Positions 1-36,049 of a DNA stretch of 36,049 nt are shown one piece after another. The DNA is from a virus. Position 1 is the stretch's first letter. Every line of letters begins with the position of its first letter. The notes under the pieces were generated by a model that was not told where the DNA came from, did not search any database, and was given only the letters and a program-made list of their open reading frames with translations. The DNA is taken from positions 1-36,049 of the IMG/VR virus record IMGVR_UViG_3300047317_000371; one strand, given 5' to 3'. The position numbers and the translations under genes are program-made.

Positions 1-1073
1 GCCTTGATGTTGGTGGCCGGACCCATCGCCGGGGTGCCATCGACCTCGTTGGTCTTCAGCCCCCACATGCCCTTCCAGCCGACCAGCCCACGCTGGGCCA
101 GCGGGTCGGAGTGGTCGCCACCGGGCGCAACGCGGTACGCCTGAATGGTCTGGTAGTCGCCCCAGATGAAGGCATCCGGGCCGAAGATGACGGTCTTGTT
201 CCCGGCGACCCGGTTGGACTCGATGAACCGGACGCCCCGAAGGGTCCCGATTTCACCAGTCAGCAGCGCCTTCGCGTTGGCGTACTTCATGGTGTCGGTC
301 CAGCCGATTTCACCGGTCTGGTTCATCAGCGCGGCGGACTCCGCCGGGTTGATGAGACCGTGATACGTGCCGTCGGGGAACGTCGGCACGTCGGCGATTT
401 TCAGGGCGACGACTGCAGCGACCACCGACTGCGCGGCGTTGCCGGTGACACCAACGACGGTGACGCCGGTGTTCGCGCCCTGCACGAGCGCCGCCGCATC
501 CTTCTCCGCCGTGTCGATGGCGTTCCACGCCAACTTCTCGGCGGCGATGCGGTAGAACTCGAACGGGCTGAACTGCTCCGCGAGGTCGGTGATGGCAACA
601 ATCTTGCCCTTCTGCGCCCCGGTGAACTCCTGCGTGTCCCACTGCAGACCCTCGGTCTGTGGCGGGACTCCCTCCAGCAGGGTCTCGGCAGCGCCGAGGT
701 CCGCGAAGGAGGTGTAGCGCAACTGGTTCGTGCCGGGGACCGACGACGCCTTGATGAACTGGCCCTCCTGCAGGAAGACCGCCTTGTCCCGCAGGTTGTC
801 GATGATGTTGCGGACGACCAGCGCCGTGACGATGTTGGCGAAGTTCGTGGCCGCGTTGGGCACACCGGCGTAGGCCGTACCGGTGACACCAAGGGCGGTG
901 TCCGTACCGCCCGGCGGGGTGGCCAGCGTACCGGCGGCGTCCTGCCCGCCGGTGTTGGCATGGGGCGCGAGGATGAAGCCGGGGATGACTCCCTTGGCCC
1001 CACGTGCGTTGGCTGGGTAGTAGTCCGCCCAGCCGGACTCACGGGCAACGAGCCCGCCGAAGAACTGCTCCAC
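1..1073 (-). CDS. N4-gp56 family major capsid protein (3' end cut by window edge)
   Basis: HK97-fold shell protein that builds the phage head. The frame is open from a GTG at 1073 to the window edge (about 357 codons), so only a short C-terminus is missing. The translation shows the family pattern: an N-terminal stretch ending in RNIIDNLRDKAVF, then LRYTSFADLGAAETLLEGV, a helix EFYRIAAEKLAWNAIDTAEKDAAALV, and a C-terminal half with TYHGLINPAESAALM, LLTGEIGTLRGVRFIES and AYRVAPGGDHSDPLAQRG. The GTG start is chosen because GAAAGGGA lies 7 nt upstream and only 20 nt separate it from the scaffold stop. It is the last gene seen in the leftward late cluster, directly after scaffold, the usual order. 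Family assignment is from recognition, not a search; the HK97-like capsid call is very secure, the N4-gp56 subfamily slightly less. Confidence 0.93.
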   Translation of the reverse strand, partial: MEQFFGGLVARESGWADYYPANARGAKGVIPGFILAPHANTGGQDAAGTLATPPGGTDTALGVTGTAYAGVPNAATNFANIVTALVVRNIIDNLRDKAVFLQEGQFIKASSVPGTNQLRYTSFADLGAAETLLEGVPPQTEGLQWDTQEFTGAQKGKIVAITDLAEQFSPFEFYRIAAEKLAWNAIDTAEKDAAALVQGANTGVTVVGVTGNAAQSVVAAVVALKIADVPTFPDGTYHGLINPAESAALMNQTGEIGWTDTMKYANAKALLTGEIGTLRGVRFIESNRVAGNKTVIFGPDAFIWGDYQTIQAYRVAPGGDHSDPLAQRGLVGWKGMWGLKTNEVDGTPAMGPATNIK

Positions 1074-1093
1074 GTGCGAAGTCCCTTTCGCGG

Positions 1094-1732
1094 CTATGGC
1101 CGCTTCAGGTCGCCTCGCTCCACCGCCTTCTTCATCTCGGCTTCGAGTTCCGCCTTGTTCATCTCACCCATCGGCTTGATGGGCAGAGGTGCAGTCCGGC
1201 GCGGGGCTGTCGGAGCGAACGTACCAGTGGATGAACCGTCGTCGTACTGGGCGTTCAACTTGGCGAGCGTGGCCTCGTCTGCCGTACTGAAGATGCTGTC
1301 TCCAGCCGGTCCGACGCCACGAGCCAGTGAGGGGTACTTCGCCTTGCGCTGCTCGACGACGCGAGCCTGACGCTCGGACTCCGTGGCCCTCTTCTGTTCG
1401 TCCAGTTCCTGCCTGAGAGCCTCGACTGCTGAGTCGGTGGTCTCACCCGACTGTCCACTCGACTGGGGACGAGGCGCGGTGGTGGCATTGAGCCGCCGTC
1501 GAAGCGCGTCGTTCTCGTCGCGGAGAGCCTGTTCCGCTGCCGCGTGTGCCCGGTCCTTCTGCGAGACCCGGTGCTTCCACTGGCTCTCGACTTCCTCGAC
1601 CGTGAGGGGAACTCCGGGCGTCCCGTCCGTTCCGCCTGCCCCATCAGCAGGGGGCTGGCCGTTGGGCTGGGAGGCTGAGTCTGTCCCTGACGGTGGAGTC
1701 TGGATGTCGTCCACTCGCGTTGACCTCACCAT
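1094..1732 (-). CDS. capsid scaffolding protein
   Basis: Internal scaffold that directs capsid assembly and is lost on maturation. The 212-aa protein has the family's architecture rather than a sharp motif: a low-complexity Gly/Pro/Ser N-terminus (1-45), a central charged coiled coil rich in Arg/Glu/Gln (about 48-75 and 100-130), and a short basic helical C-terminus (KAELEAEMKKAVERGDLKRP) of the kind that binds coat protein. It sits immediately upstream of the capsid gene, 20 nt away. The ATG at 1732 has no good ribosome site; a GTG six codons later (1714) has GTGAGG 9 nt upstream and may be the true start. Function is inferred from position and composition. Confidence 0.8.
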   Translation of the reverse strand: MVRSTRVDDIQTPPSGTDSASQPNGQPPADGAGGTDGTPGVPLTVEEVESQWKHRVSQKDRAHAAAEQALRDENDALRRRLNATTAPRPQSSGQSGETTDSAVEALRQELDEQKRATESERQARVVEQRKAKYPSLARGVGPAGDSIFSTADEATLAKLNAQYDDGSSTGTFAPTAPRRTAPLPIKPMGEMNKAELEAEMKKAVERGDLKRP

Positions 1733-1782
1733 ACACGCTGCGACCAGTCGTCTTCAAGATGGTGGTGGCAACGGGCTGGAGT

Positions 1783-4700
1783 CTACCGCACAGGCAACAC
1801 GTCCTGAACGGGTGCCTGTGACTGGTCCTCGATGTTCGCACCCTGACCGGTGATGAACTGGCCCGCCGACTTCAGCAGTTCCCCGCCCATCCCTGCGACC
1901 TCGCTGACGGTGCGGATGGTGCCGAGTGGGCCGACCGCGTACTGAACGGCATCCATCGCACCCTTGGTGTAGTCGATGGGCTTGATGGGTAGACCCTTCG
2001 CCTGCAGCGCCTCGTTGTCCAAACCCTGCTCGGCGATACGTCGCACCGGCAGCGAAGCGTTGGCCGGGATGTCGTTCGGTGTGGCGGGAAACATCATCGA
2101 CATCAGCAGGAACGCCTGCTTGTTGTCGTCGAGAAACTTCTTCCACGACGGGTCGTTCTGACTCTGGACCCTGATGGTGTCACTGATTTCACGGGCCACG
2201 TTCCACGCGAGGAACGGCGTGGTCATGCCGAACGGGCGCAGTGCGAGGAAGCGCACCATCTCGGGCAGGATTTTCCCCCACATGTACGAGGCCGGATAGA
2301 GCCCGATGTAGGGATGGTTGATGCTGCGCTCGAAGGCGCTCCGGTCGTGCTTGTAATACTGGGTCGCGTGGGCCTCCTCCCACCCGGAGCGCACCACCTG
2401 CCGTCCAGCCTGCCGCAGCACCTCCTGCTCGTTGGAGTACGGCACGGTCTCGACACCCGGTCGCTGGAACATGCGGTCCAACTTGGCCTGCATCTGGGGC
2501 GACGTGCGGATGGGCGGCATTCCACTCACCGTCCGCTGCTTCTGGGTCAACTGAAGCCAGTTGCGAAAATGCTCGAAGGCGTTGTTCATGTCGGGGTCGG
2601 TGGCCACACCCCGGTTCACCCAGTCCAAGACCTGCTGGACGAAGAACTCCTCCTGCGGCTTGCCCCACACACCGGGGTTCGGTGAGCCCAACCCGGCCCG
2701 CATGGCGGTGGCCCGGTTGCGCAACTGGGTGGCCGCGCTCCTGTTGGTGTGCGTGGCAGCCCGCGTCTCCAGCGCCTGAGCAGCGGTCTCGACATCAGTC
2801 GAGTACCGCTCGTACTCCCGCGTGATGGCATCGCGCAGCGACGGGTCCATGCCCGCGATGGAAAAGACGTGGATGAGTTCGTGCAGCCCGGTCAGGGCGT
2901 CGGCGGCTCCGAACCCTCGGACGACAGCGGACTGGGCTCCGGTGGGGGTGGTGGTACCAAAGACCTGTCCGCCTCGCTTGTCTTCGAGGGTGGTGGTGAT
3001 GGGGTCACCGAGGACGGCTCGGCGGGTGTTCTTGGGGGCGACTTCGTTGAGCCCCCACTGGACGCGCTCGTCGTGCGCGGCGCGAAGACGGTCGAGGACT
3101 GCCCCATCGGGGGCGACTCCCCGTGATGCAAGACGACTGAGCGTGGCATCGAGATGTCCTCCCCAATCCGGTTCGCCGTTGACGATGGCGGGTCCAGCCT
3201 TGTACGTCTTGCCGTAGTCCACCCACATGTCGGTGTCCAGACCCTCTTGGTCGAGCCCCTTCTGTGCGGCTTCGACCATTGACCTCACATAGTCCTCGTC
3301 CACCGTCCCATCGTCGAGCCGGGGCAGGGAGTGCTGGTCGTCGATGAACGAAATCTGCCACGTGTGGTTCGGCATCTCGGTGGCGGTCGCGCCCCGGATG
3401 TCGTCACGGATGGACGCCAGTCCCTGCGCCACGTGCTGCGCATCGCTGAACGACTGCAGGCTGCTGGACGGGAACGAGAGCGTCACCCGCGCATCGTGGT
3501 CGGCAGCATCGACACCCGCCGTGACGGCGTCCACCGGACTGAAGTGCCAGACCTCGCGCTGACGCATGACGTACGACATGATGTCGGCGAGGTCGTTGCC
3601 CCGCATCGCGCTGCTGAGCATGGTCAGTGGGACCAACGGCTGCGGCGTGTCGGCATCCCAGAACCCGATGCCCCGGTCGTCCAGCCCATCCACGACGATG
3701 CCGAAGTTGTCGCGCATGTCCTGCATCAGCCCGACCTGCACGCCACGCATGAAGGCGTGACGCTCGGCCCGGTTGGCTGGCTCGTTGAGCAGGTCGAGAA
3801 CCGGGTTGGCCCACGACATCGTCGTCCCCTCGGGGAAGTAGATGTTGGCCGGGATGGTGCGCAACTGGCTGGCCACGTCCTGTGCGGGCATCGAGGTCGC
3901 CACCCGTCCACGTACCTCGCGGGCCTTGCCCGCCATCAGCGCCATGTCGGCAGCGGTCCAGACCCTGTACCCGCCCAAGCCCTCGGCGTTCGCGGCCTTG
4001 GCCATCGCGTTGTAGTAGCCGACGAGGTAGGCGTGCGTCTCGTCGCTCTTCGAGGTGAGGGTCAGGCCGGTGGTGTCAACGCCGTTCTCCTTCAGGTCAG
4101 CCAACGTCTCGGGCGTGACGTAGCCCGCACCCTCGTACGCCGCATCGTCCGCGACGATGGGCATGGACCCGTCCATGCGCCCAATCGCTCGCCGGTTGCT
4201 GTTGCCCAAGAGAACGTCCATCGCGTCGTTGATGTCGGGCGGGACGTTGGGCACGTCGAACGGGTACTTCAGCCCACGCAGCAGGTGCTGCGTCTGGAGC
4301 AGCGCGACCTGCGCGTCCTTGCTCTCACGCTCGACGGCCATCTCCGTGGCCGGGCGGAGCCCGCGCTGCCACGCCTGCTCCAGCGTATGGATGAACAGGG
4401 TGACCGCGCCCCGCCCACCCCGTGAGGGCATCGCCGCTGCGATGGACGCCAGCGCCCGCGTGTCGTTGCTGTTGAACACCTCGTCGGGGTCGAACCGCAC
4501 ACCATGCTCGTCGGCGGTGTCGGAGGTGTGCATCAACTCTTCGATGCGATAGCGGGTGTCATCCCACGCCTCGGAGAAGGACGGCAGTTGGTCCTCGTCG
4601 ATGACCGCCTTGATGTCCTCCAGCCCCTGCTCGGGCGTGATGCGCCCGAACCTGCGCTGGCCCACCACGACGGTGCCCTCGGGTGGGCGGGCTGCCTCGG

Positions 4701-7700
4701 CCTTGGCAATCTCCTCCTGCGCCACCTCGCGCAAGCCCTCCTGCGTCTCGGGTCGGGCACGTGTGGTCAGGTCGATGAGCGCCGCCGGGTCGGTGGCGGC
4801 AAGGTGCTGGGCGTAGGCGACGTTGCGCTCGTGGATGGGCGGGTCGCCAAGCATCAGGCGGTTCACGCCTGTGACGCGAGCCTCGCCATCGGGCACAACC
4901 GTGAGGTGGATGACGTTGCCCCCACCGTACGTGTTGGGCTTGTCCGTTCGCTTGATGATGCGGAAGGGCTGGTCCCTCGGCAGCAGGTGTTCGCCCTCGT
5001 AGCCCTCGATGAGGTTCATGTGGAACCCGGCGGGCAGTTCGTAGTGGATGATGACGCCCTGATGGTTGGTCCCACTCTGAAACTTGTGACCACCGCCCTC
5101 AGCGAACTCCATCGCCTGAGCCTCGTCGTCGCTCGTTGAGACGAACGCCGGGTCCTGCAGGATTTCACCGGGCTGCCTGTCGAACTCGTCGCGGATGTCG
5201 AGCCCCCACTCGTCCATCGCCCGACTGATGTTGACCCCACGGTGGAACGTTCCCGGCTCGCGCAGCACGCCCTTCTGAATGGACTGGTCGAGGTACTCGA
5301 CCAGTTGCCGGACCCGGTCGTCGGAAATGTGCTGGGCGTCGGGGTCGAGCATGTGCCCGCGCAGGAAGGTATTGATGTTGGCGTAGATGGAACTCTTGTA
5401 GTCCTCGGTCGCGCCCTGCTCCGCTACCGTGAGCATCTTCTTGAGGTCGATGGCCCACGGTGTGGTCGCACCCGCCTCACCGCCCTGCTGGAACAGTTCG
5501 TCCAGCCACGGCATCTGCTGGTAGCCCTCACGGAGGGCAGGCGTAGGAACCCCCTTCACCTCACCGACAGCCTGCTGGATGGGGACCCAGCCGTTCTCGG
5601 TGTAGACCTCCATCGGGACATCCCCGTAGTTGATGTCTTGGCTCAGCACGTAGTCGTGGGCCTTCTGGCGCTTCAGGTTGGCAGCCGGGGACTCACGCTC
5701 AGCCTCGACTGCATCGCGGTCGAACCGGATGAGGTGCTGCGCAGAGGCGTCGTAGGCAGAGATGGCGCGGAGCGGGCTGGTGCTGACCCTGTCGTACTGG
5801 GTCCCGACCGCGCCCCAGCCCAGACCCTTGGACGCGAACTTCAGCCGCTCCATCGCCTGCTCGGTGACGGGAAGGTAGAGCATGTCCCGGCTCTCCGACC
5901 CGGCAGTGATGGCATCGACGTGCCTCTGCAACTCGGGTGGCAGCGAGTCCACCACCCCACCGTTGATGGAGTGCCGGATGAGCCACGTCTTGTACGGCTT
6001 GTCGCCACCCTCGTTCTTCAGGATGGCGTGGCCGATGTCAGACCGAACGTCGGTCAGCGCCTGTGGGGGCAACACCCCAGCGTCCACCGCCCAGCGTGGG
6101 ATGTCATCGAAGTGAAGCCGGATGAACTCCTCCTCGGTGAGGTTCTTGCCAGCGGCTGCTCCCTGCACGAACGCCCGCGTGGCCTTGATGGCGGCATCAC
6201 GAGCGCGACGAGTAGCCACCGCCGTCGGCCCGGTCAGCCCCCGGAGATACGTCGCACGGTGGCCGCGCCAGAACTCATCCACCGTCTGCCCGGTTGCCAG
6301 CCGCCAGATGTCCTCGGCTGCCTTGTCGCTGACCTTACCCACGTGGGTGTCCATCCCGGCACGGCTGACCTCGCTCAGCCAGTCGTCCTTGGTCATCGCC
6401 CGGAGGTCGCGCTGCAGCGCCTCGCCCGACGCCAGCCCCTCGGACTCCCGTGTGTCCAATCCCTGCTCGGTGCGAACGTGGTCGAGCAGTTGCTCCACGT
6501 CGCCGAACGTGTAGTCGCCCCGCCGGGAGCCGTCGGTGGTGAGACGAATGCGCCCCTGCCCCACGTTCTTCAGGTTGAGCAGGTCGTGGGTGAGACCAAT
6601 CGCGTGACCGTCCTTGTCGGCCAGCGACAGGTTGGCTGCCAGCCAGCGTTCGGCAATCTCGGCCCGGTCCACCGTGCCGTACTCGTAGGCGAGGTCGCCC
6701 CAGTTGCGCTCGAACTGGTCACCCCAGATTTCATGGAACGCGGCGTACAGGTTGTCGCCGATGATGCGCCGTGCTTCCATGCCAGCGGCTGCCTGCTTGC
6801 GCTCGGCGATGGCTGGCTTGGTGCCCTTGATGCGGCCCCAGACACTGCCCGCCCCGAAGTGGCTGCGGGCCTCGGCGGCTTGGTAGATGCGCATGGCGTT
6901 CATCTCGGCGTTCTCAGCCAAGAGACCGTCGGGCTCACGTGAGGCGAACACGTACTGGCGGATGGCGTTGTACGTCGCCAGCCCCTGCTGGTACTTCGCG
7001 GCGTCCCGACGCAGCGGCAGGGGAACGCCACGCATGTAGTCGAGGATGTACGGCTCGACCAACTCCATCGACATGAACACCGGGTTCAGCGTGAAGCGCA
7101 TCAGCGGGTACAACTTCTCGGACAACTGGCCCCAGTAGTTGCCTGCCGCGCCGGGCGCTCGGGCCTTGACCATGCCGGTGAACTTCTGCGTTGCCCCCAC
7201 CAGCGAGACATCGCCCTCCATCGCCCGGAGGAAACCCGTGACGACCTGACGCTCGGTGAGTTTGGAGGCGACGTTGCCGTACACCGACGTGTTGCCCTTC
7301 ACGTCTTCGAGGACACCGTGAACGGCGTCCATCATCTGGTCGGGCGACATGCCCCGTGGGAGCAACCGGCCTTCCTGCGCCTCGAACATCAGCGCCTTGA
7401 ACAGCCTGTCGGCCAGAGCGGGTGGCAGGGCGATGTTGCCCGACTCCTTCGACGCCATGTCGGTGATGAACCGGCGGCGTTGGTTCCACAGGATGCGCTC
7501 GCCCCGGATGCCCCGGAACATCGACATGTTCATAGACTGCCAGCGGCTCACCCGCTTGGCTGCCGGGATGCCGTCCGCCCAGAACTGCAGCCACGGCTGC
7601 GCGTTCTTGATGCCGCCGTCGGCGTTGTGGGTGATACGCCACTGGGCGTCGAGCGGTGCATTCTCGGGGATGCCGTTGGCGAGGCCGTACTCGAAGTTCG

Positions 7701-9789
7701 AGCCGTCCTTCGCCCAGTCCTGCAGTTCCTGCGGGATGTCGGTGCGGATGTTCCCGGCTGCGTCCTTCAGGTTGATTTCCTGCGGCAGCGACGAGCGGTT
7801 GGTATCGAGGTAGTCCCGCACGTCGTGGATGAGGTCGGCGTCCTTGACGGTCTGCCGGTTCATCCAGTTGAAGTCGTCGTAGTTCTCGGTGAATGCCCTC
7901 ACCTTGGCCACGTCGCCAGCCTTGATGGCGGCGTCCAGTTCCTTCACCCGCAGGTTGGTCAGGGTGCGGGGCGTAATCATCGTGATGTCGTGCGGGTCGA
8001 TGTCCTTTGGCAGCACGCCTCGGGCAGCAGCATCGTGGATGGCAGCCATCACGTTGGTGTGCAGCACCTTGCCCTTGGTGTAGTAGTACAGCCCGTGGAC
8101 GGCCATCGCCATGTCGGCGCTGACCTTGCCCACACGAGCCGCCACCTTGGCTGGGTCCACCTGCAGGATGGCAGCCAACTTGTTGACGGTCTGCTCGCGC
8201 ATCTGGTCGGCGGGCAGGGACGCAACCCGGATGTCCTTGGTCTTCTCGACCTGCGTCTCGATGTACTTCCCGATGTTGGTGTCGTACGCCCCACCGGCCA
8301 ACTGCGCTCGCGTGGCCTCGGCGGAGTTCAGGGTCGGGTGCTTGGGGATGGCGTTGATGCGAGCCGCGTCGTTGGCCGTCTCGCCCGCCGCCGTCTCCTG
8401 CATCCCGTTCGCGCCCCACGTTCCGACCGCCTCCATGATGCGGTCGCCGCCATCGGTGGCGAGGTCGTCGGCGATGGACGTGAGGTCGCGCACGACGTTG
8501 GGCTTCAGCGCCGCAACGACCGCCGTGGACGCCGCCATGTGCAGGGCTTCCATCGACCGCTGTGCAGCCCGCGACCCGCTGAAGAAGTTGATGGGGTCGC
8601 TGGCCTTGGCAATCTTGTCGGCCACCTTGTAGATGATGTTCTGGGTGGCCGTGTCGCTGATGGGGCCGAGGGCGCTCGTTCCGATGCGCTCCGAAATCTT
8701 CAACTTCAGGTGATTGGGAACGTCCTCGCCATTGGCCACACGGTCGAGCAGGTCGTGGTTGACGGCCTGCTTCATCACGCTCAGGTCGCCACGCGACAGG
8801 TTGACCGCACTCAGGTCTTGCCCGTCCTGCGCCAACTTGGCCAGTTCACCCACTCGGCTGCCGTCCCCGGCCAGCGCGGCAACCGTGCTGCCCTCGCGTG
8901 CTGCAGCCGACGAGAAGATGCGGGCGATGTCAGCCGTTCCCTCCACGGCACCGGCCACCGCGCCCACACCCAGCGATGCCCAGTTCACTGGGTCGGTCAG
9001 GATTGACCACACCGTGTTGGCAATCGGGTCGTTCGTGAAGCCGCGCTGCGACAGGACCAGTTCGTCCAAGGCCCGGTCACGAGTCCACTCGCCCGAGTCA
9101 ATCTTCTGCTGGATGTCGTCGGGCAGCGCCCCACGCGCACCGGACATCCCGGCGTACGTGCGCTGGATGGCCTCACCGACCAGACCGGGGATGTTGAGGA
9201 TGGACTGGAACGCCCCGCCCAAGTTAGTCGGTATCTTCAGCGTGTCGCGCAGGATGTACGGGGTGAACTGCTCGATTTGGCTGTTGGCCGCGTCGATGAT
9301 TGGTGCGAGGAACGGCACGCTCTGGATGCCCACCCCGCCCGCGATGGACAGCGGTGCCTCGATGGTCTTGCCGATGTCGGCCCCGATGGTCTGACCTGCC
9401 TCGCCCTGCCCCAAGATGCCGCCGACCGTTGACCCCACCGCACCCAGCAGTCCGGCGAACAGCCCGCCGGGCGTACTTGGCGAGTAGTACCGGGCCACCG
9501 ACCCCAGCGGACTGTTGTCCTGTGCCGGGTCGATGGGGATGGGCGCGTTCATGCGTGAGGTGGAGAGCGGGTCGAGGAGGTTGATGTTCTCCTTGCCCAC
9601 ACTGGCGAACTGGCGTGTCTGCGTGTTGCCGTCAGCCGGACCGTAGTAGACCGCACTGCCGCCGTTGCGGGTCGAAACCGGACCCAAGCCGTACGAACTC
9701 GCGGGCGCGTTCGAGCCCGACCCGAAGCCGAACCCGCCACCCGAGGTGGAGGCTGCCGCGTTCGCGCCCCACGTTCCGCCGAGGGTCAC
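1783..9789 (-). CDS. giant virion-associated polyvalent protein with ADP-ribosyltransferase and zincin domains
   Basis: A 2668-aa protein lying between the portal-side genes and scaffold, the slot where MuF-type or internal ejection proteins are usual. The N-terminus is Gly/Ser-rich, followed by hydrophobic segments (about 108-127, 143-166 and 260-285). Two enzymatic signatures are visible. Residues about 1490-1640 match the exotoxin-type ADP-ribosyltransferase pattern: R1517 in FHRGVN, S1551-T-S1553 in FVSTSDD, and E1598-G-E1600 in EGEHLLP. Residues about 2303-2440 hold H2303-E-L-I-H2307 with an acidic EEFF (E2380/E2381) as possible third zinc ligand. The GTG start directly abuts the TAG of the upstream gene with a G-rich site before it. 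Family knowledge: large phage polyvalent proteins combine such domains and enter the cell with the DNA. Delivery and targets here are inference. I saw no motifs of an N4-type virion RNA polymerase. Confidence 0.8.
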   Translation of the reverse strand: MTLGGTWGANAAASTSGGGFGFGSGSNAPASSYGLGPVSTRNGGSAVYYGPADGNTQTRQFASVGKENINLLDPLSTSRMNAPIPIDPAQDNSPLGSVARYYSPSTPGGLFAGLLGAVGSTVGGILGQGEAGQTIGADIGKTIEAPLSIAGGVGIQSVPFLAPIIDAANSQIEQFTPYILRDTLKIPTNLGGAFQSILNIPGLVGEAIQRTYAGMSGARGALPDDIQQKIDSGEWTRDRALDELVLSQRGFTNDPIANTVWSILTDPVNWASLGVGAVAGAVEGTADIARIFSSAAAREGSTVAALAGDGSRVGELAKLAQDGQDLSAVNLSRGDLSVMKQAVNHDLLDRVANGEDVPNHLKLKISERIGTSALGPISDTATQNIIYKVADKIAKASDPINFFSGSRAAQRSMEALHMAASTAVVAALKPNVVRDLTSIADDLATDGGDRIMEAVGTWGANGMQETAAGETANDAARINAIPKHPTLNSAEATRAQLAGGAYDTNIGKYIETQVEKTKDIRVASLPADQMREQTVNKLAAILQVDPAKVAARVGKVSADMAMAVHGLYYYTKGKVLHTNVMAAIHDAAARGVLPKDIDPHDITMITPRTLTNLRVKELDAAIKAGDVAKVRAFTENYDDFNWMNRQTVKDADLIHDVRDYLDTNRSSLPQEINLKDAAGNIRTDIPQELQDWAKDGSNFEYGLANGIPENAPLDAQWRITHNADGGIKNAQPWLQFWADGIPAAKRVSRWQSMNMSMFRGIRGERILWNQRRRFITDMASKESGNIALPPALADRLFKALMFEAQEGRLLPRGMSPDQMMDAVHGVLEDVKGNTSVYGNVASKLTERQVVTGFLRAMEGDVSLVGATQKFTGMVKARAPGAAGNYWGQLSEKLYPLMRFTLNPVFMSMELVEPYILDYMRGVPLPLRRDAAKYQQGLATYNAIRQYVFASREPDGLLAENAEMNAMRIYQAAEARSHFGAGSVWGRIKGTKPAIAERKQAAAGMEARRIIGDNLYAAFHEIWGDQFERNWGDLAYEYGTVDRAEIAERWLAANLSLADKDGHAIGLTHDLLNLKNVGQGRIRLTTDGSRRGDYTFGDVEQLLDHVRTEQGLDTRESEGLASGEALQRDLRAMTKDDWLSEVSRAGMDTHVGKVSDKAAEDIWRLATGQTVDEFWRGHRATYLRGLTGPTAVATRRARDAAIKATRAFVQGAAAGKNLTEEEFIRLHFDDIPRWAVDAGVLPPQALTDVRSDIGHAILKNEGGDKPYKTWLIRHSINGGVVDSLPPELQRHVDAITAGSESRDMLYLPVTEQAMERLKFASKGLGWGAVGTQYDRVSTSPLRAISAYDASAQHLIRFDRDAVEAERESPAANLKRQKAHDYVLSQDINYGDVPMEVYTENGWVPIQQAVGEVKGVPTPALREGYQQMPWLDELFQQGGEAGATTPWAIDLKKMLTVAEQGATEDYKSSIYANINTFLRGHMLDPDAQHISDDRVRQLVEYLDQSIQKGVLREPGTFHRGVNISRAMDEWGLDIRDEFDRQPGEILQDPAFVSTSDDEAQAMEFAEGGGHKFQSGTNHQGVIIHYELPAGFHMNLIEGYEGEHLLPRDQPFRIIKRTDKPNTYGGGNVIHLTVVPDGEARVTGVNRLMLGDPPIHERNVAYAQHLAATDPAALIDLTTRARPETQEGLREVAQEEIAKAEAARPPEGTVVVGQRRFGRITPEQGLEDIKAVIDEDQLPSFSEAWDDTRYRIEELMHTSDTADEHGVRFDPDEVFNSNDTRALASIAAAMPSRGGRGAVTLFIHTLEQAWQRGLRPATEMAVERESKDAQVALLQTQHLLRGLKYPFDVPNVPPDINDAMDVLLGNSNRRAIGRMDGSMPIVADDAAYEGAGYVTPETLADLKENGVDTTGLTLTSKSDETHAYLVGYYNAMAKAANAEGLGGYRVWTAADMALMAGKAREVRGRVATSMPAQDVASQLRTIPANIYFPEGTTMSWANPVLDLLNEPANRAERHAFMRGVQVGLMQDMRDNFGIVVDGLDDRGIGFWDADTPQPLVPLTMLSSAMRGNDLADIMSYVMRQREVWHFSPVDAVTAGVDAADHDARVTLSFPSSSLQSFSDAQHVAQGLASIRDDIRGATATEMPNHTWQISFIDDQHSLPRLDDGTVDEDYVRSMVEAAQKGLDQEGLDTDMWVDYGKTYKAGPAIVNGEPDWGGHLDATLSRLASRGVAPDGAVLDRLRAAHDERVQWGLNEVAPKNTRRAVLGDPITTTLEDKRGGQVFGTTTPTGAQSAVVRGFGAADALTGLHELIHVFSIAGMDPSLRDAITREYERYSTDVETAAQALETRAATHTNRSAATQLRNRATAMRAGLGSPNPGVWGKPQEEFFVQQVLDWVNRGVATDPDMNNAFEHFRNWLQLTQKQRTVSGMPPIRTSPQMQAKLDRMFQRPGVETVPYSNEQEVLRQAGRQVVRSGWEEAHATQYYKHDRSAFERSINHPYIGLYPASYMWGKILPEMVRFLALRPFGMTTPFLAWNVAREISDTIRVQSQNDPSWKKFLDDNKQAFLLMSMMFPATPNDIPANASLPVRRIAEQGLDNEALQAKGLPIKPIDYTKGAMDAVQYAVGPLGTIRTVSEVAGMGGELLKSAGQFITGQGANIEDQSQAPVQDVLPVR

Positions 9790-12639
9790 CTACGCCCCCG
9801 ACGGATGCGGCTGGTAGTTGCTGCTCCCAGTCGGCTCGACGCTGGTCCCGACACCACCGGAGCCACCCGGTCCGCCGTACCACGTGTTCGGGTTGATGCC
9901 CGGAGGCGGCGCGGTGTTCTCACCCGGCAAACCAGTCGCGGTCGGCATCGGTAGCGGCGGCGGCGGCTTGGGCGGTGCCGGTGGCGCTGGCGGCTTGGGC
10001 ACGACAGCCGTGGACGGACCGGGGGCACCGGGGCCGAGTTGACCGGGTGCCTTCGGGATTGGTGCGACGTACGGTGTCGGGGTCTGCGGCATCCCGATAC
10101 CCGGCGTCTGCCCGAGTGCGCCCATCCAGTCGGGCGCGAATGGGTTGACCGAACCGGGCACCCCGGTCTGTGGCTGGAACATCTGCGGCATCCCCGGCAC
10201 CTTGATGCTGGAGAGGGAGATGGCCGGGTTGAGGACGTTGGCCTTCTGCTGGTCGAGGTTCGCCTTCGCGTTGGGGTCACCCGGAGTGGCGACACCGTAG
10301 AGCAGGTTCAGGCCCAGCCTCTGCATGTTGCCGTTCTGCAGCCGCAGGTTGGCCTCGTCGATGCCCTGCATCATCGACAAGCGGCGGTCGAACTCAGCCT
10401 GCCCGACGGACGATGGGGTGATACCCGACCGCGCCAACTGGCTCTGCAGCACCTGCGTCTGCGGGTTGTACTGGTTGTCCTGCGCGTAGGTGGTGGCCAT
10501 GACGTTGTCGGACGTGCCGGTCTTGTACAGGTCCACCCGCGTGTGGAGTTGGTTGAGGTCACGCAGGGCAGCGGCGCGGTTCGGGTCGTTCCACGGCATG
10601 GCGGCGATGGACTGCTGGAAGGTCGTGACGTACTGGTCGGCCAGCCGCTGGGCGTTGGGGTCCTGCTTGTGGAACAGCGCACCCACGGCCAGCGAGGTCT
10701 GGGTCGCACCGGATGTGCCGTACGTCCCCATCGGGAAGTTGCCCGACGCCAGCGGGCGACGGGCACCGGCAACGCCGGTCACGATGCCCGCGATGTCGGC
10801 GGTCGCCAGCGGCTTGCCGGTGCTGTCGGAGCCCACCGTGGTGGGAACGATGACCTGACCGGCGGTGTTCTTGGGGGTGGTGGCCGACACCGGCGGCTGC
10901 TCGTGGAACATGAACGGGTCATTGGCGCTGCCGTCGCCGGTCCGGTACAGCGTGCGGCCAACGCCGTCGGGACCCTTCACACCGTGGATTTCCACCCACG
11001 GGGCGTTGGTCGGGACACCCGGTCCATTGGTGAGGTGAACCTGCCCGGTCTGCTGCGGGTCAATCTTGTTGCCGTTGGCATCGACCAGCGCAAGTTGGGC
11101 CGGGATGGGTGTGACGTACATGGTGGGGATGACGGTGTGCGGACCGGGCGTGCCATCAGGACCCGGCACCGACTGCGAGCCGTCGGTGAACATCGACGTG
11201 CCGGGGATGGCGACAGCACCCGGCGGGGTCGGCTCCTTCGGGCTGTGGATGTGGTAGTTGAAGAGGGGGTCGCCGTTGCCGTCGAGCGCAATCACGCCGT
11301 TCGCGTCCACGATGGGGTCGGTGGACATCCAGCCGCCCTGCGTCAGGTTGCCCGCGTCGGAGTTCATGCCGTTGAGCAGGTTCTGCAGGAAACCACTCGG
11401 GTTGCCGGGGGACAGACCAGCCGCCGCGTCGAAGATGGTGTAGTCGTCACCGGGCACCTTGCCCTGCGCTCCGGGTGCAGCCTGTGCGGTCCGCGCACCG
11501 GGTGCCTCGATGGGCTTGGTGGGGTCGCTCAGCGCCTGATTGACCTGACCGAGGGTGGCGATGAACGCGCTCGCCGTCTTCACGTCCACCGTCGAGAGCG
11601 TCAGCGGCCCGCCCTTGGTGACCGTGATGTTCTTCGCCTCGGCGACCAACTTGTCGTGGTAGGTCTGGGTCGCGTTCCTCGCACAGAACGGGTCGCCGTT
11701 GCAGTCACTCAGGTCCTTCATGTAGTTGTTCGTCGCAATCTGGACGCGCTCGTTCGCGTCGGCCTGCCGGATGCGGGCACCGGCGTAACTCTGCTCGCCC
11801 GCCCGCTTGGTCCAGCCCTTGCGCTCGGTGTCGGAGGTGGACTTGCCGACCAGCGTGGCCAGTCCCGAGTCCCCGCGTGAGAGCAAGTCGGTCAGGTTCT
11901 GGCGGCTGTACGTCCAGTTCGGGTTGGTCTTCTTGATGTTGGCGTTCATCGCGTCGATGGCACCCTGCACCGCAGGGTTGCCCTCGGCCTTGCCGTTGTC
12001 GAGAACATCGAGGAACTTGGCGTAGCCCGCACTGTTCTCGTCGATGTCGTCGAGGTTGTTGCCGGTCTGCGGCATGGCCCCGTACAACTTGGCGATGACC
12101 ACCAAGTCCTGTGTCGCCTCCTCGGCCCCCTGCACGTGGCCCTTGTAGAAGCCGTTGACCCAGTTGGCGTGCGCGGCAGCCGCGCTCCGCGCCCCGCCCG
12201 CCGCCCGCTTGGCCGTGGCCGATGCGTTCCACTTGGCCGCGCGGTCGAGCAGTGAGCGGTAGAACTCACTGTCCTGCTGCACGTCGGGACGGGCTGCCCA
12301 GTTCTTGTAGAACTGGGCCATCTGGGCGTCACTGACCTTCTTCTGGTCGTTCTTCAGCACCATCTTCGACTCGTTGATGCTGAAGTCGTACTGGATGTAG
12401 TTGTTGTTCCACTGGTCCCAGTTGGGGTCGGTGGGGTCAAGTTGGTCCCGCCGCATCTTCATGTGGTCGAGCAGGCGCGAGTCGGTCACGCCCTTGCCAT
12501 CGACCTTCCCGCCGTTCTTCCACGCATCGACGAAGTTCTGGTCTTCCTGCGCGTTGGCCTCACGGACCAGCGCGACGATGGTGTTGGTCAGGTCGGGTGC
12601 TGCCTTCGGGATGCGCCCGAAGGTCCCACTACGGGCCAC
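9790..12639 (-). CDS. probable internal virion / head protein with proline-rich tail
   Basis: A 949-aa protein of unrecognised family, encoded between portal and the giant polyvalent protein. Residues 1-330 are mostly helical and charged, with Trp-rich turns (WDQWNNNYIQYDF). The middle (about 400-640) looks like beta-rich, Gly/Pro-punctuated structure. The last 150 residues are a proline/glycine tail (runs such as KPPAPPAPPKPPPPLPMP), like the low-complexity tail of the upstream portal. The ATG at 12639 follows the portal stop by 3 nt and its own stop abuts the next GTG, so the three are tightly coupled. A role as a head or ejection protein is inferred from position only. No transmembrane segment or enzyme motif was seen. 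Confidence 0.65.
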   Translation of the reverse strand: MARSGTFGRIPKAAPDLTNTIVALVREANAQEDQNFVDAWKNGGKVDGKGVTDSRLLDHMKMRRDQLDPTDPNWDQWNNNYIQYDFSINESKMVLKNDQKKVSDAQMAQFYKNWAARPDVQQDSEFYRSLLDRAAKWNASATAKRAAGGARSAAAAHANWVNGFYKGHVQGAEEATQDLVVIAKLYGAMPQTGNNLDDIDENSAGYAKFLDVLDNGKAEGNPAVQGAIDAMNANIKKTNPNWTYSRQNLTDLLSRGDSGLATLVGKSTSDTERKGWTKRAGEQSYAGARIRQADANERVQIATNNYMKDLSDCNGDPFCARNATQTYHDKLVAEAKNITVTKGGPLTLSTVDVKTASAFIATLGQVNQALSDPTKPIEAPGARTAQAAPGAQGKVPGDDYTIFDAAAGLSPGNPSGFLQNLLNGMNSDAGNLTQGGWMSTDPIVDANGVIALDGNGDPLFNYHIHSPKEPTPPGAVAIPGTSMFTDGSQSVPGPDGTPGPHTVIPTMYVTPIPAQLALVDANGNKIDPQQTGQVHLTNGPGVPTNAPWVEIHGVKGPDGVGRTLYRTGDGSANDPFMFHEQPPVSATTPKNTAGQVIVPTTVGSDSTGKPLATADIAGIVTGVAGARRPLASGNFPMGTYGTSGATQTSLAVGALFHKQDPNAQRLADQYVTTFQQSIAAMPWNDPNRAAALRDLNQLHTRVDLYKTGTSDNVMATTYAQDNQYNPQTQVLQSQLARSGITPSSVGQAEFDRRLSMMQGIDEANLRLQNGNMQRLGLNLLYGVATPGDPNAKANLDQQKANVLNPAISLSSIKVPGMPQMFQPQTGVPGSVNPFAPDWMGALGQTPGIGMPQTPTPYVAPIPKAPGQLGPGAPGPSTAVVPKPPAPPAPPKPPPPLPMPTATGLPGENTAPPPGINPNTWYGGPGGSGGVGTSVEPTGSSNYQPHPSGA

Positions 12640-12642
12640 GGA

Positions 12643-14721
12643 TTACCGTCCCGACTTCTGTATCTGGCTCTGGCTCACGATGCGCGGCTTGCTCTGCCCG
12701 CCTTGGATGCGGACCTGACTGAGCATCTGGCTCGGCACCGGCGGACCACCGGGGGCACCGGGCGCATTCGGCGCGGGGGTCTCGCCCGGTGCGCCCGGTG
12801 GCGGTGGGGCAGCACCCGGCCCACCCATACCCTCAGGGCCAGCGGCACCCATAGCCGCCCCTTCGGGGGTGTTACCGGGCTGCTGCTCAGGCGGTGTGTT
12901 GGGCGACTCGCCGGGACCGTTGCCCGATGGCGTGCCCTGCGCCCCGCCCTGTCCCCGGAGCGCGGCCATGTTCGCGGCCATGCCCTGCTCGGCTTCCTGC
13001 CCCTGCTGCTGCAGACCCTGCGGCTGCTGCTGCTGCAACTGCTGCATCATCGCCATCAGCGAGACCATGACCTGAACGCTGGCCGGGTTGAGGGTCGCGT
13101 CGGTCTGCTCCTCGCGGATGACATCCTGCTCGGCCTCGGGGTCGTCCACGCCGGTGCGGTCCATCGCCCGCTTGGCCGACCACAACTTGCCTTCCTTCAT
13201 GTTCAGCGCGATGGTGGACATCTCGGCGTCGTCGCGTGGGGTCAACGACGGGGACTCGATGTACAACTTCGTCGTGCCTTCGAGCATCGGCTTCAGTTCG
13301 GGCATCTTCTCGATGAACATGGTCCGGGCGATTTCCCAGTTGTCCTGCCGCCACTGGTAGTACATGTCACGCGGCATGGTCATCCGGGTCTCGTAGTTGC
13401 TGACCAGCGCAGCCACGGCCTTGCCCGAACTCATCACCTGCGTCGGGGCCATGCCGCGCATCAGGTCGTTGAGCCCACTGACATCGACCAGTTCGCGGTC
13501 AACGCGAGACATGTACTGCTCGATTTGGAACTCGGGCATCCACGGCTGGAGTGCCTCGACCCTATTGCCCCCGCCGGGCGCGATGATTTGGTTGGGGGTG
13601 GGATGGAGGTTGGGGTCAACCTCGGAGGGCGCTTCGGCTCCGGTCAACTGCCACATCTGCCCAGCGATGGCCCGGTGAATCATCTGCGCGTTCTCGGACA
13701 GCCTCTCGTCCTTCTCGCGCATCAACTGCTCGATGTCCCAGAAGTTGCTCTTACCGTTGGGCAGGCCGGGGATGAACGAGTTGAACAGTGGGACGTACGG
13801 CAGTTTGCCCCGGTACTCCTTGTGGACCTCGTTCTTGACCATGCAGTTGCCGACGAAGATGGCGTTCCACGTCTCGAACTTGACCGGCTTGCCGTACTCC
13901 CAGCGGGCATCGGCGCGGGGCTTGCGGTACCAGTAGTCGCTGACCTCGATGCGCAGGTCGGTGGACGGCGTCCAGTTGGCGAGGGGATACGGGTCGTACG
14001 GGCCAAGCCCGGTGATGCTGTCCACCATCCCGAGGCGCTGGGGGTAGGCGACGTACGGGTAGGACTCACCATCGGCGGTCATGCCATGCTCGATGGTGAC
14101 GCCCCAGTCCTCCAGTGCTTGGTCGGGTGTGACCAAGTACGAGTAGCACGCCCAGTCCAAGCGGTTGTACTGGGTCGATGACCAGCCCAGATACAGATTC
14201 CGAGGCTGGTCCACCACCTCGAACTTGGGCATCTTCTCGTCGTTGTCCCACGTGATTTTCGATGCCGTCCGGCCATACAGACCCTTGGTCACACAGGCCC
14301 GGTGGCAGAGCATCTCGTAGAAGTTCTGGTCCTTCCACGCCCAGTACAGGCGCTCGACCAGTTGCGCCGTCGTCCGGCCCGCGTCGGTCTGCGCGGTGGG
14401 GATAACGTTCTCGATGGGCTGGAACGAGGTCAGGGCAGCGGGGATGTCCACGTACGGGGCGTAGCCGTTGACACTGACGTGGGCCATGCCCGACCCCGGC
14501 TGTGCGGAGAAGTCGTTGCCCCAGTGGTCGGCCCCACCAGCGGTGAAGACCTGCGGGTAGTAGAGGTTGTCCCAGCGGTCGCACAGTGTGGCGAACACGC
14601 GCTGCTCGGGCTCGGTGGCGAGCCGTCGGCCATGCAACACGTTGAGGAGATTGATGGCCTCTTCGTCGTTGCCCTGCTGTTCGGCGACTGCTGCGCCCTG
14701 ATGTACGTCGAGAACGTACAA
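12643..14721 (-). CDS. portal protein
   Basis: Dodecameric portal at the unique vertex, the channel for DNA packaging and ejection. The 692-aa protein has the size and layout of podovirus-type portals: an N-terminal domain with repeated aromatic clusters (ERLYWAWKDQNFYEMLCHRACVTKG), a middle beta-rich region (PRNLYLGW, PSTDLRIEVSDYWYRKPR, KLPYVPLFNSFIPGLPNG), a helical stretch (LSENAQMIHRAIAGQMW; MSRVDRELVDVSGLNDLMRG), and a long Gln/Pro/Gly-rich C-terminal tail from about residue 570. The start is TTG at 14721, preceded by GAGGGTAGG, 3 nt after the TerL stop. Position directly after the large terminase supports the call. The C-terminal low-complexity extension is unusually long. Confidence 0.9.
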   Translation of the reverse strand: MYVLDVHQGAAVAEQQGNDEEAINLLNVLHGRRLATEPEQRVFATLCDRWDNLYYPQVFTAGGADHWGNDFSAQPGSGMAHVSVNGYAPYVDIPAALTSFQPIENVIPTAQTDAGRTTAQLVERLYWAWKDQNFYEMLCHRACVTKGLYGRTASKITWDNDEKMPKFEVVDQPRNLYLGWSSTQYNRLDWACYSYLVTPDQALEDWGVTIEHGMTADGESYPYVAYPQRLGMVDSITGLGPYDPYPLANWTPSTDLRIEVSDYWYRKPRADARWEYGKPVKFETWNAIFVGNCMVKNEVHKEYRGKLPYVPLFNSFIPGLPNGKSNFWDIEQLMREKDERLSENAQMIHRAIAGQMWQLTGAEAPSEVDPNLHPTPNQIIAPGGGNRVEALQPWMPEFQIEQYMSRVDRELVDVSGLNDLMRGMAPTQVMSSGKAVAALVSNYETRMTMPRDMYYQWRQDNWEIARTMFIEKMPELKPMLEGTTKLYIESPSLTPRDDAEMSTIALNMKEGKLWSAKRAMDRTGVDDPEAEQDVIREEQTDATLNPASVQVMVSLMAMMQQLQQQQPQGLQQQGQEAEQGMAANMAALRGQGGAQGTPSGNGPGESPNTPPEQQPGNTPEGAAMGAAGPEGMGGPGAAPPPPGAPGETPAPNAPGAPGGPPVPSQMLSQVRIQGGQSKPRIVSQSQIQKSGR

Positions 14722-14724
14722 GAC

Positions 14725-16404
14725 CTACCCTCGGCGACGGTCCATGTCGGTGACGGAGGAGTAGGTGGCGACCCGAGACCCGAACGCTGCGGTGGGTGGC
14801 CCGCTACTGACACGGGACTGTACACCACGGGGCGAAGCCCCGAAGTAGTCGAACGGCGCAGAGCGCACCCCGTTGGCCGGAACGAACTTCACCATCGACC
14901 ACGCGACAGCGAGGGCCATGACCGCGTCAGTCTGGAGTTTCTTGTCGTCCAGACGGTAGCCAAGGAGTTGCCGACGCAGGGTCAGCCACGGCCCCTCCCT
15001 CGGGAACTTCACCTTCGAGGTCTCCAGCGCCCGCTTCAGGTCGATGAGCAACTTCAGTTTCTTCCCCCGCGTACCACCGAACTCGACGCTGCGGATGGGG
15101 ATGGGCAAGGAGTCGCGGAACAACGCCCCGCCGAACCCAGTGGTGTCTACGCCCGTCATGCATGACACGCCCTTCCCTGTGTAGGCCATGTGCTGGTTGG
15201 TGACGAGTGCGGCGATGACGGGTCCCGTGGTCCGCCCGGTCTGGTGCTGCGCGTTGACCCCGAAGACGTGGTCGTGGTTGGTGACATCGAGAACGATGGA
15301 CCACGTGGAGTCGAAGGTGAGCGCCGGGTCCACGCCCTGCACGTAGCGATGTGAGGGCAACGCCGCGATGGCCAGCGGGTAGCCCTCGACGAACGCTGCG
15401 TCCACTGCGCTCTGGGCGAAGAACGAACTCTTCCCTTCGAGGAACTCGCCGTCGATGTTCTGTGGGACCAACTCGACCGGCATCTGTGACACCAGTCTGT
15501 CAAAGACGGCTTCGTCGATGCCAAAGCCCACGTTCTGGCGGGTAGACATCCGAAGGGACATCTTGTCCTGCTTGCGGTCAGGCGCAGTGGGGTCGCCTTC
15601 GTACCACGCATCGGCGAATGCGGTGAGACCTTCGGTCGCGGTGCCCACCAGCCAGAGTTGTCCACCGGTACTCAACCGCCGCATGTGGAGAACTTCGTTG
15701 ACGACGAACTCGAAGTTGGGGTCGAACCCGCATTCGTCGTAGGAAATCCCGTTCATGTCCTTGCCGAGGGAGCCGATGGCCTTCTCGCCGGTGGTCCGGT
15801 AGTGGATGGTCCCACCGCCGAACACGGGATGTATCTGCGCCCACAGGTACTCGGAGCGGTACTTCTTGTCCATCTCGACCACCTGTGGCCCCAACTCTTG
15901 GGTCAATGGACAGCCGTTCTTCTGTGCTTCGTGATTGCCTTGGAGCAGACGGCGCAACTCGATGTACGCCAACTCCGAAGTCTCCTGCGCGATGGCCAAG
16001 TGGTACCACTCGTAGGCTTGGGCGGTCCATTTCGCCAGCGATGAGCGCGAAGACAGCCTCGGTGGGGGCAATCCCAACTTGTAGAACGTCGAATGGAAGT
16101 GGCAAATCGTCTCTATGAGCGTTTTCCCCGCACGATTACCCGCCGCGAGGGCGATGTCGAAGTAACGGGGTCGCCATCCGGTCATATCGCGCATCAGGAC
16201 GGCGTGCGCGAACTCAATCTGCCCCGGATGGAGAGTCACACCCAAGAAACGGGCGGCGAAGAACTCGATGTCCCACCGTCCACGGGCAATATCGTGCGCG
16301 AACGCCCCCGACACGAGGGCAGTGGGGTCAAACGCCGCCTCTTTGCTGGCATCTGCCCGCTGACGGGACCCGTGCTTGCTCTCTGGGGTCCTCGGTGGGG
16401 GCAT
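14725..16404 (-). CDS. terL: terminase large subunit (packaging ATPase/nuclease)
   Basis: Motor that translocates DNA into the prohead through the portal and cuts it. The ATPase domain carries a deviant Walker A (AAGNRAGKT, residues 87-95), Walker B with catalytic acid (ISYDE, D223/E224) and a coupling motif LVGTATEG (252-259). The nuclease domain has the RNase-H-like acids: D359 in QGVDPALTFDSTW, D420 in GVDTTGFG and D493 in TDAVMALAVAW. Length (559 aa) is normal. Its ATG overlaps the TGA of the upstream gene (ATGA), indicating translational coupling to the small terminase candidate. The C-terminal 40 residues are low-complexity. Confidence 0.96.
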   Translation of the reverse strand: MPPPRTPESKHGSRQRADASKEAAFDPTALVSGAFAHDIARGRWDIEFFAARFLGVTLHPGQIEFAHAVLMRDMTGWRPRYFDIALAAGNRAGKTLIETICHFHSTFYKLGLPPPRLSSRSSLAKWTAQAYEWYHLAIAQETSELAYIELRRLLQGNHEAQKNGCPLTQELGPQVVEMDKKYRSEYLWAQIHPVFGGGTIHYRTTGEKAIGSLGKDMNGISYDECGFDPNFEFVVNEVLHMRRLSTGGQLWLVGTATEGLTAFADAWYEGDPTAPDRKQDKMSLRMSTRQNVGFGIDEAVFDRLVSQMPVELVPQNIDGEFLEGKSSFFAQSAVDAAFVEGYPLAIAALPSHRYVQGVDPALTFDSTWSIVLDVTNHDHVFGVNAQHQTGRTTGPVIAALVTNQHMAYTGKGVSCMTGVDTTGFGGALFRDSLPIPIRSVEFGGTRGKKLKLLIDLKRALETSKVKFPREGPWLTLRRQLLGYRLDDKKLQTDAVMALAVAWSMVKFVPANGVRSAPFDYFGASPRGVQSRVSSGPPTAAFGSRVATYSSVTDMDRRRG

Positions 16405-16934
16405 CAGCCCTGTCGCAGGTGGTCAGGAGCGAGGTTCTCCTCGCTGTAGAAGCCCTCGATGATGTCCGGGTCCTCGTCTTGGGGGTTCGGCAGGTACTTG
16501 ACGGGCGTTCGGGACCCGCCACCGGCCAGCGCAGCCGCCAAGTTGAGCATGAACGAGCGGTCAGCAGCCTTCTCGGCGCGTCGGTCGAGCAGTTGCTGGG
16601 CTGTCAGGCCGTCACGGAGCGTGGGCTGGAGTTTCCCAGCCGCCATCTGCTTCATCGTGCGACGAACGACGGTCGCTGCGAGGTCGTCGGTGTCGGCGAT
16701 GACATCCTCGGGGATGACATCGGGCGCGGTCGCGGGGTCGGCGACGATGATGGGGTCACCCCGGAGGATGGCGTTCTTGTCGTTGGCCCACTGACGACGG
16801 GCCGCGCCCTCGGCTGTGGCAATCCGGGGTCGCCCGCGCCGACGGGAGGGCAGCGGCGCGGGCTTGACCACGGCGGGCACTACCTTTGGAGCGACGGGCA
16901 GGTCGTCCTCGCCTATCTCGATGAACTCGACCAC
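16404..16934 (-). CDS. candidate terminase small subunit
   Basis: A 176-aa protein encoded just upstream of, and overlapping, terL by ATGA. Residues 30-38 contain a basic, AT-hook-like RRRGRPR patch suited to DNA contact; residues 80-130 are helical with a basic stretch (VVRRTMKQMAAGKLQPTLRDGLTAQQLLDRRAEKAADRS) that could form an HTH or oligomerisation segment. Small terminases bind the packaging site and load TerL. The call rests on position and composition; no family motif is conclusive. The start is GTG at 16934, 15 nt from a strong hairpin at 16949-16990, with only a G-rich weak ribosome site. Confidence 0.6.
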   Translation of the reverse strand: MVEFIEIGEDDLPVAPKVVPAVVKPAPLPSRRRGRPRIATAEGAARRQWANDKNAILRGDPIIVADPATAPDVIPEDVIADTDDLAATVVRRTMKQMAAGKLQPTLRDGLTAQQLLDRRAEKAADRSFMLNLAAALAGGGSRTPVKYLPNPQDEDPDIIEGFYSEENLAPDHLRQG

Positions 16935-16948
16935 GCCCCGCAGGGTAC

Positions 16949-16990
16949 ACGAACGCCCCGACTGCCTTCGCAGGAAGCCGGGGCGTTCGT
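16949..16990. terminator. 12-bp inverted repeat between SSB-like and terminase genes
   Basis: Arms 16949-16960 and 16979-16990 pair perfectly (ACGAACGCCCCG with its complement). An inner CTGC-CTTC-GCAG stem-loop lies at 962-973. It sits between the stop of the SSB-like gene (17075) and the terminase start (16934). No long T tract follows on either strand, so it may be an attenuating hairpin or 5' leader structure of the late transcript rather than a full terminator. Confidence 0.6.
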
Positions 16991-17074
16991 TGCTTTCCCC
17001 ATCCCTAGGGAACGCTTTGAGAGTAGCGCGGGCTTTCCCCGGTCCGCAACTACCCTCGCTTCATTCGGCTCCGC

Positions 17075-17620
17075 TCAGAAGGGGAGGTCCGCGTCGGGGT
17101 CCTCGGCAGCGGCGACGGGTGCCGCCGAAGCCTTCCTCGGGCTCACAACCTCCGGGGCGCTAGCGGGACTCGCCGTCGGAGCCTCGCCCGCAGCGGCCCG
17201 ATTGGTCGGGCGAGTGGGAGTGGCGGAGACGGGGGTGGGCGTGGCCCCGATGACCTTGGCGTAGCCGCCGTCATTGAGGTCCGTCTGGATGAGGCAGGTC
17301 TTGCCGATGAGGTCGTTCATGGTGAACGTCGCACCGGGCTGGACTGCCGATGGCCCAAGGAGCGCCACCAAGAAGGCAGCGGTCTTGGACTTGGGACCGG
17401 TCATCTGGGACGACAGGCCCGAGACGCTGATGGGGTCGCCGGGACTACCATCGTCGTTCACGGTGGGGACGGCGAACGTCCACTCGAACACGTCGCGGGA
17501 CTCGCCCTTCACCTCGATGGTGCGCTCCACGACGGAGGTCAGCGAGGCGGGGTAGTTGCCGGGTGGCAACTGGTCGTCGGGAACGCCCGAACCGACCGTG
17601 ATGGTGAGGGGTGTAGCCAT
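17075..17620 (-). CDS. single-stranded-DNA-binding-like protein with acidic DLPF tail
   Basis: A 181-aa protein whose first 120 residues look like a beta-barrel (LPPGNYPASLTSVVERT, DVFEWTFAVP, ISVSGLSSQMTGPKSKTAAFLVALLG). An Ala/Pro/Ser linker follows, ending in EDPDADLPF. An acidic C-terminal tail ending in Pro-Phe is the hallmark of bacterial and phage SSBs, where it recruits replication and repair partners. The N-terminal part resembles phage OB-fold ssDNA-binding proteins rather than classical bacterial SSB; this is recognition, not a search. It is transcribed divergently from the primase-helicase at 17842, so both could be switched from the shared control region. The ATG at 17620 is preceded by CAGCAGGAGAC, a good ribosome site. 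Confidence 0.7.
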   Translation of the reverse strand: MATPLTITVGSGVPDDQLPPGNYPASLTSVVERTIEVKGESRDVFEWTFAVPTVNDDGSPGDPISVSGLSSQMTGPKSKTAAFLVALLGPSAVQPGATFTMNDLIGKTCLIQTDLNDGGYAKVIGATPTPVSATPTRPTNRAAAGEAPTASPASAPEVVSPRKASAAPVAAAEDPDADLPF

Positions 17621-17701
17621 CGTGGCTGTCTCCTGCTGGGTGCGCGTCGTGCGGGTGGCTCAGTGCCGTTCGCTCCTGCGCGGATGAACAGTAACACAAA
17701 A

Positions 17702-17743
17702 CCCCTGTCAAGTGTTGCCGGGGGGCCAACACCATCAAGGGGT
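17702..17743 (-). promoter_or_regulatory. leftward promoter element with imperfect palindrome
   Basis: On the minus strand a perfect TTGACA (forward 17706-17711) lies upstream of the SSB-like gene, but the matching -10 is weak (TTACTG/TTCATC region). The -35 sits inside an imperfect palindrome: CCCCT at 17702-17706 pairs with AGGGG near 17738-17742, and GTGTTG (17712-17717) with CAACAC (17727-17732). This could be an operator. Inference from sequence only. Confidence 0.4.
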
Positions 17744-17775
17744 TCTGTGTCTTCTTTGCACCTACCCGGAGGCGC

Positions 17776-17804
17776 AGACACAGCATACAACATCGGAGTA
17801 TAGT
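17776..17804 (+). promoter_or_regulatory. candidate rightward promoter for the replication operon
   Basis: CAGACA (17776-17781) and TATAGT (17799-17804) are spaced by 17 nt, 38 nt ahead of the primase-helicase ATG, whose ribosome site AGGAGC is at 17832. The same TATAGT -10 recurs at 28083. A GTGTC/GACAC pair (17747-17751 and 17777-17781) flanks the -35 and may be an operator. Confidence 0.45.
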
Positions 17805-17841
17805 CAACCCCTTCTTTGCGACGACCACCTAGGAGCAGCGC

Positions 17842-19776
17842 ATGTCAGCCATCCCATCCCCGGACTGGGACACCATCGAAGCGGTGTCGCTGACGCTGGC
17901 GACCTACGGCTGCTTCCCCGTGAAGTTGTGCCGGGTCACCGACCACAGCCACAAGGACAAGGACGGCGTGTCCCGCCCGTGCCGCACTCCGGGCAAGCGC
18001 CCAGAAGAGGGGGGCTGGGAGAAGGGCAGCCGCGAGAAGAACCTGCCCCTGATGGATGCGTGGCGGACGATGGGCTACAACGTCGGCAACGTCATCACCG
18101 ACCCGGCTGTCGGGATGGACGAGGATGTCCCCGGCGGGCTGACCAAGTGGTTCGAGGAGTTGGACGAGCCCGTCCCGTACACGCTGGGCGACGAGGTTCC
18201 CCTCACCGGCAAGCGACACTTCATCGTCCTGCGCAACCCCAACGTGCCGGGTGAACTCGCAGGTGACTTCCGGTTGGAGGACGGGACAGTCATCGGCGAA
18301 GTCGCACGCGACGGAGCGCGGCAGTTCGTCACACCGGGCAACGTCTGGCGCAGCACCGACGGCAGCCAGTACGACGTGAGGAAGTGGAACGGCATCGACG
18401 TTGTCGCCACACTCAGCGAGAACGCGACTCGGCGGCTGCTGGCCAACCAGATGAACGGTGGGACTTACACCTCACGCCCCGAACTGGAAGGCGAGTGGCA
18501 GTGGGCGGACGAGATGGGTTCCCGTCACAACATGTTGGTCAAGGAGGCACGGCGTCTGGCTGGGACCATCCGTGACGAGGACATGGGCGTCATGGTCTTG
18601 GGCGACTGGGCGATGCGCCACAACCTCGCAGGTCGCCATCCCGAGACCGGGCGCATCGTGGACGACGCGGAGGTGCGCGAGGCGTTCGCATCAGCCCTGC
18701 GCAAGTACGACGAGGACCCCGCCCCCATCACCCTGCTGGTCCCGACCATCGAGGCCCACCAGCAGCAGCAGGAACAGCATCAGCAGCGCCTGACATGGGA
18801 GACGCTGGAGACCTTGCCGTACGGAGCGACACCCTCGCCCTTGGTCCTCAACCAGTTCATCGCACCCGAGGGCTGGACGGTGCTGTACGCCAACGGCGGG
18901 ACAGGCAAGGGCTTCTTGGCTTTGTGGATGCTGCACCAGTACCTGCTGGCCAATCCCGACAAGCGGGCGATGGTGCTGGACTACGAGGGCCACCAGTGGG
19001 AGTGGGGCAACCGGGCACGCAACATGGGCTGGTCGCAGAGCGAGCGCGAGCGGGTCATCTACATCGACCCGTACGACCCGGTCTGGAAGAAGGGGCATAC
19101 GCTCGCTGGCCTCGCGCCCTCGTTGCGCCCCCACGCAGACGCGGAGGGGGTGGGGCTCTTCATCGTGGACTCGTACTCGACGGCTGCGGGCACGGGTAGC
19201 GAGATGGGCGGGCTCGAAGGGGCGGTGGACTTCTTCAAGGCGGGGTCTGCGTTGGGCGCACCGGGCTTGGTGCTTGCCCACACATCGAGCGAGGACCGCT
19301 TCCCCAAGCGACCGTTCGGCTCGGTGTTCATCCACAACCTCGCTCGTGAGACGTGGTCGGGAGCGCAACTCAGCGTGGACACCGGACTCATCGTCAAGGG
19401 CCAGTTCGGTGTGACGGAAACGGTCATGCAGGTAGAACTGCGCAACATGAAGCGCAGCGTCGGTCAGCGGGTCACGGCAGGGCAGGTATTCGACATCGGC
19501 TTCCGCTCGACCGGGGCCATCACGGTGGACTACATGCAGACCTACCAGCGCCCGATGCGCGACCTCATCGCGGATGTTCTCGCGTCCTCGTCAGCGGCGA
19601 TGACCGCCAAGGGCATCGCCGCTGCCATCAAGGAGGACTACGACCGGGACGTGGATGAGACCACCGTGCGCCGGACCATCGAGCGCGGCATTGACGGCGT
19701 CATCGAGGTGGGCACCAAGCGCCCCAAGACATACGCCGCGTCGGAACAGGACGAACAGGACAAGGGGGGTCTGTAG
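17842..19776 (+). CDS. bifunctional primase-polymerase / AAA ATPase (helicase) replication protein
   Basis: A 644-aa replication protein that probably primes and unwinds phage DNA. The N-terminal domain (1-190) matches the Prim-Pol (archaeo-eukaryotic primase) pattern: an acidic catalytic pair in GMDEDVPGG (D93/D95) followed by TGKRHFIVL (H126). A linker contains a Gln-rich run (QQQQEQHQQ, about 307-315). The second domain is a RecA/RepA-like ATPase with Walker A ANGGTGKG (350-357), a strand MVLDYEG (378-383) and Walker B LFIVDSYS (439-446). The C-terminus (about 585-635) is a winged-helix candidate. ATG at 17842 has AGGAGC 7 nt upstream. The last codons (SEQDEQDKGG) are written by the start of a DNA repeat cluster, and the stop codon sits in the loop of a 21-bp hairpin. 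First gene of the rightward operon. Confidence 0.88.
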   Translation: MSAIPSPDWDTIEAVSLTLATYGCFPVKLCRVTDHSHKDKDGVSRPCRTPGKRPEEGGWEKGSREKNLPLMDAWRTMGYNVGNVITDPAVGMDEDVPGGLTKWFEELDEPVPYTLGDEVPLTGKRHFIVLRNPNVPGELAGDFRLEDGTVIGEVARDGARQFVTPGNVWRSTDGSQYDVRKWNGIDVVATLSENATRRLLANQMNGGTYTSRPELEGEWQWADEMGSRHNMLVKEARRLAGTIRDEDMGVMVLGDWAMRHNLAGRHPETGRIVDDAEVREAFASALRKYDEDPAPITLLVPTIEAHQQQQEQHQQRLTWETLETLPYGATPSPLVLNQFIAPEGWTVLYANGGTGKGFLALWMLHQYLLANPDKRAMVLDYEGHQWEWGNRARNMGWSQSERERVIYIDPYDPVWKKGHTLAGLAPSLRPHADAEGVGLFIVDSYSTAAGTGSEMGGLEGAVDFFKAGSALGAPGLVLAHTSSEDRFPKRPFGSVFIHNLARETWSGAQLSVDTGLIVKGQFGVTETVMQVELRNMKRSVGQRVTAGQVFDIGFRSTGAITVDYMQTYQRPMRDLIADVLASSSAAMTAKGIAAAIKEDYDRDVDETTVRRTIERGIDGVIEVGTKRPKTYAASEQDEQDKGGL

Positions 19777-19939
19777 GACCCCCCCCCTTGTCCTGTTCGT
19801 TCCTTCAGTGGTTCAACAGGACACGTCCAAGCGTGAACAGGACAACGAACAGGACAACTCCCAGCGTGGAACAGGACAAGGAGCAGGACATGGTTTCTCC
19901 CATCCCGAACAGGACAACCCTGAGCGTGGCGAACAGGAC
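19744..19939 (+). repeat. iteron-like GAACAGGAC repeat cluster (candidate replication origin)
   Basis: The 9-mer GAACAGGAC is exact at 19744, 19753, 19835, 19847, 19869, 19907 and 19931. One-mismatch copies are at 19814 and 19881, and an inverted copy lies at 19790-19798. Most continue as GAACAGGACAA, and three are preceded by AGCGTG (19830, 19863, 19923). The cluster starts inside the end of the primase-helicase gene and ends inside the next small gene. Repeats of this size beside an initiator-type gene are typical of iteron origins; the role is inferred. Confidence 0.65.
19751..19800 (+). terminator. 21-bp hairpin around the primase-helicase stop codon
   Basis: The arm 19751-19771 pairs with 19777-19800, with three extra C residues bulged in the right arm (a run of nine C at 19779-19787 against six G at 19764-19769). 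The TAG stop (19774-19776) lies in the short loop. No U-tract follows directly, so it may be a structural element of the repeat cluster or a processing/pausing hairpin as much as a terminator. The C9 run is prone to indel error. Confidence 0.6.
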
Positions 19940-20096
19940 AACTTCGGACGAGTGGCGGTGCGACTACTACTACTTTCCCGGCCAGCCAGACCCCGACAGC
20001 AATGCTGATGAAGAGGGCCGCTGCCAGCGGTTGGCGTCACGTTTCGACCCGGCGACTGGACGGCATTGGTGTGACATCGAGTGGCACGATGCCTAA
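19890..20096 (+). CDS. hypothetical protein, 68 aa, Cys/Trp-rich
   Basis: Unrecognised family. An upstream TTG at 19788 is possible, but I chose ATG 19890 because AAGGAG lies 6 nt before it and because everything upstream in this frame is repeat DNA read as NRTT units. The N-terminal 18 residues (NRTTLSVANRTT) are themselves encoded by the GAACAGGAC repeats. The C-terminal 50 residues look like a real fold: EWRCDYYYFPGQPDPDSNADEEGRCQ and RHWCDIEWHDA, with three Cys and two His that might bind metal. It overlaps the next ATG by 8 nt. Confidence 0.55.
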   Translation: MVSPIPNRTTLSVANRTTSDEWRCDYYYFPGQPDPDSNADEEGRCQRLASRFDPATGRHWCDIEWHDA

Positions 20097-20679
20097 GCAG
20101 AAGACACCCATCGAACAGGCCATCGAAGCCATCCAAGCGGCACAGGCCAGAGGCATCCCACCACCCACCGAGATAACCCTGAGCGAGGGTGCGATGGCGC
20201 AGATACGCGACCTCGTCAAGAACTCACCTGTCGCTGGCACGGGCAGGGCGAACACCTTGCTGGGCGTGCCCATCAACGTGACCACAGCGCCAAGCGGTGG
20301 CCCACTGATGAAAGCGTACGAGGCACAGAAGAAGCGAGCGGCCCAAACACAGGGCAGGCGCATCGAGGGGCTCGTCTTCGACGAGAGCGGTACGCAACTG
20401 CAGCGTGACCTCGAAGACTCGCTGTGGGCGCTGGCCACGCTGCACACGCCCTGCTTCACGAGAGGCGCACTCGCCAACCACGTGGGACCGGGGCACATGG
20501 AGGGCGACTGGTACGTGAGACATCTCTACGAGGAAGAGGTGCAACTGCTGTGCAAGTGCCGGATGATTCTGGTCATGGCACGTTGCCAGTTCGACGACGG
20601 TCGTGGTGCGTGTGAGGAACCGGCCTTCCCGAAGGAGGGAACCTTTCGCAAGGACGTGAGGTGTTCTCAGCATGAGTGA
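20089..20679 (+). CDS. hypothetical protein, 196 aa, with C-terminal Cys cluster
   Basis: Not recognised. The N-terminal 60 residues are helical (IEQAIEAIQAAQARG, EGAMAQIRDLVKN). The C-terminal third is Cys-rich: C120, CKC around 154-156, then CQFDDGRGACEEPAFP and a terminal CSQH, which reads like a zinc-binding treble of Cys/His. The ATG overlaps the preceding gene's stop, and its own stop overlaps the next start (ATGAGTGA), so it belongs to the replication operon. A GCTCGTC/GACGAG hairpin with a TTC loop lies at 20371-20385. Confidence 0.7.
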   Translation: MPKQKTPIEQAIEAIQAAQARGIPPPTEITLSEGAMAQIRDLVKNSPVAGTGRANTLLGVPINVTTAPSGGPLMKAYEAQKKRAAQTQGRRIEGLVFDESGTQLQRDLEDSLWALATLHTPCFTRGALANHVGPGHMEGDWYVRHLYEEEVQLLCKCRMILVMARCQFDDGRGACEEPAFPKEGTFRKDVRCSQHE

Positions 20680-21070
20680 CGAGCAGCCCTTGGTGTTTGC
20701 CGTCGCACCGGGTGGCACGTTCAGCATCCAGCCGCCAGAGCGTCCGGCCACTCGGGACGGGCTGTCGCCCGTCCCTCGCTCTCGTACCAGCAAGGCGCAG
20801 GAGGAGTACGACGCCAAGCGTCGGCCTCAGGCTGTGCTGCTCTATCGCTTCCTCGCTGCGAGTCTGGAGACCGGGCGTAGTTGGAGGGAGTGCTGGGCAT
20901 TGGGAGAGAGCCAAGAGTCTTTGGAGGAGTACGAACTCAACGCTGGCTGGGATGTGGGACCAATCGTCGTGTGGTTGCGCTCACATGGGGTGGACATCGA
21001 GGCGCTGTACGACGTGGTCGCAGGCGAGACGCGGTTCTACCTGAGGGTCGCAGTGGTCGGTAACCCCTGA
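20672..21070 (+). CDS. hypothetical protein, 132 aa
   Basis: Not recognised. An N-terminal disordered Pro/Arg-rich half (APGGTFSIQPPERPATRDGLSPVPRS) is followed by a helical domain (AQEEYDAKRRPQAVLLYRFLAASLE) and a compact C-terminus with aromatic residues (WRECWALGESQESLEEYELNAGWDVGPIVVWL). It overlaps the upstream gene by 8 nt and is the last gene before a 1.4-kb non-coding stretch. Codon usage matches its neighbours. Confidence 0.7.
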   Translation: MSDEQPLVFAVAPGGTFSIQPPERPATRDGLSPVPRSRTSKAQEEYDAKRRPQAVLLYRFLAASLETGRSWRECWALGESQESLEEYELNAGWDVGPIVVWLRSHGVDIEALYDVVAGETRFYLRVAVVGNP

Positions 21071-22451
21071 GTTACGTTCCCCCCACGCCTAGGTTCTAGA
21101 GGGGCAGCATTCCACACACACACTTCGCTGTCACCAAAGGTGGCGGGGGTGGGGATTGAGCGTCAACGGAGTTTTTGGCCTCGGCGCGGAGTACATACAC
21201 AGACCGAGGTCTGTGTATGTATGAGCGCACGGTGAGAGCAACAACGAAGTTGTTGCTCTCACATTCCCTCGTGCCGGAGCCTATGGCCATTGGCCTTAGG
21301 GCCAAGGCTATAGGCCAATGGCCAATCGGCGATGGGGCTGACAGTCACCGGTAGCCTAGGGAGTCACGCCGACCTATGGACCAAGGTCCATAGGTCTATG
21401 CACATAGCCCTCCAGTTCCAAGGAACTGGACGCCACGTGTGACTCAGTTCTAAGGAACTGAGTTCAGCCACTGACCGAAGCGGGGTCTGAAACCCCAGCA
21501 CCATGTCTACCCCCTTTAGGGGTAGGTCGCCGAACCCTATGTGAGGGCAACACCGAAGGTGTTGAGTCTCTGCTTCCAAGTCCTTCCAACTTTCATGTCA
21601 TGTCAGTAGCGCCCACTTCCCTCAGGAAGTGGGCGCTACTGCGCTGATACTCGGAGGACTACGTCCTCCGTAAGACTTTCGGTGAGACCAACAAGTGACG
21701 TAGTCACTTGTCGTGCACACGCCCCCACTCGCACCCTGAGGTTTCACCTCAGTGAGGCACAGGAGGAACTTGGCCCCATCTTGGGCTGAGAAACCCTCGC
21801 GTGCGCGTAGACGACGAAGTCGTCGCGCACAGGGCACGAGTCACGTGACAACACGCAGGATTGCTCCCCGTGTTGTCGCGCTGAACTCGATGAGCCCCAT
21901 TCTGCCGCCGGTTCTGCCGTACTGGTAGGGCCAGCCGATGACGCCGACCTAGGGCTCGACTGGTGGCACCCCGGTCGTCAACCCAGCGACGGAGACGTTC
22001 CCCTGAGAGACAGGGAGCCGGGAGTGAAACGCAGAGCAAGGCAGAGCCTTCCCGACACGAGGTCGCCGCTTCAGCACACACCGCTGAAAGCGCCGGGTTC
22101 AGGCATTCACCTACTCAGCCAGAGACGCGAAACACCCTCTGGGTGTTGCAGCCCGTGGTTCTGACGGCGATAGCCGTCGGAGTCCCGACTGGTCGCAGTG
22201 TGAGATGGATGGGTCGGCCCTAGGACGGCGAACCACAAGCCTCACCGACACAGTCGGTCCACCGGTGATGAGCAACGCTCGTAGAGACGCCCCGACATCC
22301 GGGGAAGTAGCGCCAGCAATCGTGCTGTCTGGACTGCAAGTCCTGACAGATGCGTCACGTGAGGCTGCCTCTGGGACACCACTCTCACCTAAAGGTGAGG
22401 GGAACCCACTGACGATGACCCTCTGGCGAGGGTCGAAAGGGACCATCGAAG
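21071..22451. other. 1.4-kb region without convincing genes, dense array of unique hairpins
   Basis: No frame with a good start, ribosome site and protein-like composition was found here. The region instead holds at least 17 perfect inverted repeats of 7 bp or more with 2-5 nt loops and unrelated stems. Strongest: 21193-21220 (13 bp), 21232-21262 (14 bp, GAA loop), 21285-21323 (12 bp, inner partial stem), 21371-21396 (12 bp, AA loop), 21411-21430 (9), 21442-21463 (9), 21604-21641 (17 bp, CTCA loop), 21652-21670 (8), 21691-21711 (9), 21801-21830 (7+5) and 21847-21877 (9, long loop). Weaker ones follow at 22131-22147, 22163-22178, 22384-22399 and 22417-22434. Spacing is mostly 15-60 nt. The part 21880-22120 has few. 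It may be a structured RNA leader, an origin/termination region, or a product of the process described in the findings. Confidence 0.75.
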
Positions 22452-22691
22452 ATGGCAACGCTCACCGCCGAGTCCTTCGCCGCTGCTGAAGCAGCGTGGC
22501 TCGCCACCAAACCCTGCACGGTCCCTTCGGGACATCGCGCTGGTTTCATGGGGTTCTGCTCTCACTGTGAGACAGATGTCCTCTTCGAGGACAGCCCGGA
22601 GTACGAGGCTCTGTTCCCCGAGTCCGACAACCCCGGCTGTAAGCCGGGTTGCAAGGGGCCGAACCCTTGCGGAGAGACCTGCGACATCTGA
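22452..22691 (+). CDS. small Cys-rich protein, 79 aa, putative zinc-binding
   Basis: Unrecognised. Helical N-terminus (TAESFAAAEAAWLATK) then a Cys-rich part: C-S-H-C at about 56-59 region (GFCSHCETDVLFED) and CKPGCKGPNPCGETC near the end, enough ligands for one or two zinc sites. ATG 22452 is preceded at some distance by GAAAGGGA. Several stretches of the gene are palindromic DNA: CGCTGCT/AGCAGCG at 22481-22496, TGTCCTC/GAGGACA at 22577-22593, CCCGGCT/AGCCGGG at 22632-22648 and GCAAGGG/CCCTTGC at 22651-22670. The stop codon itself lies in an 8-bp hairpin (22688-22708) that could act as a terminator. Confidence 0.6.
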   Translation: MATLTAESFAAAEAAWLATKPCTVPSGHRAGFMGFCSHCETDVLFEDSPEYEALFPESDNPGCKPGCKGPNPCGETCDI

Positions 22692-22740
22692 AGCCTATAG
22701 GGCTTCAGCACACACCCCCATCCCTTCAGGAGGACACGAA

Positions 22741-22824
22741 GTGTCTCAGTGCGAAAGGTCGGACTGCAATCCGGCGACCTGCTCTCATTCCTCTCACCGC
22801 CGACCCAAAGGGTCGAAGCGATGA
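22741..22824 (+). CDS. 27-aa Cys-rich micropeptide
   Basis: GTG start with a near-perfect ribosome site (AGGAGG, 7 nt spacing) preceded by the CCCCATCCC leader element found before other genes. The product is MSQCERSDCNPATCSHSSHRR followed by PKGSKR: C4-x4-C9-x4-C14-x-H16 and H19, a plausible small zinc knuckle with a basic tail. Its TGA overlaps the ATG of the next tiny frame (ATGA). Too small for most gene finders. The ribosome site and coupling are the main support. Confidence 0.55.
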   Translation: MSQCERSDCNPATCSHSSHRRPKGSKR

Positions 22825-22892
22825 CCGAGAGCCCTTGGGTCAAGGCGGCTCGTGAACGTCGCCTGCCGGTCAAAGACCTCACACGACGTTAG
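22821..22892 (+). CDS. 23-aa basic micropeptide, translationally coupled
   Basis: ATG overlaps the stop of the upstream 27-aa frame (ATGA), the arrangement used throughout this operon. The product is MTESPWVKAARERRLPVKDL followed by TRR: amphipathic and strongly basic. No family recognised. It may be a real small protein or a chance frame; the regular coupling and protein-like composition favour the former. It is followed by a 9-bp hairpin (22907-22925) and a promoter. Confidence 0.4.
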   Translation: MTESPWVKAARERRLPVKDLTRR

Positions 22893-22935
22893 CCGAACCC
22901 TCTGGATTGGCCCCTAAGGGGCCAACGTAGAGCGT

Positions 22936-22965
22936 TTGACTCGCTCTTGGTGCCACTGGTACAGT
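22936..22965 (+). promoter_or_regulatory. promoter for the MoxR/CobT-like/vWA operon
   Basis: TTGACT (22936-22941) and TACAGT (22960-22965) with an 18-nt spacer, 50 nt before the ATPase ATG. The -10 is embedded in a CCACTG-GTA-CAGTGG inverted repeat (22953-22967). The following leader ATCAATCCCCATCCC (22972-22986), a TGCCCT/AGGGCA hairpin (22989-23002) and GAAAGGAA lead to the start. The promoter at 28061 has the same layout. Confidence 0.6.
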
Positions 22966-23014
22966 GGTGCTATCAATCCCCATCCCATTGCCCTAAAGGG
23001 CAGAAAGGAACGGC

Positions 23015-24505
23015 ATGGCGAACATCGCCAAACTGCCTGACGGCATAGCCGTCGCAGCGAACCCTCCCGGCATGGTGGTGCCCTACGGGCCACACCTGAC
23101 GGCGGCGTTCGAGGCGACGACCGGCTATGCCATTCTGGCGAAGCCAGATGGCACGGCTCTGGCCAAGATTGGTGTGACCAATCGGCCTCTCGTTCAACTC
23201 GTAGAGTTGGACCCCATCACGGTTCCCTATGTGAACCGGTTCATCAGCCCTTCGGGGCTGGTCATCATCAAGGACTGGCGGACCGGGCTCTACCGGACCA
23301 AGGTCCGGCGTGGTGGCAAGGCCAAGCGGGCACTGCCTCTGGCAGTGGTCACGGAGACGCCCAAGGCGGCTTCAACACACACTGCAGCACCGAAGGTGCA
23401 GCAGGACGCCCCGAAGATGTCGGCTGGCGCCGTCATCACCGTCAGCGGCGATACGGAGTATCGCTCGACAATCCCCGGCATGGTCATGCTCCCCAAGGTC
23501 ACCCTGAAGGGTGCCGGACGGGGCAACACCGATGTCGGCGGCATCATCCTGCCCACAGAACAGTTCACTGTTCTGGAAGATGCATGGCACCTCGCACAGC
23601 AGGGAGACCCTGCTGCGGTGCTGCTGACGGGTCCGGCAGGGACCGCCAAGACGATGCTCGTTAGAGCATTCGCCGCCTACCTCGGTGTCCCCTACCTGAA
23701 GGTAGACGCCGGGGCCGTTCGGACTGCCGACGATTGGGCCGGTGCCTTTAGGCAGGACCCCAACACCAAGACTTGGGCTCACCGCTGGTCGCCTTTGGCG
23801 ATGGCTCTGCGTGAGGGCAAGCCGTGCGTCCTGCACATCGACGAACTCACCCGCACAGAGACCCCCGCTGCGCTCAACGCCTTCATGGGTCTGCTCGACG
23901 AGACAGGGACCCTTCTGGTCCCTGATGCCAATGCCGTCCTGACAATGCCGAAGGGCATTCTGGTGGTGGCAACGGCCAACATCGGGCCAGAGTTCGTCGG
24001 AACTCTGCCTCTGGACGGTGCAGTCCGGCAGCGGTTCCCCTACGGGGTTCGCATGGCCAATCCCAGTGAGGCCAATGAGTCGAAACTCATTGTCAAGCGA
24101 ACCGGGGTCAGCGACGAAGTCGCTGTGGCTCTGGTCCGCATGGCCAATCAGCAGCGGCAGCATCGGGACGATGCTCAGCAGTACCCGTCCGGGGCCATCA
24201 TCAGCACTCGTATCCTGCTTAGCATCGCTAAGCGGATTGCGGTCCGCCACGCTGACCCCCGCGAGGCTGTCATCTCTGTCCTGCAAGGACAGTTCGACCC
24301 CGGCGACGACGCCGCTCTCACCGTGGTCATCGACTCGCAGTTCCCGAAGAAGCCGGTGGCTACGCCACCGGTGGCTGCCGGTGCTGCCTCCATCGTGACG
24401 GAACGTCACTGGTTCAACGGCTCGGGCTCGTACTGCACCTACACGCTCAGCAACGGAGTTGCTTGTGGTGCCCCGACCAAGAGCCCCATCCACTTCGGCT
24501 CCTGA
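23015..24505 (+). CDS. MoxR/CobS-type AAA+ ATPase
   Basis: AAA+ ATPase of the MoxR/CobS group, which remodel partners together with vWA-domain proteins. Residues 1-180 are an N-terminal domain of unknown role. The ATPase has Walker A GPAGTAKT (206-213), Walker B CVLHIDE (D276/E277), a sensor-1 strand VVATANIGPEF and an arginine-finger segment DGAVRQRFPYGV. The C-terminus adds a short Cys-containing tail (GSYCTYTLSNGVACGAP). ATG 23015 is preceded by GAAAGGAA. It is followed 13 nt later by a CobT-like gene and then by a vWA gene, giving the classic ATPase plus vWA pairing. The gene contains many perfect short hairpins. Substrate is unknown; CobS-like genes in phages need not make cobalamin. Confidence 0.9.
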   Translation: MANIAKLPDGIAVAANPPGMVVPYGPHLTAAFEATTGYAILAKPDGTALAKIGVTNRPLVQLVELDPITVPYVNRFISPSGLVIIKDWRTGLYRTKVRRGGKAKRALPLAVVTETPKAASTHTAAPKVQQDAPKMSAGAVITVSGDTEYRSTIPGMVMLPKVTLKGAGRGNTDVGGIILPTEQFTVLEDAWHLAQQGDPAAVLLTGPAGTAKTMLVRAFAAYLGVPYLKVDAGAVRTADDWAGAFRQDPNTKTWAHRWSPLAMALREGKPCVLHIDELTRTETPAALNAFMGLLDETGTLLVPDANAVLTMPKGILVVATANIGPEFVGTLPLDGAVRQRFPYGVRMANPSEANESKLIVKRTGVSDEVAVALVRMANQQRQHRDDAQQYPSGAIISTRILLSIAKRIAVRHADPREAVISVLQGQFDPGDDAALTVVIDSQFPKKPVATPPVAAGAASIVTERHWFNGSGSYCTYTLSNGVACGAPTKSPIHFGS

Positions 24506-24518
24506 AAGGAGAGCGACA

Positions 24519-25859
24519 ATGGACCTAGAGGTCTTTGACCTCAAACTCGGGAAGGGTGCCACGGTGCCCTACATGACCGACGATGCCAGAGGCATCGTGG
24601 CAGTGAAACTGCTGGACGCAGTCCAGACAATCGCTGATGTCCTCACCGTCAACGACGGTGGCAAGGGCTGGACGGTGACGTTCGACCCCGGCCTCAACGC
24701 CTACACCGACCGCTCGGCCAACCGCAGCATCGTCGTCAGTGGCAAGCCACTGTTCGACGCCAAGCCGGGGACCCCGCTGGTGGACGTAGCGAAGGTGATG
24801 AGTGGGTTCGTGGTCCACGAAGTGGGCCACACCGGACTCGACTTCTTCACGGCGGTCAGAGACCGCTGGCCGGGCAAGACCCTTCCCCTCACATTGGCCA
24901 ACATCATCGAGGACGTAGTCCTCGAACTCAGGACGGTGGACCGCTATCGCGGCTTCGCCGACCACGGTGACGGCAACATCTTCCGCCCCACTCTAGAGTG
25001 GGTCGCCGAGAAGACCTCACCGAAGACTCCACTGAAGTGGAGCGGCTCGACCGGCCACAAGGTCAACGTCACCGGCCAGATTGTCCGCTACCGAGACTTC
25101 GTCTCGTTCGACACCGACGAGGTCACCCAGACCCACCTTCGGTGGGTCGAAGACGAGTGGATGCCGGGTATCACCATCGACCTGACACCCGAAGGGTGTG
25201 TCGCTCTCATCGAGCGATGGCTCGACCACGTCATGGCCACCAAGGAGCAGGACGAGCCCACTCCCGAACCCCCGAAGCCGCCGACCACCGATGGTGGTAC
25301 CGGCTCCGACCAGACCCTCCCGAACGAGGACGAGGACGAGGGCAAGGGCAGTGGCGAGGGTGGCGACACCGAAGGTGAGGACGGCGACGGTGAGGGCAAT
25401 CCCGGCGGTGGTGACACCGAAGGTGATGACTCCGACGACGAAGACTCCACCGAAGGTGGTGGCGACTCCGAGTCCGACGACGACGGCGAGGACGGAACCT
25501 CCGGTTCCGAAGACGGCGACGAAGACGGCGAGGGTGGCCAGCCCGGTGATGACGGCGACGGAACGTCCCGTTCCGGTGATGGCAACGATGCCGACACCAT
25601 GAACCGGGTCGATGCTCCGAAGGGAGCAAACGACGGACCGGGCAAGGGCGGAAGCGGACAGGCGGTGGCCGAGGCTGCCGACGAGAACGAAGTTCTCGAC
25701 GACTTCGAGCCCGATGACCTCACCGACTCGTTCGACGAGACGGCGAAGCCGGAAGGCCAGTACGAACAGCGCCGCCTCAACGAGGCGGAGCAGATGGAGC
25801 GCGTCACCACTCGGGTGGACGCCGGTGCATTCGGGAAGATGCGAGTCGTCTTCAAGTAG
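24519..25859 (+). CDS. CobT-like protein: HEVGH metallopeptidase-like domain plus long acidic tract
   Basis: A 446-aa protein whose first 250 residues hold H100-E-V-G-H104 (GFVVHEVGHTGLDFF) followed by LANIIEDVVLELRTVDR (about 126-142), the pairing seen in CobT/vWA-associated metallopeptidase-like domains, where an NxxED acid completes the metal site. Residues about 250-385 are an extreme Asp/Glu/Gly tract like the acidic middle of CobT, and the rest is a short helical tail. CobT normally ends in a vWA domain; here that domain is in the next gene, so the pair looks like a split CobT. ATG 24519 has AAAGGAGA 7 nt upstream, 13 nt after the ATPase stop. The acidic tract DNA repeats CACCGAAGGTG-type units. 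Confidence 0.8.
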   Translation: MDLEVFDLKLGKGATVPYMTDDARGIVAVKLLDAVQTIADVLTVNDGGKGWTVTFDPGLNAYTDRSANRSIVVSGKPLFDAKPGTPLVDVAKVMSGFVVHEVGHTGLDFFTAVRDRWPGKTLPLTLANIIEDVVLELRTVDRYRGFADHGDGNIFRPTLEWVAEKTSPKTPLKWSGSTGHKVNVTGQIVRYRDFVSFDTDEVTQTHLRWVEDEWMPGITIDLTPEGCVALIERWLDHVMATKEQDEPTPEPPKPPTTDGGTGSDQTLPNEDEDEGKGSGEGGDTEGEDGDGEGNPGGGDTEGDDSDDEDSTEGGGDSESDDDGEDGTSGSEDGDEDGEGGQPGDDGDGTSRSGDGNDADTMNRVDAPKGANDGPGKGGSGQAVAEAADENEVLDDFEPDDLTDSFDETAKPEGQYEQRRLNEAEQMERVTTRVDAGAFGKMRVVFK

Positions 25860-25889
25860 CCCTCACCGAAGGTGAGAGAAAGGAGAACC

Positions 25890-26699
25890 GTGGCAAGGAA
25901 AGAGCGGGACCGGTCCACTGAAGTGGTCCGGCATGAGAGCCGCAAGCCGTACATCAATGCCGCCACAGCGGCTGGCATCCAGACCGTGTTCAACAGAACA
26001 CGGCTCAGCCACCAGACATGGGAGTCCCGTCAGTTGACGGGGCGTCTCGATGGTCGGGTGGCATGGCGGAACGATGCTCGCGGCAGCATCGACATCTTCC
26101 GTGAACGGAAGCAGCCCTCGCCGACCCGGCTCGACGTTCACATCCTCGTGGACAGCAGCGGGTCGATGAGCGGGGACCGTATCTGCAGGGCGCAGGACAT
26201 GGCGGGAACCTTGGTGGATGCGTTCAAGCGCATCCCCACGGTCCGGGTCCACGTCTACCAGCACTTCGCCAATCAGGGCGTCACCGAAATCCACCGGGTT
26301 TATGAACCCGGTGACAGTCTCGACGGGCTCAATCACATGCCGGAACTCATTGCCGGTGGCAATGCCGACGGGTTTGCACTCGAAGCCGTCGGGATGCGGG
26401 CCGCTTCTCTGAAGCGTCCCGACTGGAAGAGCCTCGTCATCATGGTGTCCGACGGCTTGCCGTCGGTGAGCGGGGTGGGGGCAACGGCCAACATCCTCGA
26501 CCACTCGGTCATGGTCACAGCCAACCTGAAGCGCAAGGGTGTGCAGGTCATGGCGGTAGCCATCGCTGGTGACAACGCGGCTCACGAGTACATGTACGGG
26601 AAGGGCTCGTCGGTCCTGTTCACCGGTGACTGGAACGAACTCAACCGCTCCTTCGGAGCGGTGTTCGGCAAGGTGCTGTCAACGGCGAAGGTGGTGTGA
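25890..26699 (+). CDS. von Willebrand factor A (MIDAS) domain protein
   Basis: 269-aa vWA protein and likely partner of the MoxR-type ATPase. The MIDAS motif D88-S-S90-G-S92 (HILVDSSGSMSG) and the later VSDGLPS loop are intact, with the usual alternating strands and helices (VRVHVYQHF, SLVIMVSDG, VQVMAVAIAGD). An N-terminal 80-residue basic extension precedes it, matching the CobT C-terminal half. GTG at 25890 is chosen for its AAAGGAG site; a CTCACC/GGTGAG hairpin (25862-25876) lies just upstream. Its TGA overlaps the next ATG (TGATG). Ten or so hairpins run through the gene, including 9 bp at 26292-26313. Confidence 0.92.
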   Translation: MARKERDRSTEVVRHESRKPYINAATAAGIQTVFNRTRLSHQTWESRQLTGRLDGRVAWRNDARGSIDIFRERKQPSPTRLDVHILVDSSGSMSGDRICRAQDMAGTLVDAFKRIPTVRVHVYQHFANQGVTEIHRVYEPGDSLDGLNHMPELIAGGNADGFALEAVGMRAASLKRPDWKSLVIMVSDGLPSVSGVGATANILDHSVMVTANLKRKGVQVMAVAIAGDNAAHEYMYGKGSSVLFTGDWNELNRSFGAVFGKVLSTAKVV

Positions 26700-26860
26700 T
26701 GAACCCCGACTTCACCCGCTACGTCGAGGGGGTCCCGGTCAAGGACCGGACCCCCAAGTTGGCCGCACGAAAGGGCCGGATGAAACTCAATGGCCGCAGC
26801 CTGAAGAGGCTGCTCAACGAACGTGCCGCCAAGGCACAGAGAGGCAACCCATCCCGATGA
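26699..26860 (+). CDS. hypothetical basic protein, 53 aa
   Basis: Unrecognised; too short for the usual length cut-off. Its ATG overlaps the vWA stop (TGATG) and its TGA overlaps the next ATG (ATGA). The product is strongly basic in its second half (KLAARKGRMKLNGRSLKRLL), helical, with no Cys. It could bind nucleic acid or the acidic CobT-like tract; both are guesses. An 8-bp hairpin spans 26728-26755. Confidence 0.6.
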   Translation: MNPDFTRYVEGVPVKDRTPKLAARKGRMKLNGRSLKRLLNERAAKAQRGNPSR

Positions 26861-27033
26861 ACACCAAGGCGGTCGTCGCCGCCATCGTTGCGACCCAGTT
26901 GATACTGGGTCTCATCCTCATCCTCATCCTCATCACCGTCGGCAATCAGGGGAAGACAAGTGTCTTTCCCTGCTACCAGTCGGACGGGAAAGGTGGGTTC
27001 GCATACTCGCCCATCTGCACGAGCCAGCCGTGA
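26857..27033 (+). CDS. small single-pass membrane protein, 58 aa
   Basis: Residues 5-27 form one strong transmembrane segment (VVAAIVATQLILGLILILIL), followed by a 30-residue polar tail with two Cys (FPCYQSDGKGGFAYSPICTS) that would be outside if the N-terminus is in, possibly disulphide-linked. It is coupled to both neighbours by ATGA and GTGA overlaps. The lead AACCCATCCCG before the ATG is the recurrent leader element. Function unknown. Confidence 0.65.
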   Translation: MNTKAVVAAIVATQLILGLILILILITVGNQGKTSVFPCYQSDGKGGFAYSPICTSQP

Positions 27034-27302
27034 GCCCTCGTCGATGGCGGAAGCCATTGCCCCCACCACCAGTGGCCGAAGGCCAGACCGAGGCATTCGA
27101 TGCCGACGGCTTTGACCTGATGGACCCGAAGCCCGAGGTCGAATACATGTGCCGGGAGTGTTACTCCCGGCGCATCGTGGGACCAATCACCAAGACCGTT
27201 GACCCTCGTTGGGTCGGCGGCACCTGTCTGGACTGCGGCGAACGAGTCATCGCCAACGTCCGCCCCATCCCGAAGGAGGTCACCAAAGGTGACGCAGAGT
27301 AA
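27030..27302 (+). CDS. zinc-ribbon protein, 90 aa
   Basis: GTG start overlapping the previous stop (GTGA). After a Pro-rich N-terminus, C41-x2-C44 (MCRECYSRR) and C67-x2-C70 (TCLDCGERV) form a four-Cys zinc ribbon. Such proteins often bind nucleic acid or act as adaptors. The first Cys pair is followed by the 9-bp hairpin 27151-27171. The end of the gene overlaps the next gene by 14 nt and contains that gene's ribosome site (AAGGAGGT at 27273-27280). Confidence 0.7.
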   Translation: MSPRRWRKPLPPPPVAEGQTEAFDADGFDLMDPKPEVEYMCRECYSRRIVGPITKTVDPRWVGGTCLDCGERVIANVRPIPKEVTKGDAE

Positions 27303-27936
27303 TGAACTCGACCGCTTCATAGAAGAGGGACGAGAAGCAGCAGCACGGGCCACGGTCCTGATGGACCGTGACCCGAAACTCCCGTACATCAGCGCCTACA
27401 TCATCGCCCGCGACATGATGGGCAGTGACCGGTCACTGCAGTGGATGCGCGAGGGCATGGAGTGGGACGAAGCCGAACGGTGGTGCGGTTCCTACGGACG
27501 GCTCGACCTCAGGGTCAGAGCCCTCGAAGAGGGACTCATCACCGAGGTTCAGGCGTACGAGGGACTGGCCTCGGCTTGGTCACACAGTGACCCCGACGAC
27601 ACCGACCCCCGGTTCCTCACCCTGTGGGTGGAAGCGTTCGCCGCCAACAGGCAGCGGTACCTTCGGGACCACACCGACAAGCGACTGCCGAACGGCAGTC
27701 GGCTGACCATCTATCGCGGTCAGGACGAGGACCAGTCCTTCGGACTGTCGTGGTCGCTGAACCGCAAGACGGCGGAGAAGTTCGCCAACGGTGCCGCCAC
27801 CCGTGAGGCCAACCGTGGTGGTGTGGTCTACACGGCGGTCGTTGACCGCCGCGATGTCATGGGCTACATGCCCGGACGTGGTGAGGCCGAGGTCATCGTG
27901 AACCCTGACGATGTCAGGGATGCGGGGCTCCGATGA
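27289..27936 (+). CDS. putative ADP-ribosyltransferase-fold protein, 215 aa
   Basis: The C-terminal half carries an R-S-E-like series: LTIYRGQDE (R143), GLSWSLNRKTAEKFANGA (S154-W-S156) and GRGEAEVIV (E199-A-E201), with the helix-after-serine (TAEKFA) typical of ADP-ribosyltransferase folds. The N-terminal 110 residues are helical. The start is GTG 27289 because a perfect AAGGAGGT sits 8 nt upstream; the later ATG at 27302 is out of frame. Its ribosome site and start are caught in a GTCACC-AAA-GGTGAC hairpin (27279-27293). Enzyme activity is a hypothesis: the last motif could be structural only. A second ART signature occurs in the giant virion protein. Multiple 8-9 bp hairpins lie in the gene. 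Confidence 0.6.
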   Translation: MTQSNELDRFIEEGREAAARATVLMDRDPKLPYISAYIIARDMMGSDRSLQWMREGMEWDEAERWCGSYGRLDLRVRALEEGLITEVQAYEGLASAWSHSDPDDTDPRFLTLWVEAFAANRQRYLRDHTDKRLPNGSRLTIYRGQDEDQSFGLSWSLNRKTAEKFANGAATREANRGGVVYTAVVDRRDVMGYMPGRGEAEVIVNPDDVRDAGLR

Positions 27937-28004
27937 GCGGTCGAACGTGCCGCTTCTGCGGCTACTGGACCAAGGGTCGGCACTGCCAGTGGTGCGGTAA
28001 GTAG
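27933..28004 (+). CDS. 23-aa double-CxxC zinc-ribbon micropeptide
   Basis: ATG overlaps the ART-like gene's stop (ATGA). The product MSGRTCRFCGYWTKGRHCQW followed by CGK has C6-x2-C9-x8-C18-x2-C21, a minimal four-Cys zinc site with basic and aromatic residues between. The clean knuckle spacing and the overlap make chance unlikely. It ends just before a hairpin at 28005-28019 (GCGGAC/GTCCGC) and the next promoter. Confidence 0.6.
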   Translation: MSGRTCRFCGYWTKGRHCQWCGK

Positions 28005-28060
28005 GCGGACTCTGTCCGCTTCGGAGTCCGTAGCCAACAACAGCAGAACATTTGTTCTCT

Positions 28061-28088
28061 TTGCCACTCACTACCCGTAGGGTATAGT
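28061..28088 (+). promoter_or_regulatory. promoter upstream of 28128 operon
   Basis: TTGCCA (28061-28066), 16-nt spacer, TATAGT (28083-28088). TACCC-GTA-GGGTA (28072-28084) overlaps the -10, mirroring the palindromic -10 of the promoter at 22936. The leader ATCAATCCCATCCC (28095-28108) is nearly identical to the one at 22972. AGAACA/TGTTCT (28045-28058) is a possible operator. Confidence 0.55.
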
Positions 28089-28127
28089 GGCCCCATCAAT
28101 CCCATCCCGCAGGAAGGAACGCACACC

Positions 28128-28316
28128 ATGCGCCACACTACACAGCCGAACGGGTCACGTGACCTCAATCGCCTCACTCTCACCACCGGTCGGCGAACGG
28201 AGCCCCGACTCTACATGGCTCACCCTATGGGTGAGACCAAGCGGAGGTCATGGTTGCCGGTCATCTTCATCATCGCGGTGGTCGTCATCATCGGCCTCGC
28301 CGGTATGTCCCGATGA
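28128..28316 (+). CDS. small tail-anchored membrane protein, 62 aa
   Basis: First gene after the 28061 promoter; AGGAAGGA lies about 10 nt before the ATG. Residues 1-41 are polar and basic; residues 42-59 (WLPVIFIIAVVVIIGLAG) are a single transmembrane helix, so the protein should be anchored by its C-terminus. Stop overlaps the next ATG (ATGA). The codons before the helix contain a 7-bp hairpin (28219-28235). Not recognised; too small to call holin or other lysis protein without context. Confidence 0.6.
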   Translation: MRHTTQPNGSRDLNRLTLTTGRRTEPRLYMAHPMGETKRRSWLPVIFIIAVVVIIGLAGMSR

Positions 28317-28513
28317 AGGGCCGACCTTCGGTCGCCAACGAGGGCAGAGTCTGCATCCTCGTGCCCGACCACGGACCCTCGCTCATCATGCGGAGCGGGC
28401 GGGAGTGGTGCCCTCATCAGCAGCACGACGGGCTTGGTCGTCGCAAAGCGACGACGCCGTGGCTCGACAAGCAGGTCACCGATGACTCGGCTGACCGACC
28501 TGACGCAGCCTGA
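28313..28513 (+). CDS. hypothetical protein, 66 aa, possible Cys/His metal site
   Basis: Unrecognised. C14 and H20 (RVCILVPDHG) with C33-P-H-x2-H (EWCPHQQHDG) could form one metal site. The last 20 residues are acidic and overlap the start of the next gene in another frame. The ATG is coupled to the upstream stop. An 8-bp hairpin at 28437-28455 (AAA loop) lies in its 3' part. Confidence 0.55.
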   Translation: MKGRPSVANEGRVCILVPDHGPSLIMRSGREWCPHQQHDGLGRRKATTPWLDKQVTDDSADRPDAA

Positions 28514-29870
28514 ACTCGATGTCGTCCTGCTGCTCGCACAGGGGAGGGTGACAGCAAGTGCTGTCACCCTCGCTGCTGACCTGTGGCGGACGACCGACAC
28601 ATGGCTGGCCGAGGACCCGTACCCGCTCATCACCTACATCCTCGACTCGTTATCGAGTCGAGGACTGGTGCGCTTCCGACTGGCCGCGCCGAAGGATGCC
28701 ATCCACTCGATGGACTTCCCGATGGACATTCGTCTCACCCCGAAGGGGTGGGAACTACTCGGCTACTCGCACAAGACAGCCGAGGTCGGGTCGCGTGGAC
28801 GGCATGAGCGCGAGCCCATGCCCGGTGACCTCACCGACTACCTCAACCACAAGTACCACTCCGAAGGAGGTGCAATCGAAGTCGAGGATTTCCCTACCCA
28901 CCGTGACCGTTTCCCCCACCACGAACACATGTACGGAGTACCCATCCTCATGGCAAACACAGCAACCCACCCCAAGCCACGGCGTTCACGCGCCGAGCGT
29001 CTTGCAGACCCTACGGTTCTGCAAGACCCAGACGGTGACGGCTCGCGTGGCTACATCCGCGTGACCCCAGACATGGAAGCGATGGTGATAGCCGCTCGCT
29101 CGCGCATGGGCACTGTCCTCTACAAGGACATTGCCGACGCCGTCGGTCTGCCCGAACGGACCATCCGCTACATCCTCACCGACCTGCCCCGACTCCGTCG
29201 GGCCAACGGTGGCGAGCGGCTGGAGAAGTCTCTCAAAGAGCGGGTCATGGCCACCGTCGATGTCCTCGGTGAGGTCAAGGACGTAGCGGAACTGCGCCGC
29301 ATCCTTGGCATGGCCGACCCCGAGCATGACGTGATGCACGTGCTGCATTCTCTTCACACACAGGGCCGCATCGACTTCGTCGAACGTGGCACAGGCAATG
29401 GCGACACGACCGTCATCCACATCCGGCCCGCGAAGAAGGGCGGCAAGCGCCAGACCCCGGTGGAGACAGAGCCCGAACAGGAAACTGTGACGGCAATATC
29501 GCCGCTGCCGGTCATCAGCCGGGAAGAGGAAGAGCGGGCAATCAGCGCCGCTCACAACGCAGAGACCGGGTTCGAGGCGACAACGCCGGACATCCCAGTT
29601 ACGGCGGCGTCAGCACCCGAACCCGATGACGAAGGATACCCACTGCTCGACGCCCTGTTGGACCGAGAGCGCACACGACTCGACGGTGACAGCAAGGGCA
29701 TGGCCTTTGTCGTCGCAGCCGAGGCAATCCAAGCCATCGACCCCGACACCGCACGCTCACTGATGGAGAAGGCGAAGCAGTACGACGTACCGTTCCCCTC
29801 ACCCATCGAGCAGGAGTACCTCCGTTATGTGGCAACGCATCCGCCAGTTGTGGTCGCCGATGAGCAGTGA
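28482..29870 (+). CDS. multi-winged-helix DNA-binding protein, 462 aa
   Basis: Three helix-turn-helix/winged-helix candidates: residues 5-95 (ending TPKGWELLGY, a common wing motif), 195-245 (YKDIADAVGLPERTIRYILTDLPRL, a clear HTH) and 252-312 (DVAELRRILGMADPEHDVMHVLHSLHTQGRIDF). A Pro/Glu-rich linker (325-400) and a helical C-terminus follow. It is probably a regulator or a replication/partition DNA-binding protein. ATG 28482 is chosen for AGGTC spacing and the MTRLTDL start; it overlaps the previous gene by 32 nt. The first third of the gene has 10-13 bp hairpins (28544-28571, 28639-28664, 28999-29027) and the rest has almost none, so the hairpin zone ends inside this gene. Confidence 0.7.
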   Translation: MTRLTDLTQPELDVVLLLAQGRVTASAVTLAADLWRTTDTWLAEDPYPLITYILDSLSSRGLVRFRLAAPKDAIHSMDFPMDIRLTPKGWELLGYSHKTAEVGSRGRHEREPMPGDLTDYLNHKYHSEGGAIEVEDFPTHRDRFPHHEHMYGVPILMANTATHPKPRRSRAERLADPTVLQDPDGDGSRGYIRVTPDMEAMVIAARSRMGTVLYKDIADAVGLPERTIRYILTDLPRLRRANGGERLEKSLKERVMATVDVLGEVKDVAELRRILGMADPEHDVMHVLHSLHTQGRIDFVERGTGNGDTTVIHIRPAKKGGKRQTPVETEPEQETVTAISPLPVISREEEERAISAAHNAETGFEATTPDIPVTAASAPEPDDEGYPLLDALLDRERTRLDGDSKGMAFVVAAEAIQAIDPDTARSLMEKAKQYDVPFPSPIEQEYLRYVATHPPVVVADEQ

Positions 29871-30054
29871 CCCGTACGCCGACGGCTGGCGCGAGGGTCG
29901 TGACCAAGCCATCAAGGACATCCGGGCTGCCCTCTTGCGAGAGTTGCCCTCACTGACCGTGCTTCACGCCGTGGACACGGAGTACATCGACGTGGGAGAA
30001 GTCCTCCGCGTCATCGACCAAGTCAGAACCCATCCCGAAGGAGCATCCCGATGA
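29860..30054 (+). CDS. hypothetical protein, 64 aa
   Basis: Begins MSSDPYADGWREGRDQ at an ATG overlapping the previous gene by 11 nt; an ATG 11 codons upstream (29827) is possible but the downstream start gives the more typical N-terminus. Helical and charged, no motif. The stop overlaps the next ATG (ATGA), and its last codons contain the leader 15-mer CCCATCCCGAAGGAG that serves the next gene. Confidence 0.6.
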   Translation: MSSDPYADGWREGRDQAIKDIRAALLRELPSLTVLHAVDTEYIDVGEVLRVIDQVRTHPEGASR

Positions 30055-30260
30055 CCATTCCCGCCACCACCACCCTCGTCACCGAACTGCTGGTCGTCCG
30101 GCCCACGGGCACCGTCCGCGTCCGCGACGTGCCACTGAAGGTCGAACCCCGCCGCCAGTACATCGACCTCGACTTCACGATGCCGACCCTTGGCGTCACC
30201 ATCCGGCTCAACGGAGCCGAACGCATCGCCCTCATCGAAGCGTTGGGCGGCAAGGCATGA
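30051..30260 (+). CDS. hypothetical protein, 69 aa
   Basis: Short beta-rich protein (ELLVVRPTGTVRVRDVPLKV, YIDLDFTMPTLGVTIRLNGAERIALIEALGG). No family recognised. Good ribosome site (AAGGAG at 30038-30043), coupled on both sides by ATGA overlaps. From here on the genes are nearly free of hairpins. Confidence 0.65.
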   Translation: MTIPATTTLVTELLVVRPTGTVRVRDVPLKVEPRRQYIDLDFTMPTLGVTIRLNGAERIALIEALGGKA

Positions 30261-30811
30261 CCGCCGATGACACGCGGGAGGCGCTGGATAAGGCCGACCA
30301 TGACATCGCGGCGCTGACTCGATGGGACAAGCGGTCTGTTCCCGGCGGGTTCCACGTACCACTAAGCGGAGTCCTTGCGGTCATGTCGGACCTCCGTGCC
30401 GCCCTCGCCGCAGCCCGTCGTGACCCCGAGCCTTATCGGTGTGGCGGGCCGCAGACAGGACAGCCCCGGCCGCACACGGCCTGTAACTGCACGCCCCGTC
30501 GTGACCCCGAGTCGGTCGCGTCGGCGGACGACTTGCGAGAAGCCATCGCACGACTCGCAGTGGGCGACCCGGAGTATCCGCTGCATCGCGTCCTCGCAAT
30601 CGAAGCCGCCATCCGGGGCACGGAAGCCCGCGCCTCGCTGGACGTGGTGGCGGTAGCTAAGGCGTTTCGCGTCATCGCCGACATCGACTATCCCGTGGAT
30701 TGGAGCAACTGGCTGGGTGGCGAGGGGACGGCATCGGCAGCATTGGCGGGATTGCAGACCGCCGAAGCGTTCATCGCCAGATACCGCGCCATCATCGAGG
30801 CCGAGCGATGA
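30257..30811 (+). CDS. hypothetical protein, 184 aa
   Basis: Unrecognised. Residues 1-55 are helical. A central part has C60, C74 and C76 (YRCGGPQTGQ, TACNCTPR) in an otherwise Pro/Arg-rich linker flanked by two RRDPE repeats (residues about 54-58 and 80-84). The second half is helical (DDLREAIARLAVGD, RVLAIEAAIRG). The duplicated RRDPE suggests a small internal duplication (CGTCGTGACCCCGAG occurs twice). Overlaps its neighbours by ATGA. Confidence 0.6.
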   Translation: MTADDTREALDKADHDIAALTRWDKRSVPGGFHVPLSGVLAVMSDLRAALAAARRDPEPYRCGGPQTGQPRPHTACNCTPRRDPESVASADDLREAIARLAVGDPEYPLHRVLAIEAAIRGTEARASLDVVAVAKAFRVIADIDYPVDWSNWLGGEGTASAALAGLQTAEAFIARYRAIIEAER

Positions 30812-30843
30812 CGACGCCGAGGACGGAAGCCGCCAATGGGTGA
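30808..30843 (+). CDS. 11-aa overlapping leader frame
   Basis: ATG overlaps the preceding stop (ATGA) and the frame ends TGA 8 nt inside the rusA-like gene (product MTTPRTEAANG). It may only serve to carry ribosomes to the next start. Kept as a low-confidence item because every other junction in this operon is coupled. Confidence 0.2.
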   Translation: MTTPRTEAANG

Positions 30844-31354
30844 GACCAACCGCCCGCGACTTCGACTGCAGTTCGAGGTCGCGGGCACACCCATCCCGCA
30901 AGGCTCGAAGCGGGCGTGGATAAGCAGCAAGACGCATCAGGTCGTGATGACCGAGGACGCTGGCGTGCGACATAGCACGTGGCGCAACGAGGTCACGGGT
31001 CAGGCGCGTCAGGCGATGAGCAACCTTGGTCGGTTCGGTGAGCCCTTCCGTGAGCCCATCAGTTGCTCGCTCACCTTCCAGTTCCACCGCCCACTCAGCC
31101 ATTACGGCACCGGCAAGAACGCGGAGAAGGTGAAGCCGTCGGCTCCGCCGTCACCGACCAAACCACCAGACCTCGACAAGTTGACCCGTTCGATATGGGA
31201 CTCGCTCACATCTGTGGTCTGGGTCGATGACGCTCAGGTCATTGCCGCCACCATCAGGAAGCAGTACATCGAACGCTGGCAAGCAGAGGGTGTCCTCATC
31301 CTCGTTGGCACGTTCCCCACACCCGGAGGAGAGGACGAGCATGGCCTCGAATGA
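30836..31354 (+). CDS. rusA: RusA-family Holliday junction resolvase
   Basis: Endonuclease that cuts four-way DNA junctions during recombination and before packaging. The 172-aa protein has the family's layout: an early beta strand with PIPQGSKR (19-26) and the catalytic signature KPPDLDKLTRSIWDSLTSVVWVDDAQV, in which D112/D114 and D131/D132 correspond to the conserved acids of E. coli RusA (D70, D72, D91). It lies in an operon with a PD-(D/E)XK nuclease and endonuclease VII, a recombination set. The gene is about 50 residues longer than E. coli RusA, mostly in the middle loop. Confidence 0.94.
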   Translation: MGETNRPRLRLQFEVAGTPIPQGSKRAWISSKTHQVVMTEDAGVRHSTWRNEVTGQARQAMSNLGRFGEPFREPISCSLTFQFHRPLSHYGTGKNAEKVKPSAPPSPTKPPDLDKLTRSIWDSLTSVVWVDDAQVIAATIRKQYIERWQAEGVLILVGTFPTPGGEDEHGLE

Positions 31355-31574
31355 CCCGGAGCCCACGCCCATCGAACCCCCCGACAACGGAGCGGTCGCG
31401 TTCCTCACACGCATCGTTCGCATCCCCGGTCGCAATGACCAGACCCCGCTCCGTGCGGTGTACCTGTGCATCATCGCGGCCACCCTGTCGGTGACCCCAA
31501 TCCCGTTCAATGCGGTGGGCTTTGTGTTCCTCGTGGCACTAGCCCTGTCTCTTGGCCGCATCACGGAGAAGTGA
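31341..31574 (+). CDS. small membrane protein, 77 aa
   Basis: Polar N-terminus (1-35) followed by two adjacent hydrophobic stretches (about 39-52 AVYLCIIAATLSV and 57-71 AVGFVFLVALALSLG), separated by a PIPFN turn: a possible helical hairpin. ATG 31341 has GGAGGAGAGG upstream and overlaps the rusA end. A holin would have this size, but no endolysin is adjacent, so the role is open. Confidence 0.6.
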   Translation: MASNDPEPTPIEPPDNGAVAFLTRIVRIPGRNDQTPLRAVYLCIIAATLSVTPIPFNAVGFVFLVALALSLGRITEK

Positions 31575-31610
31575 TAACCTAAACCCCATCCACCCCACTA
31601 GGAGGAACCT

Positions 31611-31925
31611 ATGACGAAACCAATCCAGACATCCCCCGCCAGTCCCCGGTTCGTCCGGGTGCCTGACGAAGAGGCATCACAAATCATGCAGGACGCCAAC
31701 GGTCGGCGTGACTGGACCGAGGTCAAGACCGCGCTGAAGCGTGGTGGTCGCCTGTTCCTGACCGACGACCAGTTGCCCGCGTCGGGGGTCAAGTACCTGT
31801 CGCTGGCGTTCGCCCGTCGGCAGTTGAACCGGACGCTTCATGTCCGGCGCGTGACCCATGACGGCAAGCGCGGTCGCCTCATCTGGCTGGGACCGGATGC
31901 GACCAAGGCCGAGGCTGCATCGTGA
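31611..31925 (+). CDS. hypothetical protein, 104 aa
   Basis: Excellent ribosome site (AGGAGG) after the AACCCCATCC leader in a 36-nt intergenic gap that may hold a weak promoter (TTGGCC, 17 nt, TAACCT). The product is basic, mixed alpha/beta: an N-terminal helix (EEASQIMQDANGRRDWTEVKTALKRGG), then KYLSLAFARRQLNRTLHVRRVTHDGKRGRLIWLG. It could bind DNA; no family recognised. Confidence 0.65.
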   Translation: MTKPIQTSPASPRFVRVPDEEASQIMQDANGRRDWTEVKTALKRGGRLFLTDDQLPASGVKYLSLAFARRQLNRTLHVRRVTHDGKRGRLIWLGPDATKAEAAS

Positions 31926-32221
31926 CGGTCATCCGTATCAGCGACAAGGCGACTGGCGCTGGTGAGGTCATCAAGGAACTACGCAAGACGGCGGACTTCA
32001 TCGAGAGTTTCCATGCCCAGAAGGAACTCCGCGTCATCGTCACCGGTGAGTTGAACATCGACGTTCATCTGGAGAAGCCGATGGACGAGAAGGCTCGACT
32101 CATCGCCGACATCCGCAACCACCTGCCCTACCTCCGTATCGGCTGGCCCGCGCTGGCTGATGAGATTGAGGCTGCCATGAAGCAAGTCGAGAGTGAGACC
32201 AAGGAGGCCGTGCCCGTATGA
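31922..32221 (+). CDS. hypothetical protein, 99 aa
   Basis: GTG start overlapping the previous stop (GTGA). Mixed alpha/beta: IKELRKTADFIESFHAQKELRVIVTGELNIDVHLE followed by helices. The C-terminal helix is acidic. No motif recognised. Overlaps the ATG of the Acb2-like gene (ATGA), suggesting co-expression with it. Confidence 0.6.
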   Translation: MTVIRISDKATGAGEVIKELRKTADFIESFHAQKELRVIVTGELNIDVHLEKPMDEKARLIADIRNHLPYLRIGWPALADEIEAAMKQVESETKEAVPV

Positions 32222-32430
32222 ACAACGGTGACCTCGACCGCATCTTCGACCACCACCCACCCACGACCGACGAGGAAGTCCTCGCTCACGAGCAGGTGCG
32301 CGAGGCGTTCAAGTCCATTGCTCGAACCATGAGCAACCTGCCTAACGGCAGGGAGCGGAGCATCGTCCTGACCAAGTTGGAGGAAGCGTCGTTCTTCGCA
32401 CACGCGGCCATCGGTCGCGGCCCGCAGTAG
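32218..32430 (+). CDS. Acb2-type anti-CBASS cyclic-oligonucleotide sponge homologue
   Basis: 70-aa helical protein with the Acb2/Tad1-type hairpin-domain signature: VREAFKSIARTMSNLPNGRE (27-46) and LTKLEEASFFAHAAIGR (51-67), matching the family's 'LP.GRE..ALTKLEEA.FWANAAIAR' core. Phage Acb2 proteins form hexamers that bind cyclic di- and trinucleotide messengers and so silence CBASS defence; relatives also counter Thoeris. Length and motif positions fit. The binding specificity cannot be read from the sequence. It lies in a small-protein operon just ahead of recombination nucleases. Confidence 0.85.
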   Translation: MNNGDLDRIFDHHPPTTDEEVLAHEQVREAFKSIARTMSNLPNGRERSIVLTKLEEASFFAHAAIGRGPQ

Positions 32431-32456
32431 CCTCAACCCCATCCCAAGGAGAACCA

Positions 32457-33311
32457 ATGCTCAGCATCACCGTGTCCGCGACCGGACCCAAGAACGCAAC
32501 GACCGACCCCGAGACAGGGCTCCGGTACTACGACTGGAAGGGACGCAAACTCCCTTCGTCCACCAGCCTCCGCCGCATGGCGGGGCTGCCCTTCCGCCTC
32601 CACCAGTGGGCCATCAGCAAGGTGGTCCAGCGTGCGGTGGACGAACACCTCATCCTGCGCCAGATGCTCGACCGGCCCAAGCGCCCACGTGAGCGGGTGC
32701 GTGACAAGAACGTGGCCAAGGAGGCGGGCAAGTGGCTCCGCTCTGCGGCCACCGAGGAGCGTGACGCAGCCAGCGAGTTGGGCACCTACGTCCACGACTG
32801 CGCGGTGAGGCGAACCCCACTGAGTCAGGTTGACCCGGTTGCCCGCCCGTACCTCATCAACTTCTACGACTGGGTGGCGTCGAGTGGGGTCAACATCATC
32901 GCCACCGAGAAGCAGGTCTTCAACCTGACCGAGGGCTACGCCGGGACGTTCGACCTCTTGGTCGAGTGGCCGCTCACCGGAGACATCGGTGTCATCGACA
33001 TCAAGACCAGCCGTGGGACCTACGCCGACCACGCCCTGCAGGTGGTGAGTTACGCGATGGGCGAGTTCATCGGCGAGGACGATGTCATCGACGTTGCCCT
33101 CACCAAGGCGCTGCACTCGGCGAACACGATGGCCTTGCTCCATCTGACCGAGGACGGCTGGCGCTACCAGCGGGTGCCCGCCACGCCCGAGTTGTTCGAT
33201 GCGTTCAAGGGACTCATCGCCTACGCCACGTTCATGGCTGCGTACCCAGAGATTGAGGCGCTGCTGGACTTGGAAGTGGCGGGCGGCATCCCGCTCACGG
33301 CCCAGCCATGA
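32457..33311 (+). CDS. PD-(D/E)XK exonuclease (Cas4/RecB-like)
   Basis: 284-aa nuclease of the RecB/Cas4-like superfamily. Visible motifs: G109-T-Y-V-H113 before the core, E151, D166 (YAGTFDLLVEW), D181-I-K183 (VIDIKTSRG) and Q195-x3-Y199 (LQVVSYA), the full catalytic set. No Cas4 iron-sulphur cysteines were seen, so it is closer to phage recombination exonucleases. Leader CAACCCCATCCCAAGGAG gives a strong ribosome site. ATGA overlap with endonuclease VII. Probable role: end resection in phage recombination. Confidence 0.9.
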   Translation: MLSITVSATGPKNATTDPETGLRYYDWKGRKLPSSTSLRRMAGLPFRLHQWAISKVVQRAVDEHLILRQMLDRPKRPRERVRDKNVAKEAGKWLRSAATEERDAASELGTYVHDCAVRRTPLSQVDPVARPYLINFYDWVASSGVNIIATEKQVFNLTEGYAGTFDLLVEWPLTGDIGVIDIKTSRGTYADHALQVVSYAMGEFIGEDDVIDVALTKALHSANTMALLHLTEDGWRYQRVPATPELFDAFKGLIAYATFMAAYPEIEALLDLEVAGGIPLTAQP

Positions 33312-33649
33312 CCGCCACCATCCGGTCTAGGAAGGGCCGTACGCCCACCAGACGACACGGACTGGGGAAGAGCGGCGTCGATGCCCTGTTGGCCCAGCAG
33401 GGCGGCTCCTGCGCCATCTGTGGCGTGCCGTACGAGGACAAGCCGGGGTCGCGCCTTGCGATGGACCACGACCACCGCCACTGCGCTGGTGTGAAGGGCT
33501 GCCCGCAGTGCGTTCGTGGGATGTGCTGCAACTCGTGCAACAACATCCTGCGGCTGGCGCATGATGACCCGGAGGTACTGCGCAAGGCCGTGGCGTACCT
33601 TGAACAGGCCAACAAGCGGGCGTTCTGGTGGGAGGCCAACCGTGAGTGA
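33308..33649 (+). CDS. recombination endonuclease VII (HNH/His-Me)
   Basis: Branched-DNA and Holliday-junction resolvase of the T4 gp49 type. Conserved features: C35-x2-C38 (CAICGVPYED), the active-site L-x-M-D53-H-D-H56, then V-R-G-M-C73-C74-N-S-C77-N78, and the DDPEVLRKAVAYLE tail. Length (113 aa) suits the phage catalytic-domain-only form. The insert HCAGVKGCPQC adds two extra Cys. Together with RusA it gives this phage two junction-resolving enzymes. Confidence 0.94.
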   Translation: MTATIRSRKGRTPTRRHGLGKSGVDALLAQQGGSCAICGVPYEDKPGSRLAMDHDHRHCAGVKGCPQCVRGMCCNSCNNILRLAHDDPEVLRKAVAYLEQANKRAFWWEANRE

Positions 33650-33887
33650 GCCGAACGGGTGGGCCATCATGCACGACCGTACGCTGCTGCACGAAGAGGG
33701 CGAGCCGTACTACCTGTTCGGCCCGTTGCCCTCACGTGAGATAGCCGACCTCATCGTGGTCTCACTGGAGTGCGAATGCATCAAGCGGGTGGTCCCCCTC
33801 TTCTTCCCCGGTGGAGTGACTATGAGGCTCGAAGCGACGATGCCCTCAGTCCTCCCCCTCCAACCCGCCGACGGCCACATCCACTAG
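33642..33887 (+). CDS. hypothetical protein, 81 aa
   Basis: GTG 33642 with GGGAGG 6 nt upstream, overlapping the endonuclease VII end by 8 nt. The product begins MSEPNGWAIMHDRTLLHEEGEPYYLFGPLPSREIADLIV and is alpha/beta with two Cys (ECEC). No family recognised. Its 3' half is overlapped by a second frame encoding a membrane protein. Confidence 0.6.
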   Translation: MSEPNGWAIMHDRTLLHEEGEPYYLFGPLPSREIADLIVVSLECECIKRVVPLFFPGGVTMRLEATMPSVLPLQPADGHIH

Positions 33888-33994
33888 GCCCACCACCCCA
33901 ACCGGGCTGGCTGCCCCACATCGTGGGCGCGGCCATCATCCTCACCGCGCTCGGGATTGTGCTGCTTGCGGCTACCCGCTTGACAAGTCTGTAG
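33776..33994 (+). CDS. small proline-rich single-pass membrane protein, 72 aa (overlapping frame)
   Basis: Frame ending 33994 with a clear C-terminal transmembrane helix (LPHIVGAAIILTALGIVLLAA) after a Pro/Arg linker. In-frame starts exist only far upstream (ATG 33776 with GGAG 5 nt before; GTG 33770), so it overlaps the preceding gene by 112 nt. The TM part is convincing; the exact start is not. It would be a tail-anchored or N-in membrane protein. Confidence 0.45.
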   Translation: MHQAGGPPLLPRWSDYEARSDDALSPPPPTRRRPHPLGPPPQPGWLPHIVGAAIILTALGIVLLAATRLTSL

Positions 33995-34008
33995 GGGTGG
34001 GCTACCTT
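33980..34008 (+). promoter_or_regulatory. promoter in front of the 34-kb untranslated region
   Basis: Consensus TTGACA (33980-33985), 17-nt spacer, TACCTT (34003-34008). It overlaps the end of the preceding gene and points into a 430-nt stretch without genes that ends in terminators, as expected for a small RNA gene. Confidence 0.5.
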
Positions 34009-34346
34009 ACGCATCCCCCTGCTGGCCGGTAGGGGGATGAAGATGGCAGAACACCCCTCTAATCCGGGGGTAACGCATCATCGGTCCCAAGTGGCCGAAC
34101 CCTCTGTAAGCCGACGCGATGAGCGGGCACGGAGGGGGACGCAAGCGTGGCTAGCGCGGAATGGGGCAATCCGCTCGTCGGGGTTAGAGCCGACGGGGTA
34201 GCACGGTAACGGTGAGTTTGGACCACGTCTTTTTGGAGGACGCGGGGTCCGATGCGGGTATACAAGAGTCCCGCCTTCAGCCACTTGCCGTGGCCCATCC
34301 CTTCGGGGGTGGACTACGGAAGAAGCCCCGCTTCGGCGGGGCTTTG
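34009..34346 (+). ncRNA. candidate structured non-coding RNA
   Basis: Untranslated stretch bounded by the TTGACA promoter (33980) and the TTCG-loop terminator (34323-34344). It contains several pairings: CCCCCT/AGGGGG near 34015-34037, GCGGA/TCCGC near 34159-34175, CGTCGG/CCGACG near 34177-34197, and GCGGG/CCCGC near 34255-34275. I tested it by eye for tRNA and tmRNA signatures and found none convincing. No open frame with a ribosome site is present. The RNA call is inference from the promoter, terminator and structure. Confidence 0.35.
34323..34344 (+). terminator. TTCG-loop terminator
   Basis: AAGCCCCGC (34323-34331), loop TTCG, GCGGGGCTT (34336-34344) followed by TGTGG. A 9-bp GC-rich stem with a UUCG tetraloop, oriented for rightward transcripts. 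Confidence 0.75.
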
Positions 34347-34366
34347 TGGTATCTGGCGACATCACG

Positions 34367-34400
34367 AATAGGCCCGGTCCCCTTGGGGACCGGGCCTATT
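34367..34400 (+). terminator. strong 16-bp terminator hairpin
   Basis: Arms 34367-34382 and 34385-34400 pair perfectly over 16 bp with a TT loop. The following TCTGTTTTC is T-rich, so it should stop rightward transcription. It backs up the TTCG-loop terminator just before the convergent leftward genes. Confidence 0.85.
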
Positions 34401-34403
34401 TCT

Positions 34404-34419
34404 GTTTTCACGTGAAACA
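34404..34419. other. parS-like palindrome
   Basis: GTTTTCACGTGAAACA matches the bacterial ParB-binding consensus TGTTTCACGTGAAACA at 14 of 16 positions; the right half and the CACGTG core are exact. It lies between two terminators, where no transcript needs the sequence. Could be chance around a CACGTG core. Confidence 0.4.
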
Positions 34420-34440
34420 GAGGGCGGAAACCCGCCCTCT
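34419..34440 (-). terminator. terminator for the leftward right-end cluster
   Basis: AGAGGGCGG (34419-34427), loop AAAC, CCGCCCTCT (34432-34440). On the minus strand it comes 3 nt after the stop of the 137-aa gene and is followed by GTTTC, consistent with leftward termination. Confidence 0.75.
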
Positions 34441-34443
34441 TGG

Positions 34444-34857
34444 TCAGCCCTTCTTGCCCTCACCCTTGTGCGTCTTGGTGTCCGGCCCCTCATGCGGGTG
34501 GGCCATCGCGTCATGCGCCTTGGCCTCGAACGAGCCAGCAGACGCGGGCTTGGCCGCGTTCGCTGCCACCTGCTTCTCGCCCTCGGACTCGGTGGTGTCA
34601 CCGATACCCGGACGCCGGTCCTCGGCACCGGGCACGCGCCCGTAGACCTTGTCGTCGCGGGCTTCCTGCTCCGCGCCGAGTTCCTCGGCGGTGGCCTTGG
34701 CGTCTTCCTCGGCCTCGCGCCGCTCGCTGGTGCGCTTCTCGGTCAGTTCCTCGTTGGCCTCACGAGCCATCGAGTCCTGCTTCGCCATCGCCTCTTCGAG
34801 GGTGGCTGCGCTCTCCTGCTCGGGGGCTTCGGTGGTCTCGGTCTTGGTCTCACTCAT
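34444..34857 (-). CDS. charged, probably disordered protein, 137 aa
   Basis: Very rich in Glu, Ala and Lys, with a long coiled-coil-like segment (EEAMAKQDSMAREANEELTEKRTSERREAEEDAKATAEELGAEQEARDDK). It shares the motif SAATLEEAM...LARE/MARE with the 65-aa gene two places upstream, so the two are probably related. The start is ATG 34857 (MSETKTETTEAP) with GAGG 6 nt upstream; the upstream extension of the frame is a shadow. Last gene of the leftward cluster. A structural or assembly role is possible, given similar charged accessory genes beside phage head genes. Confidence 0.6.
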   Translation of the reverse strand: MSETKTETTEAPEQESAATLEEAMAKQDSMAREANEELTEKRTSERREAEEDAKATAEELGAEQEARDDKVYGRVPGAEDRRPGIGDTTESEGEKQVAANAAKPASAGSFEAKAHDAMAHPHEGPDTKTHKGEGKKG

Positions 34858-35009
34858 CAGTAACCTCGCTTCATCTTCTGCTTGGCTTGCCGCCGCATCT
34901 TGACCTTCATCTTGACCTCGGGCTGCATGTTGTACATGCGCCGCGCAAGACGACCCGCGTCTGAGTGCCGGTACTCCGCTTGCTTCTGCTTCTTCCCGGC
35001 GCTGGCCAT
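34857..35009 (-). CDS. small very basic protein, 50 aa
   Basis: ATG 35009 with GGAGGG 6 nt upstream; TGA overlaps the next ATG (TGATG). The product has about 18 Lys/Arg residues and six Met (KKQKQAEYRHSDAGRLARRM, KMKVKMRRQAKQKMKRGY), suggesting a nucleic-acid- or capsid-interacting peptide. No family recognised. Confidence 0.6.
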   Translation of the reverse strand: MASAGKKQKQAEYRHSDAGRLARRMYNMQPEVKMKVKMRRQAKQKMKRGY

Positions 35010-35011
35010 GA

Positions 35012-35209
35012 CTATCCCTCCTCGGGAGCCTCCGCAGGGACTTCGTCCTCGGTCGTGCCGTTGCGCTCACGCGCCAACTTGTCCTGCAGGACCATCGCCT
35101 CTTCGAGGGTGGCCGCGCTCCGCTGGCCGGACTGCTCGGGACCGGTCCCGGTCATGGTCTCGGCCTCGGCGATGGCCTCAGCCTTCTTGGCCTCTTCCTT
35201 GGAAACCAT
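35012..35209 (-). CDS. small acidic protein, 65 aa, SAATLEEAM motif
   Basis: ATG 35209 has AGGAGG 4-5 nt upstream. N-terminal helix (MVSKEEAKKAEAIAEAETM) then GQRSAATLEEAMVLQDKLARE, nearly repeated in the 137-aa gene, and an acidic tail (EDEVPAEAPEEG). Function unknown; likely paralogue of the neighbouring gene's N-terminal segment. Confidence 0.65.
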   Translation of the reverse strand: MVSKEEAKKAEAIAEAETMTGTGPEQSGQRSAATLEEAMVLQDKLARERNGTTEDEVPAEAPEEG

Positions 35210-35217
35210 CGTTCCTC

Positions 35218-35577
35218 CTACGGGGTGGCGTTGTTGACCGGCAGGTTGAACGGCGGGGTCAGCGCACCGCCGACCTCCTTCAGGGGAGCGGCACCGCCAC
35301 CGGCATAGCGGATGCGCACGGTCTGGCCGTTGACCACCGGCGCAGCGAGGACGACGGCCACGCTGGCGGCTGATGCGGTGGCCGACGTGACGCCGACCGC
35401 CGCGCCGTTCACGGTGGCCGACCACTGGGATGGCGTGGTCGCACCGGCGACCAGCGCGGGTCCCGTGAAGGGAATGGTGAGGGCAGCCCCGTTCACCGAG
35501 GGGTTGTTGCTCGGCCTCGGCGCGAGGTTCGCTGCGTTCCAGCCGAACTGGATGAACCGGAGTGCTTGGGCGACCAT
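35218..35577 (-). CDS. putative minor structural protein, 119 aa
   Basis: Beta-rich, Ala/Val/Gly-rich protein with a pattern like a small Ig-like or decoration domain (ALTIPFTGPALVAGATTPSQWSATVNGAAVGVTSATASAASVAVVLAAPVVNGQTVRIRYAGGG). The ATG at 35577 has GAAGGGGAA upstream. Composition suits a virion surface protein; no family identified. Confidence 0.6.
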   Translation of the reverse strand: MVAQALRFIQFGWNAANLAPRPSNNPSVNGAALTIPFTGPALVAGATTPSQWSATVNGAAVGVTSATASAASVAVVLAAPVVNGQTVRIRYAGGGAAPLKEVGGALTPPFNLPVNNATP

Positions 35578-35578
35578 C

Positions 35579-35785
35579 TCATTTCCCCTTCAACTTGGCG
35601 TTGGCCTTTGCTCTCACCGCCGCCTTCTGACTCGGTGTCAGCGGTGGCTTCGCTTGGTCGATGCGTGCGAGAGCAGCCTTCGCGTGGGCCTTGTCAGGGA
35701 TGGGGAACTTCTGCGCCGAGTCGGGCTTGCCCGGCTGCTTGACGACGGCGCTCGCGGCCCGCTGCTTGGCGTTGAGCGTTGCCAT
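35579..35785 (-). CDS. small basic protein, 68 aa
   Basis: ATG 35785 with AAGGG 6 nt upstream; a GTG one codon earlier is less likely. The segment FPIPDKAHAKAALARIDQAKPPLTPSQKAAVRAKANAKL resembles the 'lPI.DeaHaRnALARi.q' motif found in small phage and prophage head-region proteins (DUF6582-like). Its start overlaps the stop of the upstream 38-aa gene. Function of that family is unknown to me. Confidence 0.6.
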   Translation of the reverse strand: MATLNAKQRAASAVVKQPGKPDSAQKFPIPDKAHAKAALARIDQAKPPLTPSQKAAVRAKANAKLKGK

Positions 35786-35901
35786 CACTTGCCCTTCTTG
35801 GCTTCACGCTTCTCTTCGGCCTTGCTCGGCATCTTGCCGGTCTTCTTCAGTTCCGCCCGGTCCTCGGCGTCCATCTTGGGCTTTGGTTTGGGAGCGGCCA
35901 T
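35785..35901 (-). CDS. small charged peptide, 38 aa
   Basis: ATG 35901 with a perfect AAGGAG site 6 nt upstream, which lies inside the end of the upstream gene. The product (MAAPKPKPKMDAEDRAELKK and a Lys/Glu-rich tail) is highly charged and likely disordered. Stop and next start share TGATG. Confidence 0.6.
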   Translation of the reverse strand: MAAPKPKPKMDAEDRAELKKTGKMPSKAEEKREAKKGK

Positions 35902-36049
35902 CTACGTCTCCTTGGTCTCACTCTCCGTGGTGGCGGGCTCGTCCTCTTCGGTGTCGTAGGCGTTCAACTTCGCCTTGGCATCGTCGAGCGAAGTCGCGCT
36001 GACGTGGTTGCCGGTGAACGTGAACGATGTGGTGGCAACGCTGGCGTCC
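35902..36049 (-). CDS. C-terminus of a structural-type protein (5' end outside window)
   Basis: The open frame enters from the right edge and ends at TAG (35902-35904). The visible 48 residues read DASVATTSFTFTGNHVSATS then LDDAKAKLNAYDTEEDEPAT and an acidic end. The SFTFTGN/SATSLDDA part resembles the end of a beta-rich domain, and SATSLDDAK echoes SAATLEEAM in two neighbours. Identity unknown. Confidence 0.55.
   Translation of the reverse strand, partial: DASVATTSFTFTGNHVSATSLDDAKAKLNAYDTEEDEPATTESETKET

Follow-up and report, generated by a model that had tools for sequence, protein, structure and literature searches.

The DNA analysed here (the window: 36,049 nucleotides, IMG/VR record IMGVR_UViG_3300047317_000371) carries, downstream of a primase-helicase gene, a non-coding leader followed by a small ORF, a MoxR/CobS-CobT-VWA gene module, a gene of family phrog_4776 and a possible HTH gene, beyond which lie two Holliday junction nuclease genes (Table 1). 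The genes of this region all share one orientation, as does their presumed transcript, and the leader has no match in Rfam and none to a tRNA. Elsewhere the phage encodes a 2,668-aa virion protein with an ART domain and an HExxH motif, giant virion proteins being carried by the phage family. Searches by terminase or portal found no cultured relatives, and a search for the host found no relative among bacterial genomes.

Table 1. Features of the hairpin island and its flanks (positions in the window).
Feature	Position	Strand	Remarks
Primase-helicase	17842..19776	+	upstream of island
Non-coding leader	21071..22451	.	holds the longest stems (17, 14, 14 and 12 bp)
Hairpin island	21192..28664	.	67 repeats with stem of at least 7 bp; ~105 non-overlapping with stem of at least 6 bp; all different
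14-bp hairpin	21,192-21,221	.	
14-bp hairpin	21,232-21,262	.	
12-bp hairpin	21,371-21,396	.	
9-bp hairpin	21442..21463	.	compensatory C-G to G-C in G001; G004 has the window state
Longest hairpin	21604..21641	.	17-bp stem, 4-nt loop; inverted-repeat scan
Small ORF, 79 aa	22452..22691	+	no assigned function; hairpin-rich
MoxR/CobS-like AAA+ ATPase	23015..24505	+	Pfam AAA_5, CbbQ_C; phrog_249
CobT-like acidic protein	24516..25859	+	weak phrog_1576; orthologues in G002, G006, G007
8-bp hairpin	24580..24598	.	within CobT-like gene; in G001, two neighbouring pairs show compensatory changes
CobT-type VWA domain protein	25872..26699	+	Pfam VWA, CobT_C
Protein phrog_4776	27199..27936	+	no assigned function
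Possible HTH protein	28482..29870	+	weak Pfam HTH; N-terminus aligned by eye with G007
13-bp hairpin	28544..28571	.	in coding sequence; encodes mirror-like peptide GRVTASAVTL
11-bp hairpin	28,639-28,664		in coding sequence of ORF 28482..29870
RusA-type Holliday junction nuclease	30836..31354	+	downstream of island; Pfam RusA 1.3e-13
Endonuclease VII-type Holliday junction nuclease	33308..33649	+	downstream of island; Pfam Endonuclease_7 4.6e-18

We found 67 perfect inverted repeats (stem of at least 7 bp, loop of 0-6 nt) in positions 21,193-28,700, compared with a mean of 4.4 and a maximum of 9 in 40 dinucleotide-preserving shuffles, which served as the null for these counts; the same island holds 33 vs. 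0.9 at stems of at least 8 bp and 15 vs. 0.2 at stems of at least 9 bp, and ~25% of its bases sit within hairpins. This agrees with the preliminary description, which had counted about 65 such hairpins where about 5 were expected, and which had seen no dispersed repeat family; we likewise found no stem sequence shared among them. Its longest stems of 17, 14 (21,232-21,262), 13 (28,544-28,571) and 11 bp were recovered, the stem at 21,192-21,221 is 14 rather than 13 bp long, and the dense stretch stops near 28,664, ~180 nt into an ORF, instead of at 29,130. Outside the island, hairpin density is at or below background (15 vs. 11.2 in shuffles for 1-17,000; 3 vs. 2.2 for 17,001-21,100; and 0 vs. 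3.5 for 28,701-34,000), as the scattered cases described earlier in regions of like GC had indicated. Three separate hairpins at 34,323-34,440, outside the island, resemble ordinary terminators. Loops in the island are mostly short (3 nt in 32/67, 2 nt in 14/67 and 4 nt in 11/67), the excess is limited to loops of 0-6 nt, and stems with 7-9-nt loops were not found within the island, so that the signal comes from tight hairpins rather than from repeats in general.

The hairpins are perfect Watson-Crick structures made largely through synonymous codons. Codon-preserving shuffles abolish the excess in the island genes, with 14 hairpins of at least 7 bp vs. 1.1 in the MoxR/CobS gene (z 12), 12 vs. 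1.3 in the CobT-like gene, 9 vs. 0.6 in the VWA gene and 5 vs. 0.3 in the ORF at 27,199, and genes outside show no excess; the signal thus survives the codon- and dinucleotide-preserving shuffles and the comparison with the rest of the genome that had been proposed as its refutation. The primase-helicase carries no hairpins despite 95 synonymous sites able to hold one (0 at stems of at least 6 bp vs. 4.1 in codon-preserving shuffles), and the realised fraction of synonymously possible sites is 12-37% in island genes vs. 0% in the primase and exonuclease. Coding parts of the island are denser in hairpins than non-coding parts, and regular spacing is not significant for most genes after allowing for possible sites.

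Two near-identical independent contigs (G001 and G004) carry the same hairpins. All the sequences are metagenomic, which is the one point in favour of an assembly or amplification artefact; the shared hairpins in independent contigs, the intact ORFs and the count of 67 vs. 4.4 rule out such an artefact, or chance, for practical purposes. Two distant relatives (G005 and G008), whose MoxR proteins are 26% identical to that of the window phage, have islands of their own, with different stems, over the homologous non-coding leader and MoxR/CobS-CobT-VWA module; triloop hairpins of at least 7 bp number 19 vs. 0.5, 16 vs. 0.4 and 36 vs. 0.9 expected in the recurring islands. Hairpins over this module are thus seen in three lineages of phages. 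The phrog_4776 homologue of G005 lies just outside that island and is without hairpins; three further relatives (G002, G006 and G007) have the module with little or no hairpin excess, and distant phages with a MoxR module (BS162P1 and Cantare) have no island. Hairpin positions shared between lineages form a weak signal (p 0.03-0.05) that may reflect shared residues, and in a test of protein tolerance the residues encoded by stems were conserved as much as other residues across the hairpin-free relatives. Cumulative GC skew changes direction close to the island in the window, in G001 and in G005; it was rejected as a clue, its sign being opposite in G005.

In the comparison of the window phage with G001, change is rarest in stems and most frequent in loops (9/1228 sites in stems, 123/4712 between hairpins and 12/254 in loops); in the leader, stems are likewise conserved and loops variable against both G001 and G004. 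Four-fold sites changed at 2/205 in stems vs. 41/670 elsewhere (p=0.001), in a test that comprises this one genome pair with its recombinant patches; pooled over both choices of reference the conservation holds (p=0.004), and with G001-defined hairpins alone it is not significant (p=0.37). For hairpins perfect in both genomes, four-fold differences number 1/201 in stems vs. 35/655 between hairpins. In four pairs both bases have changed and still pair, where ~0.1 such pairs would be expected if the sides changed independently; alignment with a relative, suggested earlier as a check, therefore does reveal compensatory stem changes. These data suggest that pairing has been kept by evolution, for a reason not yet described.

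Some of the same observations would follow if fold-back, short-range template switching made perfect palindromes in a long single-stranded region without any usefulness. Such a process predicts Watson-Crick-perfect stems with DNA-stable loops and no strand preference, the both-sided pair changes, stems that alter protein (e.g. GRVTASAVTL at 28,544) and turnover of hairpins in place, as seen at 21,736, 22,384 and 22,417; it would also fit two loops, at 21,192 and 22,907, whose changes (two bases and one base) match their reverse complement, although these are too few to carry weight. However, in a neutral arm-copying model of our own, which rests on the one genome pair, free copying of arms would change pairs jointly at the neutral rate, yet the four-fold stem sites hardly differ. 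Divergence from G001 is not raised in the island (2.3% vs. 2.8% in 1-17.9 kb), and sharp confinement to one module would need an extra cause. Clustered changes between the two genomes are spread throughout by recombination, and the best templated-looking event, a block switch at 24,449-24,475 (24,449/24,457), sits in a recombinant patch and was rejected as proof. We hold template switching, one of the options raised in the preliminary description, to be rather unlikely, though far from negligible; the four-fold conservation speaks against its accounting for everything.

The type of loop and pairing bears on whether DNA or RNA is folded. Loops of 3 nt occur in 55/109 window hairpins, 19 of them GNA. 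In coding parts, the closing pair is C-G in 88/114 hairpins against 61% for shuffled sequence (p=2e-4). With codon-shuffled hairpins as the reference, GNA loops make up 17% vs. 7% (p=3e-4) and TNC loops 32% vs. 21% (p=0.008); this null is fairer, and the effect smaller, than with independent bases, which overstated the GNA/TNC enrichment (54% vs. 12%). Non-coding parts have 7 GNA and 7 TNC among 27 loops. TNC is the complement of GNA; read on the coding strand, both are over-represented, whether the sequence is coding or not. It has been shown that d(GNA) triloops are unusually stable in DNA when a C-G pair closes them (PMC5815330) and that hairpins of this kind are extruded in phage N4 in vivo (PMC4496689). 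Our energy comparison did not discriminate, since the DNA and RNA parameter sets behind it give no triloop-sequence effect.

Selected mRNA structure, in which hairpins along the operon transcript would shield it from nucleases, block Rho loading or conceal it from RNA-guided defence, accords with the single direction of the island genes and presumed transcript, with the denser coding sequence and with a slight surplus of G-T over A-C at the first mismatched position past the stem (58 vs. 46, pooled). Within 8-pair stems, however, G-T is no commoner than other single mismatches (G-T 12, A-G 12 and A-C 9, beside 87 perfect stems), the 18 window loops of 4 nt include no GNRA and one UUCG (those of G005 include one GAAA), TNC is enriched besides GNA, hairpins overlap start codons (23,016-23,030 and 25,862-25,876) and the island stops inside an ORF. 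These points weaken the mRNA option offered earlier, and we judge it improbable. The C-G-closed loops of 2-4 nt, the enrichment of both GNA and TNC, and G-T not being favoured argue that it is DNA, not RNA, that pairs, and that it may do so on either strand.

We thus favour, at somewhat short of an even chance, the reading that selection maintains the island as an array of DNA hairpins; of the earlier options it is the best supported (by the kind of loop, the symmetry between strands and stems limited to Watson-Crick pairs), and we infer that the hairpins matter as DNA. The module may be unwound by negative supercoiling, or exposed as single strand in replication or recombination, whereupon short stems with stable 2-4-nt loops would snap shut on one or both strands; the folded hairpins would absorb supercoils and keep single-strand-binding, RecA-type or nuclease activities from covering or using the DNA, and any choice between supercoil uptake and such protection as the benefit is a guess. 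The fuller proposal, that selection recoded ~7.5 kb of coding and non-coding DNA into dense fold-back hairpins in three lineages or more, whether independently or long ago, thereby controlling the module when unwound, we advance more tentatively still. Several observations speak against a DNA role: G006 and G007 keep the module without hairpins; a pure DNA role does not predict coding sequence denser in hairpins than non-coding; the loop enrichment is modest after codon control; and a presence/absence search for a reader gene found no protein common only to island-bearing phages. If the hairpins are selected as DNA, genes of a double-stranded DNA phage would be under a structural constraint known mainly from RNA genomes, pointing to a stage of the life cycle at which a defined module is exposed as single-stranded or strongly supercoiled DNA, and the recoding, if real, would be to DNA what genome-scale ordered structure is to RNA; should their origin be mutational, the island would document, in nature, fold-back mutagenesis specific to one region. 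In both cases it provides a sharp, testable marker, with clear edges and present or absent among relatives, in an uncultured phage family.

Limited literature searches found no precedent for such an island, in line with the earlier statement that no described phage system has this signature, and the nearest counterpart is the N4 promoter hairpin. Early promoters of N4 are short hairpins with stems of 5-7 bp. Those read by its virion RNA polymerase are alike in being short DNA hairpins whose 3-nt loops hold a sheared G:A pair, whose stem sequence is partly free if pairing is kept and which extrude from supercoiled phage DNA in vivo (PMC4496689). Given this likeness and the giant virion proteins of the family, the island could comprise promoters or loading sites at which a virion RNA polymerase, possibly within the 2,668-aa protein, reads extruded hairpins. 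Among window hairpins, GNA loops, as in the C-GNA-G of N4 type, are enriched but not universal. We consider this reading very improbable: Pfam, PHROGs, PDB sequences and motifs gave no RNA polymerase match, the giant protein instead having the ART domain and HExxH motif (an AlphaFold model of its conserved part is of low confidence, pLDDT 56, and too poor for a structural judgement). N4 has three hairpins, sequence-conserved, strand-specific and near the genome end, whereas the island has about a hundred through genes, on both strands, with no stem sequence in common and no recognisable polymerase. Telomeres of Streptomyces linear replicons likewise hold several palindromes that have GNA-type loops and fold when the DNA is single-stranded, but these occupy a terminal few hundred non-coding bases, whereas the island spans 7.5 kb at an internal position and is mostly coding. 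In RNA viruses and RNA phages, ordered RNA structure extends over the genome, with pervasive pairing through coding sequence and selected structure on free sequence; in contrast, the island belongs to a double-stranded DNA phage, with tight local pairing, G-U not favoured and loops unlike RNA tetraloops. Quasipalindrome correction, or short-range template switching, turns imperfect into perfect hairpins with both-sided changes, and is known as scattered, rare events, unlike one saturated module with conserved stems. REP elements, stoperators and integron attC sites place many hairpins or repeats in one genome and share sequence, whereas the island stems are all different.

A direct scan of 21,193-28,700 returned 67 perfect, fully Watson-Crick inverted repeats (stem at least 7 bp, loop up to 6 nt; 4.4 expected, highest of 40 dinucleotide-preserving shuffles 9), with counts on either side of the island at background or lower relative to such shuffles. 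The excess was confined to loops of 0-6 nt, most frequently 3 nt, and was gone at longer loops; at stems of at least 6 bp, ~105 non-overlapping hairpins occupied one quarter of the bases. Codon-preserving shuffles, a check proposed in the preliminary description that keeps both protein and codon use, left the excess in place in the MoxR (14 hairpins vs. 1.1), CobT-like (12 vs. 1.3) and VWA (9 vs. 0.6) genes and in the gene at 27,199 (5 vs. 0.3), and revealed none in genes outside the island. We therefore regard the hairpin-saturated island described earlier as real; its proposed extent (21193-29130) held at the start, while the dense part stops short of the proposed end. As a separate observation, the primase-helicase gene is poor in hairpins, as if they were avoided (0 vs. 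4.1 in its own codon shuffles, stem at least 6).

The 36 kb viral contig carries, left of the island, leftward virion genes (the 2,668-aa protein, portal, terminase) and the primase-helicase and, downstream, RusA, an exonuclease and endonuclease VII, so that this small phage genome encodes Holliday junction nucleases of two kinds. Residues 1448-1616 of the giant protein form an ADP-ribosyltransferase domain (PF03496), and a metallopeptidase motif, HExxH, is conserved close to the C-terminus; the protein is probably an ejected multi-enzyme protein. Searches of the window for Rfam-type RNA families and tRNAs, of terminase and portal against cultured phages, and of terminase and the MoxR protein against bacterial genomes gave no match.

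Features of the contig in and around the hairpin island
Feature	Position	Direction	Remark
2,668-aa virion-type protein	1783-9789	leftward (-)	
Primase-helicase	17842-19776	rightward	
Hairpin-dense island	21,192 to ~28,664		
Non-coding leader			~1.4 kb, within island
Small ORF			within island, after leader
MoxR/CobS-like AAA+ ATPase			within island
CobT-like protein			within island
VWA protein			within island
phrog_4776 protein			within island
Possible HTH protein			only first ~180 nt within island
RusA	30836-31354		
Endonuclease VII	33308-33649		
Three long hairpins (9, 16, 9 bp)	34323-34440		apart from island, where convergent genes meet; probably bidirectional terminators

The same hairpins occur in the near-identical contig G001 and in the related contig G004, which covers the island start only, and they are therefore not assembly artefacts. 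Separate islands with unrelated stems cover the homologous module in two distant family members, G005 (about 45 hairpins, stem at least 7) and G008 (80-90); the MoxR proteins of both share 26% identity with that of the window. Triloop hairpins with such stems in the MoxR-CobT-VWA genes numbered 19 in the window, 16 in G005 and 36 in G008 (vs. 0.5, 0.4 and 0.9 in codon shuffles). Of three other relatives with the module, G002 had a mild excess of non-triloop hairpins (9 vs. 2.1) and G006 and G007 almost no excess; the feature thus goes with the module, though not all carriers show it. The MoxR modules of hairpin-poor relatives showed a slight excess of 5-nt loops (7 vs. 1.9 in G002; 5 vs. 2.0 in G007; 8 of 17 hairpins in L087).

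Island genes offer ~6 synonymously possible hairpin sites (stem 7, loop 2-4) per 100 nt, and 12-37% of these are realised, vs. 0/95 in the primase and 0/46 in the exonuclease outside the island. Since stem residues are as conserved as other residues in hairpin-free relatives, most hairpins arose by codon choice; a few also altered the protein, such as the 13-bp stem at 28,544, encoding GRVTASAVTL. Across island genes of the window, G005 and G008, 48 of 80 realised triloops were in frame, the loop being one codon (28% of possible in-frame sites realised vs. 15% in the next phase).

Between the window and G001, a single genome pair that includes recombinant patches, the share of differing sites was 0.7% in stems (hairpins defined in the window), 2.6% in spacers and 4.7% in loops, and four-fold sites differed at 2/205, 41/670 and 5/36, respectively. 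Defining the hairpins in G001 instead reduced the four-fold stem effect (p=0.37; 8/216 vs. 36/660), and pooling both definitions gave p=0.004. The alignment for compensatory changes suggested in the preliminary description uncovered four pairs in which both bases had changed and still paired (~0.1 expected from independent changes at the stem rate observed), and several hairpins were swapped in place for different ones. Both observations would also be predicted by a mutational origin of the hairpins. Under free arm-to-arm copying we would expect pairs to change jointly at the neutral rate; as stems in this one recombinant-patched pair are instead conserved, selection is favoured and a mutational origin is the less probable.

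The hairpins have mainly 3-nt loops, closed in coding parts by C-G in 88 of 114 cases (61% in shuffled genes), with GNA loops there 2.5-fold and their complement, TNC, 1.5-fold over codon-shuffled hairpins; in non-coding parts each accounts for 7/27 (~6% expected). G-T pairs in stems show no preference over other mismatches, and two hairpins overlap start codons. d(GNA) triloops closed by C-G are stable in DNA (PMC5815330), and in phage N4 hairpins bearing them are extruded in vivo when the DNA is supercoiled (PMC4496689). Taken together, these points favour pairing in DNA, on either strand. Counting against this reading, hairpins are denser in coding than in non-coding DNA, as might be expected of a function in RNA or linked to translation; the indifference to G-T pairs and the enrichment of TNC beside GNA speak against a role in RNA. 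As single units the island hairpins resemble N4 promoters, but they share no sequence, lie on both strands and come with no recognisable polymerase, and we do not class the island as N4-type promoters. Limited searches of the open-access literature found no comparable array, in line with the earlier remark that no described phage system has such a signature.

The data establish that the hairpins exist, recur, pair perfectly and have conserved stems. Beyond this, we tentatively propose that the island is an array of fold-back hairpins under selection, with DNA, we infer, as the acting molecule. Were the module unwound or exposed as a single strand, the hairpins would fold back and might, as guesses, buffer supercoils or shield single strands from nucleases and binding proteins. 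Presence/absence across twelve related contigs gave no reader protein. Extruded cruciforms could be substrates for the phage's own RusA and endonuclease VII, but phages often encode enzymes of this kind, and RusA is found in hairpin-free relatives too. Around positions 21000-28000 of the window, cumulative G-C skew is highest where the island starts, as it is in G001; in G005 it has its minimum within the island, with opposite sign.
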